From Caulobacteraceae bacterium (GTDB lineage: Bacteria > Pseudomonadota > Alphaproteobacteria > Caulobacterales > Caulobacteraceae), in the NCBI GenBank assembly GCA_947452365.1, contig CANGCO010000005.1, positions 1 to 64,000 on the forward strand: a DNA stretch of 64,000 nucleotides, read 5' to 3'. The notes beneath the pieces were generated by a model, which made no database searches, was not told the origin of the DNA, and saw nothing but the letters and a program-made list of their open reading frames with translations. Made by a program: the position numbers and the translations under genes. This document shows, in pieces, positions 1 through 64,000 of this stretch (position 1 is the first letter of the stretch; each line of letters starts with the position of its first letter).

Positions 1-158
1 GGCTCGACCCCGACATAGATCCAGTGCTGGCCAAAGATCAGGGCCATGTCGGTTTCAAAGATGTCGGGCCGGGTATAAAAGTCGTTCTCAAGGCTGTGTC
101 CAGCCGGGCGGCGAGCGATCAGTTGTGCAAGGCTGGCTGGTGGGGTTGCCGCGGACAT
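1..158 (-). CDS. N-terminus of Rieske-type oxygenase alpha subunit, glycine betaine monooxygenase GbcA-like (truncated by window edge)
   Basis: Reverse-strand ATG at 158..156; translation MSAATPPASLAQLIARRPAGHSLENDFYTRPDIFETDMALIFGQHWIYVGVEP matches the N-terminal pattern of GbcA/Rieske ring-hydroxylating oxygenases (L..R..G.SL...FYT.P.IF..D...IF..HW..VG); next to sarcosine oxidase genes. Confidence 0.7.
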   Translation of the reverse strand, partial: MSAATPPASLAQLIARRPAGHSLENDFYTRPDIFETDMALIFGQHWIYVGVE

Positions 159-406
159 GGTTTCGCGCCTTTGGCTGCAAAAAATTGAGGCTGACAGTTT
201 AGACCGCTGCCCGCCGGGATCACTTTCCTATAAGCGACGCGCAGAAATAAGAAAGACGACATTGCAGCGCAGAGGCCTATCGCCTAGACAGAATTGATCA
301 GAAGCGACGTTTGTGTCGGGTTTGTTCAAGGTTTGCGCCGCCTGTATGATGGTCCCGAACCGGGGCCGGGCTCATGGTGGCATTCTTAAATCATTGGGCG
401 GAGTCC

Positions 407-1660
407 ATGCAGAAGTTTTCAGCCTTCGAACTCTTCAAACAGGGCCTGAACGGCCAGGCCGGATGGAAGCCCCAATGGCGCTCGCCAGAGCCCAAGGCGG
501 CCTATGATGCGGTCATAATTGGCGGCGGCGGCCATGGGTTGGGGGCTGCCTATTATCTGGCCAAGCAACATGGCATGCGCAATATCGCCGTGCTGGAAAA
601 AGGCTGGCTGGGCGGTGGCAATACCGGCCGTAATACCACCATTATCCGCTCCAATTATTTGTTCAATGAGAGTGCGGGCCTCTATGACCATTCGGTCAAG
701 TTGTGGGAAGGCCTGTCCCAAGAACTGAATTATAATGTTATGTTCTCGCAGCGCGGGGTCATGATGCTGGCCCATACGGTGCATGATGTTCAGGTGTTTA
801 AGCGCCATGTTCATGCCAACCGCGCCAATGGTGTCGATAATGATTGGCTGAGCCCCGAAGAAGCCAAGGCCTTTTGCCCGCCCTTGAACATTTCGGACAA
901 TATGCGTTATCCGATCCTGGGGGCTGCCTTGCAAAGGCGCGGCGGTACGGCCCGGCATGACGCGGTGGCCTGGGGCTATGCGCGCGCCGCCGATGATCTG
1001 GGCGTCGATATTATCGAAAACTGCGAGGTTACCGGCATTGTGCGCAATGCGGCCGGCGCGGTTGAGGCGGTCCAGACCACACGCGGCCTGATCAAGACGC
1101 CCAAGATCGGCGTCTCAGCGGCGGGTCACACCAGTGTCGTGCTCGGCATGGCCGGGGTTCGTTTGCCGCTCGAAAGCTATCCGCTTCAGGCCCTGGTGTC
1201 TGAGCCGATCAAGCCGGTATTCCCGTGCGTAGTCATGAGCAATACCATCCATGCCTATATCAGCCAGTCCGATAAGGGCGAGTTGGTGATTGGGGCGGGG
1301 ACGGATATCTACACCTCCTATACCCAGCGCGGCGGCCTGCACATTTCGCAGCATACACTCGAGGCGATTTGCGAGCTCTTCCCCGCGTTTCGGCGCATGC
1401 GGATGCTGCGCAATTGGGGCGGGATTGTTGATGTCACGCCCGATCGCTCGCCGATTGTGGCCAAGACACCGGTGCCGGGTCTCTATGTCAATTGCGGCTG
1501 GGGAACGGGCGGGTTTAAGGCAACGCCGGGCGCTGCCCATACCCTGGCCTGGACCATTGCCAAGGATGAGCCCCATCCGATCAATGCGCCCTTTACGATC
1601 GAACGCTTCCGAGACGGTCACCTGATCGACGAAGCCGCCGCCGCCGCTGTAGCCCACTGA
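407..1660 (+). CDS. soxB: Sarcosine oxidase subunit beta
   Basis: FAD-binding GxGxxG ([18 protein letters not shown]), SoxB-type sequence, followed by soxD-A-G; start chosen at [14 protein letters not shown]. Confidence 0.93.
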
Positions 1661-1667
1661 GGCCGAA

Positions 1668-1958
1668 ATGCTCCTGATTACCTGCCCCCATTGCGGCCCA
1701 AGGCCGGAACTGGAATTCACCCATGGCGGTGAGGCCCATATTGCCCGTCCTGAAAATCCTGCGGCCATGAATGCCGAGGACTGGACCGAATATCTCTATA
1801 TGCGCGCTAACCCAAAAGGCCTGCATGCCGAGCGGTGGCGTCACCTTCATGGCTGCGCGCGGTTCTTTAATGCCTTGCGCGACACCACCACTGATCAGTT
1901 TGTCGCCACCTATGCGACGGGCCAGCCGCGTCCTGATCTGAAGGGAGCTGGCCAATGA
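1668..1958 (+). CDS. soxD: Sarcosine oxidase subunit delta
   Basis: MLLITCPHCGPRPELEFTHGGEAHIARP zinc-ribbon SoxD; ATGA overlap with soxA. Confidence 0.93.
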   Translation: MLLITCPHCGPRPELEFTHGGEAHIARPENPAAMNAEDWTEYLYMRANPKGLHAERWRHLHGCARFFNALRDTTTDQFVATYATGQPRPDLKGAGQ

Positions 1959-4942
1959 GCAAGACCTTGCGAACCCCTGCGGGTGGCAGCGTTAATCGCG
2001 TTAAGACGATAAAGTTTAGCTTTGATGGCAAGACCTATCAGGGCCTAGAGGGCGATACACTCGCCTCGGCCTTGCTGGCCAATGGCATTCGGGTCATGGG
2101 CCGATCGTTCAAATATCACCGCGCGCGCGGTGTGCTGGGCGCTGGCTCTGAAGAGCCCAATGCGCTGGTGGCTGTGCGCCGCGACAAGGCCCGTATCGCG
2201 CCAAATTTGCGCGCCACCCAGGTTGAGCTCTATGACGGCCTGGTCGCGGAGAGCCAAAATCGCTGGCCAAGCCTGAATTTCGATGTCGGGGCGGTCTTGA
2301 GCCTCTTGTCGCCCTTCATTCCGGCGGGCTTCTATTACAAGACCTTTATGTGGCCCAAAAGCGCCTGGGATAAGCTTTATGAGCCCAATATCCGCGCCGC
2401 TGCCGGGCTTGGCCATGCGCCGACTGAGGCTGACCCCGACAGCTATCTGAACCGCTTTGCCCATTGTGAGGTCTTGATTATTGGGGCGGGGCCTGCAGGT
2501 CTTGCCGCCGCGCTGGCTGCCTCTGAGGGCGGTGAGCGGGTCATATTGGTCGATGAGCAGTGCGAGCTTGGCGGCTCGCTGCTATCGGCAACCGATGCGG
2601 TGATTGACGGTCAGTCTGGGCGGGCTTGGCGAGATGCTGTTGTGGCCAAGCTTGCTGCCAATCCCAAGGTCACCTTGATGACCAGGGCCAATGCCTTTGG
2701 CTATTTTGCCCATAATATGATCGGCGTGGCTGAGCGTTTGAGCGAGCATCAGGCGAGCCCCGCCAAGGGCGCGCCGCGCGAACGGCTCTGGCAGATTCGC
2801 GCGCGCGAAGTGGTTTTGGCCACGGGCGCGATTGAACGCCCGTTGGTGTTTCCAGACAATGACCGGCCCGGCATTATCCTAGCCGATTCCGCCCGCACCT
2901 ATCTGAACCGCTATGGCGTCCTGCCGGGCAAGCGGGTGGTTGTGGCCACGGGTCATGATGAGGCCTATCGCGCGGCCTTGGACCTGCATAAGGCTGGGGT
3001 CACCATCGCGGCTATTGCCGATGCCAGGCCAAATCCAAAGGGCCCCTTGGTTGAGGCGGCGCGTGCTGCGGGCCTGCCGATTAAGACTGGCTATGCCATT
3101 ACCGGCACCAAGGGCACGCTCGGTGTGGCCGAGGCCCGGCTGTCGCCCATACTGGGTGCGGGCCGGGTGGGGCCGCCTGAGATTGTGGCCTGTGATAGCG
3201 TATTGATGTCCGGCGGCTTTACGCCAAGCGTGCACCTGTTCTCGCAATCGCGCGGCAAGGTGGTCTGGGACGAGACCCTAGAGACCTACCTGCCGGGTGC
3301 GTCGGCTGAGGCTGAACGGTCAGCAGGCGCTTGCCGCGGTCAATTTGGCCTAGCCAAGGCCTTGGCCGATGGCTTTGCCGCCGGTAGCGATGCCGCGCGC
3401 CTAACCGTCAAGCGGGACTTTGTCGTTCAAGCCACTGAAGGTGATCCAAAGGGCGTGGTTGGGGCCTTGCCGCATGATCGCGGCAATGGCGCCAAGGCCT
3501 TTATTGACTGGCAAAATGACGTCACCACCAAGGACTTAAAACTGGCTGTGCGCGAGGGCTTTCAGTCGATCGAGCATATTAAGCGCTATACCACCACGGG
3601 CATGGCGACCGATCAGGGCAAGACCTCGAACCTCAATGCGCTGGGCGTCATATCCGATGCCCTTGACCGGCCCATTCCACAGATTGGCCTGACCACCTTC
3701 CGTATGCCCTATACGCCTGTGACCTTTGGCGTTCTGGCGGGGATGGCAAGGGGCGATCTGTTTGACCCCGTGCGCACCACCCCGATCCATGACTGGGCGG
3801 TCGAGCAGGGCGCTGTGTTCGAAGACGTTTCCCTTTGGAAGCGGGCGCGTTTCTTCCCGCAAGGACGCGAGGACATGGAGGCGGCGGTAAGGCGTGAATG
3901 CCTGGCCGTGCGCAGTCATTGCGGTATTTTCGATGCCTCGACGCTTGGCAAGATCGAGGTGGTCGGACCCGATGCCGCCGAGTTCATGAACCGGTTCTAT
4001 ATCAATGCCTGGACCAAGCTGGGCGTCGGCAAGTGCCGTTATGGCATTGTCTGCCGCGAAGACGGCTTTGTCACGGATGACGGCGTGGTTGGCCGCATGA
4101 GCCAAGACCGGTTCCATGTCACCACCACCACGGGCGGCGCGCCCAGGGTTCTGGCCATGATGGAGGATTATCTCCAGACCGAATGGCCTGATCTTGATGT
4201 CTGGCTCACCTCAACCACCGAGCAATTTGCCGTCATCGCCCTGCAAGGCCCTAAGGCGAGAGACATCCTGTCGGGACTGGTTGAAGGCATTGATCTGTCG
4301 CCCGAGGCCTTGGCGCATATGAGCCTAGTCGAGGGCAAGATCTGCGGCGTGCCGACGCGTCTATTCAGGGTCAGCTTTACCGGCGAACTGGGCTTTGAAA
4401 TCAATGTGCCTTCGCAGCATGGCCGCAAGGTCTGGGAAGCGATCTGGGCTGCAGGTCAGCCACATGGCCTTGTGCCCTATGGCACAGAGACCATGCACGT
4501 CCTGCGCGCCGAAAAGGGCTTTATCATTGTCGGGCAAGAGACCGATGGCACGGCCACGCCCGATGATGTCGGCCTGACCTGGGCCGTTGGTAAGGCCAAG
4601 CCGGACTATGTGGGGAAGCGCTCACTGGCAAGGCCCGCTATGGCGGCGCCCGATCGCAAACAACTGGTCGGGCTCTTGACCAAGGATCCGCATATCGTGC
4701 TGGAAGAGGGTGCTCAGGTCGTGCTTACGCCTGGCCAAAAGGCCCCCATGGCCCTGGTCGGTCATGTGACCTCATCCTATCATAGTGCGGTCTTAGGCCG
4801 CTCGATTGCCCTGGCCATGGTCAGTGGCGGCCGGGCGCGGATAGGGGAAACCGTCTATATCCCCATGCCGGGCAGCGATATTGCCGTCGACGTCACCTCA
4901 CCCGTATTTTATGACCCCGAAGGAGTGCGCGTGAATGGTTGA
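1955..4942 (+). CDS. soxA: Sarcosine oxidase subunit alpha
   Basis: 995 aa, N-terminal 2Fe-2S-like domain, NAD/FAD motif [17 protein letters not shown]-terminal GcvT domain. Confidence 0.94.
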   Translation: MSKTLRTPAGGSVNRVKTIKFSFDGKTYQGLEGDTLASALLANGIRVMGRSFKYHRARGVLGAGSEEPNALVAVRRDKARIAPNLRATQVELYDGLVAESQNRWPSLNFDVGAVLSLLSPFIPAGFYYKTFMWPKSAWDKLYEPNIRAAAGLGHAPTEADPDSYLNRFAHCEVLIIGAGPAGLAAALAASEGGERVILVDEQCELGGSLLSATDAVIDGQSGRAWRDAVVAKLAANPKVTLMTRANAFGYFAHNMIGVAERLSEHQASPAKGAPRERLWQIRAREVVLATGAIERPLVFPDNDRPGIILADSARTYLNRYGVLPGKRVVVATGHDEAYRAALDLHKAGVTIAAIADARPNPKGPLVEAARAAGLPIKTGYAITGTKGTLGVAEARLSPILGAGRVGPPEIVACDSVLMSGGFTPSVHLFSQSRGKVVWDETLETYLPGASAEAERSAGACRGQFGLAKALADGFAAGSDAARLTVKRDFVVQATEGDPKGVVGALPHDRGNGAKAFIDWQNDVTTKDLKLAVREGFQSIEHIKRYTTTGMATDQGKTSNLNALGVISDALDRPIPQIGLTTFRMPYTPVTFGVLAGMARGDLFDPVRTTPIHDWAVEQGAVFEDVSLWKRARFFPQGREDMEAAVRRECLAVRSHCGIFDASTLGKIEVVGPDAAEFMNRFYINAWTKLGVGKCRYGIVCREDGFVTDDGVVGRMSQDRFHVTTTTGGAPRVLAMMEDYLQTEWPDLDVWLTSTTEQFAVIALQGPKARDILSGLVEGIDLSPEALAHMSLVEGKICGVPTRLFRVSFTGELGFEINVPSQHGRKVWEAIWAAGQPHGLVPYGTETMHVLRAEKGFIIVGQETDGTATPDDVGLTWAVGKAKPDYVGKRSLARPAMAAPDRKQLVGLLTKDPHIVLEEGAQVVLTPGQKAPMALVGHVTSSYHSAVLGRSIALAMVSGGRARIGETVYIPMPGSDIAVDVTSPVFYDPEGVRVNG

Positions 4943-5432
4943 TCTGGTCACACACGCTTCGCCCATGGCCCGCCACGTTCTGCGCGGCCGTCCTGCGGCG
5001 CTTGAGGCGGCGCAAGGCGCGCTTGGCTTTGCCCTGCCACGCCAGGCCTGCCGCGCCGCCAGCAAGGGCGATGTTCATGCGCTTTGGCTTGGCCCGGATG
5101 AGTGGTTGATCTTGTCCGGCGTCAGCGATGGGCTGGCTGAGCGGCTCGAGGACGCCATGGGCGCGCATCCCCATGCCTTGGTTGAGGTTTCGGACCGTCA
5201 AATTGGGCTGGTTATTAGCGGCGCTGAGGCCGAGGCGGTTCTGTCCGTGGGCTGTCCCTTGGATCTGGGTTTGGACGCGTTTCCCGTTGGCATGTGCACC
5301 CGCACGGTTCTGGCCAAGGCAGAAATCGGTCTTTGGCGCACCGGTCCAAATACGTTTCATCTGGAGGTCTGGCGCTCGTTTGAGGCCTATGTCCGCCAAT
5401 TCCTAGCGGCCGCCGCGGTTGTTCCTGCTTAA
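4935..5432 (+). CDS. soxG: Sarcosine oxidase subunit gamma
   Basis: 165 aa SoxG-like, overlaps soxA end, conserved operon position. Confidence 0.85.
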   Translation: MVDLVTHASPMARHVLRGRPAALEAAQGALGFALPRQACRAASKGDVHALWLGPDEWLILSGVSDGLAERLEDAMGAHPHALVEVSDRQIGLVISGAEAEAVLSVGCPLDLGLDAFPVGMCTRTVLAKAEIGLWRTGPNTFHLEVWRSFEAYVRQFLAAAAVVPA

Positions 5433-5522
5433 GGCGAAGGGTGGGGTAGTGTTCGAATTCCTAGCCTCGGCATCTATATTAAGCATTTGCCAAGGCCCGA
5501 ACGCGACGGTCAATTAAAGCAT

Positions 5523-6572
5523 ATGGCGCAAGACCTGAACAAGATGTCCGACCCCAAGCCTTCGCAGCGCGCGCCGCTGCGGGTCGGCATCATCTTGGCC
5601 AATAACTTTACCCTGTCCGCCTTTGCCCTGTTTATAGACCATCTACGCCTTGCCGCCGATGATGGCGACCGTAGCCGCCCGATGCGGGCGCAATGGTCGA
5701 TCATGTCGAGCCGGCCTGATCCCATGCGCGCCAGTTGCGGCGTCATGACCAGTCCGACCAGCAGCTTTCTTGACCCGCATGAGCTGGACTATGTTGTCGT
5801 GGTTGGCGGCGTCCTGCATGGCGGCAACCAGATCAATGAGGCCACCGAACGCTATTTGCAAAAGGTCGCGGCGGCGGGCGTCAAGTTGATTGGCATGTGC
5901 ACGGGCAGCTTTATCCTGTGCCGCGCAGGGCTGATGAAGGGCCGGACGGCCTGCGTTAGCTGGTATCATTATCAAGACTTCCGCGACGAGTTTCCAGACC
6001 AGGCCGTGGTCGCTGATCGTCTGTTTGTTGCCGATGGTGACCGCATAACCTGTGCGGGCGGGGCAGGGACCGCAGACCTGGCCAATTATTTGATCGAGCG
6101 CCATATTGGCTGGTCGGTGGCGCAAAAGGCCAGTCAGGTCCTCTTGTTCGACCGCCCACGCGCCGGGGCCGATGCCCAGCCGCATCCGCCCATGTCTGAG
6201 CGGGTGTCTGATCCGCGGGTGCAGCGGGCCTTGCTCTTGATGGAACAGAACCTGGCCGGGCCCTTGCCCATTGCCCAGGTGGCTGGTCAGCTTGGCCTAT
6301 CCACCCGCCAGTTTGAGCGATTGTGCCACACGACCTTGGGCATGAGCCCAGCCTCGGCCTATCGGCGTCTTCGCCTTCGCTATGCGCACTGGTTGATTGG
6401 TCATACCAACCGCTCGGTCACTGAAATTGCCCATGCCGCAGGCTTTGCCGATTGCGCGCATTTTTCACGCCAGTTCAAAGAAAACTACGGATCCTCGCCG
6501 TCTGATCAAAGACGGCAAACGGTTGTGGCCGACGAAAAGTCCGACCTCGCCTCCTTGCGGGTGTTTGGTTAG
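5523..6572 (+). CDS. GlxA/GbdR-family transcriptional regulator (DJ-1/GATase1 plus AraC HTH)
   Basis: GATase1-like core (MCTGSFILCRAGLMKGRTACVSWYH) and C-terminal AraC HTH (TEIAHAAGFADCAHFSRQFKENYGSSPSDQRR); betaine-catabolism context. Confidence 0.85.
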   Translation: MAQDLNKMSDPKPSQRAPLRVGIILANNFTLSAFALFIDHLRLAADDGDRSRPMRAQWSIMSSRPDPMRASCGVMTSPTSSFLDPHELDYVVVVGGVLHGGNQINEATERYLQKVAAAGVKLIGMCTGSFILCRAGLMKGRTACVSWYHYQDFRDEFPDQAVVADRLFVADGDRITCAGGAGTADLANYLIERHIGWSVAQKASQVLLFDRPRAGADAQPHPPMSERVSDPRVQRALLLMEQNLAGPLPIAQVAGQLGLSTRQFERLCHTTLGMSPASAYRRLRLRYAHWLIGHTNRSVTEIAHAAGFADCAHFSRQFKENYGSSPSDQRRQTVVADEKSDLASLRVFG

Positions 6573-6649
6573 GTCATGATCCAGCCCTTCAACAAGAACA
6601 CTAGGCAAAGCCATAATATGAAGGCCGTACCGGCCTTCGGGAGAAACCG

Positions 6650-7780
6650 ATGAACCAAGTCATGCCCCGGTTGAAAATTCACACCGCAACAGAACTGGTG
6701 GCCGAGCTGGCCGATGGTACTGTGCTGGACATTCATCCGATCTGGCTGCGGGAACGCAGTCAGGACCCCAGTGCGCTGGATCTGCATACCGGCCAAAGGC
6801 TGCATGACCCGGCGGATCTGCCACTTGATCTGGCGATTACCGGCCTCGAAGACCTTGGGGCAGGGCGTTTGCATATTCGCTTTAGCGATGATCAGTCCTC
6901 CATCTATGACACCGCGACCTTGGCGGCCGAGATTGCCCTGCCACCGGGTGATCATGATTGCCCGCCGGTTCAGCATTGGGACGGGAGCCTGACGGCGTTT
7001 CCCCGCGCCCAGTGGAGCGAAAATCCAACCGAAGCCGAGATGTTTGACTGGACCCGCCAGTTCCTGACCTATGGCTTTATCATTATCAGCGGCGTGCCGA
7101 CCGAGCCGGAATCGGTGCTCAAGATCGGCTCGGCCTTTGGCTATGTGCGCGATACCAATTTTGGCAATCTGTTTGATGTGCGCTCTGTGCCCAATGCCAA
7201 TGACCTAGCCTATACGGCGGTTGAATTGGGCGCCCATACCGACAATCCGTATCGCTCGCCGGTGCCAACCATCCAGCTCCTGCACTGCCTGATCAATGAG
7301 ACCACGGGCGGCCTGTCGACCTTGGTGGACGGTCTAGCCGTCGCTGAGGCCTTGAAGCTGCGCGATCCAGCCGCCTTTGAGGTCTTGACCAAGACGCCCG
7401 TAAGGTTCCGGTTCCGCGACAAGGACACAGAACTGGTTGCCAGCGCCCCGCCGATTGAGTTGGACGTCACGGGTGCCGTGCGTGGGATCCATCTGAGCCC
7501 GCGCCTGGACTTTGTGCCCTTAATGTCGCGCGAGGCCTTGGCCGAATATTATCGTGCGCGCCGGGTGTTTGATTTGATGATGCGTGACCGCGAATTTGAG
7601 ATCCGATTCCTGCTCAATGCTGGCGATCTGGTCATGTTTGACAATGTGCGTTTGCTGCATGGCCGCACCAGCTTTAACCCCGACGAGGGCCTTCGCCATC
7701 TTCAGGGCTGCTATATCGATATTGACGGGCCGCGCAGTATCTACCGAGTGCTGCGGTCGCGTTTGGCGGCGGCGGGTTAG
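6650..7780 (+). CDS. tmpA: Fe(II)/2-oxoglutarate oxygenase of the BBOX/TmpA type, predicted 2-trimethylaminoethylphosphonate hydroxylase
   Basis: TauD/BBOX fold with HxD (GAHTDNPYRSP) and distal His (NVRLLHGRTSF); immediately followed by a PhnZ/TmpB-like HD protein. Confidence 0.7.
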   Translation: MNQVMPRLKIHTATELVAELADGTVLDIHPIWLRERSQDPSALDLHTGQRLHDPADLPLDLAITGLEDLGAGRLHIRFSDDQSSIYDTATLAAEIALPPGDHDCPPVQHWDGSLTAFPRAQWSENPTEAEMFDWTRQFLTYGFIIISGVPTEPESVLKIGSAFGYVRDTNFGNLFDVRSVPNANDLAYTAVELGAHTDNPYRSPVPTIQLLHCLINETTGGLSTLVDGLAVAEALKLRDPAAFEVLTKTPVRFRFRDKDTELVASAPPIELDVTGAVRGIHLSPRLDFVPLMSREALAEYYRARRVFDLMMRDREFEIRFLLNAGDLVMFDNVRLLHGRTSFNPDEGLRHLQGCYIDIDGPRSIYRVLRSRLAAAG

Positions 7781-7886
7781 CCCCCTCCACCGCTTCGCGG
7801 TCCCCCTCCCCCAAAGGGGGAGGATTAGATACTGGTAATCTTCCCCCTCTGGTGGAAGTACCGGCGATAGCTAAGGATAGGGGGCT
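7779..7886. repeat. Intergenic REP-like palindromic element
   Basis: Perfect 8-bp terminal inverted repeat AGCCCCCT (7779-7786) / AGGGGGCT (7879-7886), enclosing hairpins ACCGC-TTC-GCGGT (7789-7801), CCTCCCCC-AAA-GGGGGAGG (7805-7823) and CTTCC/GGAAG (7840-7858). Confidence 0.75.
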
Positions 7887-7907
7887 TAGATTATGAAAGG
7901 GCACACC

Positions 7908-8483
7908 ATGGGCAAGATTGTTAGCTTTCGGCAGATGAAGGACGGCACGCGCGAGGATTATTTGCTGCTCGACGATTCCGAGCGCGATTTTGCCAAGGGC
8001 TTGCCGCAACAGATCATGACCGCCCTAAAGCGGCTGGACCATTCGCTCGAGGGTTATCCCTTGACCCGGCTTGGCCACTCGCTCCAGACCGCGACCCGGG
8101 CCCTGCGGGATGGTGCGGATGACGAGCTGGTGGTCGCGGCTCTGATCCATGATCTGGGCGACGAGTTATCGCCCTATAACCATGCCGAGATCGCAGCCGG
8201 CATTATCCGGCCCTATGTGCGCGAGGAAGTGACCTGGATTGTCGAACAGCACGGCCTGTTCCAGACCTATTATTATGTCCACCATATGGGTGGCGACCGG
8301 CATATGCGCGACAAGTTCAAGGACCATAAATGGTTTGAATCCTGCGCGAATTTTTGCGAGCGCTATGATCAGGCCTCGTTTGATCCCGATTATGACACCT
8401 TGCCGCTTGAAGCCTTTGCGCCGCTTGTGGAAAAGATCTTTAGCCGCACACCGCATGATCCGCGCTATCTGACTGAGGCCTAA
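7908..8483 (+). CDS. tmpB: HD-domain mixed-valent diiron oxygenase-like protein (PhnZ/TmpB family)
   Basis: HSLQTATRA...ALIHDLGDELSPYNHAEIAA...VEQHG HD pattern, size near 190 aa, downstream of a TmpA-like gene and upstream of bet genes. Confidence 0.7.
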   Translation: MGKIVSFRQMKDGTREDYLLLDDSERDFAKGLPQQIMTALKRLDHSLEGYPLTRLGHSLQTATRALRDGADDELVVAALIHDLGDELSPYNHAEIAAGIIRPYVREEVTWIVEQHGLFQTYYYVHHMGGDRHMRDKFKDHKWFESCANFCERYDQASFDPDYDTLPLEAFAPLVEKIFSRTPHDPRYLTEA

Positions 8484-8563
8484 AGGTCACAGCCAAAACC
8501 TGTGATCAGCGATCGGCGCGGGCTGGTCTTGACCGATGGGCCGGGTCAGGCGCTAATCTTGGA

Positions 8564-8579
8564 TTGAACAGTCATTCAA
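8564..8579. promoter_or_regulatory. Candidate BetI-type operator
   Basis: Inverted half-sites TTGAA-N6-TTCAA (TTGAACAGTCATTCAA) 12 nt upstream of the betI-betB start. Confidence 0.35.
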
Positions 8580-8591
8580 GGTTTTGCGTCC

Positions 8592-10694
8592 ATGTCCGCT
8601 TCTGTGCCCCCCGATCGTGCCGAGGCCAGCGGCAAGGCTGTGCCTGATGAGGGGCGTCGGCACCAGCTGATCGAAATGACCATTGATAGTCTGGCCCAGT
8701 GCGGGTTTGTTGGCTCGACCCTGGCTGAAATCACCGAACGGGCCGGGGTCAAGCCTGGCCTTGTGGCGCATTATTTCGGCGATAAGGAAGGCCTATTAGA
8801 GGCAACATTTCGGACCCTGACCCGTAATCTGGGGCTGCGTATGCGTGAAAGACTGGGTCAGGCGACTGGCCCTCGCGCGCGGGTCCAGGCCGTGATCGAT
8901 GCCAATCTCGACCCCAAGGAATTTGATCAGCGCACGGGCGCCGCCTGGCTGGCCTTTTGGGGTCAGGTCCCGCATAGCCCATCCTTGAGCCGGGTTCAGA
9001 GGGTCTATCAGCGCCGCATGCTGTCCAATCTTCGCGGTGCCTTAAAGGCCCTATTGCCAACCGCCGAGGCCGCAAGGCTGGCGGCCATGATCGCGGCCAT
9101 GATTGACGGGGTCTGGCTAAGAGCGGCCCTGTCCAATTGGCAAGAGGCCGATAGCGGCGGCGCACGCGCCATGTTGACGGCCTTTGTCGATAGCCGCCTT
9201 GCCATGGCGCCAATTGTGCAAGCGCCGGTCGCGCAAGGGCCCGATCTTCACCGCAATCATATTGGTGGCCGTTTCGTAACAGGCTCTGGCCAGACCTTTG
9301 ATACGGTCAATCCCGCCACGGGCGAGGTGATTGGCACGGTTGAGATCGCCGATGCGGCCATGGTTGAACAGGCGGTTGAGGCCGCGCGGCGCGGCCAAAA
9401 GATCTGGGCTGCTATGACCGGGGCTGAACGCGGCCGGGTATTGCACCGCACCGCCGAATTACTGCGCGCTGCCAATGACGAACTGGCCTTGCTTGAGACA
9501 CTTGATACCGGAAAACCGATCCAGGAGACCTCGGCCGTCGATGTGCTGTCTGGCGCCGATTGCCTGGAATACTATGCCGGCATGGCGGCAACCCTAGTTG
9601 GTCAGCATGTCGATCTCGGCAGCCAGGCCTTTGGCTATGTTCGTCGCGAGCCCTTGGGCGTGGTCGCCGCGATCGGGGCCTGGAATTATCCGATCCAGAT
9701 TGCCTGCTGGAAGGCGGCCCCGGCCTTGGCTTGCGGCAATGCGATGATTTTTAAGCCGTCTGACCTGACACCCCTAACGGCGCTAAGGCTAGCAGAGATC
9801 TTTGTGCAGGCGGGCCTGCCAGACGGCGTGTTCAATGTGGTGCAGGGCGGGGTCGAAACCGGACGGCTCTTGTCGCGCCACCCAGCAATCGAAAAGATTT
9901 CCCTGACCGGCGCGGTTGAGACCGGCAAGAAGGTCATGGCCGATGCGGCCACCACATTAAAATCGGTAACCATGGAATTAGGCGGCAAGTCACCCCTGAT
10001 TGTGTTTGACGATGCCAGCCTTGATAATGCCGTGTCCGGCGCCCTGATGGCCAATTTTTATTCAGCGGGCGAGGTCTGTTCGAATGGCACACGCGTGTTT
10101 GTGCATTCCAAGGTCAAGGCCGCCTTCCTCGAAAAGCTGCTGGCCCGTACAGCCCAGATGGTGATTGGTGATCCGCAAGATGGTGCGACCCATGTCGGGG
10201 CCCTAATTTCACGCGATCACATGACCAAGGTGCTGGGCTATATTGCAAAGGGCAAGGCGCAGGGCGCAAATTTGTTATGCGGCGGCGAGGCCCTGACCCA
10301 TGGGGCTTTTGCCAAGGGCAATTTCGTGTCGCCCGCCGTGTTTGACGGCTGCACCGACGATATGACGATTGTGCGCGAGGAAATCTTTGGCCCGGTCATG
10401 TCGGTCTTGAGTTTTGACGATGAGGATGAGGTGGTGGCCCGCGCCAATAATACTGCCTTTGGCTTGTCGGCAGCGGTCTTTACCAATGACCTGACCCGCG
10501 CGCACAGGGTGATTGCGCGGCTTGAGGCTGGGACCTGCTGGATCAATCAGTACAATGTCACGCCGATCGAGCTGCCGTTTGGCGGTTATAAACAGTCGGG
10601 CATTGGCCGGGAAAATGGCCATGCGGCTATTGAGCACTATACCCAACTCAAGAGTGTCTATGTCGCGCTCGGCGACATTGATGCGCCCTATTAG
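8592..10694 (+). CDS. betI-betB: Fused BetI-type TetR regulator and betaine aldehyde dehydrogenase
   Basis: One uninterrupted 700-aa ORF: N-terminal TetR/BetI ([33 protein letters not shown]) then complete ALDH ([37 protein letters not shown]). Confidence 0.88.
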
Positions 10695-10703
10695 GCCGCC
10701 GCT

Positions 10704-12362
10704 ATGACCCAGATTTTTGACTATATCATTGTCGGTGCAGGCTCTGCGGGCTGTGTTTTGGCCAATCGCTTAAGCGAAGATGGCAAGCATTCGGTTCTGG
10801 TGCTGGAATCGGGCGGCAGCGACCGGTCGATCTTCATCCAGATGCCGACGGCCCTATCCATTCCGATGAATAATCCGCGTTATATCTGGGATTATGAGGC
10901 CGAGCCTGAACCCGCTCTAGGTGGGCGGCGCATTCATACGCCGAGGGGCCGGGTGCTGGGCGGATCCTCCTCGATTAATGGCCTTGTTTATATTCGCGGC
11001 AATCCGCTGGATTTCCAGCGCTGGCAAGATGAGGGCGCCAATGGCTGGTCCTATGCCGATGTCTTGCCCTATTTTAAGCGTGCGGAGGACCGCGCAGAGG
11101 GCGGCGATGCCTATCGTGGCGCAGGCGGCCCGCTCAAGACCCAGTATGGTAGCTTAAACAATCCACTGCACGAGGCCTGGCTGCAATCGGCCAAGGCGGC
11201 GGGATATCCTTTGACCACCGACGTCAATGGCCGCCAACAAGAAGGCTTTGGCCGTATGGATATGACGGTCGGGGAGGGGCGACGCTGGAGTGCAGCCAAT
11301 GCCTATCTTAGACCGGCGCTAAAGCGGCCCAACCTGACGGTCTTGACCGAGGCCCTCGTGTCCAAGGTGGTGTTCGAAGCCAAGCGCGCGGTCGGTGTTC
11401 GTTATAGCCGCGGCGGCCAAGCCTTTGAAGCCAAGGCCAGGGCCGAGGTAATCTTGGCCGGGGGCGCGATCAATTCGCCGCAATTGTTGAAACTGTCGGG
11501 GATTGGTCCGGCGGCAGAGCTGGCCAGTCACGGGGTCGAGGTGGTTTGTGACCGCCCCGGCGTTGGCGAAAACCTGCAAGACCATTTGGAATTCTATTTT
11601 CAGATCGCCAGCAAAAAGCCGGTCACGCTTTATTCGGCCATGAATCCCTTGGCCAAGGCCCTGATTGGCGCGCGCTGGATCTTGTTTAAGGACGGGCTGG
11701 GTGCGACCAACCATTTCGAAAGCTGCGGCTTTATTCGCAGCCGCGCAGGCATTGCCTATCCCGATATCCAGTATCATTTCTTGCCGCTCGCTGTGACCTA
11801 TGATGGTCAGTCCATGGCCAAGCAGCATGGCTTTCAGGCCCATGTTGGCCCCATGCGGTCCAAGAGCCGGGGCTGGGTGCGGCTAAGATCGGCTGATCCT
11901 GCGGCCAAGCCCGAAATTCGCTTTAACTATATGAGCCACCCCGATGACTGGACCGAGATGCGGGCCTGCGTGCGCCTAACCCGCGAAATCTTTGCGCAAG
12001 GCCCGTTTGATCCCTATCGCGGCGAGGAATTGCAGCCGGGCAAGGACGCGATCAGCGACGAGGCCATTGACGCCTTTATTCGCGACAAGGTCGAGACCGC
12101 CTATCACCCGTCCTGCAGCTGCAAGATGGGCCGGGTGGATGACCCCATGGCTGTCGTGGATACTCAAGCCCGGGTGATTGGGGTGACGGGCCTAAGAGTG
12201 GTTGATGCCTCGATCATGCCCTCGATTACGACGGGCAATCTAAATGCCCCGACCCTTATGCTGGCGGAAAAGGCGGCCGATCATATTCTGGGCAAGCCCT
12301 TATTGCCGCCGTCTAATGCGGACTTCTATCAGGCTGCTGATTGGCAGACAGCGCAGCGTTGA
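10704..12362 (+). CDS. betA: Choline dehydrogenase (GMC family)
   Basis: [44 protein letters not shown]; operon with betI-betB. Confidence 0.92.
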
Positions 12363-12487
12363 TGGGCGATTAGCAAAGCTTTTTTGACCTGGGCACCGGG
12401 ACTTTAGGTGCAAGTGTTTAAGGCCAAAAAACAGCCGCGGTTTGGGCACGGGCCCAAGGATAAGTCGGCTTAAGAGGGGATTTAGCA

Positions 12488-14827
12488 ATGACCAAGACTA
12501 AGACGATCCAGGCTCGCATGATGCGCCACCTATTGCTGACCAGTGCCGCCGCCAGTGCAGTCATGGCGCTTCCGGCCTTTGCCGCTGAGCCTGCCGCATC
12601 GGCTGCACCCGAGGCTGAACAGGTCGATACGATCTTGGTGACGGCTCAGCGCCGCGAACAGCGCCTGCAAGATGTCGGCATTGCCGTGTCGGTTGTTGGG
12701 GCCCAACAGATGGCGGCTATGGGCCTGAAGGACTCCACAGACCTGGTCCGAAGCGTGCCGAGCCTAAAGCTCAACGAATACACGCCGTCAGCGGTCGTGT
12801 TCAATATTCGCGGTGTTTCGCAGAACGATTTTGGCGATGAGCAAGAGCCGCCGGTTGCGGTCTATCAAGACGATTCCTATGCCAGCTCGTTTGTGTCGGC
12901 CGGCTTTCCCATGTTTGACCTTGCGCGGATCGAGGTCCTGCGCGGGCCGCAAGGCACACTATTTGGTCGCAATGCCACAGGCGGCGCGATCCAGTTTATT
13001 TCCAATAAGCCGACCAAGGATTTCAGCGCCTATGTGACGGCGGGCTATGGCAGCTACAATACGGCCAATGCCGAGGGCGCGATTTCGGGTCCAATCAATG
13101 ACCGCATGCAGATGCGGCTATCGGGTATGGCCGTTGATGGCGAAGGCTATCTGACCAGCATCTATCCCGGCGTCAAAAGCCGCGGCGCTGAGCATCACTG
13201 GGCGGTACGCGACATCCTTGCCTGGCAGCCGACCGACAAGGTTGATGTTGAGCTGAATGTTCGATTTGCCCGCAATCCGCATGAACATTCGGCGGGTATG
13301 TATTCCTGGGAAGCGGCCTATCCCAATGCTGATGGTCAGGGCACCTATCTGCCAGCTAATCAGGTCAATCCCTTGCTCAACGACCCTACGGCAGCACCTG
13401 GCACCGATCTGAGCGGTTTTCGCAATGATGCGATCAGCGTGCCGCGCGGCGGCAAGCCCTGGCGCGTGGCGGCAACGGGTCCGTCCTATACCGATCGCAG
13501 CCTGTTCAGCACCAATCTGAAAGTCTCCTTCCCGGTTGGGCCTTTTGCAGTCACATCCATCACGGATGTACAGTCCAACCAGAAGGATTACCGCGAGGAT
13601 GCGAGTGCCTCGCCAAATAATGTTGTGGTCTTTTTACAAGGCGCCGATGTTCAGCAATTTAGCCAAGAAGTGCGCGCCTCCGCCAATTTTGGCGATCATG
13701 AGCTTGTGGTTGGCGCTTTTGGCATGGCCATAGATGGGGCCTATACTGCGGCCTATACCTTCCCGATCTATCCGTTTACACCCGATGTTCGTTTTACGGA
13801 AAAGACCAAGTCCTATGCAATCTTTGCGCAGGATGAATGGACCTTGCCAAATAATTTCAAGGCCATTTTTGGAGCGCGCTATTGGCATGACAATCGCAAT
13901 GTCAATTATACGGCCATTGACGATACCGGTGAGATTATCCGATTTAATACCCGTGAAGTCGTAGCCATTAATGGCTCGACCGGCCTGTCGGCGCTCGACG
14001 GTGTGACCCTGAGGCCGTCGGATGCCGACAAGGACTATGCGGATTATTCGGTTCGGGCTGAAATCGATTATAAGCCCAGCGATAATCTGCTGGTCTATGC
14101 CAGCTTTAATCGCGGCACCAAGAGCGGCGGCTTTACCCTGTCGACCTCTACGCCAACGGCGGGCTATGAGTCCTTCTTCCTCAATGGCATCCCCTATAAG
14201 CCTGAAGTGCTGAATGCCTATGAGGTCGGCATCAAGGCGACCTTGCCAAAGCGCACGATCTTGAACCTGACGGCCTTCCATTATGACTATCAGGACTACC
14301 AGGCCTTTACCCAGTATGGGCTTGTCCAGACGGTTGTGAACCGCGATGCCAAGCAGGACGGGTTTGAGGCGGAATTGACCACCCATCCCATCCAAGGCTT
14401 GACCGTCCAGGCCAATGCGTCTGTGCTGGATAATGTGGTCAAGAATGTCAGCCTGCCCAATGGCGATATTCGCGACCGCAAACTGCCCCAGGCCCCAAAG
14501 TTTTCGGGCCAGGGTCTGGTGCGCTATGACATGCCAACCTCGCTTGGCGATGTGTCCTTGCAGGCCGATGCGCAGTTTACGGGGAAGTTCTGCTTCTCGG
14601 TCCTGTGCTCGCCGGTCGAGCGCGAGGGGGCCCATACGGTCTATAATGCCCGCATCGGCTTCACGCCCAAGAACAAGCCTTGGGAAGCCTCAATCTTCGT
14701 CAATAATATCAGCTCGGAAATCTACCGGGTCTATACGTTCGACGTCGCGGCCTATACCGGCCAGATCCCTAGCGTCTATGCCCGTCCGCGCAGCGGCGGC
14801 GTGACAGTGACCTACCGCTTTAACTAA
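12488..14827 (+). CDS. TonB-dependent receptor
   Basis: Signal peptide, TonB box-like DTILVTAQRREQ, plug domain RIEVLRGPQGTLFGRNATGGAI, C-terminal aromatic YRFN. Confidence 0.93.
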   Translation: MTKTKTIQARMMRHLLLTSAAASAVMALPAFAAEPAASAAPEAEQVDTILVTAQRREQRLQDVGIAVSVVGAQQMAAMGLKDSTDLVRSVPSLKLNEYTPSAVVFNIRGVSQNDFGDEQEPPVAVYQDDSYASSFVSAGFPMFDLARIEVLRGPQGTLFGRNATGGAIQFISNKPTKDFSAYVTAGYGSYNTANAEGAISGPINDRMQMRLSGMAVDGEGYLTSIYPGVKSRGAEHHWAVRDILAWQPTDKVDVELNVRFARNPHEHSAGMYSWEAAYPNADGQGTYLPANQVNPLLNDPTAAPGTDLSGFRNDAISVPRGGKPWRVAATGPSYTDRSLFSTNLKVSFPVGPFAVTSITDVQSNQKDYREDASASPNNVVVFLQGADVQQFSQEVRASANFGDHELVVGAFGMAIDGAYTAAYTFPIYPFTPDVRFTEKTKSYAIFAQDEWTLPNNFKAIFGARYWHDNRNVNYTAIDDTGEIIRFNTREVVAINGSTGLSALDGVTLRPSDADKDYADYSVRAEIDYKPSDNLLVYASFNRGTKSGGFTLSTSTPTAGYESFFLNGIPYKPEVLNAYEVGIKATLPKRTILNLTAFHYDYQDYQAFTQYGLVQTVVNRDAKQDGFEAELTTHPIQGLTVQANASVLDNVVKNVSLPNGDIRDRKLPQAPKFSGQGLVRYDMPTSLGDVSLQADAQFTGKFCFSVLCSPVEREGAHTVYNARIGFTPKNKPWEASIFVNNISSEIYRVYTFDVAAYTGQIPSVYARPRSGGVTVTYRFN

Positions 14828-14834
14828 TATTATA

Positions 14835-14867
14835 GGGCGGGGGCCTTTGGTTCCCGCCCGCCTTTTT
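14835..14867 (+). terminator. Rho-independent terminator
   Basis: GGGCGGG...CCCGCCC stem followed by GCCTTTTT between convergent genes. Confidence 0.75.
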
Positions 14868-14870
14868 GCT

Positions 14871-15944
14871 CTAGCGGCGCGACAAGGCCTTGAGGATCTC
14901 GGCCGCGCCGCATATGCCGATAATGCCATTCTCATCGGTCAAGGCCACAGACGCGCCCGTGGTATGGACCATGCGTACCAGTTCATCCAAGCGTGTGGTT
15001 ACAGGCGCTAGGGCTAGGCCCTTGGCGTCCAGGGCATCTGTGACGGGCCGCATGGCCTGGGCACCGGTCAGGACGCTTAAGGGGTTCATGTGCTGAACAA
15101 ATTGGGCCACATAATCATTGGCCGGGCGCAGAATTATGTCTTCAGGCTGGCCAGTCTGGATGATGCGCCCACCCTCCATGATCGAGATCTGGTCGCCAAG
15201 CTTCAGCGCCTCGTCCAGATCATGACTGACAAACAATATGGTTTTTTGCACCGTGTTTTGCAGGCTGATCAGCTCGTCCTGAAGGCGGGTGCGGATCAGG
15301 GGATCGAGCGCGGAAAACGGCTCGTCCATTAGCAGGATATCGGCCTCAGTCGCAAAGGCGCGGGCTAGGCCGACGCGTTGCTGCATGCCGCCCGATAGGT
15401 CCTGGGTCTTGCGATCGGCCCATTCGGTCAGGCCAACCAGGGCAAGATAGGTATCGACCTTTTGCTGGCGCTGGGCCTTGTCCATGCCGCGAAACTCAAG
15501 GCCCAGCCCAACATTGTCGCGCACTGTGCGCCAGGGCAGGAGGCCAAATTGCTGAAACACCATGGCGATTGACTGACGCCGCACGGCGCGTAGGGTATTG
15601 TCGTCGCAGGATGCGACATCGACCAGGCCGCCATTATGGCGCACTAGGACCTGGCCGGAGGTTACGGGATTTAGGCCATTGGCCGCGCGCAGCAGGGTCG
15701 ACTTGCCCGAGCCGGACAGACCCATCAGGACCGATATCTCCCCAGCCTTGATGGTCAGATTGGCATCGGCAGCGCCGAGCACCACACCGGTCTCGCTATT
15801 GATCTGGCTGCGGTCGGCATCCTTGGCCAGCAGGGTTTTAGCCTGATCGAGGGCCGTATCGCGGCGGCGACCGGTGCCGGGGGCGAACAGGATATTGACG
15901 GACTTAAACTCAATGGCTGCGGTCATGACGGGATCAAGGCTCAT
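14871..15944 (-). CDS. Choline/glycine betaine ABC transporter ATP-binding protein (ChoV/ProV-like)
   Basis: Walker A GLSGSGKST, signature LSGGMQQRVGLARA, Walker B ILLMDEPFSALDP, CBS-like C-terminus. Confidence 0.9.
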   Translation of the reverse strand: MSLDPVMTAAIEFKSVNILFAPGTGRRRDTALDQAKTLLAKDADRSQINSETGVVLGAADANLTIKAGEISVLMGLSGSGKSTLLRAANGLNPVTSGQVLVRHNGGLVDVASCDDNTLRAVRRQSIAMVFQQFGLLPWRTVRDNVGLGLEFRGMDKAQRQQKVDTYLALVGLTEWADRKTQDLSGGMQQRVGLARAFATEADILLMDEPFSALDPLIRTRLQDELISLQNTVQKTILFVSHDLDEALKLGDQISIMEGGRIIQTGQPEDIILRPANDYVAQFVQHMNPLSVLTGAQAMRPVTDALDAKGLALAPVTTRLDELVRMVHTTGASVALTDENGIIGICGAAEILKALSRR

Positions 15945-15945
15945 T

Positions 15946-17766
15946 TCAGTGGGCAGCCGATTTGGGGCGGGTCATGCGGTCAAGTATGATGGCCAAAAGC
16001 ACGATGGCAAAGCCAGCCTCAAAGCCCATGCCGACCTGAACCGTATTCAAGGCGCGCACGACCGGAACACCAAGCCCGCCGGCACCAACCAGGGCGGCGA
16101 TGACCACCATGGACAGGCTGAGCATAATGCACTGGGTGATTCCGGCGACAATATTGGGCATGGCCGAGGGCAGTTCGATTGACCACAGAAGTTGAAACCT
16201 GGTCGCGCCAAAGGCCTGACCGGCCTCGATCAAGGGCCTGGGTGTTGAGGAGATGCCGAGGTGGGTTAGGCGCACCGGAGCGGGCAGGGCAAAGATCACG
16301 GTCGAGATCAGGCCCGGCACGACGCCAAGGCCAAACAGGACCAGGGTCGGGATCAAATAGACAAAGGTCGGCAAGGTCTGCATCAAATCGAGCACTGGAT
16401 GCATGGCCCGATAGAGCCAGGGCCGATGGGCTGCGGCTATGCCCAGCGGCACGCCAATGGCTGTTGAAATCAGGGCGGCAAACAAGACCAGGGACAGGGT
16501 CTCGAGCATGGCGTCCCAATAGCCTTGGTTCATGATCAAGAGCAGGGCGGCGGCGACAAAAAGGCTAAGGCCAATCGAGCGCTGTAAGAGATAGGCTAGG
16601 GCCACGACTGCGCCCAGCAAGACCAGCGGCGGCACCTGTTTGAGCAGGCCCGTAAGGCCGTCTACGGCGGCGCGGATACCGAGCGAGAGGCCATCAAAAA
16701 AGCCCTGACCGCCCGTTTTTGAGGCCTCGACCAGACGCGCCATGAGATCACCTATCGGCAATTTATGGCCTGTGATCCAGGCCTGGATGCCCTTATCTTG
16801 GCCCGGGTTCCGCGCCTTGATAACCGGCTTGCCGTCATAGGTTTCCACGCCGTCAAGCCAGCGGGCGAGCATTTGTGGGTTCTTGTCCAGCCAGGCGCGG
16901 GCCGCAGCCTTAGGCTCCTGATGTTGATCTAAAATCGCCCCCATAAGCAGGCTTTCATCGGCCAGGGTGAATTCGAGATTCTTCAATAAGCGCCCAATAT
17001 TAGGGCAGTCTTTGGAATAGCCCGCGCGGGTATTGGTATAGATGGTCGCGCCGCCAAAATTGGGCCCGAAGGTGTCATCGCCGCCTGTAAGGTACCGGAT
17101 CTGGAACCGCGTATTCATCGGGTGCGGCTCCCATCCCAAGAATACAATTGGCTTCTTGTCGCGGGTGGCGCGCTCGAGCTCGGCCAACATGCCTTGTTCG
17201 GAGGACTCAACCAGCTTGAACCCGCCAAGGCCCTTGGCATTCTTGGCAATCATGCCCAGCACCTGACGATTGCCGTCATTGCCAGCTTCCAGGCCATAGA
17301 TCTTATGGTTTAGCTGGCTGGCGAATTTGGGGATATCGGCAAAGTCCTTGAGCCCGGCATCATACAAATAGGTCGGCACTGCCAAGGTGTATTTGGCCCC
17401 GGTCAGATTAGCGCGCACTACCTCGACCGAGCCGTCCTTAACAAAGGCCTCGCGGTCCTGGGCCATGGACGGCATCCAATTGCCGAGGAATACATCGACA
17501 TCCTTATTCTTCATGGCCGCATAGGTGACCGGCACCGATAGGACGGTAATCGTGGTCTTATAGCCAAGGTCTTCGAGCACGGTGCTGGTCAAGGCTGTGG
17601 TGGCAGTGACATCGGTCCAGCCAATATCGGATAGGCGCACGGTTTGGCACTGTGGCAGCGCAGAATCCGCGCCCCAGGCTAATTGACCAGACAGGCCCAG
17701 CACGCCCAAGGCCAGCACGAGCCTATGCCAAATCAAATATAGCCGCATTGGCCAAGCCCCGCTCAT
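15946..17766 (-). CDS. Fused choline/betaine substrate-binding protein (N-terminal) and ABC permease (C-terminal)
   Basis: Signal peptide plus OpuAC/ChoX-like SBP (VFLGNWMPSMAQDREAFVKDGSVEVV, VFLGWEPHPMN) then ProW-like TM domain with EAA-like loop (EAGQAFGATRFQLLWSIELPSAMPNIVAGI). Confidence 0.87.
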   Translation of the reverse strand: MSGAWPMRLYLIWHRLVLALGVLGLSGQLAWGADSALPQCQTVRLSDIGWTDVTATTALTSTVLEDLGYKTTITVLSVPVTYAAMKNKDVDVFLGNWMPSMAQDREAFVKDGSVEVVRANLTGAKYTLAVPTYLYDAGLKDFADIPKFASQLNHKIYGLEAGNDGNRQVLGMIAKNAKGLGGFKLVESSEQGMLAELERATRDKKPIVFLGWEPHPMNTRFQIRYLTGGDDTFGPNFGGATIYTNTRAGYSKDCPNIGRLLKNLEFTLADESLLMGAILDQHQEPKAAARAWLDKNPQMLARWLDGVETYDGKPVIKARNPGQDKGIQAWITGHKLPIGDLMARLVEASKTGGQGFFDGLSLGIRAAVDGLTGLLKQVPPLVLLGAVVALAYLLQRSIGLSLFVAAALLLIMNQGYWDAMLETLSLVLFAALISTAIGVPLGIAAAHRPWLYRAMHPVLDLMQTLPTFVYLIPTLVLFGLGVVPGLISTVIFALPAPVRLTHLGISSTPRPLIEAGQAFGATRFQLLWSIELPSAMPNIVAGITQCIMLSLSMVVIAALVGAGGLGVPVVRALNTVQVGMGFEAGFAIVLLAIILDRMTRPKSAAH

Positions 17767-17935
17767 TTAACAGCCGTTCAATCGGATAGACTGGGGCAGG
17801 CGGGCAGATGGGGCAAGCGCAGATTTTTCCCATGGGTTTATTAGGGGCCTCGAATTGGCATTGGCCCATAAACTGGGCATTTTCGCCTGTGTATGCGATC
17901 ACTGCGTCTGCGGCAGAATTAGGAATCATCAGATC

Positions 17936-20095
17936 ATGAACGGCGCAAACAGGCTGAAGGTTGATCCAAACCTCAGGCACTTTGTCGAGCAAGAGGTCTT
18001 GGCCGGTTTGCCGATTTCGCCCGAGGCATTCTGGTCGGGGCTTGAGGCCATATTGGTCTATTTCACCCCTAAAAACTTGGCGCTGCTGCAGGTGCGCGAT
18101 CGGCTTCAGGCCCAGATTGACGCCTTTGGCCTAGCTAATCGCGGGCGCGCCATCACCGCCGCCGAGCATGAGAGCCTTTTGCGCCAGATTGGCTATCTGG
18201 TTGATGAACCGAGCACGTTTGAGATCAGCACGGACCAGGTCGATCCTGAAATCGCGCTCATGGCCGGACCGCAACTGGTCGTGCCGCTATCGAATGCGCG
18301 CTATGCCCTGAATGCCGCCAATGCGCGCTGGGGCAGTCTATATGACGCCCTCTATGGCACTGATGCCTTGTCGCCGCTTCTAGAGCCCGGGCCCTATAGT
18401 GCAGATCGCGGGGCTGAGGTGATTGCCTATGCGCGGCGCGTGCTCGACGAGATTGCGCCGCTGGCCAAGGGCTCTCATGCGGACGCGGTGTCGTATGGGA
18501 TTGCTGAAGGCAAACTTGTTGTGGGCCTCAAGGGCGGCGGGGTCACGGGACTGACCTATCCGGACCAGCTTATAGGCTCGCGGGCGCGCGAAGGCGGGGT
18601 GCAAGGTCTGCTGCTCAAGCATAATGGCTTGCATTGTGAAATCGTGATTGATCGCGGCCATCCGATTGGAGCCAACGACCTGGCCGGGGTTTGTGATCTG
18701 CAGATGGAATCGGCCCTGACCGCCATACAAGACTGTGAGGATTCAGTCGCCGCGGTCGATGCCGAGGACAAGATTGGCGTCTATCGTACCTGGCTTGGCC
18801 TGATGAAGGGTGATCTGACCGAGACCTTTGTCAAGGACGGGCGGACCATGACCCGCAGACTCAATCCTGACCGGGCCTTTGTCACGCCCAATGGCCAGCC
18901 CCTGGTCCTAAAGGGCAGGGCGGTCTTGCTGGTGCGTAATCTTGGCCATCATATGCTCAGCGATGCGGTCTTGTGGGATGGCCAGCCAGTCTATGAGGCC
19001 GTGCTCGATGCCATGATCACGGTCGCAAGCGCCCTGCATGATCGGTTGGGCGAGCGCGCCAATAGCGCGGCCGGTTCGGTCTATGTGGTTAAACCCAAGC
19101 TTCACGGCCCCGATGAGGTGGCCCTGACTGTGGCCCTGTTTGATCAGGTCGAGGCCGAGCTTGGCCTTGAGCGCAATACGGTTAAGCTCGGCATTATGGA
19201 TGAAGAGCGCCGCACCAGTGTTAATCTGGCCGCCTGTATCCATGCTGCGCGCGAGCGCGTGGTGTTTATCAATACCGGCTTTCTCGATCGGACCGGGGAC
19301 GAGATCCATACCGCCATGGCGTTTGGCCCCATGCAGCGCAAGGCGGCGATCAAGACTGAGCCATGGCTTATCGCTTATGAAAAACGCAATGTTGAAGCCG
19401 GGCTTGCCGCAGGTTTTCGCAGCCGCGCCCAGATTGGCAAGGGCATGTGGGCCGCGCCCGATCAGATGCAGGCCATGTTGCGCGACAAGATCGCCCATCC
19501 AAGGGCGGGTGCCAATACGGCCTGGGTTCCATCCCCAACTGCCGCAACCTTGCACGTCTTGCACTATCACCGGGTCAATGTGGCGCAGATGCAGGAGGCC
19601 ATAGGTGTGCAGGCCCCTACGGGTTTGAGCGACCTGCTTACCCTGCCTCTGGCACAGTCCAATTTTGAGCCGGGCGCCGTGCAAGAAGAGCTCGACAATA
19701 ATATTCAAGGCCTGCTGGGCTATGTCGTGCGCTGGATTGATCAGGGCATTGGCTGTTCCAAGGTGCCCGACATATATGATGTGGGCCTGATGGAAGACCG
19801 CGCCACCTTGCGCATTTCCAGCCAACACGTCGCCAACTGGCTCTATCATGGGGTCTGTTCAGAAGCCCAGGTGCGCCAGACCTTTGCGCGTATGGCCAAG
19901 ATTGTAGACCAGCAAAATGCGGCTGACCCAGCCTATCGATCCATGGCCGCCGATCTTGACCGCAATATTGCCTATCAGGCTGGACTGGACCTGGTGTTTC
20001 AGGGCGCCAGCCAGCCCAATGGCTATACGGAATTCATCCTGCACCGCAGTCGCAAACTGGCCAAGGCCCAGTCTGCCCAGCCCTTGCCAGCCTAG
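17936..20095 (+). CDS. glcB: Malate synthase G
   Basis: About 719 aa, GlcB motifs (DCEDSVAAVDAEDKIGVYRTWLGLMKGDL, VYVVKPKLHGPDEV, GIMDEERRTSVNL); start at MNGANRLKVDP. Confidence 0.95.
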   Translation: MNGANRLKVDPNLRHFVEQEVLAGLPISPEAFWSGLEAILVYFTPKNLALLQVRDRLQAQIDAFGLANRGRAITAAEHESLLRQIGYLVDEPSTFEISTDQVDPEIALMAGPQLVVPLSNARYALNAANARWGSLYDALYGTDALSPLLEPGPYSADRGAEVIAYARRVLDEIAPLAKGSHADAVSYGIAEGKLVVGLKGGGVTGLTYPDQLIGSRAREGGVQGLLLKHNGLHCEIVIDRGHPIGANDLAGVCDLQMESALTAIQDCEDSVAAVDAEDKIGVYRTWLGLMKGDLTETFVKDGRTMTRRLNPDRAFVTPNGQPLVLKGRAVLLVRNLGHHMLSDAVLWDGQPVYEAVLDAMITVASALHDRLGERANSAAGSVYVVKPKLHGPDEVALTVALFDQVEAELGLERNTVKLGIMDEERRTSVNLAACIHAARERVVFINTGFLDRTGDEIHTAMAFGPMQRKAAIKTEPWLIAYEKRNVEAGLAAGFRSRAQIGKGMWAAPDQMQAMLRDKIAHPRAGANTAWVPSPTAATLHVLHYHRVNVAQMQEAIGVQAPTGLSDLLTLPLAQSNFEPGAVQEELDNNIQGLLGYVVRWIDQGIGCSKVPDIYDVGLMEDRATLRISSQHVANWLYHGVCSEAQVRQTFARMAKIVDQQNAADPAYRSMAADLDRNIAYQAGLDLVFQGASQPNGYTEFILHRSRKLAKAQSAQPLPA

Positions 20096-20185
20096 TGCGA
20101 TAACAAATCCATGCGCCTGTAGAAACCGGCGGGGCAATCGGCTAGTCAGTCCGGTGGCTAGAATGGCCCCAATAGTGAGAATGAC

Positions 20186-20623
20186 ATGACCCAGCCTGCC
20201 AAACTGAGCCTTGCGCTTGCAAACACCATTATTCAAGGCGCGCTGGATAAGGGCCAGGACCTGGCCCTTAATCCCTTAACGGTGGCGGTTCTGGACGTTG
20301 GCGGGCATTTGGTCGCGTTTGCACGGCAGGACACAGCCTCCTTGCTGCGGCCCCAGATCGCGATTGGCAAGGCGGCCTCGGCCTTAGCGCTTGGCGTATC
20401 ATCGCGCACGGTCGCGACCATGGCGGCAGAGCGTCCTGGCTTTATTGCAGGCCTTGGACCCATAGCGCCGCATGGCATCATACCCGCTGCCGGGGGCTTA
20501 TTGATCCAAGGGGCTGAGGGCGCGGTCATAGGCGCTGTTGGCGTCACAGGCGACACGTCGGATCAAGACGAGGCCTGCGCGCTGCATGGTCTGTCAATGG
20601 CCGGGCTAAAGGCGGTCAATTAG
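20186..20623 (+). CDS. GlcG/HbpS-family heme-binding-like protein
   Basis: LAVLDVGGHLVAFARQD, PAAGGLLIQGAEGAVIGAVGVTGDTSDQDEACA. Confidence 0.85.
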   Translation: MTQPAKLSLALANTIIQGALDKGQDLALNPLTVAVLDVGGHLVAFARQDTASLLRPQIAIGKAASALALGVSSRTVATMAAERPGFIAGLGPIAPHGIIPAAGGLLIQGAEGAVIGAVGVTGDTSDQDEACALHGLSMAGLKAVN

Positions 20624-21581
20624 CCTGGGTTTGGGTGTGCTTTTGCGAGGCATTGATGCGCCCCATAATATAGTCGCCCGCGCTCACTGGCGCATAGGCC
20701 GGGGTCTGGTCGTTGCTGAGGCCAAGCTGGGCCGGATCAACCATGGTGACAAAATCGGGATCATAAAAGGTTGCAATCGACAGCCGCTCCTGCCCTGAGC
20801 GGTTGGTCACGCGGTGCGGGGTTGAGCGATAGCGGTCATTGGACCAGTGCGCCAACAGGTCGCCAATATTCAAGACAAGGGTTCCGGGCACGGGCGGCGC
20901 GGCAACCCAGTCGCCTAAGCGGGTCTGGACCTCTAGGCCGCCAACCTCGTCCTGCCAGAGCAGGGTAATGCAGCCATAGTCCGTGTGCGGCGCAACGCCA
21001 AAAACCTCTAACGGGCTATCGGTCGGATGCGGCGGGTAATAGACACATTGGGTCCTTTGCAACGGCTTGTCATACTTGTCGGCGAAAAAGTCTTCGGGCG
21101 CGCCCAGCGATCTAGCGACCGCCCGCAAAAAGACCTGGCCGCATTGGCCAATCGCTTGAAAATATCGATCTAAGGCCTGCTCAAACTGCGGCATATCCTG
21201 CGGCCACTGGTTTGGACCGCGCAGGGGCTGGCCTGCCAAGACGGCGGGATCGTCTCGGGGGAGTTCCAGTCCGATCTGGAAATACTCCTTATGATCGGGC
21301 GCGGCTGCGCCAGACATCTTGGTCTTGCCGATTGCGTTAAACCCGCGCACGGATTCCTTAGGCGCAGACTTGAGCTTCTGTTCCAATGGCTGATGGAAAA
21401 ATGCCAGGGCGGCGGCACGGGCCTCTGCAATCGTCTGATCACTGACGCCGTGATTGGAAATGTAGCAAAACCCCGATGTGGTGAAGGCTTGATAGATTTG
21501 CGCTCCAATCGCCTCAATAGCGCCGTCTGTGCCCGTCAGAAGGGGAGCCATATCAATAATAGGGATATAGGCTTTCGACAT
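20616..21581 (-). CDS. Isopenicillin-N-synthase-type Fe(II)/2-oxoglutarate oxygenase
   Basis: DIOX_N domain, HTDYGCITLL (HxD) and STPHRVTNRSGQERLSIATFYDPD. Confidence 0.88.
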   Translation of the reverse strand: MSKAYIPIIDMAPLLTGTDGAIEAIGAQIYQAFTTSGFCYISNHGVSDQTIAEARAAALAFFHQPLEQKLKSAPKESVRGFNAIGKTKMSGAAAPDHKEYFQIGLELPRDDPAVLAGQPLRGPNQWPQDMPQFEQALDRYFQAIGQCGQVFLRAVARSLGAPEDFFADKYDKPLQRTQCVYYPPHPTDSPLEVFGVAPHTDYGCITLLWQDEVGGLEVQTRLGDWVAAPPVPGTLVLNIGDLLAHWSNDRYRSTPHRVTNRSGQERLSIATFYDPDFVTMVDPAQLGLSNDQTPAYAPVSAGDYIMGRINASQKHTQTQAN

Positions 21582-21751
21582 GGCAAGCGGTCTCATAATC
21601 CAGATCGAGGTAAACGATTCGCCCGCTGGGGGTTTAGGGTTACTGCCAAGGCCTGTGCTTGTCATGCGCAAGCTTTGCGAGCACAGCACGGCTCAGCCAT
21701 AAGTCTGGTGGCCGCATCTGGTTTTGGGCCCTAAGATCGCGCAGAAAGGCC

Positions 21752-22396
21752 ATGACCATGTCCGAATTGAAACCCCATCAACCGAGACGCAGTTCGATCC
21801 GAAACTGGGCGCGGGTGGCTGCCGGGATGGTTTTCGGCCTTTTGGTTGCCATGGTGGTTGGCTCAGTAAGCTCGGCCCTAATTGGGGCTGTTATTGGCTG
21901 GGACATTATGGCCCTGTGTCATCTGGTCCTGATCTATTGGCGGTTAGCCACTGTGGATGAACACACGCTCGCCGGGCGGGCCGCTGAAATTGATCAAGGC
22001 CGACGTGTGCTGACCGCCGTTTTTGTCGCCGCTGCGATTGCCAGCCTAGGGGCCATTGCGGTTATGGTCCGCGGCGGACATGATCCGGCCGCCTTGGCTC
22101 TGGCCAGTGTGACCATACTGATGTCTTGGCTCTTAATGCACAGCGTCTTTGCCGCCCATTATGCCCACCGCTATTTCCAAACCGGCCAAGGCTTGATCTT
22201 TCCAGGCGACACCGCGCCAAGGTTTGGAGAATTTCTCTATTTCGCCCTAACCATTGGCATGACCTATCAGGTCTCGGATGTCACCACCGATAGCCAAGCC
22301 ATGCGCAGGCTGGTCTTGACCCATGCCGTGATCGCGTTTGGCTTTAACACCGTCATTATCGCTATAACGGTTGGGTTGGTGGCCAGTTTGATCTGA
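21752..22396 (+). CDS. DUF1345-type membrane protein
   Basis: Hydrophobic, FLYFALTIGMTYQVSDVTT...RRLVLTHAVIAFGFNTVII motif. Confidence 0.75.
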   Translation: MTMSELKPHQPRRSSIRNWARVAAGMVFGLLVAMVVGSVSSALIGAVIGWDIMALCHLVLIYWRLATVDEHTLAGRAAEIDQGRRVLTAVFVAAAIASLGAIAVMVRGGHDPAALALASVTILMSWLLMHSVFAAHYAHRYFQTGQGLIFPGDTAPRFGEFLYFALTIGMTYQVSDVTTDSQAMRRLVLTHAVIAFGFNTVIIAITVGLVASLI

Positions 22397-22437
22397 CACG
22401 ATGGTCAGATCATGGTCGGCCGACCGGGTTGGCCAGA

Positions 22438-24609
22438 CTAGTCATCTGACATGGTTGCGCCCGGATAGAAGGGCAGGGTACGAATGCGACTGGCGGTTAA
22501 TTTGGCATAGGCATTGGCTAGGGCCGGCGCGACGCAAGGGACACCGGTCTCGCCAACACCGCCGGGGGCGGCTGTGCTTGTGACAATTTTGACGCTGATA
22601 ATCGGCATTTCTGAAAGTCTTAATACCCGGTAATTGCTGAAATTGTTCACATTTGGCACGCCCGACGCGAAGGTAACCTGACCCCAAAGTGCCGATGATA
22701 AGCCGTGCACAATCCCGCTTTGGATCTGTGCCTCAATAGAGTCCGGATTAATAGCGATCCCGCAATCAATCGCGCAAAAAACCTTATTCACCCGTATCTG
22801 ATTAGATGAATTGAGGGATATTTGCACGACCATGGCAATATAACTGCCAAAACCACTTAGAAAAGCGAGGCCGCGCGCATTGCCCGAAGGTGTGGTGGTG
22901 GTCGACCAACCACTGAGGGTCTCGACGGCCGAAATCACGCCAAGCGCTCGGCTATTGCCGGCAAGGAGGGTTTTTCGGAACGCGAGCGGGTCCTTTCCTG
23001 CAAGCAGCGCGAGTTCATCGACGGCACTTTCGACTGCGAATGTATTATAGGATTCACCAACTGAGCGCCAATAGCCCAGGGGAATATCCGCGGGATTGGG
23101 AACGTATTCGATCCGCCGATTTGCAATCGCATAGGGCAAACCCACGGCACCCGCGACGGCACCGGTATCTTCGGGATTATTGCCAGCCACCGTATTGCGC
23201 TGAATGTTTATGGATGGTGACACATTGCGGTAAATTAGTCCGGAAATCTGGTTATTCACGTCAAGGCCGGCCTGGACCCGGATGGAGGCGCAGGGGCGAT
23301 ATTTATCGTTTTTAAAGTCTTGTGGGCGCGACCAGGTTAGCTTGACGGGTTTGCCGACGGCCTTGGCCATGGTCACGGCCTGGGCAATATAATCTTGTTC
23401 GATTTTTCGTCCAAGGCCGCCGCCGAGAAACGTTGTGTGGACCGTAATTGCACTGGCCGGTAGGCCTGTAATAGTTTGAATCGTCGGTATACAGAATTGC
23501 TGACCCTGAGTCGGAGCCCAGACCTCGCAATTGGTTGATGTCACGACAGCGGTGCAATTGAGCACTTCCATACAGCCGTGAGCGAGGTAGGGCAGGGTAT
23601 AGGTCGCGTCTAATTTGGTCTTGGCCGATGCAAAAACAGGCCCTAGGTCCAGACTTCCTGCGGTTTCATAGACACGGGGCGTGACGGTTGTTGAAACGAG
23701 AAGGCTTTTGGCCGTGGCAAGGATCGATGCGGAGTCCCTAGAGGCGGTGCTAGAGGGCATGGACCAGGTGATTGATCCACTCAATTGACTGGCAATGTTC
23801 ATTGCGCTCCAGGTATTGGTCGCGACCACCCCGACCGCATTGCCAAGGTTAACGAGCGCCAAGGCGCCCGAGGCGCTAGAGGGCATTTTCGAAACCGTGC
23901 CGCCTAGGGTGGGGCAGTGAACGACGGCGCCAAACACCATACCCGGCACCTTGACGTCTATACCAAATACGGCCGACCCATTCACTTTCGCTGGGATATC
24001 GGTTCGGGCCATTTTTTGGCCAATAAACAGATTTGTCGTTGCGAGGCTAACCGAACTTGGAGGCGTCAAGGTCGCTGCGGTCGCGACGAGTTCGCTAAAT
24101 AAATAGGTCTTGGTGCCGTTGCTGGCCCTTCCGCCACTGGCCAGGACCCAAGTCCCGCCCGGTGTTAGCTGATTGGCTGCTGATAATAGCATTTGTCTAG
24201 CAATAGCGCCGGCCTGCCTGAGGGGTAAATACCAGCCGCGCATGCTTGTGCTGCCACCAGTAATTTGCATATGAAAGAGTGGATTTGCATAGGGGTTGCT
24301 CGTTGCCGCAGACGCTAGGGCGTGCTCGACACGAACCTGGCTCCAGGTCAGGCTGAGTTCTTCCGCCACCAACTGGGCCATGCCCGTCATAATGCCCTGG
24401 CCCATTTCCGAAGACCCAATAAACAGGGTCACATTATTAAGATTATCAATCTTGATATAAGCGCCGAGGGCTGTGGACACTGTTGCTGCTGTGGTGGTTA
24501 TGGCCGTTGAGCTTGGCTGTGCCCCCCCCAAGACGGTGACCGCAAAGGGAACAATAAGTGCAGTGGCGGTTCCAGCAATAATCGTGCGGCGGGTAATTGT
24601 ATCAGACAT
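22438..24609 (-). CDS. iorB: Molybdopterin-dependent aldehyde/isoquinoline 1-oxidoreductase beta (large) subunit
   Basis: IorB-like: Tat-like N-terminus (MSDTITRRTIIAG), IGSSEMGQGIMTGMAQLVAEEL, GGLGRKIEQDYIAQA, PGGVGETGVPCVAPALANA. Confidence 0.87.
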   Translation of the reverse strand: MSDTITRRTIIAGTATALIVPFAVTVLGGAQPSSTAITTTAATVSTALGAYIKIDNLNNVTLFIGSSEMGQGIMTGMAQLVAEELSLTWSQVRVEHALASAATSNPYANPLFHMQITGGSTSMRGWYLPLRQAGAIARQMLLSAANQLTPGGTWVLASGGRASNGTKTYLFSELVATAATLTPPSSVSLATTNLFIGQKMARTDIPAKVNGSAVFGIDVKVPGMVFGAVVHCPTLGGTVSKMPSSASGALALVNLGNAVGVVATNTWSAMNIASQLSGSITWSMPSSTASRDSASILATAKSLLVSTTVTPRVYETAGSLDLGPVFASAKTKLDATYTLPYLAHGCMEVLNCTAVVTSTNCEVWAPTQGQQFCIPTIQTITGLPASAITVHTTFLGGGLGRKIEQDYIAQAVTMAKAVGKPVKLTWSRPQDFKNDKYRPCASIRVQAGLDVNNQISGLIYRNVSPSINIQRNTVAGNNPEDTGAVAGAVGLPYAIANRRIEYVPNPADIPLGYWRSVGESYNTFAVESAVDELALLAGKDPLAFRKTLLAGNSRALGVISAVETLSGWSTTTTPSGNARGLAFLSGFGSYIAMVVQISLNSSNQIRVNKVFCAIDCGIAINPDSIEAQIQSGIVHGLSSALWGQVTFASGVPNVNNFSNYRVLRLSEMPIISVKIVTSTAAPGGVGETGVPCVAPALANAYAKLTASRIRTLPFYPGATMSDD

Positions 24610-24645
24610 GTGTCATCGCTTTCACAGGAGCTGGATAAGGAATGA

Positions 24646-25092
24646 TCAGAGGCTTTGGATGGCCTTATTGACCCGCTGATATGTGCCGCAAACGCAAATA
24701 TTAGAGAGCCCAGAGGCAATGGATGCGCCGTGTTGTCCAGCCTTCATCGCGCCCACTGTGGCAACGAGCATGCCAGGCTGACAATACCCGCATTGCGGGA
24801 CCTGATTGGCGATCCAGGCGGCTTGGGCTTTTTGGCCATCCGTATCGGCCGATAACCCCTCAATGGTGATTATTTTTTTACCAACAGCGGATCCAACATC
24901 AAAATCACAGGATTTTTCCGCTTGGCCGTCGATCAAGACTGAGCAGGCGCCGCAAATTTCGATGCCGCAGCCATATTTGGTGCCAGTTAGGCCTAGAATA
25001 TCTCGAAGGACCCAAAGTAGAGGCATGCCGCTATCGGGTACGGATACGGATTGAACGACGCCGTTGACATTCAGGCTGAGAGTGACGGCCAT
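24646..25092 (-). CDS. iorA: [2Fe-2S] alpha (small) subunit of isoquinoline 1-oxidoreductase family
   Basis: GTKYGCGIEICGACSVLIDG and QCGYCQPGML...NICVCGTY [2Fe-2S] motifs; start at MAVTLSLNVNG. Confidence 0.9.
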   Translation of the reverse strand: MAVTLSLNVNGVVQSVSVPDSGMPLLWVLRDILGLTGTKYGCGIEICGACSVLIDGQAEKSCDFDVGSAVGKKIITIEGLSADTDGQKAQAAWIANQVPQCGYCQPGMLVATVGAMKAGQHGASIASGLSNICVCGTYQRVNKAIQSL

Positions 25093-25134
25093 GACGAATC
25101 CTCCATCGTTTTCTAATGAAAATCTATATACCAA

Positions 25135-25430
25135 TATAAAAATTGTGGATATAGAAATAATTTAAAACCATTAATTTTTATAAAGTTTTTATAAATATTT
25201 TACTATCTAAATGAACTGAATTTAAATAAATGGAGCGTTTTTATATTTAATTAGTATTATAAAATTATTTTAATAATATCTAAAATAGAGTTATATATAA
25301 ACATAATTTACAAAAACCTGATATTTTTTGGCCTTGTTTATAATATCATAAATTATATTTCTATTTTGTTAATTTAATTATAAATATGAATCCTAGACTA
25401 TAATTTTTTCAATTATTTAATTCAAAAACC
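25135..25430. other. Extremely AT-rich intergenic stretch
   Basis: Long runs of A/T with almost no G/C between iorA and the nitronate monooxygenase gene, in an otherwise GC-rich window. Confidence 0.85.
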
Positions 25431-25594
25431 CTGCCTGTCGCTGGGCGCATCGTTCAATCGGCCGGATGAGCGTTTTGATTTGAGTTTTCATTAATCTAGG
25501 GTGGTAATATTTAGGCATTGTCCCGCATGAATTCAGCGTTTGCAAATCGCTGCCTTACCCTACTAAATGGTTGAAAATAAGAAGGAGCTCAGGA

Positions 25595-26569
25595 ATGAAA
25601 ACGCGGATCACAGAAATGTTCGGGGTAGAGACCCCAATCGTCATGGGTGGCATGACGGGCGTGGGTTATGGTGAACTGGTTGCGGCCGTGGCTAATGCCG
25701 GGGCGCTGGGCTTTATTACTGCCCATATGTTCCCCTCGGGTGAGGCCTTGCTCGCGGAGATCGAAAAGACCAAGCGTCTGACTGACAAGCCGTTTGGCGT
25801 TAATCTGACCCTCTTGCCCTCGATCAATCCGATCCCCTATGACGCCTATCGAGAGGCGATCATTGAATCGGGCGTCAAGATTGTTGAAACGGCGGGCCGC
25901 GCACCAGTCGACCACTTGCCGCGCTTTAAGGAGAATGGCGTCAAGGTCATTCACAAATGCACCTCGGTTCGCCATTCGGTTTCGGCCGTCAAGCATGGCG
26001 TCGATGTGATCAGTATTGATGGGTTTGAGTGCGCCGGACACCCGGGCGAGGATGATATTGGCCTGATCGTGTTGTTGCCCGCCACAGTCGATGCGCTGGA
26101 TGTGCCGGTGATCGCTTCGGGCGGCATGGCCGATGGTCGCAGCCTGGTGGCGGCCTTGGCCCTGGGTGCGGACGGCGTGAATATGGGCACCCGCTTTTGC
26201 GCCACGGTTGAGGCCCAGATCCATGACAAGGTGAAGCGCCAGATTGTTGACAATACCGAGCGCGATACAGTTCTGGTTGGCCGCTCCTTGCGCAATACGG
26301 CCCGCGTGGCCCGTAATGCTATTGCCGAGCAGGTCGCCGAGATTCAACGCGATCCGACCAAGACCTTTAGCGACGTGCGCGAATTGATGGCGGGTGTGCG
26401 CGGGCGTGAAAACGTCCTGCGCGACGGTGATCTGGACGGCGGCATCTGGACCACGGGCCAGAGCCAGGCCCTGATCCATGACATCCCAACCTGTGCCGAT
26501 CTGGTCCGCAACATCATGGCCCAGGCCGATGCGATCCTAGCCCAGCGGTTTGCGAAAATCGCAGGCTAG
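25595..26569 (+). CDS. Nitronate monooxygenase (2-nitropropane dioxygenase family)
   Basis: TPIVMGGMTGVGYGELVAAVANAGALGFI, ECAGHPGEDD, ASGGMADGRSLVAALALGADGVNMGTRF; RBS AAGGAG. Confidence 0.9.
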   Translation: MKTRITEMFGVETPIVMGGMTGVGYGELVAAVANAGALGFITAHMFPSGEALLAEIEKTKRLTDKPFGVNLTLLPSINPIPYDAYREAIIESGVKIVETAGRAPVDHLPRFKENGVKVIHKCTSVRHSVSAVKHGVDVISIDGFECAGHPGEDDIGLIVLLPATVDALDVPVIASGGMADGRSLVAALALGADGVNMGTRFCATVEAQIHDKVKRQIVDNTERDTVLVGRSLRNTARVARNAIAEQVAEIQRDPTKTFSDVRELMAGVRGRENVLRDGDLDGGIWTTGQSQALIHDIPTCADLVRNIMAQADAILAQRFAKIAG

Positions 26570-26590
26570 TTCAATCGACTAGACGAGACC

Positions 26591-26626
26591 GGGCGCGGTA
26601 GGACCTTTACGGGGTCTGCCGCGCCC
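26591..26626. terminator. Hairpin terminator between convergent genes
   Basis: GGGCGCGG (26591-26598) / CCGCGCCC (26619-26626) stem, no long T-run. Confidence 0.5.
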
Positions 26627-26631
26627 TTATC

Positions 26632-28851
26632 TTATGGCCAGGTTAGGGTTTGGGAGCCCAGCACGGCATGGGTGCCAGACAATATGGTCCAATTGGTCGG
26701 CGGGCCATTTGGCCTTGGTCCAAAATCAGGCATGTCGTCTGTCGCCGTCAGATATTGCAGCGTGATTGTGCCGGGCTGGGCGCTGACAAAATCAAGTGTC
26801 AGATCAATCGGCGCATCCGCCCTTGTACGAAACCGGGTCCATTCGCCCTGGGGTAAGCGGACCGGCTTGCCATTGAGCCGGACCCGCTCAAGCGTGCCAG
26901 ACGGGCGCAGGGCCATGACAAATTGGCGCGGCCGCTGGCGGGTCGAGACCGTCAATTGGCCCGTCTCGCCCTGAACCGCAAAGCCAATTCTTGGGGCTTC
27001 AAACGCCGTGACCGGGGCAGGGGTCTGCCACAGGACCAGACCCTTGAGACCCTCAAACGTCCGTTTCGCCCCCTTTTGTCCGGGCAACTCGCTATCGCCA
27101 GACGTTGAGGCCCAATAGGCGGTCTGGTGATCCAGATCGGTGAGATAGAATAGATCGCCAGGCCGTGGGTGGCGGGCGTTAAAGGGGCTGCTGGTGGCAA
27201 GGCCAAGGGCGCCTAGCCCGGCAACCATCCAAAGGGTGACCGCGCCCCATCGCGCGGGCTTGCCATCGCCCCAAGGCGTGATCAGAGGCCCTAAAAGCAT
27301 GAGGATGAACGGTATGGCTAGGGCCACCACCCCGGGCATCATGCTGCCGATCGAGACATAGGCATAGATGATCAGGCTGAGGGCAAAACACAGCCCTATC
27401 CCGCCCAGGATCAGGCTGGCGGCTTGCAGCCGGGTCCGCGCCGCTCCAAACCGTTCCGCCATCAGGCCAAGCCCAAGACTGACCAGCAGGGGCCAGACAA
27501 ACAGCCAACTGGCGCCGGGAAGCGCAATCTGTGAGGCCAAGGCAAGGCCAAACGCCACAAGCATGGCCCCCAGCCAGGTCGCTGGCCTTGGGCGGATCCC
27601 CAGGATCATGCCAAAGCACAGGGCCAGATACACCCACAAAGCCAGATCCATCTGGGCCAGCTGCGCGCGCATGCTAATCAGACCGCCCGGATAGAGCAGC
27701 TTGGCGACCGCATAACAGGCCAGACCCGCGATCAGGGTGGCGGCTAGGATCACAGCCGCTTGTGTCAATGCGGCCCGCCGCGTCGTGCCAAGCCGTTTTG
27801 GGTCGATCAGGACAAGGCCAGCAAGCGCAAGGCCCAGCAGGCCCCAGCCTAGGCCTTGCCAATAGCGCACGACAAATAGGTGGAACACATCGAAATAAAT
27901 GCTGTCTTCCTTGGCCTCGGGCAGGGTCTGGGCCATGGCCAGGGCCCTTGTCGTGGTCAGGGCAAACTGGCCAAGATGGACAAGCGTGCGCGGGTCGAGA
28001 TTAGCGGCATTATCCGTCGGGTCGTGATAGTCAAATTGGTGACCGACAAAGGCGGCATTAATGCCAAGCTTGCCCGCCGCGAGCGAGACCGACAGATCGC
28101 TATCATTGGGCAAGAGCCGATAGACCGCGCTGGACAGGCTATTGCCGCTGGGCGCAACCGCGTGTTTTGCCCAAAGATCGATCAGGGCGCTATTGCCGCT
28201 TGAGGTCTGGAACATGGTTGCGGGGCCGGCCGAGCCACGTGCCTCGACATTGACCACAGCGCCAATATGCTTGGCCAAGGGGTGATCGTCAAAAAACGTC
28301 TGGGCACCGATCAGGCCCTGTTCCTCGCCATCCGTGATCAAGAACACCACATCGCGCTCTGGTCTGGGTCCAGCAGCCAGCAGGCGCGCGGTCTCCAGCA
28401 AGGCCGCGGTTCCGGCGGCATCATCGCTAGCCCCTGGCGCAAAGGACACAGAATCGTAATGCGTCATCAAGGCCACGGCTGGCTTGGATGCATCTCGGCC
28501 GGGCAGGACGGCGATCAGGTTTTCCACCGGCGAAAATGCTATGGGACGATCAAACCTAGGCGTCTGGCGCACGCCATTGGCGCGCTGAATTTCAACTGTT
28601 AGGCCAAGGCCTTCCAAGCGCTGCACCAGATAATCGCGCACCCGCAATTGCTGCGGTGATCCGGCGACATGCGGCTTGACGGTCATATCGGCTACGGTTT
28701 GGGCCAGATTGGCGCGTGATAGGCCGGTTATCGCGCCGCCTTGATCCGCCACAGGCGCGGTCTGTAGCCAGACGGCCGCCAAGGTCGCGCAGGCCAGGCC
28801 TATGGGAAACCAAATCAACCGCGCCAAATCTGCCTCCTGAACATCACTCAA
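26632..28851 (-). CDS. Membrane M28-family metallopeptidase
   Basis: ALMTHYDSVSFAPGASDDAAGTAALLETARLL, DVVFLITDGEEQGLIGAQ, multiple C-terminal TM segments. Confidence 0.88.
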   Translation of the reverse strand: MSDVQEADLARLIWFPIGLACATLAAVWLQTAPVADQGGAITGLSRANLAQTVADMTVKPHVAGSPQQLRVRDYLVQRLEGLGLTVEIQRANGVRQTPRFDRPIAFSPVENLIAVLPGRDASKPAVALMTHYDSVSFAPGASDDAAGTAALLETARLLAAGPRPERDVVFLITDGEEQGLIGAQTFFDDHPLAKHIGAVVNVEARGSAGPATMFQTSSGNSALIDLWAKHAVAPSGNSLSSAVYRLLPNDSDLSVSLAAGKLGINAAFVGHQFDYHDPTDNAANLDPRTLVHLGQFALTTTRALAMAQTLPEAKEDSIYFDVFHLFVVRYWQGLGWGLLGLALAGLVLIDPKRLGTTRRAALTQAAVILAATLIAGLACYAVAKLLYPGGLISMRAQLAQMDLALWVYLALCFGMILGIRPRPATWLGAMLVAFGLALASQIALPGASWLFVWPLLVSLGLGLMAERFGAARTRLQAASLILGGIGLCFALSLIIYAYVSIGSMMPGVVALAIPFILMLLGPLITPWGDGKPARWGAVTLWMVAGLGALGLATSSPFNARHPRPGDLFYLTDLDHQTAYWASTSGDSELPGQKGAKRTFEGLKGLVLWQTPAPVTAFEAPRIGFAVQGETGQLTVSTRQRPRQFVMALRPSGTLERVRLNGKPVRLPQGEWTRFRTRADAPIDLTLDFVSAQPGTITLQYLTATDDMPDFGPRPNGPPTNWTILSGTHAVLGSQTLTWP

Positions 28852-29033
28852 AATTCGACCAGATGACGAGGTCTAGCATTCAATCGCGATCTGAGTAGAC
28901 CCAAACCTGATCCCTAGCCAAAAGGGACTTGCGACCTTGACGCTGCGACAAGCTTGTCTTTGCCGTGGTTAGTGCCAAGACTAGCGCAACAAGATTGACG
29001 GCCTAGGCGCAAGCGCTCGGGACCTGAATGTAA

Positions 29034-31073
<2,040 letters not shown>

Positions 31074-31104
31074 GCCGGTCGCAAGCGCAGGGCAGGGGGC
31101 AAGC

Positions 31105-31953
31105 ATGACCTATTCCACCATCACGGTCACGCCGTCTGGCCAGGCCTGCGGGGCCAGTGTGACGGGCCTTGATTTAAGCGCGCCGCTTACAGAACAGCAG
31201 GTGACCGAAATTCGCGCCGCCTGGCTTGAGCACCATGTGTTGGCCTTTCCAGATCAAATCCTCACCGATGATGATCAGGAACGGTTTACCGTGGCCTTTG
31301 GCGGGTTTGGCGATGACCCGTTTATCGCCCCCATTCCCGGTCGCAAGCATGTGATTGCGGTCAAGCGTCTGGCCCATGAGACCTCGCCCATATTTGCCGA
31401 GGCCTGGCACAGTGACTGGAGCTTTCAGGCCCGTCCTCCGGCGGGAACCTGCCTCTATGGTATCACCATCCCTCCGGTCGGCGGCGATACCCTGTTTGCC
31501 AATCAACACGCGGCGCTTGATGCCATGCCCGGTGACCTGCGGGCGAGGCTAGAGGGCCTGATGGCGATCCATTCGGCGAAAAAAGCCTATGCGCCCGAAG
31601 GCTCTTATGGCGAGGGCGATATGGCCAGGCGCTCCATGGATATCCGGCCCTCGCGTGAGGCTGAAGCCACCCAGTTGCACCCATTGATCCGCGCCCATCC
31701 CGAAACCGGCCGTCTGGGCCTGTTTAGCTGTCTTGGCTATATTATCGGTATTGACGGCATGAGCGACGAAGAGGCTTTTCCGCTCTTGTTGGAGCTCTAT
31801 CACTGGCAGGGCCGTGAGCAATTCCACTACCGCCATCGCTGGCAAAAAAACACGCTTTTGATGTGGGATAATCGCTCTGTCCTTCACGCCGCGACCGGCG
31901 GTTATGATGGCCATGACAGGCTCTTGCACCGCACGACCATAGCCGGGGTGTGA
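31105..31953 (+). CDS. TauD/TfdA-family 2-oxoglutarate dioxygenase
   Basis: AWHSDWSFQARPPAGTCLYGITIPPVGGDTLFAN, DNRSVLHAATGGYDGHDRLLHRTTI. Confidence 0.9.
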   Translation: MTYSTITVTPSGQACGASVTGLDLSAPLTEQQVTEIRAAWLEHHVLAFPDQILTDDDQERFTVAFGGFGDDPFIAPIPGRKHVIAVKRLAHETSPIFAEAWHSDWSFQARPPAGTCLYGITIPPVGGDTLFANQHAALDAMPGDLRARLEGLMAIHSAKKAYAPEGSYGEGDMARRSMDIRPSREAEATQLHPLIRAHPETGRLGLFSCLGYIIGIDGMSDEEAFPLLLELYHWQGREQFHYRHRWQKNTLLMWDNRSVLHAATGGYDGHDRLLHRTTIAGV

Positions 31954-32135
31954 GGGGGGGGCGGCCTTGCCCAGCGCCGTCACAGGGCGTGCTGAAGGAA
32001 GTTGGGTTATCCTGATTTTCGCTTGCTAAAGATCAGGGCTTGGCGTTCGGCATTGCTTGACTTGCCCTCCCAACACGCACCATACTGGCAAGTAGAATAT
32101 TATTCCGGCGGTAAATTGACCGCCAAGGAGACCCT

Positions 32136-33767
32136 ATGACGGACGGTCCTGCGCGCATCTATAAGACCCAGTCGGGCATTCCGTTGAAGGCGTCCTATTC
32201 GGCCAAGGATATTCCAGACTGGTACAAGGCCGATGTTGATATATCGCCCGGCCAACTGCCCTATCAACGCGGCGCGTTCTCGGAGGGCTATCGCTCCAAG
32301 GCCTGGCGGATTTTCCAGCTCTCGGGGTTTGGTAAGCCCGAGGACGAGAATGAGCGTATCAAGTTTCTGCTGGCTCAGGGCGAGACCGGCTTCTTGATGG
32401 AGCATGATCGCAATACGGCCGATCATATGTACAATGTCGACCATCCCGAAGTTCTGGCCCGCAAGGAAGATGTGGGCCTGACGGGCGCGGTCATGCAGAG
32501 CGTCCGTGATATGGATATCTGCCTCAAAGACCTGCCGATTGAGACCACATTTGGCCATGCCGGCGGCGCGGTTGTGCAACATGCCCCGTTTGCTTTGGCT
32601 GGCTATTGGACGATTGCTAAGCGGCGCGGCATTGACTTGTCCAAGCTGCCTGGCACGGGCCAGAGCGACTTTTTCCTGACCTATCTGGGTTGTGTGACCA
32701 AGCAGCAAATCCCAACGGCGGCGGGCCTGCGCTTTAATGCCGATATTATTGAGTTTTGCGATCAGCACCTGCCGCGGTGGGTGCCCGTATCGATTGCGGG
32801 CTATAATGGCGCCGATACGGGCCTGAATGCCTATCAAGAACTGGGCTCCTTGTTTGCAAATGCCGTGGAATATCTCGACGAGATCAAGCGGCGCGGCACC
32901 ATACCGATCGAGAGCGCGGCAAAGGCCTGCGGCGGCGTCAGCTTCCGTCTATCAATGGATATTTTTGAGGAGGCCTCGAAAATTCGGGCTGCCCGGCGCA
33001 TGTGGTCGGACCTGCTCGAAAGGCGCTATGGCATCACCAATACCAAGGTGCGCCAATTGCGCGTCCACTGCGTCACATCCGGCTCGAACATGACCTATCA
33101 GCAGCCGATGAATAATATTGTCCGCGGCACGGTCATGGCGCTTGCGGGTATTTTGGGCGGCATCCAATCCTTGGGGGTGTCGGGTTATGATGAGGCCTTG
33201 TCGATCCCGTCAGAGCATGCGCACCAGATGTCCCTGCGCATCCAGCAGGTCTTGCAACATGAGACCAATATTGTCGCGGTCACGGATCCGCTTGGCGGCT
33301 CCTATTATGTCGAAAGCCTGACAGCGGACCTGATCGAGCGCTCATGGGCGTTTTTTGACCAGATCGAGGCCCAGGGCGGGTTTTTGGAAACCCTCAATAC
33401 GGGCTGGCTGCACGCGCAGGCCCACGAAAACCAGCTGGACGATTTTGCCCTGCAAGGCACCGGTGAAAAGATCATTGTCGGGGTCAATGATTTCCGCGAA
33501 GACATTTCGCCTTTCGAAATTGACGGGTTCCGGGGCGTTAATGATGCCTTTGATGTCGCGACCGAGCGCCTAGCCGACCTGCGTCGTACGCGTGCTGAGC
33601 GTCCCGCGGCAGATGCCCTCAAGGCACTTGAGCGGGCCTGTAAGGGCACGGACAATATTATGCCGGTCATGATGGAGGCTTTGGCCGCTGATGTCACGGT
33701 CGGGGAGATTGGCGATATCTGGCGCAATGTCTATGGCGACTGGGCCACGCCCGAGATTACGATCTAA
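32136..33767 (+). CDS. Acyl-CoA mutase large subunit, methylmalonyl-CoA mutase superfamily (substrate unknown)
   Basis: MCM barrel motifs (VHCVTSGSNMTYQQPMNNIVRGTVMALAGILGGIQSLGVSGYDEALSIPSEHA, DPLGGSYYVE) with substituted active-site motifs. Confidence 0.88.
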   Translation: MTDGPARIYKTQSGIPLKASYSAKDIPDWYKADVDISPGQLPYQRGAFSEGYRSKAWRIFQLSGFGKPEDENERIKFLLAQGETGFLMEHDRNTADHMYNVDHPEVLARKEDVGLTGAVMQSVRDMDICLKDLPIETTFGHAGGAVVQHAPFALAGYWTIAKRRGIDLSKLPGTGQSDFFLTYLGCVTKQQIPTAAGLRFNADIIEFCDQHLPRWVPVSIAGYNGADTGLNAYQELGSLFANAVEYLDEIKRRGTIPIESAAKACGGVSFRLSMDIFEEASKIRAARRMWSDLLERRYGITNTKVRQLRVHCVTSGSNMTYQQPMNNIVRGTVMALAGILGGIQSLGVSGYDEALSIPSEHAHQMSLRIQQVLQHETNIVAVTDPLGGSYYVESLTADLIERSWAFFDQIEAQGGFLETLNTGWLHAQAHENQLDDFALQGTGEKIIVGVNDFREDISPFEIDGFRGVNDAFDVATERLADLRRTRAERPAADALKALERACKGTDNIMPVMMEALAADVTVGEIGDIWRNVYGDWATPEITI

Positions 33768-33777
33768 GGACCATGAC

Positions 33778-34185
33778 ATGAAAAACTCAGCCACCATATT
33801 AATGGCCAAGACTGGCCTGGACGGCCATTGGCGCGGGGCGACCCTAGTGTGCCGGGCCCTGACCGATGCCGGCTTTGACGTTGTGCTCAAGGGCATGGCC
33901 ACCACGGACGAAATCGTCAAGGCGGCGACCGATAACAAGATCGACCTGCTCGGGATCTCGATTGGCGGTCATATTGATGTGGCCGAGCGCGCGATCATCG
34001 AGGCCCGCAAGATCCGCCCCGACCTGCCCGTATTTGTCGGCGGCGTGGTGCCGCCCTGGGCCAAGCGAAAGCTCGAGGCCATGGGCGTCGAGGTCTATCC
34101 ACCCGGTTCGCAATTAAAAGACATCACCGATAGCGCCAGCCGCCTGACCGGGTTTACGCCATCACCTAAGCTCCCTACGCCCTAA
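33778..34185 (+). CDS. B12-binding small subunit of acyl-CoA mutase
   Basis: AKTGLDGHWRGATLV (DxHxxG), LLGISIGGH, VFVGGVVPP. Confidence 0.92.
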   Translation: MKNSATILMAKTGLDGHWRGATLVCRALTDAGFDVVLKGMATTDEIVKAATDNKIDLLGISIGGHIDVAERAIIEARKIRPDLPVFVGGVVPPWAKRKLEAMGVEVYPPGSQLKDITDSASRLTGFTPSPKLPTP

Positions 34186-34232
34186 AACGCGGCGTTTTTT
34201 GCGCGGGGGTTTCGTTCAGAAGGATCGCGTTC

Positions 34233-34907
34233 ATGACCCCCGTGCCCATCATCTATTTCTCAGACGTGCTCTGCATCTGGGCCTATATTGCCGAGCGGCG
34301 GGTCAAGGCGCTTAAGGAAGCCTTTGGCGATCAGGTGCAGTTCGAGCACCGGTTTTGCTCGGTTTTTGGCGATACAGAGCGCAAAATGGCAACCGCCTGG
34401 CGCGATCGGGGCGGCTATACGGGCTTCAATGCGCACCTGCGCGAGGTGGCGAGTAAGTTTCCAGACATTCCGGTCAATCCGGACCTTTGGCTTGATGTGA
34501 AGCCCGCCTCGTCTAGCGGCCCGCACCTGTTTTTGAAAGCTGTGCAGCTGGATGAAGCATCCGGTCAGCTTGCGCCCGGGACCACGGACCGCGCCCTGCT
34601 GGCCATGCGCGAAGCGTTTTTCCAAGAGGCGCGCGATATTGGCCAATGGCAGGTCCAGTGCGAGGTCGGCCGACAAGCGGGTCTGGATCTGGCCCGCATA
34701 GAGCCCCTGATCCATAATGGCCGCGCCTTTGCCGCCCTAGCGTCAGATTATGAGGCCGCCAGCACAATGAATATCCAGGGCAGTCCAAGCTTTGTTCTGA
34801 ATGAGGGGCGTCAAAAACTGTATGGCAATGTCGGCTACCGTATACTGGAGGCCAACATCCAAGAGCTCCTGCGCACCCAACCAGCCGATCAGGCCAGTTG
34901 GTGCTAG
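34233..34907 (+). CDS. DsbA-family / 2-hydroxychromene-2-carboxylate isomerase-like thioredoxin-fold protein
   Basis: IIYFSDVLCIWAYIAERR, NIQGSPSFVLNEGRQKLYGNVGYRIL. Confidence 0.75.
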   Translation: MTPVPIIYFSDVLCIWAYIAERRVKALKEAFGDQVQFEHRFCSVFGDTERKMATAWRDRGGYTGFNAHLREVASKFPDIPVNPDLWLDVKPASSSGPHLFLKAVQLDEASGQLAPGTTDRALLAMREAFFQEARDIGQWQVQCEVGRQAGLDLARIEPLIHNGRAFAALASDYEAASTMNIQGSPSFVLNEGRQKLYGNVGYRILEANIQELLRTQPADQASWC

Positions 34908-34984
34908 GAGGGGCTTTAAGGCGCGGGCTTCCGGCCGGCAAGGATAGCCTCACCGACCGGGATGGGCGCGCCGCCGATATTCGC

Positions 34985-36256
34985 TTATTCGGCAGTTTCG
35001 TAGCTGCGGATCTCGTTGCGGCCAACCACCATATGGTGCACCTCATCGGGACCATCGGCAAAGCGCAGGTGGCGGACATCGGTATAGAGGCCCGCCAGAG
35101 GGGTCCATTGGGAGACACCGGCCGCACCATGCATCTGCATGGCCTGGTCGATAATCTTGCAGGCACGCTCTGGCACCATGGCCTTGACCATGCTGACCCA
35201 GACCCGGGCTTCGCGATTGCCAAGCACGTCCATGGCCTTGGCCGCCTTGAGCACCATTAGGCGCATGGATTCAATCTCGATCCGGGCGCGGCTGATGATT
35301 TCAATATTGCCGCCGAGCATGGCCAGCTTGCGGCCAAAGGCTTCACGCGACACGCCGCGCTTGACCATGAGGTCTAGAGCCGCCTCGGCCTTGCCAATCG
35401 TGCGCATGCAGTGATGGATGCGGCCAGGGCCAAGGCGCACCTGGCTGATTTCAAACCCGCGGCCTTCGCCCAGCAAGATATTGTCCTTTGGCACGCGCAC
35501 ATTATCGAAACGAATATGCATATGACCGCGAGGCGCATGGTCTTCGCCAAACACATGCATGGGGCCAAGAATCTGGACGCCCGGGGTATCGATCGGCACC
35601 AGGATCTGGGACTGTTGCTTGTGGGGCGGCGCATCAGGACTGGTCTTGACCATGGTGATCATGATCTTGCAGCGCGGATCACCCGCGCCGGAAATATAGA
35701 ATTTCTCGCCATTAATGACCCATTCATCGCCATCGAGCACGGCCGAGGTGGCAATATTCTTGGCATCTGAAGAGGCAATATCGGGCTCCGTCATGGCATA
35801 GGCCGAACGAATTTCGCCATTAAGCAGGGGCGTGAGCCAACGCTCTTTTTGCGCCTCAGTGCCAACCCGCTCGAGCACCTCCATATTGCCAGTGTCGGGC
35901 GCCGAGCAGTTCATGCTCTCAGACGCCATCGGTGCCTTGCCCAGTTCGGCGGCAATATAGGCATAGTCCAGATTGCTCAGGCCAACCCCGGTTTCGGCAT
36001 CGGGGAGAAAGAAGTTCCAAAGGCCCTCAGCCTTGGCCTTATTCTTGGCGACCTCGAGCACTTCCAACTGGCCAGGTGCAAAGGTCCAGCGCTCTGTATG
36101 GCCCTCGCCATGTTTTTCGAACGCGATCTGCATCGGCTCGACGGTTTCCTTGATGAACTGCTTGACGTGCTCATAGAGCGGCGCGGAGGCCTCGCTCATG
36201 CGAAGGTCATTGAGATCGTCGTTTGGGTTGAAACCAAATTGCAGGGGCGTACTCAT
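34985..36256 (-). CDS. Acyl-CoA dehydrogenase
   Basis: YAMTEPDIASSDAKNI, QMHGAAGVSQWTPLAGLYTDVRHLRFADGPDEVH. Confidence 0.92.
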   Translation of the reverse strand: MSTPLQFGFNPNDDLNDLRMSEASAPLYEHVKQFIKETVEPMQIAFEKHGEGHTERWTFAPGQLEVLEVAKNKAKAEGLWNFFLPDAETGVGLSNLDYAYIAAELGKAPMASESMNCSAPDTGNMEVLERVGTEAQKERWLTPLLNGEIRSAYAMTEPDIASSDAKNIATSAVLDGDEWVINGEKFYISGAGDPRCKIMITMVKTSPDAPPHKQQSQILVPIDTPGVQILGPMHVFGEDHAPRGHMHIRFDNVRVPKDNILLGEGRGFEISQVRLGPGRIHHCMRTIGKAEAALDLMVKRGVSREAFGRKLAMLGGNIEIISRARIEIESMRLMVLKAAKAMDVLGNREARVWVSMVKAMVPERACKIIDQAMQMHGAAGVSQWTPLAGLYTDVRHLRFADGPDEVHHMVVGRNEIRSYETAE

Positions 36257-36340
36257 AAAAGGGCTCTCCGGGATTTGCCTATTGTGACAATGTTCGGACC
36301 TTAGGGTCCTGGATTTTAAAGGGGCAGGGCGCGTCGTCTA

Positions 36341-38005
36341 CTAGACAATTTCGCCTGCCCTGGCTTCGGTATATTGGCCCTTGTCCAGCACGACAGCGCC
36401 ATTGACGATCACCTTGTCTATGCCCGTAGCGTGGCGGACATAACGGCTGGCCCCGCCGGGAAAGTCGCTGACAAAGATTTCTTCGCCGCGGGCTATGGTG
36501 GCCGGATCGAATATGACCACGTCTGCGGCTTGTCCGGCCGCAAGCGTTCCGCGCCCGCGCACGCCCCAAGCCTTGGCCGGTTCTCCGGTCATGCGGTGCA
36601 CTGCCCGCTCAACGCTCATCTTGCCATAGCCGCGGACATAGCGCTCAAGCATGTCACAGGTATCGCCCGCGCCGCAAAACTGGGTCACATGGGCCCCGGC
36701 ATCAGAACCGCCAATATGGATCAGCGGATGGTCCAGTATGATGGAGACGATTTCCGGATCGGCATGGATCGCGCCGCGAATCTGGAACTCGGTACGAAGG
36801 CCATCGGCCACGGCGATATCCAGCATGATATCGGCCACGGACTTGCCCGTAGCCAGCGCGATTTCCGGCAGTTTGCGGCCAAGATATTGCTGGTTTTCCG
36901 GCGCATAGACTCGGCCAACCGCCATGTTTTTTAAGAGTGGCATGATCCGGCGTTCCGCCGATTCCACCAGGACCGGACGCGCCACAGGGTCCGCAAAGGC
37001 GACGATCCGCTCGCCCAAGGGCAGCTTCATCAGCATGTCCCATTTGCGCACCGGATAGAGCAGGAAGGAGGTCTCTGACAGAATGATATTGATATCAAAA
37101 CTGCGCGGCATGGACTGGCCAAACACCTTGGCCCCGCGCTTTTGCTGGTCTTCCAGCTTGGCCAGAGAGCGCGACCAGTTTTCCGGGGCTGTCGGATTAT
37201 AAGTGATCGGCGCGATCGAGCAGACGACGCCCGTCGCCAATGAAATATCGCCCAACTCTTCAATATTCGCCAATTGCTGCTCGATATCGATAAAATAGGG
37301 CACAGTCTGCAGGACGCCCCGGCCACTCTTGGCCATGGCATGGCAAAGGGCGATCTTTTCGCGCATATCGGCAAGACGACTAGGCACGGGGCGGCCGTCC
37401 TCATCAATATCGACATAAGAGGTCGAAAGGCCCAGCGCCCCGGCGGCCATGGCGGCCTCCATGATCGCGCACATTTGGGCGATCTCGTCGTCGGTCGCTA
37501 TGCGCTCTTGGCTGTCTGTGCCCATCACATAATAGCGTATGGCCGAATGCCCGACCAGGGCCCCGACATTGATGCCAAGGCCGGGGCGAATCTTTTCCAA
37601 ATAGTCGCCAAAGGTCTCCCAATCGAAGGGCACAGCCGCGTCAAATGTGGCCTGCTTGATGTCCTCGATTTTTTCAAACATCCGGATCAGTTTGGTTTTT
37701 TGATTAGGGCGAACGGGGGCTAGGCTGAGCGAGCAATTGCCCATCACCACAGTCGTTACCCCATGTTCCAAGCTTGGCGTCGCCAACTTGTCCCAGCAGA
37801 TTTGCGGGTCGTAATGGGTATGTATATCGATAAAGCCGGGGGCAATGACCATGCCCTTAGCATCGATTTCCGTCAGGCCCTTACCGTCATAAGCGCCAAC
37901 CGCAACGATCTTACCATCGGTGATCGCTAGGTCACCAGCATAGCCTGGCGAACCAGTTCCATCCACGATCCGCCCATTGCGTATCACCAAACTCGCCTGA
38001 CCCAT
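36341..38005 (-). CDS. N-acyl-D-amino-acid deacylase family amidohydrolase
   Basis: GMVIAPGFIDIHTHYDPQICWD, SDAGAHVTQFC, GRGTLAAGQAADVVIFDP. Confidence 0.9.
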   Translation of the reverse strand: MGQASLVIRNGRIVDGTGSPGYAGDLAITDGKIVAVGAYDGKGLTEIDAKGMVIAPGFIDIHTHYDPQICWDKLATPSLEHGVTTVVMGNCSLSLAPVRPNQKTKLIRMFEKIEDIKQATFDAAVPFDWETFGDYLEKIRPGLGINVGALVGHSAIRYYVMGTDSQERIATDDEIAQMCAIMEAAMAAGALGLSTSYVDIDEDGRPVPSRLADMREKIALCHAMAKSGRGVLQTVPYFIDIEQQLANIEELGDISLATGVVCSIAPITYNPTAPENWSRSLAKLEDQQKRGAKVFGQSMPRSFDINIILSETSFLLYPVRKWDMLMKLPLGERIVAFADPVARPVLVESAERRIMPLLKNMAVGRVYAPENQQYLGRKLPEIALATGKSVADIMLDIAVADGLRTEFQIRGAIHADPEIVSIILDHPLIHIGGSDAGAHVTQFCGAGDTCDMLERYVRGYGKMSVERAVHRMTGEPAKAWGVRGRGTLAAGQAADVVIFDPATIARGEEIFVSDFPGGASRYVRHATGIDKVIVNGAVVLDKGQYTEARAGEIV

Positions 38006-38248
38006 CATCGACCCCATCATTATTATCATTGATCACTAGACATATGATGAGACATTCATCCAGACGTCCAACGTAAAATCGATCGGCCGCGCAATTGATT
38101 TCAATCGGCCAATTTAGCGATGATGCGGGTGGCTAGGCGCGCCTTCGCCCCATGGCTAGCTGTGCGGGTGCGTTGGCTCATGGGCTAGTCGTTTGGCTTG
38201 GGGCTATGCCCAAATGGCTTGGGTATAAAATGAAGGCTCGTGTTAGGT

Positions 38249-38884
38249 CTATTTCAAATTCAAAATCGATTTTGTGTTTTGCAGCAGAATAGATCGAATT
38301 TGCTCGTCATCTAATTTTTGGTCGACATACAATCTAAGCCAAGTCGAAAATGAAAATAATAGATCTAAAGATTCCAATCTATAAAAATCACAAATATCAT
38401 GCGCTTTCAAAATATCTTCGATCTGGGTTCTGAACATTAGAACTTGTCTGTCATGACGCGTTTTTGCGTATGAAGATTTAAATCGTATAGATTGGAGCAC
38501 AATTTGATAGGGTCTGATAAAACTATAAACCTTAATGCGAAAATCAATAAGCTGTGCGATTTGCGGAGCGAGTTCTGTTGCAGTAATGCTGTTTGAAAAA
38601 AGTGGCGCTACGTGTTGCTGTAGTTCAAAACCAGCCTCATTGTACAGGGCATCCATGTCTGTGAAGTGCCGAAATATACTGCGTGTGGCCGTACCCGAAC
38701 GGGCAGCAATTTCCATAGCGCTTGGCAGTGCTGCGGTTTCTTTTATCAAATCTAGTAAGGCCTTGCAGATCGCGGCGCGATTTCGGCTTGCTCGGTTCGT
38801 GCGGCCATCCGTGCCCGACGTTTCCGACTTTTTGTCAAACCACGCGTCTAAATTCAAGACCATTGTTCTAAACTCTTCGTTCAA
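38249..38884 (-). CDS. TetR-family transcriptional regulator
   Basis: N-terminal HTH-like AAICKALLDLIKETAALPSAMEIAARSGTATRSIFRHFTDMDALYNEAG. Confidence 0.85.
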   Translation of the reverse strand: MNEEFRTMVLNLDAWFDKKSETSGTDGRTNRASRNRAAICKALLDLIKETAALPSAMEIAARSGTATRSIFRHFTDMDALYNEAGFELQQHVAPLFSNSITATELAPQIAQLIDFRIKVYSFIRPYQIVLQSIRFKSSYAKTRHDRQVLMFRTQIEDILKAHDICDFYRLESLDLLFSFSTWLRLYVDQKLDDEQIRSILLQNTKSILNLK

Positions 38885-39240
38885 TCTCTTATATTTTAAT
38901 TGTCACATTAAGGCCTGAATTGAATAATTGCGACATTCCTTACAGAGATTCCGGCTTCAATGACTTCAATGTAAACATGCAGTAGCAATTGTCTTGAGGG
39001 GTGCCAATTTAAATACTCATAATAAAAACAATGTGAAGATGGGGGCCTGCGACCGCGAATTACTGCACATTCTGATTCTATTTTACTCTAGGCGGACGTT
39101 GCATTCTACGCGTCGGTAGCAAAAATCGCTGATCGCTCGCTCGGCATCATGCTTGGCACCCCTGATAATTATACCCTGCTCGCCCATGCGGGGCCGAACC
39201 GGATCGAATATTCGCGCATCGGCATTCTGGTTTGCGAGCC

Positions 39241-41307
39241 TTATTTGGTTTTTGCGACATAGACGCCATCCCAGGCTTCAGGCGGGTTTGATTTTAGATC
39301 GTTTATCCGCTCAACCATTATTTTGTAATAGCCTTGTAGGGCGCCGCCGAATACTGGCGCTTGGGATTCCGCAGCCAGCTCGATTGCCGCCCAGAGCGCA
39401 AGGTCCCAGTTGCCAAGCCGATACTGGTTAAGCAGGTCGCTATGCCGGGAACGCCAAGCCGCATCGGTCTGAGCGACATGGGTATAGATCTTACAAGGCT
39501 CGGACTTGCCCTTGACGGCGATTATATCGAGCTCAATCAGGTTGTCCTGCAGGGTGGCGCAGGCCTTGGCGGTTTCCTCACCTATTACCAGGGTGACACC
39601 ATAGCTTTTGGATTGGCCTTCAAGGCGCGAGGCTAGATTTACTGCGTCGCCAAGCACCGTATAGTCAAACCTTTGATTGCTACCCATATTGCCGACCACG
39701 CAGTCGCCGGAATTAATGCCAATGCCGATATTGATTGAGGCTAGGCCTCGGGCATTCAGCGTTTCGTTCAATATAACAAGCCGTTCGGACATGATAATGG
39801 CCGTTAGCACTGCTTTTTCTTCGTGATTTTCGACGTCGAGCGGGGCGTTCCAAAATGCCATGATACAGTCGCCCATATACTTATCGACCGCGCCTTCCTG
39901 GGTCATGATCGTATTGGTCATTGGTGTCAGAAAGTCATTAATGAGGGCGGATAAGCCCTGAGGATCAGATTTGAACTGTTCCGAAATCGGCGTAAATCCA
40001 CGAATATCCGAGAACATAAACGTCATGCGTCGGGTCTCACCGCCGAGCACGAGTAGGTTCGGGTTTCTCTGCAAACGCTTGACCATTTCTGGCGCGAGAT
40101 AGGTTTCAAACTGCTTTTTGATTAACTCTTTTTCGAGATATTCGCTGATAAATTTGGCGGTATAGAGGTGAATATAGATCACCATTGCTGCTAAGAAATT
40201 GAACGTAATATCAACCAGAACATGATTGTTCTGGAACATATAGACAGGAAGATAGGCATAGGCCGCCAATAAACCGGCGATATAAACAATCGAAAACTTC
40301 TGCCGCGACGCTAGGATTATCAAGCCAACCAGGACGATTAGGGACGCATAGTCAAAGATCGGCATCCAGTTGGGAATGGCAATGGAGTCTCCATTCATCA
40401 AGGTCTGAAGAATGTTTGCCTGAACCTCTTGCGCAAACCGTGCGCCCTGGGGGGTTGGCACGGGATTGGCTATGCCCGCAGCCGTAACGCCGAATATGAC
40501 GATCTTGCCGGTTAGGTTTGGGGTCGGTGCGCCGACGTCAAATTGTTTAAACCGGTAGTTCCAATTGATGAAGATCCGCGAATACGGGTCCGTCTTAATG
40601 GTCGGAAACTGAGGGATACGCACGGCCTCAACCCCAGCACCGTTAATCTTGGCCTGATAGGACGGATCGCCCGCCGCAACGCGTAAAATCTCAAGCGCAA
40701 AGGCAGGATAGAATTCGCCTTTTGACATGGCCAGCAGCGGCGCGCGCCGGACCACGCCATCGGGTTCTGGCAGGGTGGAGGCAATACCAATACCGGCCGC
40801 ATTGGCCTGCAGCTCAGCCACATTATCCAATACGCAGGCATAGGCCGGCAGGAAGAGTGATGGATCGCCTTCACCGACCACGGCAACCCCGGTGCGTTTA
40901 AGCGCCTGATTGGACCGGCGGCAGCCGCCAACGGTTTGTGACAAGATGGTTGGATGGACCGCCAAGGCCTGGGCGAGGGCAGGGTCGCCGCCGAACCGAT
41001 CAGGCTCGGGGAACATGATACTGCTCGCAACAATGCCCGCGCCGTGATCATAATAATCCTTAATCAGGGCGGCATAGGTATCGCGAGAAAAAGGATATTG
41101 GCCATACTTTTCAAGAGTTTGTTCAGAAATATTGGCAATCACGATCTGATCAGACTGAACCGGCTTGCCGATCATCAGATAGTCGTAGAATTTCAGGCGC
41201 ACGGCCTCGACCATGAACGGGTCGGCCAGCTTGACCCCGCCGAGGAGGACAAGTGTGATAATTGCCAGCCAGGGCGACAGCAGGGCTTTTTTAATCTTGG
41301 GTGACAT
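39241..41307 (-). CDS. CHASE2-domain class III adenylate/guanylate cyclase
   Basis: N-terminal CHASE2-like extracytoplasmic region, three TM helices, cyclase catalytic motif FMFSDIRGFTPISEQF...GAVDKYMGDCIMAFWNAP...DYTVLGDAVNLASRLE. Confidence 0.92.
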   Translation of the reverse strand: MSPKIKKALLSPWLAIITLVLLGGVKLADPFMVEAVRLKFYDYLMIGKPVQSDQIVIANISEQTLEKYGQYPFSRDTYAALIKDYYDHGAGIVASSIMFPEPDRFGGDPALAQALAVHPTILSQTVGGCRRSNQALKRTGVAVVGEGDPSLFLPAYACVLDNVAELQANAAGIGIASTLPEPDGVVRRAPLLAMSKGEFYPAFALEILRVAAGDPSYQAKINGAGVEAVRIPQFPTIKTDPYSRIFINWNYRFKQFDVGAPTPNLTGKIVIFGVTAAGIANPVPTPQGARFAQEVQANILQTLMNGDSIAIPNWMPIFDYASLIVLVGLIILASRQKFSIVYIAGLLAAYAYLPVYMFQNNHVLVDITFNFLAAMVIYIHLYTAKFISEYLEKELIKKQFETYLAPEMVKRLQRNPNLLVLGGETRRMTFMFSDIRGFTPISEQFKSDPQGLSALINDFLTPMTNTIMTQEGAVDKYMGDCIMAFWNAPLDVENHEEKAVLTAIIMSERLVILNETLNARGLASINIGIGINSGDCVVGNMGSNQRFDYTVLGDAVNLASRLEGQSKSYGVTLVIGEETAKACATLQDNLIELDIIAVKGKSEPCKIYTHVAQTDAAWRSRHSDLLNQYRLGNWDLALWAAIELAAESQAPVFGGALQGYYKIMVERINDLKSNPPEAWDGVYVAKTK

Positions 41308-42367
41308 TGATTATGGTTCCCCCGCCATTGACGGACACGTCTTGTGGATCGTTTTTCGTGTTGAATATGATTGTGGTCGGCTGGTTACTTTTGAGCTTGA
41401 TTGCAATTTCGGCGTCCTTGGTCTGGCCAAGGCTTAGCTTTTCGCCCTCAAGGGCGACCTTCAATCCGGATGAGGCATTATCGCCAAACCGCGCACCCTC
41501 GATCCTTACACCGTCCTTGGAGTCCTTGACCTTGGTTGGATCGGCCAATTCGTCGGTTAAAAACTCCTCGTCGAGCGGGTTTGTATCGAGAACCACAGTA
41601 TCGATGGCATTATTGTCCAGACTGGTGTTTTTTAGATAGTCCATATCCAGCGCATTGAGATCGAGAATATTGGCGCGGCTATCGGCGCCCTCCTGATCTG
41701 GCCCGTCATCATTCTCCGGCGGAGAGACAATCATCATATTATTGATGGCCGCTAGGTCGAGTCGCAAAAGGGTGGGATTACTGGGGGCCGAGTCTGCGGT
41801 TGTTACAAATGTGGCCTGAAAGGCCTGGTTAATGACAACAAACCCGGCGGCGTTACTGACAGTGATCTCGCCAACCCGGCCGTCTTCTTCGGGCAGCAGC
41901 ACAATGAGGCTTTTGCCAAAATCGTCAACCGTCGCGGCAAAGTCGGTGCCGCGCACAGCAATGGTTGCGGTTGGTGTTCTGAGGTCAATATTCTTCTTAT
42001 TGATCTTGCCGAGTTGGCCGGTCGCAAAGCGCACTGTGCCCGAGGCAAATTGCAGCTTGAATTTCGAATTGGTCGGGTTTCCGTCATATACAAAGCTGTC
42101 AATAACCAGTTTGGAATGTTCTGTAACCTTGACCTTGGAATTGTCGACAAAGGTTATCTCAACGCGGCCATTACCGGTCTGGACGCGGTCAAGCGCCTCG
42201 ATGGGTAATTGCGCCTTGCCGGGAAGCTTGGCGGTATTGCGTACGACCTCGCTAGACCCCTTTAGATCCGTTATTTTTCCAATGCTGGACGCATGCGCCG
42301 GGCATGATGACAATAGGGCGATCAGACTGACCACAGATGGTAGGAGATATTTTGCTGTGGCGGGCAT
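41291..42367 (-). CDS. FecR-domain secreted protein
   Basis: Signal peptide; FecR core (VQTGNGRVEITFVDNSKVKVTEHSKLVIDSFVYD...TPTATIAVRGTDFAATVDD). Confidence 0.9.
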   Translation of the reverse strand: MPATAKYLLPSVVSLIALLSSCPAHASSIGKITDLKGSSEVVRNTAKLPGKAQLPIEALDRVQTGNGRVEITFVDNSKVKVTEHSKLVIDSFVYDGNPTNSKFKLQFASGTVRFATGQLGKINKKNIDLRTPTATIAVRGTDFAATVDDFGKSLIVLLPEEDGRVGEITVSNAAGFVVINQAFQATFVTTADSAPSNPTLLRLDLAAINNMMIVSPPENDDGPDQEGADSRANILDLNALDMDYLKNTSLDNNAIDTVVLDTNPLDEEFLTDELADPTKVKDSKDGVRIEGARFGDNASSGLKVALEGEKLSLGQTKDAEIAIKLKSNQPTTIIFNTKNDPQDVSVNGGGTIINVTQD

Positions 42368-42419
42368 TTGCTGAGTTAATTATCTCGTTCTGGGTTTTCA
42401 ATATAGTGATTGAATAGGG

Positions 42420-43163
42420 TCATTGTGTGATCGTAATATTATGATCGGTGCCGGTTATGTTGACATCGATCTTGTTATGGGAAGACGCGCTAGAAGAGGT
42501 CTCTGTCCCCTGTTGATTAATTTCAACAATATTTCGATATGAATTGGTGAGATCTAATTTCAAATATCGGTAGGATGAGCCTTCTTGGTTTAGGCTTACT
42601 GTGTTCAAATCGCCACTGATCGATATTGTATTGGTTACATTGTTTGCGTTCAATTTCGCCGTGAGGGTATTGGAGTCTCCATCGATCACGATCACCTGGT
42701 CGGCATAGGTCGAGGCTGCTAACTTGCCTTGAACCAAATCCACCTGATTGCTCGATCCGGCGATGGACAGGCTGAGCACGGAATTTGAAATTGCGCCAAT
42801 CGTGCCATGATCGAGGCTGACTATATTATCCGCGCCGACCATTGAGATCGTATAGGCCGTAGAATCTGCCCCCAGGGTCGATCCGGCCAGGCTATTGGTT
42901 GTGCCTTCTTGCGTGATTGACAAGGCCTGATTAGAGCCCTCGGCGATGAAGTCCCTGTCCGAACTTCCGATCGCATTGGCCGTGCCAGTCTGGACGATGG
43001 TCACGGTTGAGGATGCGCCAGACTGGTCAAGATAGGTCGAATTGTCTGCGGCCTTGGCCCAATTGACTGGGCCAAGGGCAAGCATAAGCGTAATCATAAG
43101 GAAAAGGGCGCGTGCCGCCGGGTGTAGGATTGATCGGCCTTTAAACACCAATTTCATTCCCAA
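42420..43163 (-). CDS. Curlin-repeat (CsgA/CsgB-like) protein
   Basis: Signal peptide; degenerate curlin repeats (NSTYLDQSGASSTVTIVQTGTANAIG, NQALSITQEGTTNSL, HNITITQ). Confidence 0.78.
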   Translation of the reverse strand: MGMKLVFKGRSILHPAARALFLMITLMLALGPVNWAKAADNSTYLDQSGASSTVTIVQTGTANAIGSSDRDFIAEGSNQALSITQEGTTNSLAGSTLGADSTAYTISMVGADNIVSLDHGTIGAISNSVLSLSIAGSSNQVDLVQGKLAASTYADQVIVIDGDSNTLTAKLNANNVTNTISISGDLNTVSLNQEGSSYRYLKLDLTNSYRNIVEINQQGTETSSSASSHNKIDVNITGTDHNITITQ

Positions 43164-43237
43164 TCTATGGCCAAACCAAGATGGTCAAGGCCCCTGACGT
43201 GCGCACTAGGGTGCGCGCGCCAGGGCGCGGATTCCAC

Positions 43238-43909
43238 TTAGCAAACGCCGCCGCTTGTAAATGTTGAACACTGGTTGATGATCAGGGTCTGGTCGGTTCC
43301 AGACTGGGTTATGTCCAGGGTCGCGTTCGCCGATTTTTGGTCCATGGTGATTGTGCTTATGGTACCGCTCATATTAATGGTGTTGGTGACCCCAGTTGCA
43401 TCCAGATTGCTGGTATAGGTGTTGCCTGACCCTGCAATGGTAATGTCCTGGGTTGCGTCGGTCGCGATAGCGGCGCTGCCCTGAGTGATTATTACTGTAT
43501 TATTATCGCTCGAAACTTTTAGGTCCAGGGTTGAATTCGCAATCGAGTATTTACTACCAAGATCCAATGTGATCGTGCTGCCATCGCCGTTGTCCGTGAC
43601 GTTGGTCGTTGTGCTGGCCGCATTGGCGATATCGAAATACAATGTGTTGTTCAAGCCGGATTGATCGATTGAAACCGTCTCTAGCACTGATGAGGCGATT
43701 ACAGTACTCGAACGCAAGGAATCGCCAATTGTATTGTTAGAACCGGCCTGATTGATCGTAATCGTGCCGCCGCTACCCGATTGCTCAAGATAGATCGAAT
43801 TGTCGCCTTCTGCGGCCCCGACCGTCGAGATGCCTAGGCCAAAGGCCATGGTGCCGGCCAAGAGGGTCTTGATCAGGACGCGGCTGGTTTTTGTGTTTAG
43901 GTTTTTCAT
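43238..43909 (-). CDS. Curlin-repeat (CsgA/CsgB-like) protein with C-terminal Cys pair
   Basis: Signal peptide; NSIYLEQSGSGGTITINQAGSNNTIG, ETVSIDQSGLNNTL, ATLDITQSGTDQTLIINQ; ends CSTFTSGGVC. Confidence 0.8.
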   Translation of the reverse strand: MKNLNTKTSRVLIKTLLAGTMAFGLGISTVGAAEGDNSIYLEQSGSGGTITINQAGSNNTIGDSLRSSTVIASSVLETVSIDQSGLNNTLYFDIANAASTTTNVTDNGDGSTITLDLGSKYSIANSTLDLKVSSDNNTVIITQGSAAIATDATQDITIAGSGNTYTSNLDATGVTNTINMSGTISTITMDQKSANATLDITQSGTDQTLIINQCSTFTSGGVC

Positions 43910-43921
43910 TTTAGTTTTCCC

Positions 43922-44797
43922 CTAGTAAACTTGAATCGGTTTGGCTGTAGATTTGGTAGGGTTCTGTTTTCCAGAATTTGTAACCTGTGGCGGCGGTGTC
44001 TTAAGCACCCACAAGCCTCGCTCTGCCCCGCGCATGACAAGCTCAACAACGGCCCCTTCAATGGCGGTCTTGACAGCACGCGTATTGGCCTCGTTTTGCG
44101 ACGTGCCAGCCTCTGTCTCCAGCGTCCGGGTCGCGCTGTCGAAGAATTTGAACATGGTCAGGTCAGAACCGGTCGAGAGCACGGTTTTTGTAACCTGAAC
44201 ATTAAGCAGGACCTCACCGGTCGAGGTCGATACGGCCCGCAAGGACACGGTCACCTGATCCTTGCGATACTCGGTCGAGGCGCCTATACCCAGATAGCGG
44301 GCGCCAGCACCGCCGGTAGAGATATTGCTATCATAGCCGATAATGCCGCCTTGCAAGATCAGGCCGGCAAACAGCATGGGGTCGAGCTTGTTCGACTTTT
44401 CGCCATCATATTCGTCGCGCGTTTGACGGACAATTTGGCGTTCCTTGGCCAAATCATCGATGCGGTTACGTTCAACCACACGAAAGTTTCGGCCATGCCC
44501 GGCGTTTTTTAACGCATCGATCAAGAGGGCTGTGCCGCCCTGGGTCACGGCGTTTGAAAAGCTCGCAGCCCCGTCCCGGTCCTTGCGCTGCCCCGTAAGG
44601 TCTGGAAAATCATAGACGGCCACAATCGGCTGGCGCTCCATCTCCGGCAGATTGACCAGACTATCGAGCACGGGCCGGTCCACAACGGGCCGGTTTTTGG
44701 CGGTCAATTCCAAGGGCGGCGGCGGCGCAGAACTGCATCCGGCCACAAGCACCAAGCCCAAAAATGCGATTAATGTCTTGGCCCGGGACGACATCAA
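43922..44797 (-). CDS. csgG: Curli secretion channel lipoprotein CsgG
   Basis: Lipobox VAGCSS, IVAVYDFPDLTGQRKDRDG, FRVVERNRIDDLAKERQIVRQTRDEYDG, GIIGYDSNISTGGAGARYLGIGAST. Confidence 0.92.
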   Translation of the reverse strand: MMSSRAKTLIAFLGLVLVAGCSSAPPPPLELTAKNRPVVDRPVLDSLVNLPEMERQPIVAVYDFPDLTGQRKDRDGAASFSNAVTQGGTALLIDALKNAGHGRNFRVVERNRIDDLAKERQIVRQTRDEYDGEKSNKLDPMLFAGLILQGGIIGYDSNISTGGAGARYLGIGASTEYRKDQVTVSLRAVSTSTGEVLLNVQVTKTVLSTGSDLTMFKFFDSATRTLETEAGTSQNEANTRAVKTAIEGAVVELVMRGAERGLWVLKTPPPQVTNSGKQNPTKSTAKPIQVY

Positions 44798-45240
44798 AAC
44801 TTGAACGCTGCTACGGGTATGATGATTTCGGTTAGTCCGCCGGCGCCATCATCAATCGATAGCTTAATTTGATCGAGGGTTTTCTCGTATGAGATTGTAT
44901 TGCCGTCTAGATTAAAGGTTCCGCTGGTTGAATCGCCTGAAAATAGGTTTTCGGTTAATTGTTGAGCCAGTTGGGAGTATATTCGCGACTGAAGGTTTGT
45001 CGTAAATTTGTTTAGTATTGAATTTTTTTCCTCTAGTGCCTTAGCTTTCAGGTCGGATTCAAGTTTTGTTTGAATTTCTTTTTTTCTCGTCATTTCTGTC
45101 GAGTGGAGCGCTAGCCAGTAACCGCCTGTGCCCTCCTTACTGAATGAGGGACTGGCAAATTTGTGCACTATGTCGGATGCGTTGGCCGGTTCAGCCACAC
45201 CCAACAACACAATTAAAGATAGTATTTTAAAATTTTTCAT
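44794..45240 (-). CDS. csgF: Curli assembly protein CsgF-like
   Basis: Signal peptide, ASDIVHKFASPSFSKEGTGGYWLALHSTE..., ATGA overlap with csgG. Confidence 0.8.
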   Translation of the reverse strand: MKNFKILSLIVLLGVAEPANASDIVHKFASPSFSKEGTGGYWLALHSTEMTRKKEIQTKLESDLKAKALEEKNSILNKFTTNLQSRIYSQLAQQLTENLFSGDSTSGTFNLDGNTISYEKTLDQIKLSIDDGAGGLTEIIIPVAAFKF

Positions 45241-45689
45241 GACTGTTTTCAGAAAACTCAACGTTACCGTCGGCCGGTTAGGTGTTATTTTATTTAATGA
45301 AAAATAACAACTGATTTGAAATGAATAACCTAATCTTTAACGCCTATAAATTTAGCTCCATTTAATCGAGTAGATCGCTTTACGTTACTTATTCAAATTT
45401 ATTGATATGAGGTTTATATTTAAAATTCAGCCATAAAAAAATTTCAAACGGACTTGAAGGTTGTAATGCATGATTACAAGGCTGTCATGATAAAATTGGA
45501 AAATAAAAATGATATTTTATGGTCATATTCTTTGTAATCAAGTGGTCGTGGAGGGATCAATATTTATCACACAGCAGAAATGTAAGCCAATTTGCACCAA
45601 TATCGGCATTGTTGCGCCTACGGATATTTCTAAAACAAGGTTTTGTATTGATGTCCTCGATATAGATTGGGTTAAACCCCTTAGAGGGG

Positions 45690-46523
45690 TTAGGGCTTAA
45701 CAAACGGGTGCGTATAATTGACGGCTGTCGGCCAGGGTCCGCTCACGCAGAAATGGGATGTAATCTCTCCAGCATCAAACATATGGATCATGAAGCCAGG
45801 CGGCTCTTCGGTTAAAATCTCCCGGCCGTCGGGCACCCGCATATCGACCGGGCTTAGGTCGAGTGTGAGTTGTATGGATGTGGCCGGGGATACGGTGACG
45901 AGGCTGTTGGCAAACCGACGCACAAATGCGCGATGAAGGTGTCCGGTCGTGACAGCGCATACCTGACTGTGTTGGCTTAGGATTCTATCGAGGCGGAGAA
46001 TCCATTCTGCGCTCGGGTCTGGGTCCATCCATCTTATCCCGCTCGCAATCGGCGGGTGATGCAGAGCGATCAGGGTTGGCGTGCCTGGTCGATCCGTTAG
46101 GGTTTGAACAAGCCATTCGGCGCGTTGTTCGCAAAACGCACCACCCTCTCGACCCTCATCGAGCGTGTCGCATATCACAATCCGATACTCTTCGAACTCA
46201 AGCGTGTATTGAATGAAACCATGTGAATCCGATACAATATTGGGCGCGGAAAACTGTGATAGCGCGGCCAATCGATTGTCGTGATTGCCAACACCCAAAT
46301 AGATTGGCAGGTCTGTTTGCGCGAGTATGGCTTTAAGGGCCGCATATTCCTCGATGCGTCCACGATCGACGAGATCGCCTGTGGCAATGATGGCTAGGGG
46401 GCGAGGGCGCAGGGCTTCAATAGACCTTAAGGTTTGATGCAGACGATCTCTATTGCGGGCCTGATCTAGGGGGGCTTCAGACGTCGTAATATGCAGGTCA
46501 GTAATTTGCGCGATCGTAAACAT
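45690..46523 (-). CDS. Calcineurin-like metallophosphoesterase, CpdA-type 3',5'-cAMP phosphodiesterase
   Basis: AQITDLHIT, ATGDLVDRG, VGNHDNR, ALHHPP, TGHLHRAF motifs. Confidence 0.85.
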   Translation of the reverse strand: MFTIAQITDLHITTSEAPLDQARNRDRLHQTLRSIEALRPRPLAIIATGDLVDRGRIEEYAALKAILAQTDLPIYLGVGNHDNRLAALSQFSAPNIVSDSHGFIQYTLEFEEYRIVICDTLDEGREGGAFCEQRAEWLVQTLTDRPGTPTLIALHHPPIASGIRWMDPDPSAEWILRLDRILSQHSQVCAVTTGHLHRAFVRRFANSLVTVSPATSIQLTLDLSPVDMRVPDGREILTEEPPGFMIHMFDAGEITSHFCVSGPWPTAVNYTHPFVKP

Positions 46524-46810
46524 GTACCAACTCCTAAACCTTCGCCTCAAACCGTGAAGGGGATTCGGCGCTTATAGTCAAAATTCGCCAGTAAAACGCC
46601 CAGATTCCAGACCTCGTCATGAACAAAAGGACTGGGTCGCGGCCATGCAATGCCCGATTTTCCAAGCTATATAGCCGGTTTATGAAGGTTTAATGGATCG
46701 CGGCGAGTACTGGCGAAGGGTAATCTGGCGGTTGTGTCAGTCCAATGCGAAACTGCCTGCGCTTGGGGGAGTGAAGGCAGGGCGCTTCTGGCCCTAGGCC
46801 AAGAGGGGTT

Positions 46811-46880
46811 TTACTCAGCCAAGGTAGAGGCGCTCAGGTCCGGCTCGTTTTGCCGGGTGTTGAGGTGGCGATTTGGCGAT
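46811..46880 (-). pseudogene. C-terminal remnant of IS6-family transposase
   Basis: Reverse translation NRHLNTRQNEPDLSASTLAE* aligns with NHDRHLNTRQIDKDLGSAALAE of the second copy; downstream non-coding sequence is also similar (TCCAATGCGAAA...). Confidence 0.65.
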
Positions 46881-46942
46881 CCGACCACGCGCTCTGAGCC
46901 GACCAGAGACGCAAGCTTTTTGGGCCGGCATGACCGAAGGGA

Positions 46943-47590
46943 CTACGTCAAGCTAGGATTTTGCCTCGACGACCTCATGTCTGCCAACTGCTTGACCCAT
47001 GCGGTCAGGATAATCAGCCAAGCTAGACCGTGAACTGAGTACTTGATCGTGTCACAGAGGGGAACCAGCCAGTACAGCGTCGACAGCACAAGGCCGTCCT
47101 GGGCCGGATAGTTGAGGATAATGACTGGCATCAAGGTATTGGCGATGAGCACGGATGCGAGATAGACGAATGCCATTCCATCACAAAGGGTCCGCACGCC
47201 GTTTGACCGGATCGTGGATCGGTAGACGCACATCAGGAAACAGCAGAAGGCGGGAGGGGCCAGAGTATCAGCGCCAAGCTGGAACTGCGCATACATCTTG
47301 CGCCCCCCCTCATTCAGGGCATGGGCGAACTGAACGATTTCGTGCTGCTGGTATCCGAACTGCACGTCTAGCGGTGGGATGCCGCCTGTGAGCGCCGTCA
47401 GCACCTTGATCTGAGATGTCACGAACCCGAGCGAGGGGACCAGTGCGGCGGCGGCGATTGCGATCCCCAGGGGGTTAGACAGCAAGCGCTTTCCGGTTGG
47501 TGACAACATCACAAACAGGGTCAGCAGGGTCCAGGCCAGTCCGATCAGCGAGATGACTGAATAGAGCGAAGGATCAAACAATAAGGTCAT
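46943..47590 (-). CDS. Hypothetical multi-TM membrane protein
   Basis: 215-aa ORF with several hydrophobic segments; ATGA overlap with the upstream gene. Confidence 0.65.
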   Translation of the reverse strand: MTLLFDPSLYSVISLIGLAWTLLTLFVMLSPTGKRLLSNPLGIAIAAAALVPSLGFVTSQIKVLTALTGGIPPLDVQFGYQQHEIVQFAHALNEGGRKMYAQFQLGADTLAPPAFCCFLMCVYRSTIRSNGVRTLCDGMAFVYLASVLIANTLMPVIILNYPAQDGLVLSTLYWLVPLCDTIKYSVHGLAWLIILTAWVKQLADMRSSRQNPSLT

Positions 47591-49284
47591 TTGCGCGCCA
47601 TTGCTCCGCTAGGGTCAATACAGATCACTTCTGTCTCATTGCCTTCCAGAGCTGCGTTCAGGATCGGACTGTTGGTCGTGCAGGCCCACCCGGACGCCGT
47701 GAAGGTAAAGTCTCGGGTGAAGGTGCCGCGCAGAGGCATGGGGTAAACGATGAACCGCTTCTCTTTCGGCAGAAAACGATAGACGCGGTCCGTCGCGGTC
47801 TCGTTGATCCACACCTCCTGCGTGACCGGGTGAATCGCAAGGGCATAGGGCGCTGGGCGATAGCCTGCGGCAAACTCTGGCATGGGATAGACCTCGCTCT
47901 TCATGCTCGCCGGATCAATCTTGGCGATCATGCCTTCGCTATAGCCCGTCACCCAAAGCTTACCCTTGGCGTCGAAGCGAAGGCGACGCGGGCCTTCGAC
48001 CGGCGAGTCAAATTCCGTCACCGCAAAGGTCTTGGGATCGATGGCGCCAAGCTTGTCACCCCACAGGCGCGCGTACCAGACGCGGCCATCGACAGGGCTG
48101 ACATCAATGCCGTAGGGCAGGGTGCCACCCGCCCCGCCCCGTGGCTTGAGCTTGGGCAGGTTGATCAGCTTGATGTTGCCGCTGACCGGATCAAGCCGAC
48201 CCACCTGCGACGACGCCGCCAGCGTGAACCAGATGATGCCATCGGGGCCAATACGGATTGTGTGGGGGTAGCGTGCGGGCTCGGGAAGCACGAATGAGGC
48301 TTTCCATGTCCGGGTCTTTGGGTCGAAAACGCCGATCTCGTCGGACCCGGCATTGGTCGTGTACCAGTACCCGCTCTTGCCCAAGGCCAGGGAATGGGGC
48401 CCGGGTTCCTTGGATCGTGAGGAATAGCTGTCCCCTGCGCCAATGGCGGGACGCATGGACGGCGGCTGTTTGACAAGGACAGACTTTCCGGAATCGAGGT
48501 CCGTCACCGCCATCTGGCTTCCCGAACGGTCGACAGTATACATCAGGCCGTCGGCAGGGTTGATGTCTGCGTCATGCGGAAAGACGGTGTTATCGAGCCT
48601 GTATTCATGGATGACGGCCCGCTGGATTTCGTCGTCAACGGGAAACACCGGACGCACCTTGGGCGGCTGTCCTTTGAAACCGGCGTAAAGCAAGGCGGCG
48701 CGGCGCTCGATCAGCTTTGGATCTGGATTGCCAAGAAAGCCCTGCATGGTCTTGACCATGTCTACCCACTGATCGAGCGGGCGCGGTGCACGCGTGACGC
48801 TATTGCCCAAGGCATGGCAGCCTGCACAATCGCGCTGCAGGTTTTGGCGGCTAAAGATCGCCTTTGGATCCTTGTCAAAGGCGAGGTTCCCGAAATGATA
48901 GGCCGATGGCAGGCTTTCGGAAATCTGCTCCAAGTCGGTCATCGGTTTGAGGACCGCCTGCAGCTTGACAGGCTTGCCAACAATAAGCGTCAGCTTGTTC
49001 GTCTCGTCCTGGTAATAGGGCAGGCGAAACCGGACCGTGACTGCCCCCGCCAAACGCGTCGATAGTGCGTAACGCCCCTTTTCGTCGGTGAATATGCTTT
49101 CCGAGATACCGGATGTCTCATTAGTCACCCTGACCATCACACCCTTGAGCGGTTTGCTATGATCGTCCTTAACGACCCCCTTCAAAATCGGCGGGGTCAC
49201 AGCCTGCAAAGCTTTGGGGGATTCTTTTGCCGAACAGGCCAAGAGCGCCAAGCCCAAGCCAACAATCAAAGATATCCGCTTCAT
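47587..49284 (-). CDS. Lipoprotein with carboxypeptidase-regulatory-like domain, one CXXCH heme site and Vgb (virginiamycin B lyase)-like beta-propeller
   Basis: Lipobox LALLAC from internal Met (MKRISLIVGLGLALLAC); ILKGVVKDDHSKPLKGVMVRV; CAGCH; repeats such as TIRIGPDGIIWFTLAASSQVGRLDP. Confidence 0.8.
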   Translation of the reverse strand: MKRISLIVGLGLALLACSAKESPKALQAVTPPILKGVVKDDHSKPLKGVMVRVTNETSGISESIFTDEKGRYALSTRLAGAVTVRFRLPYYQDETNKLTLIVGKPVKLQAVLKPMTDLEQISESLPSAYHFGNLAFDKDPKAIFSRQNLQRDCAGCHALGNSVTRAPRPLDQWVDMVKTMQGFLGNPDPKLIERRAALLYAGFKGQPPKVRPVFPVDDEIQRAVIHEYRLDNTVFPHDADINPADGLMYTVDRSGSQMAVTDLDSGKSVLVKQPPSMRPAIGAGDSYSSRSKEPGPHSLALGKSGYWYTTNAGSDEIGVFDPKTRTWKASFVLPEPARYPHTIRIGPDGIIWFTLAASSQVGRLDPVSGNIKLINLPKLKPRGGAGGTLPYGIDVSPVDGRVWYARLWGDKLGAIDPKTFAVTEFDSPVEGPRRLRFDAKGKLWVTGYSEGMIAKIDPASMKSEVYPMPEFAAGYRPAPYALAIHPVTQEVWINETATDRVYRFLPKEKRFIVYPMPLRGTFTRDFTFTASGWACTTNSPILNAALEGNETEVICIDPSGAMARK

Positions 49285-49513
49285 TTGTATCGCCGCGAGC
49301 ATAATGTCAGGTCCTAGGCGCTTGGTGCCACGCGTATTTACCGCTCCCACACCTAATCTCAGCCCACATGCTTTTACAAGTCCATATTTGAGAGATATCC
49401 CAATTATCCATCCGGCCCACCTATAAACTTGCTTAAAATCCAACCCGCAGGTGCGGCCAGACCAATGCGAAAGTGTCTGCGCTTTGCGGATCAAGGGCAG
49501 GGCGCGTCTGGCC

Positions 49514-49850
49514 TTAGGCCATGAGCAACTTCCACTCAGCTAAGGCGGCGGAGCCTAGGTCTTTGTCGATCTGCCGGGTGTTTAGGTGGCGATCATGGTT
49601 AAAAGGGTTGTGAACCGAGCCGTGTACCGAGGCGAATTTCTGGAGAGTTTTCATCCGCCGGAACCGGCGCATGGCGCGTTCTCGTCGTCGGAAGGGTAGG
49701 TGTGAATTCTCGACTCTGTTGTTCTATCGACGCCCATTCACCTGTTTTCCGATCGCCCCGACTTCTGTCAGCGCTGCCGGGTAGGACTTTAGACCATCGG
49801 TCACGATCACCTCGGGCGATGAATTGAAATACCGGAATGGGCTTTTGGGC
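49514..49850 (-). pseudogene. Truncated IS6-family transposase (in-frame stop)
   Basis: Reverse translation SPEVIVTDGLKSYPAALTEVGAIGKQVNGRR*NNRVENSHLPFRRRERAMRRFRRMKTLQKFASVHGSVHNPFNHDRHLNTRQIDKDLGSAALAEWKLLMA*. Confidence 0.88.
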
Positions 49851-50100
49851 TGGGTCATCCGGCATAGGTTATGCCGTTGGCGGACATCATCAATTTTACT
49901 CTGACAACACCGCCGGCGATTCTTACAGGAAAGGCGGTGGCCTTTTTCCAGTCTGGGCCGGCCTATAGAAGCTAGCCTCGCTATGACGAGCGCGCAGGGT
50001 CTGAACCCCAGGATCGCAGATCCTGTGCAAAAACTGGTCGTATTTGACCAGAATTAGGGAGGTCCTGATCGGTTAGGTGGCTTCGCTGCTCGGCGGTTGG

Positions 50101-52155
50101 CTACAAGCCCTCGCAAACATTTTGCTCTGAACTGCCCAGAAACGGTGCCACAGGGCAGCTGGCATAACGCAGGCGAACCCCGCTGCCGATCGGAACCACG
50201 ATATTGTCAGCGCGCCGCGCCTTTGGTGCATTGCTAATCGAGCCAACGCGTAGGGCGCCATTGTTCAAACCAAGGAAGCTGACCATGTCGTCCTGGTCGA
50301 TGCCATCCCCCGAAACCCCGATAGCGCCGACCATGGTTTCACCGCGATAGATGGGGACGGCGCCCGGGAAAATCTGAATGCCATTGGCCAGTCTGCGCTG
50401 GCCGGTTGGGGCGTCTGGAAGGCCGGTACATTGGGTGCCAGTGTCATTCACGATGCCAAGGCTTCCCCGAACATGCAGGGCATGCTGCAAAAGATTAGAC
50501 TTGATGAGTGCTACCTGCAGGCCGGTCGCGAAGGGATTGAAATCTGCGATGGGGCGAGACAAGGGGCCATTGGGTCGTCCAAGTTCACCATCGGGAAAAT
50601 AAGGCCGCGCTAGATTTGCGATTGATCGCGCGCCAAACGCATACTTGCCTGTAAGCGCATCGGGGTCGTTTAAGAAGGTCTTGAACCGCTGTGCAAAGAG
50701 CGGAACTTCTGCGTCAAGCGTATCATTCAGTTGCTGTTCGGCTTTCGGATTTGCAAAAAAGGCGACGGTGCGCGCCTTTTGTACGGATACATCTGTGCCA
50801 AAAACAGGCGCATCGGGCGATCGGACCAAGCCCAGCACCTTGCCATAACTGTCGACAATGCTGATGGTCATCTGCGCGTGGCTGTCCAGTGGCCTGCGGA
50901 TTGCGCCGCGGGCCTTGGCCATAACGCGGTAGGCCTCTTCCAGAACGGTTTGAACCTCAGGCGCGCTTAAGGCCTGACCGACGTCAGCCTGGTCCGTACC
51001 GGCTCGGATTGGGTAACGATTATGACCACTGCCATCGGTCAGAACAAAAGCGTCGGGAAAGCTGAATTCGGCTGTGCTCGAACGACGATAGCCGCTGGCC
51101 TCGGTACCATAGGCAGCGCCACCACGCAGTGTCCCATCGGTGTAGCCTCGGACCGCAATCAGATTACCATATGTCGCATCGACCGCTGAAAATCGGGTTT
51201 CCAAGGGGTGTAAATTGCCGACCGTTGCATCACTATAGCGCAGCAAGGTTCCGCTCAGGGATATCCTGTCGGCTGTGATGGTGTCGGGGGCGGCAAAGCC
51301 TTGCGAACCTGCCAAGGCGATTTTTTCTTCGGCATCACTGTCGATATCGAGAATATTGGGGTCAAACCCATAGTCTCCATCTGCCATGACCCCAACCCCA
51401 CCGACGACGACGCCGTTCTTGTATAGGGGAAATCCACCCGGGTCGGCCGCTAGGCCAAGCGGGGAGCGTTTGGGGCCAATCAAGGCGTCAGAAGCTGCGC
51501 CTGCGGTATATCGGGTATTAAGGTCGGAGCAGGGCAATTGGCTGAATTGGGCGCCGAATAGTGGGCCGCCCTCTTGGCCAACCGAGGTCGGGGAGGGGGG
51601 GAAGTGTTGTTGCACAATCTGGCTGGCTGTGCGGGTTGAAAAAGCATTGCCACTGCTCGAGATATAGGCGCCGGTTACCGCCTTGGAAATTGCGCCCATT
51701 GTAGCGTTCACATCTATGCCCTGCGCATCGATATCAACGTCGTTAAAGACATACGTCCCTGTTAATCGGCTGGTCGTCATCGTCGTGCGCGCACCCGTCA
51801 TCTGAAACACGGCCAGTACATTTCCGACTCGGTCAGTTACAGCGATGATTGCGGGGGAATTGAGAGCATGTGCCTCGCCAACGGCTTGGGCAAGGACGCG
51901 CTCTACATCAAGGGTCGATAAGGACTCCTGAGCGGGCGTAGCATAAACTGCTGTTGTGGTGGATACGGGGCTGGTCGTTCCTCCGGCGCTTGAAGCTCCA
52001 CTGCCCCCACCACCACCGCACCCGGCAAGCATAAAAAGTGATAAACCAAAGATCAGAACGTTCCACTTTTGTGGGGTTTGAAATGGCCGGCACCGGTGTT
52101 CGGAATGGGGTTGAGTCCAGCTTCCAATTAGGGGTGTATTAAACATTTTAAACAC
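50101..52155 (-). CDS. Lipoprotein with two GlcG/HbpS-like domains
   Basis: Lipobox FMLAGCGGGGGSG; domain 1 LSTLDVERVLAQAVGEAHALNSPAIIAVTDRVGNVLAVFQMTG, domain 2 LSAPEVQTVLEEAYRVM...ISIVDSYGKVLGLVRSPDA...GETMVGAIGVSGDGIDQDD. Confidence 0.78.
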   Translation of the reverse strand: MFKMFNTPLIGSWTQPHSEHRCRPFQTPQKWNVLIFGLSLFMLAGCGGGGGSGASSAGGTTSPVSTTTAVYATPAQESLSTLDVERVLAQAVGEAHALNSPAIIAVTDRVGNVLAVFQMTGARTTMTTSRLTGTYVFNDVDIDAQGIDVNATMGAISKAVTGAYISSSGNAFSTRTASQIVQQHFPPSPTSVGQEGGPLFGAQFSQLPCSDLNTRYTAGAASDALIGPKRSPLGLAADPGGFPLYKNGVVVGGVGVMADGDYGFDPNILDIDSDAEEKIALAGSQGFAAPDTITADRISLSGTLLRYSDATVGNLHPLETRFSAVDATYGNLIAVRGYTDGTLRGGAAYGTEASGYRRSSTAEFSFPDAFVLTDGSGHNRYPIRAGTDQADVGQALSAPEVQTVLEEAYRVMAKARGAIRRPLDSHAQMTISIVDSYGKVLGLVRSPDAPVFGTDVSVQKARTVAFFANPKAEQQLNDTLDAEVPLFAQRFKTFLNDPDALTGKYAFGARSIANLARPYFPDGELGRPNGPLSRPIADFNPFATGLQVALIKSNLLQHALHVRGSLGIVNDTGTQCTGLPDAPTGQRRLANGIQIFPGAVPIYRGETMVGAIGVSGDGIDQDDMVSFLGLNNGALRVGSISNAPKARRADNIVVPIGSGVRLRYASCPVAPFLGSSEQNVCEGL

Positions 52156-52369
52156 CTTGAGTGCATATGAACCAGTTCCCTCAAAAAATACTGAAATTTG
52201 AATGTTATGTTAGTTTGAAATCGCAATTCTTTCTATACAACGATTTGGATTTTATTTTTTTGATTATAATAAGGCGCGTCGCTATGAGTAGTACAATCAT
52301 ATATTGCTTTATAGATGAATGTATTCAATAATTTTTTGCCCTATAAAATATTGTGAACATGGATGTGCT

Positions 52370-53755
52370 ATGTCGTCGGCTAAGCAGGGGATCTCTGTAA
52401 ATCAGAAGAATAGTCAACTGACCTTTTTTTGCATGTTATTAGCCATTTGCATCGTCTTATTCAGGACCGAGCCAGGTTTTGCAGCGCCCACGATCCATGA
52501 AGGCGTAGCATCTTGCTCAGGCTCCGAATGCCACGCCCGCCAGGCGTCCACCGGACTCGTTGTGCGCCAGAATGAGATTATCACGTGGCAAAGCCCCTCA
52601 AGCGCGGCGGGCAGTCATAGCCGCGCTTGGCAGGTGCTTAATGGCCGCCGGGCCAGTCAGATTGCGCAAAAACTAGGATTAGAGTCGGCTGCACGAGCGC
52701 CGCAATGTCTTGGATGCCACACCGACCCGATCGCTACGGCGCAACGCGGTGCGCGCTTTCAGATATCAGACGGCGTCGGCTGCGAGGCCTGCCATGGTGG
52801 CTCAGGTCAGTGGCTATCAAGCCATCGGGCGGTCGGTGCCAGTCATAGTAACAATGTGGCGCGCGGCATGATTGCACTCGATCAGCCCAAGCAACGGGCT
52901 GCGGTTTGTCTAGACTGCCACATGGGAAGCCAAGCCCCGGGCCAGTTTGCAAGTCATAAGATTATGGCGGCAGGACACCCGCGGCTGTCTTTTGAGTTGG
53001 ACCTCTTTACTGAATTACAGCGCCATCATGATGTCGATTCCGACTATGCGGCCCGTAAATATGTTGCCGGCGGCGTGAAGACCTGGGCAGTGGGCCAGTC
53101 CCTGCTCGTTTCGCGGGCGCTTGGGCTTTACGTATCGAGCACCAAGGCGCGGGCAGGAAGCTTTCCCGAGCTGTCATTTATGGACTGTCACGCTTGCCAT
53201 CGTCCGATTTCGGATGATCCAAGCCTGTCGCCCAAGGCCGTTGCAAATAGTGAGCGCGGCACCGCGATCGATACACCCAGTTTCAATGATCAAAACATGA
53301 TCATGCTATCGGCGGCTATCCGCAGTGCTGTGCCAGAATACTCCAGTCGTTTTGAGACCCAATCGCGCGCACTCCATTTCGCCATTGCGTTTGATCAAAA
53401 GTCCGTCGTGCCAAATGCCGAACGATTGCTAGCGACCACCGAGGCCGTCACCGATGCCTTGGCTGGGCATGTATTCGGCGACAAGCAGGCTCTTGGGATT
53501 ATTCTAGATATTACTGACGGTGCCCAGTCGGGTCGGTTCACGGACTATGCGGGCGCCACCCAAGCGGTCATGGCCATCGATACCCTTTTAAATGCCGAGG
53601 CGGTAAATGGCCGTATTGATGCTCAATCGCTTAAGGCCCTTCGCACGCAAACCGACCGCGCCTACCAGGCGGTGCGAGATTCTCAGGCCTTTCGGCCTGT
53701 GGAGTTTCGCCAGGCCTTGGCTCAGGTGGCGCAGGGCGTGAGGAAATTGCTGTGA
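52370..53755 (+). CDS. Periplasmic/exported multiheme cytochrome c
   Basis: Signal peptide; CLGCH, CEACH, CLDCH, CHACH (4 canonical) plus CSGSECH (CX4CH). Confidence 0.88.
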   Translation: MSSAKQGISVNQKNSQLTFFCMLLAICIVLFRTEPGFAAPTIHEGVASCSGSECHARQASTGLVVRQNEIITWQSPSSAAGSHSRAWQVLNGRRASQIAQKLGLESAARAPQCLGCHTDPIATAQRGARFQISDGVGCEACHGGSGQWLSSHRAVGASHSNNVARGMIALDQPKQRAAVCLDCHMGSQAPGQFASHKIMAAGHPRLSFELDLFTELQRHHDVDSDYAARKYVAGGVKTWAVGQSLLVSRALGLYVSSTKARAGSFPELSFMDCHACHRPISDDPSLSPKAVANSERGTAIDTPSFNDQNMIMLSAAIRSAVPEYSSRFETQSRALHFAIAFDQKSVVPNAERLLATTEAVTDALAGHVFGDKQALGIILDITDGAQSGRFTDYAGATQAVMAIDTLLNAEAVNGRIDAQSLKALRTQTDRAYQAVRDSQAFRPVEFRQALAQVAQGVRKLL

Positions 53756-53847
53756 TGAGCATCCAGACCAGGGCGTTTGCAGCGCATATACAGTTCCGAT
53801 TAATGCTGGTCATCGATCGCGCGTTAGCATGGGCGGGCAGATAGGCC

Positions 53848-55662
53848 ATGCGCGCGTTTCGCCATATTCTTCTAGGCTTGAGCCTGTCATGCATGCCCGT
53901 GCTGGTATGGTCAGCGCCTCTAAGCGCAGAGGTCACTGCGGACCCAACCGCTTCTGCTCATGAAACTGACACGACAGAGGCACCCGTTCGACGTGCGCCG
54001 GGTTGGCGGCCAACCTATCCAGCGGCCATTATCCAGGTCAATCCAGATGCCGTAGCGACCCCACCCCCTGAGGCTTTTCCTGTCGATGAATTGCCCATGC
54101 CTGATCGTTGGCGGATTATCGAGGCCTTAGGCACACATGCGCGCTGGTATGACCCATACAACCAAAACACCTTAAAGGGTGATCGGCCCTTGCCAGGCCT
54201 TGAGGACTGGTTTTTTGCCTTCAATGGCGTTTCAGACTCGGTTTTGGAACTGCGATCCTTCCCTGTTCCTGTCGGTGGCCCAACGACCGAAAACCCGAAT
54301 AGCCTAGATACGTTTGGACGCTCTGACAGTCTTGTCGCCTCCCAGACAATCTTACTGGGGGCGTCCCTTTTCAAGGGATCAACGGCCTTCAAACCGCCCG
54401 AGCTTGAGTTCCATATCGCGCTAGGGCTCAATGCAAATTATGCTGTGATTAGCGAGCGCGGCCTGCTGTCTATCGCGTCTTCAAGAGGGCCGAGGCGGTA
54501 TGATCAGTTTTTGGCACTGCAGGAAGCCTTTATCGATTACCACCTGCGTAATGTGTCCGATCGCTACGATTTTGACTCGTTAAGGATTGGAATCCAGCCG
54601 TTTTCTTCTGATTTTCGCGGCTTTTTGTTTCAAGACAACCAGCTTGGCATAAGGCTTTTTGGCAACCGCGATAACAATAAATTCCAGTACAATCTGGCAG
54701 GGTTTGTATTGGTCGAAAAAGATACGAATTCAGGTTTGAACGATGTCGGTCAAGCCTTGCGCAAGGACGCCTTTCTTGTCGGCAATCTTTACCGCCAGGA
54801 CTTGCCCGTGCCCGGCATAACCTCGCAAATCACACTGATCTATAATGCGAACCGTGAGGGGCGTGAGGTCCATTATAATTCCAACGGTTTCCCGGCCAGA
54901 CCCGCCCTGATCGGAAACTTGCGGCCGCGCGATTATGACATTGTCTATTTGGGTTATAATCTCGACGGCCACCTTGGCCGCATCAACCTGACGGGCTCGA
55001 TTTATGGCGCGCTCGGTGAGGATCGTAATTCCATCTTTACCGATAAGGCGGCTGACGTCCGCGCCTGGTTTGCAGCCCTTGAGCCATCCATCGATCTTGA
55101 CTGGATCCGAGTGCGTTTGTCGGGCCTGTACGCTTCTGGTGATCATAATCCGTATGATCATAAAGAAACAGGCTTTGACGCAATTTCTGAAAACCCGCTC
55201 ATTGCCGGTGCAGATACCAGCTATTGGATCCGTCAATCTGTGCCGTTTGTCGGCGGTGGACGTGGTGTCTCTATCAATGGCCGCAATGGTGTTTTGAATG
55301 CTCTAAGGTCTTCCAAGGAGGAGGGGCAGTCTAATTTTAACAATCCCGGAACGGTATTGTTGGGGGCAGGCGCAGATCTGGATCTAACGCCCAATCTTCG
55401 CGTGAGTGGCAATCTGAATCATATCTGGTTTGCAGATACGGCGGTCATCCAAGCCCTGAGGCAAGAAGGATCGATCCCAAACGAAGTCGGTTGGGACTAT
55501 TCGGTGGCTGCAATCTGGCGGCCCTTAATGACCCAAAACATTGTATTCCGGCTTTCAGCCGCTGCTCTTGATCCGGGTGCCGGGTTTAAGGACCTGTTCA
55601 CCGATCGCGCGCGATCGGGGCGTTTTTACTCAGTCTTGCTCAACACCGTTTTGGCATTCTAG
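53848..55662 (+). CDS. Predicted outer-membrane beta-barrel protein
   Basis: Signal peptide (MRAFRHILLGLSLSCMPVLVWSAPLSA), alternating amphipathic strands, C-terminal Phe (VLLNTVLAF), lies between two multiheme cytochrome genes. Confidence 0.75.
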   Translation: MRAFRHILLGLSLSCMPVLVWSAPLSAEVTADPTASAHETDTTEAPVRRAPGWRPTYPAAIIQVNPDAVATPPPEAFPVDELPMPDRWRIIEALGTHARWYDPYNQNTLKGDRPLPGLEDWFFAFNGVSDSVLELRSFPVPVGGPTTENPNSLDTFGRSDSLVASQTILLGASLFKGSTAFKPPELEFHIALGLNANYAVISERGLLSIASSRGPRRYDQFLALQEAFIDYHLRNVSDRYDFDSLRIGIQPFSSDFRGFLFQDNQLGIRLFGNRDNNKFQYNLAGFVLVEKDTNSGLNDVGQALRKDAFLVGNLYRQDLPVPGITSQITLIYNANREGREVHYNSNGFPARPALIGNLRPRDYDIVYLGYNLDGHLGRINLTGSIYGALGEDRNSIFTDKAADVRAWFAALEPSIDLDWIRVRLSGLYASGDHNPYDHKETGFDAISENPLIAGADTSYWIRQSVPFVGGGRGVSINGRNGVLNALRSSKEEGQSNFNNPGTVLLGAGADLDLTPNLRVSGNLNHIWFADTAVIQALRQEGSIPNEVGWDYSVAAIWRPLMTQNIVFRLSAAALDPGAGFKDLFTDRARSGRFYSVLLNTVLAF

Positions 55663-55672
55663 GGGCTGAAGA

Positions 55673-58600
55673 ATGATCAAACAGGGCGCGATAAAAATCG
55701 GTGTGGCGGGAATCTTGGCGGTCGTATTGGCCTGCTTGAGCCCAAGCATATTAGAGGCCGGCGAATCTGAGCGGCCTGTCGCCCGGCATTGGATAACGGC
55801 CCCCCCCGCGCCAGTTACCCAGACGCCAGAGCAGGGGGCTGCCAAGAGTGCGGGCTGTATCAGCTGTCACACCTCAACCGATGCCGCCTCCATGCATAAT
55901 AGCCCCAGCGTCGTAATCGGTTGCGCCGATTGCCACGGCGGTGATGCACACATCGTGGCACCGGCGGGCTTGGCAAAGACTGATCGGGCCTATCAGAAAC
56001 TACTGGACACGGCCCATGTGTTGCCGCGCTTCCCGCATTCTTGGGGCTATCCCAACTCGGCCAATCCTAAACGCAGCTATACCTTGTTGAATAAGGAATC
56101 GCCGGAATTTGTGCGGTTTGTGAATCCGGGGGACTACCGGGTCGCCAGGGAGAGTTGCGGTGCTTGTCATCTTGAACTCATCCAGGCGGCTGAGCGGTCG
56201 CTGATGGCCAATGGTGCCATGTTCTACGGTGGCGCGACCTATAATAATGGCGTAGTGCCGCTCAAAAACTATGTTTTGGGCGAGGCCTATACACGCGACG
56301 GCAGGCCTGCCTCGGTCCTGTCTCCTGGGAGCCCGGCCGGAACGATTACGCCAGATGAGGCCAAGCGCGGGGCCATTGCCCGATTGTTTCCCTTGCCGAC
56401 TTGGCAGGTGGTCAAGCCAAGTGACGTATTCCGTGTTTTTGAACGGGGCGGTCGTAACAATAATAGCCAGTTTGCTGAGGTTGGACTGCCCAATTCCACA
56501 GGTCAGACACAGAGGCTAGAAGAGCCCGGTCGGCCAGACATACATCAATCCAATCGTGGCCCGGGCACCGGGCTTCGTGTCGCGATTCCTGTGCTGAATA
56601 TTCACAAAACCCGGCTGAATGACCCGTTCATGTGGTTCATGGGTACAAATGATCAGCCCGGCGATTATCGCTCCTCAGGTTGCACGGCCTGCCATGTGAT
56701 ATACGCCAATGATCGTGAGCCGCGCCATAGCCTCGGTTATTCGCAATATGGCCGCGATGGGCAAGGTGCCAGCAGTGATCCAACCATCGACAAGTCGGCT
56801 TCTGGGCACCCGATCAAGCACGCTTTCACTCGAGCAATACCGACTTCACAGTGCATGAATTGCCATATGCACCAGCCCAACATGTTCCTGAATAGCTATC
56901 TTGGCTACACCATGTGGGACTATGAATCCGATGCGCCCACCATGTGGCCGGAAAAGCAGCGCTATCCGGATGCCGAGGAAATGCGCAAGGTCCTGGATCG
57001 CAATCCGGAGGGCGCAGCGCCGCGAGGTAAATGGGCAGATTTGGATTTCCTGCGCGAGGTCAGTGATCATAATCCAGAGCTAAAAGATACACAGATGGCC
57101 GATTATCATGGTCATGGATGGAACTTCCGGGCCGTGTTTAAGCGCGACCGCGAAGGCAATCTTCTTGATGCCATTGGTGATGTTGTCTCACCGAACGACC
57201 CTGAAAAATGGCGCAAAGCCGGGGAGGGCCAATTCGTTGCCCCAGGCACTAACCCGGGCAAGACCGTTCATATGATGGATATTCATGCCGAGTTAGGCCT
57301 GCAATGCGCCGACTGTCATTTTGCACAAGACAGCCACGGCTCGGGCCTGATCATCGGTGAAGTCGCCAATGCCGTCGAGATCGGGTGCAAGGATTGCCAT
57401 GGATCGACAAAGGCCTATCCGACCTTGAAGACATCAGGCCCAGCCGCGCGGCCGGGTGGCACGGATTTGGCATTACTGCGTAATCCCGACGGCAAGCGAC
57501 GGTTTGAGTGGCAAGAGCAAAATGGCCGTCAGGTGCTTATCCAGCGCTCGATTGTTGATCCCAATCGCGAATGGCGTATCCATCTCGTGCGCGACTCCGT
57601 CGATGCCGCCAGCCCCGACTTCAACCCGGTCGCCGCGCGCGCCAAGCTAATGTCTCGATTAAAGCCGGGCATAGCGCCAATGGCTTGGGGGCCCGGTGTC
57701 GAGGACAAGGATCTTGCCCATGGCGATGACAATATGGCCTGCTTCAGTTGCCATACATCCTGGACGCCGTCGTGCGGGGGGTGCCATCTGCCGATTGAGG
57801 CCAATTGGCTAACCAAGTCGCATAAGTATGAGGGCGAGACCGCCCGCAACTGGGCCAGCTATAATCCACAGGTCGCCCGCGATGACACCTTTATGTTAGG
57901 TCGCCATTCCGACGGAAAGGACGGCATTATTGCCCCCGTTCGCTCTTCATCGGCCCTGATCCTGTCGTCAACAAACGTCAATCGTGAGCGAATTTATGTT
58001 CAGCAGCCACCGATTTCGGCAATCGGCTTTTCAAGTCAGGCCTTTGCGCCCCACTTCCCGCACACAGTCCGCCTGACGGAAACTAAGAACTGCGCAGACT
58101 GTCATTTGTCTGAGGCCAATGACAATAATGCGGTCATGGCTCAGCTGTTTACCCTGGGTACCAATTTCGTCAATTTCGTCGGTGTGAATGCCTGGGTTGG
58201 TTTGGGGCAAGGGCTGGAAGCGGTTCGGGTCACTGAATGGGATGAACCGCAGTCGGTGATTGGCTCCTATTTGCAGCGCTTTGCTTATCCCGATTTTTAC
58301 CGTCAGCATGTCGAGCGCAATAAGCGCGAGCTTGTCAATTGGGTTCGCCCGGCTGGGACGGATGGCAAGGGCGGGAATGGCGTGCCCGAGGTCTTTAGCA
58401 ATATCCACCAGCCCACTAACGATGCTGTGCATTGCCTGCAGTTGCGGGGCGAATACATGTTTGTCGCCGAAGGGGCCGGCGGTTTTCGCGTTTATGATGT
58501 GGCAAATATTGGCAATAAGGGTGTCTCAAAGCGCATCCTGACCGCTCCGTTCTCAAAACTTGGCCAAGACACACATATTGCTTCGAAGAATGCGACGTGT

Positions 58601-59623
58601 GTTGCCTTGCCGACCAACCAGCCGATTGCGCCGATGCGCAGTACACCGGCGATGCGCGCCGACAATCACGAGCAAGCCTTTCATCCCATCTATAATTATG
58701 CGGTTGTGACAGACGCCGAGGAGGGCCTGATCCTTGTTGATGTGAACACCTTGGCTGATGGAGAGCCGCGCAATAATTTCTTCAAGCGGGCTGTGACCTG
58801 GAACCCCGATGGTGTGCTCAAGGGCGCACGCCATGTGACACTAGGTGGCCATTTTGCCTATATTGCTGCTGATGCCGGACTTGTGGTCGTGGATCTTGAT
58901 GATCCGCTAAAGCCAAGGCTGCTGACGACTATTCCGCTGGTCGATGTCCGCGCCTCTGCGCTGCAATTTAGATATTTGTTTGTCACCACGGCGCGAGGTC
59001 TTGAGGTGCTGGATGTAACGCATCTGGACAGGCCCCGGCCAATCCCGGGCGCCGCGTTTGCTCTGCAGGATGCACGACGGGTTTATGTCGCGCGGACCTA
59101 TGCCTATGTGGCGGCAAAAGGCGAGGGCTTGGTGATCTTGAACGTTACCAATCCAGAGCGGCCGGTTTTGCAGCAACGCGTGACATTTGAGGGACAACTC
59201 AATGATGCCGAGGACGTTGTGGTTGCCTCGACCAATGCCTCATTGTTTGCCTATGTTGCAGATGGGCGTAATGGGTTGAAGGTTGTTCAACTGACCAGTC
59301 CCGATAGCCAAAGGAACTTCTACGGATTTTCTCCCCAGCCTCGGCCTGAGCTAATTGCGTGGGCGAAAACCCCGTCGCCCGCCTTGGCCTTGTCCAAGGG
59401 CCTGGATCGTGACCGGGCCGTAGATGAGGCCGGGGGCCAGATGGCCGTGTTTGGGCGGTTAGGGTCTAGACCCTTCAACCGTCCCGAAATGGAGCGGTTC
59501 TTCATTGATTGGACCGGCGCGCCTTATCAGGTCACCAATAGCCCTAGCTCGGCAGAACTGGCCGCGGGCAGGCGCAAGGACTGGCTGGCCTCGGTTATGC
59601 GTGCCTTCATACCCAAGCCCTAG
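55673..59623 (+). CDS. Large decaheme cytochrome c with C-terminal LVIVD repeats
   Basis: Ten CXXCH (CISCH, CADCH, CGACH, CTACH, CMNCH, CADCH, CKDCH, CFSCH, CGGCH, CADCH); repeats YAVVTDAEEGLILVDVN, FAYIAADAGLVVVDLDDP, YLFVTTARGLEVLDVT, YAYVAAKGEGLVILNVTNPERP. Confidence 0.9.
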   Translation: MIKQGAIKIGVAGILAVVLACLSPSILEAGESERPVARHWITAPPAPVTQTPEQGAAKSAGCISCHTSTDAASMHNSPSVVIGCADCHGGDAHIVAPAGLAKTDRAYQKLLDTAHVLPRFPHSWGYPNSANPKRSYTLLNKESPEFVRFVNPGDYRVARESCGACHLELIQAAERSLMANGAMFYGGATYNNGVVPLKNYVLGEAYTRDGRPASVLSPGSPAGTITPDEAKRGAIARLFPLPTWQVVKPSDVFRVFERGGRNNNSQFAEVGLPNSTGQTQRLEEPGRPDIHQSNRGPGTGLRVAIPVLNIHKTRLNDPFMWFMGTNDQPGDYRSSGCTACHVIYANDREPRHSLGYSQYGRDGQGASSDPTIDKSASGHPIKHAFTRAIPTSQCMNCHMHQPNMFLNSYLGYTMWDYESDAPTMWPEKQRYPDAEEMRKVLDRNPEGAAPRGKWADLDFLREVSDHNPELKDTQMADYHGHGWNFRAVFKRDREGNLLDAIGDVVSPNDPEKWRKAGEGQFVAPGTNPGKTVHMMDIHAELGLQCADCHFAQDSHGSGLIIGEVANAVEIGCKDCHGSTKAYPTLKTSGPAARPGGTDLALLRNPDGKRRFEWQEQNGRQVLIQRSIVDPNREWRIHLVRDSVDAASPDFNPVAARAKLMSRLKPGIAPMAWGPGVEDKDLAHGDDNMACFSCHTSWTPSCGGCHLPIEANWLTKSHKYEGETARNWASYNPQVARDDTFMLGRHSDGKDGIIAPVRSSSALILSSTNVNRERIYVQQPPISAIGFSSQAFAPHFPHTVRLTETKNCADCHLSEANDNNAVMAQLFTLGTNFVNFVGVNAWVGLGQGLEAVRVTEWDEPQSVIGSYLQRFAYPDFYRQHVERNKRELVNWVRPAGTDGKGGNGVPEVFSNIHQPTNDAVHCLQLRGEYMFVAEGAGGFRVYDVANIGNKGVSKRILTAPFSKLGQDTHIASKNATCVALPTNQPIAPMRSTPAMRADNHEQAFHPIYNYAVVTDAEEGLILVDVNTLADGEPRNNFFKRAVTWNPDGVLKGARHVTLGGHFAYIAADAGLVVVDLDDPLKPRLLTTIPLVDVRASALQFRYLFVTTARGLEVLDVTHLDRPRPIPGAAFALQDARRVYVARTYAYVAAKGEGLVILNVTNPERPVLQQRVTFEGQLNDAEDVVVASTNASLFAYVADGRNGLKVVQLTSPDSQRNFYGFSPQPRPELIAWAKTPSPALALSKGLDRDRAVDEAGGQMAVFGRLGSRPFNRPEMERFFIDWTGAPYQVTNSPSSAELAAGRRKDWLASVMRAFIPKP

Positions 59624-59650
59624 CCCGAGGATCTGGACGATATCCTCGGG
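59624..59650. terminator. Hairpin between convergent operons
   Basis: Perfect 9-bp stem CCCGAGGAT (59624-59632) / ATCCTCGGG (59642-59650) with 9-nt loop, no T-run. Confidence 0.45.
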
Positions 59651-59664
59651 ACACGGACCTTGAC

Positions 59665-61575
59665 CTAGGCCTTTGGCCCTGGCGGATGGTCGATTAAATG
59701 GATTGGCACGGGTGACTGCCTCAAGGTTCCGGTTGTGTGAAACCCATGACAGGTCTCGCAATCCCCAGACGCCGCCTGAGGCTGATGGGCCTTAGTTTTT
59801 CCGTGGCAATTGGCACAGACCTTGATCGACGGCGTCAGGACGTCGCTGGCATTGTCTGAGAGCGTCGCCTTGTGGCAGCTTGCGCAATTGGCCTGACCGT
59901 TTGGGTTTTGGCTGTGGGCCTTAATATTGTGGTTGAAGGCACCCCAGATCAGGGTTCGGTTGCTCACATGTATCGGTTCGAGGCCAATCCCCTGGTTTGA
60001 CCTGTGACAATCGACACATAAGCCGCCTTTGCCAAAGGCTAGGCGAGTACCGGTCGAACCAGGCCCAGGTACCTCTATTGGCGGGGTTGATGCAGCCGAT
60101 GATAACTTGTCCTCGGCACCGGGCCGGTGACGAAGCCATGCGCCTAGGCGTGAGACGATATTGCTCGGGCGATCTGGGCGTCCATTCAACAGAGCAACCG
60201 CCTTTGCGGGATCGCCATGGGGCAGGCTGCTTATGGTGCCATTAGGGGTTGTATAGTTCAAAGCATGGCAGGCGCCGCAGTCGCGTTGCATGTCAATAGG
60301 GCGCATGTCTTGGGCTATGCCTGTCGCTTCATGGCAGGATTTGCAGGTCAATGCCGCCCCATAGCCTTTTTGACGACCGAGCACCTGTGCCATCCGCGTA
60401 ACACCGCCCAATGGCATCATATGAAGTTGGTGGGAAAAAATCAGACCAGAATTGTCGCGCATATCCGCCGAAAGTGCGACCCGCTTCAGCTCAAGCTTTC
60501 CGCCGTCTTGGGTCGCTATAAACGGGCGAAATTGCGGATGCTTGGCCCAGCTTGGCGTATCCACCAGCCGCGTATCGGTCAGACGGGTCTTTAGATTAGC
60601 ATGACAATCTGCGCACGAAATGGTCTGGACTAGGGCCGGAACGGCCCGGCGTGGCGTGGACTTATCGGCGGGCTTGTTAGGTCCAGTCTCTGCGTTGACA
60701 TGTTCGCGATGACAAGATGCGCAGCCATCGGGCGCATGATTTAGAGCGCGATTCATCTTGTCTGATAAGCTGGCGCCCAGCCAGTGACGTGGCGGCATTG
60801 CCGCTAGCCAGCGATCATGGCTAGCATGCTGTTTAATTAGGTTTGGCGCGAATGGACTGCCCAGACCTTTAGACTGTCGAAGCGACCCAGCAAGACTGAC
60901 CTTATCCTGATTGAGGTTGTGGCAACCTAGGCAGGTTTCATCCTGAACCGGGACAAAGGCCTTTTGGTGACAGCTCGTACAGTCCTTATCGAGAAAGGCA
61001 TGGGCTTGAGACAGTGGCCCTGTCGACCATTGGCGGTCAAATTGAACGGGCTTGTTCGTGGCGGCGCGGCTGTGCGCGTGCAAGGTCAGCGCGACAATGG
61101 GCACGATCAAACATGCGAGCAGAACCGAAATGGCCAGCGTCCAGGCCATGGCGCGCTTGCCAAAAATTCCTGCGCCAGGACTGAACAGGGTTGTCTCATC
61201 GAGTTGCGATTCAGCGCCTTGCGATGATTGTCCAATCACCTGGGCAAGCGACACATCGGCTGGGTCTTCGGCTGCCGACACTGTGACAACTTGAGTGCCG
61301 AAACTTATCCGTGACGGGGTTTGCGCATTGATGACGACCTGATGAACCAGTCGCCCGTTGATCTCAAAACCTTGAGGACCTAGGGCCACGATACGGATTT
61401 CTCCGGGCCCGACCTGATCTATGGCGGCATGCCTTAGGCTGGTGGTCAGATCCGTAAGTTGAATGTCACAATCTGAGCCTCGACCGATTGTAATGGTCCC
61501 CGTCTCAAAAATGCGTGTACGGACGATATCGCTGCCACCCGTGCGTTGCGTAGTCTGATGAAAAACAATGCTCAT
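59665..61575 (-). CDS. FHA-domain membrane-anchored decaheme cytochrome c
   Basis: N-terminal FHA (TITIGRGSDCDIQLTDLTTSLRHAAID...GFEINGRLV), one TM (AMAWTLAISVLLACLIVPIVALTL), ten CXXCH (CTSCH, CLGCH, CASCH, CADCH, CKSCH, CGACH, CVDCH, CASCH, CANCH, CETCH). Confidence 0.9.
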   Translation of the reverse strand: MSIVFHQTTQRTGGSDIVRTRIFETGTITIGRGSDCDIQLTDLTTSLRHAAIDQVGPGEIRIVALGPQGFEINGRLVHQVVINAQTPSRISFGTQVVTVSAAEDPADVSLAQVIGQSSQGAESQLDETTLFSPGAGIFGKRAMAWTLAISVLLACLIVPIVALTLHAHSRAATNKPVQFDRQWSTGPLSQAHAFLDKDCTSCHQKAFVPVQDETCLGCHNLNQDKVSLAGSLRQSKGLGSPFAPNLIKQHASHDRWLAAMPPRHWLGASLSDKMNRALNHAPDGCASCHREHVNAETGPNKPADKSTPRRAVPALVQTISCADCHANLKTRLTDTRLVDTPSWAKHPQFRPFIATQDGGKLELKRVALSADMRDNSGLIFSHQLHMMPLGGVTRMAQVLGRQKGYGAALTCKSCHEATGIAQDMRPIDMQRDCGACHALNYTTPNGTISSLPHGDPAKAVALLNGRPDRPSNIVSRLGAWLRHRPGAEDKLSSAASTPPIEVPGPGSTGTRLAFGKGGLCVDCHRSNQGIGLEPIHVSNRTLIWGAFNHNIKAHSQNPNGQANCASCHKATLSDNASDVLTPSIKVCANCHGKTKAHQPQAASGDCETCHGFHTTGTLRQSPVPIHLIDHPPGPKA

Positions 61576-61582
61576 GATCGCC

Positions 61583-62455
61583 TCACCAGTAGAAGAACAC
61601 GCTAACGACGTGCGCCGTCAGGGCTGCCAGCAGACCAAACGTCGCCGGAACATGGATATACAGCCACGCAACCAGCAGGCTGCGGATCTGGATATGGGTC
61701 CGCACCATCTTCAGGACGCTGGCCTTGCGGTCTAATAGGGTTTGAATCTCTGCGAGGATTGGTGCGTCTGTCGCCGATGGCACCGCCCGCGCCAATTGGT
61801 CAAGCGCGGCCCTAGTCTTGCAGTTTGGATGTTGATTGGTCATGCGGCGCCATACGCCCCCAGCGATATTTTTTGGATCGACCGACACTAGGACAATCGC
61901 CGCAAGATCACTGGTCAAGGGGCGCGCAAGGATACTTAACTGGCGGTCTAGCCCAACCAGCTCTTCCACCATTAATTTTTGAGTGACCTCGCCTCGATTG
62001 GCACCTAGGGCGGTTGGCAGACGGACATATACGATTACGCCGTAAATACCGGTGATGATAACGATCATCATAAGGACATAGGCGAGTGTGTGAACATTCC
62101 AGCCAAACTGAAACCCTGTGTGCAGTGTAGCTAGCACAATCAAGGACAGACCCAGATAGACGTGCGCCGAAACCCAGGCCTTGAGCGACCAAGCCCCTGG
62201 TGTCATGGCCCGCTTACGCAGGCCAAGCAGCATCAGCCAAATGATCAACCCCGTACAGAGAATGCCAAGCGTATAGCCATAGGCGGAGCCTCCATTGGGG
62301 TGCGGGCGCACATCAATCAGGGCGTATCCCAATATGGCAATCAGGCTGAGCCCAGCAGCGCGTTTTAGCCATAGAAAATTCTTGTGGCGCAAAAAACTCT
62401 CGTGGTGATCGTTCCGCGTTCGGCGATTGACATTGGTCTTCGGGGGCCTACTCAA
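61583..62455 (-). CDS. Cytochrome-b-like integral membrane protein
   Basis: Hydrophobic helices with His (SAHVYLGLSLIVLATLHTGFQFGWNVH; WLYIHVPATFGLLAALTAHVV); likely TTG start at 62455 in a TTGA overlap with the upstream gene. Confidence 0.72.
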   Translation of the reverse strand: MSRPPKTNVNRRTRNDHHESFLRHKNFLWLKRAAGLSLIAILGYALIDVRPHPNGGSAYGYTLGILCTGLIIWLMLLGLRKRAMTPGAWSLKAWVSAHVYLGLSLIVLATLHTGFQFGWNVHTLAYVLMMIVIITGIYGVIVYVRLPTALGANRGEVTQKLMVEELVGLDRQLSILARPLTSDLAAIVLVSVDPKNIAGGVWRRMTNQHPNCKTRAALDQLARAVPSATDAPILAEIQTLLDRKASVLKMVRTHIQIRSLLVAWLYIHVPATFGLLAALTAHVVSVFFYW

Positions 62456-64000
62456 CGCCTTTGTCCTAGTTGAGTGACGGACAAAAAGTTTTCCGGCGAT
62501 ATGCGGATTGCAGCGCCAGTAGGGCAGGCCCGTACACAGGCTGGGCCGCCATCCTTGCCCTTGCACATGTCACATTTGATTGCGACCTTGCCCGCACTGG
62601 CCGCGCCTTTCTGTTTATGAGCCAGTTTCCATTTTTGGTCGGGTTCACCTGGGCCGGGACCGGCGCCAAAAAGCATCCAGTTTAGCAAGGACGGCTTTGC
62701 CGCAGGCGGGGTATCCATGCGGATCACGTCATAGGGGCAGTTGCGTTGGCAATTGCCACAGCCAATGCAGGTTTCGTCTATGAACACTTCCCCATCCGGG
62801 CCCCGATGAATGGCATTGGCTGGGCAGTCTGTCATGCAATAGGGATGTTCGCAGTGTCGACAGGACGTCGGAACGTGCAATTGCGCATAGGTTTTGCCCG
62901 CTTCCCGATCGAGGCGCGATAGGCCGTCATGGATGTCGGCACAGGCTTTTTCGCAGTTGTCGCAGCCAATACACAGTTTTTCATCGATGAGGAGAACATC
63001 GGTCGCTTCGCCAAGTCCCTGTTCAATCAGGAAACCTGCTACCGAGGAATACATGTCAACGACACTGCCAAATTTGGACTTTTCTTGTTCGATAAACCCG
63101 TTGATTTTACGGCGGGTACTGGCGCTCGCCTCTAGAGTGGCGGCCAATTTGGGCTTGCGCTTCAACAAGTCTTCAAATGTTGACCCGTTGAGCTTTACGA
63201 TTTGGGACTTAACAGCCGCCTTTACGGTGGCGTTGCGCGGCGCATTATCAATCAGCGCCATTTCGCCGACATAAGAGCCAGCGGGCAGGTAGGACAGAAA
63301 GATCGGATTTCCGGCAATCGTGCGTTCGACAACAAGGCTGCCGGATCGGACTATAAAGACGTCATTACTTAATTCGCCTTCGGTGATGATGGCTTGTCCA
63401 GCCCGCACCTCGATCACCTCGGAGGTGGCCAAGATATCGGCTAGGTCTTCTGGGGTCATGCCGGATTTGAAGATTTGCAACAAATGCCGTTCGGTCGTGA
63501 TGCGGTTAATCGCGGCCCTGGCTTCGGGCGAGGTGGCCATGAGTTTGAGTGCCGCAGTCCTCGGAATCTCCATAACAATACTTGGGACCGACGCGCGAAT
63601 AGTGGCGCCGCGTCGGCGTCCCGAAATCAGACCAACTTCTCCAAAAATCGACCCTGCACTAATTGGCACCGTAACCTGGGCATTGTTCGGGTCGATCTGA
63701 ACCAATACCCCGCCATCCGCTATACCAAACAGAGACGATCCAATGGAGTTACGCGCGAATACAACCTCGTCGGCGTCGAAGCTGTGCACCTCTGAATCGA
63801 GCAGGAATTCGCGCATATTCAATGCCGATAGGCCGCTCAGGATCTCGATCTCCGTGCGCAGAAACTCAAGCCACTCCGCTACGGTCCGGTTGCCCGGTAG
63901 GTTTTTAAGTTTCGCTTCCAGAATGGGTTCGTCCGCAGGCTTGAGGGCTGTGTTTCCAGCAATAAACTCAACCACGTCATAGCCCTGGTTCATACAATGC
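62452..64000 (-). CDS. Tandem cyclic-nucleotide-binding domains plus 4x[4Fe-4S] ferredoxin protein (5' end probably outside window)
   Basis: Two cNMP folds (IFGEVGLISGRRRGATIRA; YVGEMALIDNAPRNATVKA), four Cys clusters CIGCDNCEKAC, CRHCEHPYCMTDC, CIGCGNCQRNC, CDMCKGKDGGPACVRAC; reading frame open to window end. Confidence 0.88.
   Translation of the reverse strand, partial: HCMNQGYDVVEFIAGNTALKPADEPILEAKLKNLPGNRTVAEWLEFLRTEIEILSGLSALNMREFLLDSEVHSFDADEVVFARNSIGSSLFGIADGGVLVQIDPNNAQVTVPISAGSIFGEVGLISGRRRGATIRASVPSIVMEIPRTAALKLMATSPEARAAINRITTERHLLQIFKSGMTPEDLADILATSEVIEVRAGQAIITEGELSNDVFIVRSGSLVVERTIAGNPIFLSYLPAGSYVGEMALIDNAPRNATVKAAVKSQIVKLNGSTFEDLLKRKPKLAATLEASASTRRKINGFIEQEKSKFGSVVDMYSSVAGFLIEQGLGEATDVLLIDEKLCIGCDNCEKACADIHDGLSRLDREAGKTYAQLHVPTSCRHCEHPYCMTDCPANAIHRGPDGEVFIDETCIGCGNCQRNCPYDVIRMDTPPAAKPSLLNWMLFGAGPGPGEPDQKWKLAHKQKGAASAGKVAIKCDMCKGKDGGPACVRACPTGAAIRISPENFLSVTQLGQRR

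Follow-up and report, generated by a model that had tools for sequence, protein, structure and literature searches.

How would a locus of multiheme cytochromes in a Caulobacteraceae bacterium move electrons across the cell envelope, and from which source? In characterised conduits such as MtrCAB, electrons are drawn from the quinone pool of metal-respiring bacteria. The window that we analysed, a stretch of 64,000 nucleotides, had been interpreted from its letters alone (the sequence-only reading) as holding a candidate undescribed trans-envelope electron-transfer locus of six genes in two convergent sets, A, B and C on the plus strand and D, E and F on the minus strand. All six genes are present at the positions below, but this inventory missed a seventh, H, which lies outside the region considered there. 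The conserved module consists of seven genes:

50101..52155, minus strand: H, HbpS-like (haem-binding/degrading family) lipoprotein (HbpS-like 1e-21, 3 stretches)
52370..53755, plus strand: A, pentaheme c554-type cytochrome with a predicted signal peptide, probably periplasmic (Cytochrome_C554 8.3e-12)
53848..55662, plus strand: B, predicted outer-membrane beta-barrel, AlgE/OprD-like (structure model, 18 strands)
55673..59623, plus strand: C, decaheme cytochrome with a C-terminal LVIVD beta-propeller (LVIVD 1.8e-19)
59665..61575, minus strand: D, FHA domain, one TM helix and periplasmic decaheme (FHA 7.7e-7; Cytochrome_C7 9e-17)
61583..62455, minus strand: E, 5-TM diheme b-type membrane cytochrome (two WX3HX13H motifs)
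62452..64000, continuing to contig position 64902, minus strand: F, FAD/NAD(P)H oxidoreductase with two cNMP-binding domains and four [4Fe-4S] motifs

What can be read directly from the letters are domains, cofactor motifs, topology signals, gene order and co-occurrence. The order A-H-B-C is kept in all 67 related loci that carry all four genes; relative to this set, the orientation of H is inverted in the window. In distant relatives D, E, F, H, B and C stand together, in full or for the most part, in single directional operons, some of which include A. Among 289 alphaproteobacterial genomes, the LVIVD-decaheme C occurs in 23; F and D each occur in 28, an identical set of genomes that includes all 23 with C (hypergeometric p for C and F of about 1.6e-29 by genome and 2.9e-21 by genus). 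C and F lie at most 15 kb apart in 20 of the 23 genomes, and where F was missing from the retrieved stretch of a C-bearing genome, it was found elsewhere (15/15). Both the A-H-B-C order and the co-occurrence of C with F are far beyond chance. Profile searches and neighbourhood comparison thus established that homologues of C, F and D do co-occur outside the source genome.

The window edge cuts F; the sequence-only reading correctly named its cNMP-binding and four [4Fe-4S] parts and missed its N-terminal FAD/NAD(P)H oxidoreductase domain. The window holds the C-terminal 513 aa alone; the full-length protein on the contig (G000:C5) has 816 aa, with Pyr_redox_3/Pyr_redox_2, two cNMP and four [4Fe-4S] domains, a match to Fer4_11 (PF13247, 4.4e-11) and, in the homologue alignment, 16 invariant Cys and Rossmann motifs. 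With the FAD/NAD(P)H domain, NAD(P)H takes the place of an unnamed iron-sulfur module as the likely electron source; its use is suggested by these motifs. Because a strict cNMP regular expression, which matched 15/21 F sequences at one site and 9/21 at the other, failed among the printed rows on conservative changes beside Glu/Arg (e.g. GST, GEMTL and TAS), we judged the two sites by invariant alignment columns, namely G421, E422 and R431 for one and G546, E547 and R556 for the other. In the source genome, ccm genes adjoin F.

E starts at a TTG codon that overlaps the stop of F, and the mechanically called 327-aa ORF begins too early. Its TM pattern agrees with a 5-TM protein whose motifs are placed as in PCC4 (WX3HX13H on TM3 and TM5, SGXXG on TM4). 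Two WX3HX13H motifs and one [ST]GXXG are present in 20/20 sequences each, an exact match to the published PCC3/PCC4 inner-membrane cytochrome signature, and this diheme pattern upholds the earlier description of E as a cytochrome-b-like membrane protein. E has no Pfam match and hence no profile match to the ferric-reductase domain (FRD, PF01794); we rejected assignment to that domain after hhalign against one FRD protein gave a probability of 0.1, although the His spacing fits. D is, as proposed, an FHA-domain 10-heme membrane cytochrome: its FHA domain is cytoplasmic, its TM helix lies at 147-165, and its periplasmic part has 10 CXXCH motifs; outside the FHA domain, precisely 10 further His are invariant. 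Because the Ser of the phosphothreonine-binding loop is mostly missing among D homologues, a phosphothreonine switch is doubtful, and the suggested control through FHA is weak.

A comprises 461 aa from the invariant M18 of the mechanically called ORF and matches the structure of cytochrome c554 (1bvb, 2.2e-7). The multiheme assignment of A stood, and its count, earlier given as four to five, is settled at five hemes because four CXXCH and one CX4CH are kept in 31/31 aligned sequences. A lipobox is found in 59/63 H homologues. B adjoins A and C, placing a barrel gene beside multiheme c cytochromes. The outer-membrane barrel suspected in this 604-aa protein was recovered by structure prediction as a model with 18 beta strands (mean pLDDT 63.5; N-terminal ~115 residues poorly modelled). 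Its best PDB fold match is AlgE (E 1.6e-16), with OprD/MOMP-like matches too, and MtrB was not among the best 50 fold matches listed. We rejected homology to MtrB/PioB: B has no Pfam match, and PF11854 has no match in the genome.

C, encoded by a gene of 3.95 kb (in relatives reaching about 4.2 kb), bears the 10 CXXCH motifs and LVIVD repeats ascribed to it, and its heme region has 10 invariant CXXCH and 14 invariant non-motif His. The LVIVD propeller is confidently modelled; the model of the heme part (mean pLDDT 51) is not usable. C, which has a lipobox in 0/80 sequences, is probably an outer-surface or barrel-associated unit. Taken together, D, A and C contribute 10+5+10 c-heme motifs, with enough extra invariant His for bis-His ligation. 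The redox proteins assigned to inner membrane, periplasm and outer membrane were thus borne out as such from sequence, and the cluster does not correspond to a characterised soluble reductase/oxidase system. The missing lipobox of C and the AlgE/OprD-like fold of B, which is narrower than the MtrB type, speak against a conduit.

At lower coordinates in the window lie genes for cyclic nucleotide and surface-fibre functions:

39241..41307, minus strand: CHASE2 - class III adenylate/guanylate cyclase (CHASE2 1.5e-37; Guanylate_cyc 4e-19)
41291..45261, minus strand: FecR-domain protein, two curlin-like repeat proteins, CsgG and CsgF (FecR 7.1e-12; CsgG 3.8e-52; CsgF 8.9e-19)
45690..46550, minus strand: CpdA-like calcineurin-type phosphoesterase, putative cAMP phosphodiesterase (Metallophos 8.3e-17)

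A CpdA-like gene is present in all 48 loci with the FHA-decaheme D, and a PLSDB homologue of the phosphoesterase is annotated cpdA; a cyclase is found near the module in 21 of the 54 loci that have about 10 kb on both sides. These neighbours support cNMP control more strongly than the sequence-only reading could know, and together with the motif tests they suggest that F is probably gated by cAMP. The curlin-like repeats were assigned by eye and gave no Pfam hit. In place of curli-type genes, relatives often have a two-partner secretion (TPS) pair near the module (19/54 loci), and fibre/adhesin genes vary by host and are often missing. Our look into the literature on LVIVD with cytochrome, FHA with multiheme, two-partner secretion with multiheme, and CHASE2/FecR returned nothing relevant.

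Five genomes carry F and D without C, and all five encode a different 5-heme cytochrome (p = 4e-6), which stands beside D with an unrelated probable barrel in three adjacent cases (3 checked of 5). This partner of ~600 aa has no match in the source genome G000; its similarity to C or A is confined to heme motifs, and we rejected homology. Nor did B show homology to the barrels of PCC4-like loci, a comparison of three sequences with no authenticated PCC4 porin among them. The persistence of D-E-F in C-less genomes fits an inner module that may be reused with unrelated outer modules. The hosts, among them Sphingobium, Novosphingobium, Sphingomonas, Erythrobacter, Phenylobacterium and Brevundimonas, are for the most part aerobic heterotrophs.

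The claim that the locus is undescribed and unlike the canonical conduits proved too strong: it is not categorically new and is close to PCC4 (He et al. 2017, PMC5566968) and to the group 1 PCCs (PMC13264449, June 2026). PCC4 is described as combining a porin with cytochromes of 4, 5 and 10 hemes, a PF13247 Fe-S protein and a 5-TM protein that bears WX3HX13H on TM3 and TM5 (PMC5566968). On that description, the window shares the diheme-b inner-membrane protein with two WX3HX13H and SGXXG, the PF13247 (subgroup II) Fe-S protein F, the 10-heme D, the 4-CXXCH A and a barrel, and loci G049, G089 and G102, which share A-D-E-F with the window, match the PCC4 inventory of 4, 5 and 10 hemes with porin, IMP and Fe-S protein. 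The three-cytochrome 4/5/10 set is, however, incomplete in the window, where the decaheme C, the unrelated barrel B and the HbpS lipoprotein H take the place of the 5-heme partner; the main text, as available, makes no mention of cNMP or FHA. In group 1 PCCs from cave and groundwater MAGs, a 4-5 kb gene for a large decaheme adjoins one for a porin with about 20 strands, and 7/11 have a ferredoxin-NADP reductase gene nearby (PMC13264449). Compared by published description, C (3.95 kb), B (18 strands) and F resemble this layout, and the two are very probably the same or sister systems, although group 1 PCCs are reported mainly from other phyla and their reductase, inner-membrane cytochrome, lipoprotein and cNMP features are not dissected there (PMC13264449). 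Neither the NAD(P)H-type, cyclic-nucleotide-binding input of the present version nor its exchangeable outer part seems to have been worked out so far.

Likeness to MtrCAB/PioAB/MtoAB is limited to the outer-membrane barrel with multiheme c cytochromes and the decahemes. The source genome has no MtrB_PioB barrel (PF11854), and B, with 18 strands, is not of the MtrB type; the decahemes match MtrC/OmcA models weakly, and A, C and D score far below the cut-off of TIGR03508 and TIGR03507, the models for decahemes of the MtrA or MtrC type. The inner end is an NAD(P)H-type flavoprotein with diheme b, not a quinol-oxidising CymA-type cytochrome. C is partially similar to ExtM of the Geobacter Ext-type conduits (ExtM/ExtN/ExtO models; 3.5e-17), but at 62 bits against a cut-off of 800, with similarity in short heme-motif stretches only. 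NOX/FRD enzymes work on a like principle, in that an FAD/NAD(P)H domain on the cytoplasmic side passes electrons to a stacked pair of b hemes, with two His pairs 13-14 residues apart, whereas the dehydrogenase here is a separate, unrelated flavoprotein with Fe-S clusters, Pfam FRD has no match, and electrons would go to c hemes, not directly to O2 or Fe(III).

On balance, we regard the locus as a probable trans-envelope electron conduit of the porin-cytochrome type that is fed with NAD(P)H from the cytoplasm; the best reading is a PCC4-like inner module with an outer module of AlgE-like barrel and LVIVD-decaheme. Electrons would pass in the cytoplasm from NAD(P)H to FAD and the four [4Fe-4S] clusters of F, then to E, whose two b hemes would span the inner membrane as a stacked pair, and on to D, whose TM helix would keep its ten c hemes at the periplasmic face. 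The pentaheme A would shuttle them to the decaheme C, which would work with the 18-strand B and lipoprotein H at the outer membrane and pass them to an outside acceptor such as Fe(III)/Mn(IV) minerals, humics or quinones, or O2. cAMP would gate F via its two cNMP-binding domains, with CHASE2-type cyclases supplying the nucleotide and the CpdA-like enzyme degrading it. We infer from these parts that they form a complex, that C is exposed at the surface and that cAMP exerts control, and likewise the direction of flow and the acceptor. Outward flow is most likely, since NAD(P)H stands at the low-potential end and the membrane potential does not oppose export.

The same conduit might run inward: an outside donor such as Fe(II) or Mn(II) would be oxidised at the surface, and its electrons would enter via C/B and travel through A, D and E into the quinone pool or, at an energy cost, onto NAD(P)+. 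Inward transfer has been proposed for PCC3 and, by He et al. 2017 (PMC5566968), for the PCC4 of Fe(II) oxidisers and of Hyphomicrobium, and the host genus Erythrobacter includes an Mn(II) oxidiser with PCC3. We nevertheless consider it unlikely, since F ends in an FAD/NAD(P)H dehydrogenase, reduction of NAD(P)+ from Fe(II)/Mn(II) would be strongly uphill and opposed by the membrane potential, the hosts are mostly heterotrophs, and export is favoured for similar clusters in MAGs without carbon fixation (PMC13264449). Metal respiration, for its part, is not known in these hosts, which counts against a conduit.

B resembles the substrate channels AlgE and OprD/MOMP, and C has a well-modelled propeller, no lipobox and more invariant His than its hemes need; these features would suit an outer-envelope reductase for one soluble substrate, comparable to DmsEFAB-type systems, in which C would be the enzyme (propeller or heme active site), B would let the substrate through instead of sheathing a cytochrome, and D-E-F would supply electrons from NAD(P)H. 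Such an enzyme seems unlikely as well, as the cluster showed no catalytic cofactor domain (molybdopterin, heme d1 or copper) and the pairing of D-E-F with an unrelated 5-heme cytochrome and barrel in C-less genomes better fits a general electron supply to a barrel-cytochrome pair. Very improbable, finally, is a role in envelope assembly or iron/heme acquisition, whereby surface reducing power would mature or modify fibres or adhesins, or free iron or heme, with H handling heme. The neighbouring curli (window) or two-partner secretion genes, FecR, cyclases and CpdA and the HbpS-like nature of H agree with it, but fibre/adhesin genes are host-variable and absent near the module in many, while A-H-B-C is constant, and the conserved set contains no iron-transport gene.

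Returning to the NAD(P)H-fed conduit, a bolder version is possible, if speculative: a cAMP-gated, quinone-independent export machine, spread vertically and by plasmids through aerobic Alphaproteobacteria and beyond, in which a single inner module (F-E-D-A) would serve outer-membrane modules that are unrelated and exchangeable for one another, and whose product in air could be mineral/quinone reduction or extracellular superoxide. The seven-gene set appears to be widely conserved in mostly oxygen-breathing bacteria and to connect intracellular NAD(P)H electrically, across both membranes, with the cell surface. This would bring the conduit idea into common aerobic heterotrophs, in a form with NAD(P)H-type input, outer parts that can be swapped and, probably, control by a second messenger. 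Because of their strict co-occurrence, these genes can serve as markers for spotting the system in metagenomes, and because cultivable isolates carry the cluster, gene deletion can directly address why aerobes retain cytochrome conduits in the outer membrane.

The draft genome that holds the window is alphaproteobacterial and 2.6 Mb in size, with the window placed on contig C5. All six genes that the sequence-only reading had assigned to a trans-envelope electron-transfer locus are present in the window, and their layout is that of a porin-cytochrome cluster (PCC):

52370-53755, (+): A, pentaheme c554-type cytochrome
53848-55662, (+): B, 604-aa predicted barrel
55673-59623, (+): C, LVIVD-decaheme cytochrome
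59665-61575, (-): D, FHA domain, transmembrane (TM) helix and decaheme part
61583-62455, (-): E, 5-TM diheme b-type membrane protein
62452 to contig position 64902, (-): F, FAD/NAD(P)H, cNMP and Fe-S protein

The heme counts of that reading were borne out. A has four CXXCH motifs and one CX4CH motif, which are kept in 31/31 sequences, C combines LVIVD repeats with ten CXXCH motifs, and in D an FHA domain and one TM helix are followed by ten CXXCH motifs. Because exactly ten invariant histidines are found in D outside the FHA domain and beyond those of the motifs, full bis-His ligation fits this protein.

F is cut by the end of the window, and contig C5, which runs on, yields a complete protein of 816 aa. 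Its N-terminal part is an FAD/NAD(P)-binding pyridine-nucleotide oxidoreductase (Pyr_redox_3, 5.4e-26), with Rossmann motifs that are conserved among relatives and with YpdA-type as the closest solved flavoprotein structure; no TrxR-type CXXC is apparent in F. Two cNMP-binding domains (1.1e-31) make up another part of the protein, which also has four [4Fe-4S] motifs. In all 20 sequences of E, WX3HX13H occurs twice and [ST]GXXG is present; this is the signature reported for PCC3 and PCC4 inner-membrane proteins, where it was likened to ferric reductase, NOX and cytochrome bc1 (PMC5566968). At the outer end, the predicted fold of B has 18 strands (mean pLDDT 63.5, pTM 0.66), and Foldseek with this model returned AlgE as the best match, followed by OprD/MOMP channels, so that modelling supports the proposed barrel. 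In the model of C the propeller is confident and the heme part is not modelled.

The most economical reading of these proteins is an NAD(P)H-fed electron path to the cell exterior, in which electrons would pass from NAD(P)H through FAD to the Fe-S centres of F, from there through the b hemes of E to D, and from D through A to C/B and the outside. Since this path would start at a low-potential dehydrogenase, electrons most likely run outward.

To which known system the locus is closest was judged by several comparisons. Identity with MtrCAB/PioAB was rejected, as B has no Pfam match, the genome contains no PF11854 match, and MtrA/MtrC-type models score far below cut-off. The locus has the inner-membrane features that define PCC4 but differs from its 4/5/10-heme inventory, and it is, in a comparison of descriptions only, very close to the group 1 PCCs (PMC13264449). 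The view of the locus as undescribed and unlike canonical conduits is too strong, and the locus is best taken as a known kind of system in a new variant form.

A scan of genome contigs for C relatives gave 262 loci, and the best 80 of these 262 come from Caulobacterales, Sphingomonadales and other Alphaproteobacteria, with 64-75% identity. Relatives from outside the family, and from outside the class, have these genes in single operons. When 289 alphaproteobacterial genomes were sampled evenly, F and D were present in the same 28 genomes and C in 23, all within those 28, so the expected co-occurrence beyond the source genome was found (23/23). Where F was missing from the retrieved stretch of a C genome, it was located elsewhere in every case (15/15). 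C relatives also lie on Sphingobium and Sphingopyxis plasmids. Because C is absent from 6/6 drafts of the window's own genus and plasmid copies exist, horizontal spread is suggested, within the limits set by draft incompleteness. Two Sphingobium plasmids of ~1 Mb (L082, L084) carry the complete module, accompanied there by CHASE2, ShlB and a very large secreted protein (~2100 aa, no Pfam match). Beyond the locus, a run of genes on the (-) strand of contig C5 (70328-78034; L001:10328-18034) appears to encode a type IV (VirB/Trb-like) conjugation apparatus, which may be linked to the patchy distribution of the locus.

The five genomes with F and D and without C all carry another 5-heme cytochrome of ~600 aa, which in three of them adjoins D alongside a heme-free protein of ~530 aa that is probably a barrel. 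No homology was found between B and this protein in sequences of three loci, and only one genome contains both C and the alternative cytochrome. F-E-D with A is therefore common to two unrelated outer modules; the arrangement with the alternative cytochrome agrees with the inventory that was published for PCC4 (PMC5566968). The alternative cytochrome occurs in genomes without F and D in 19 of 25 cases and must therefore pair with other inner-membrane modules too.

The conserved set has a further member outside the interval first proposed, the HbpS-like lipoprotein H (50101-52155). All 67 relatives holding the four genes have the order A-H-B-C on one strand, relative to which H is inverted in the window. 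Other neighbours are:

39241-45261, (-): curli-type cluster (CHASE2-cyclase, FecR, two curlin-like repeat proteins, CsgG, CsgF), directly upstream of the cytochrome locus
46943-47590, (-): small membrane protein, adjoining the next gene, outside the conserved set
47587-49494, (-): Vgb-lyase-type propeller protein with carboxypeptidase-regulatory domain and one CXXCH, outside the conserved set
contig C5 64965-69179 (L001:4965-9179), (+): genes reading as ccmF-ccmG-ccmH-ccmI, cytochrome c maturation, just past F and divergent

In several relatives ccmF also adjoins F. Two conserved cNMP pockets, a CpdA-like gene (in 48/48 loci with D) and neighbouring CHASE2-type cyclases (in 21 of 54 fully flanked loci) suggest, at the sequence level, that the system may be controlled by cyclic AMP; the proposed control through the FHA domain is not well supported. 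A second CpdA-like phosphoesterase, 78% identical to the window copy, lies at 69261-70121 (-) of contig C5 (L001:9261-10121), and the two copies on either side of the locus are possibly a duplication flanking an insert. Near the module, relatives have a two-partner secretion pair in place of the curli-type cluster, and these frequent surface-fibre neighbours would fit a biofilm or attached setting. No prior analysis of this system's electron source, regulation or modular outer end was found in the literature searched.
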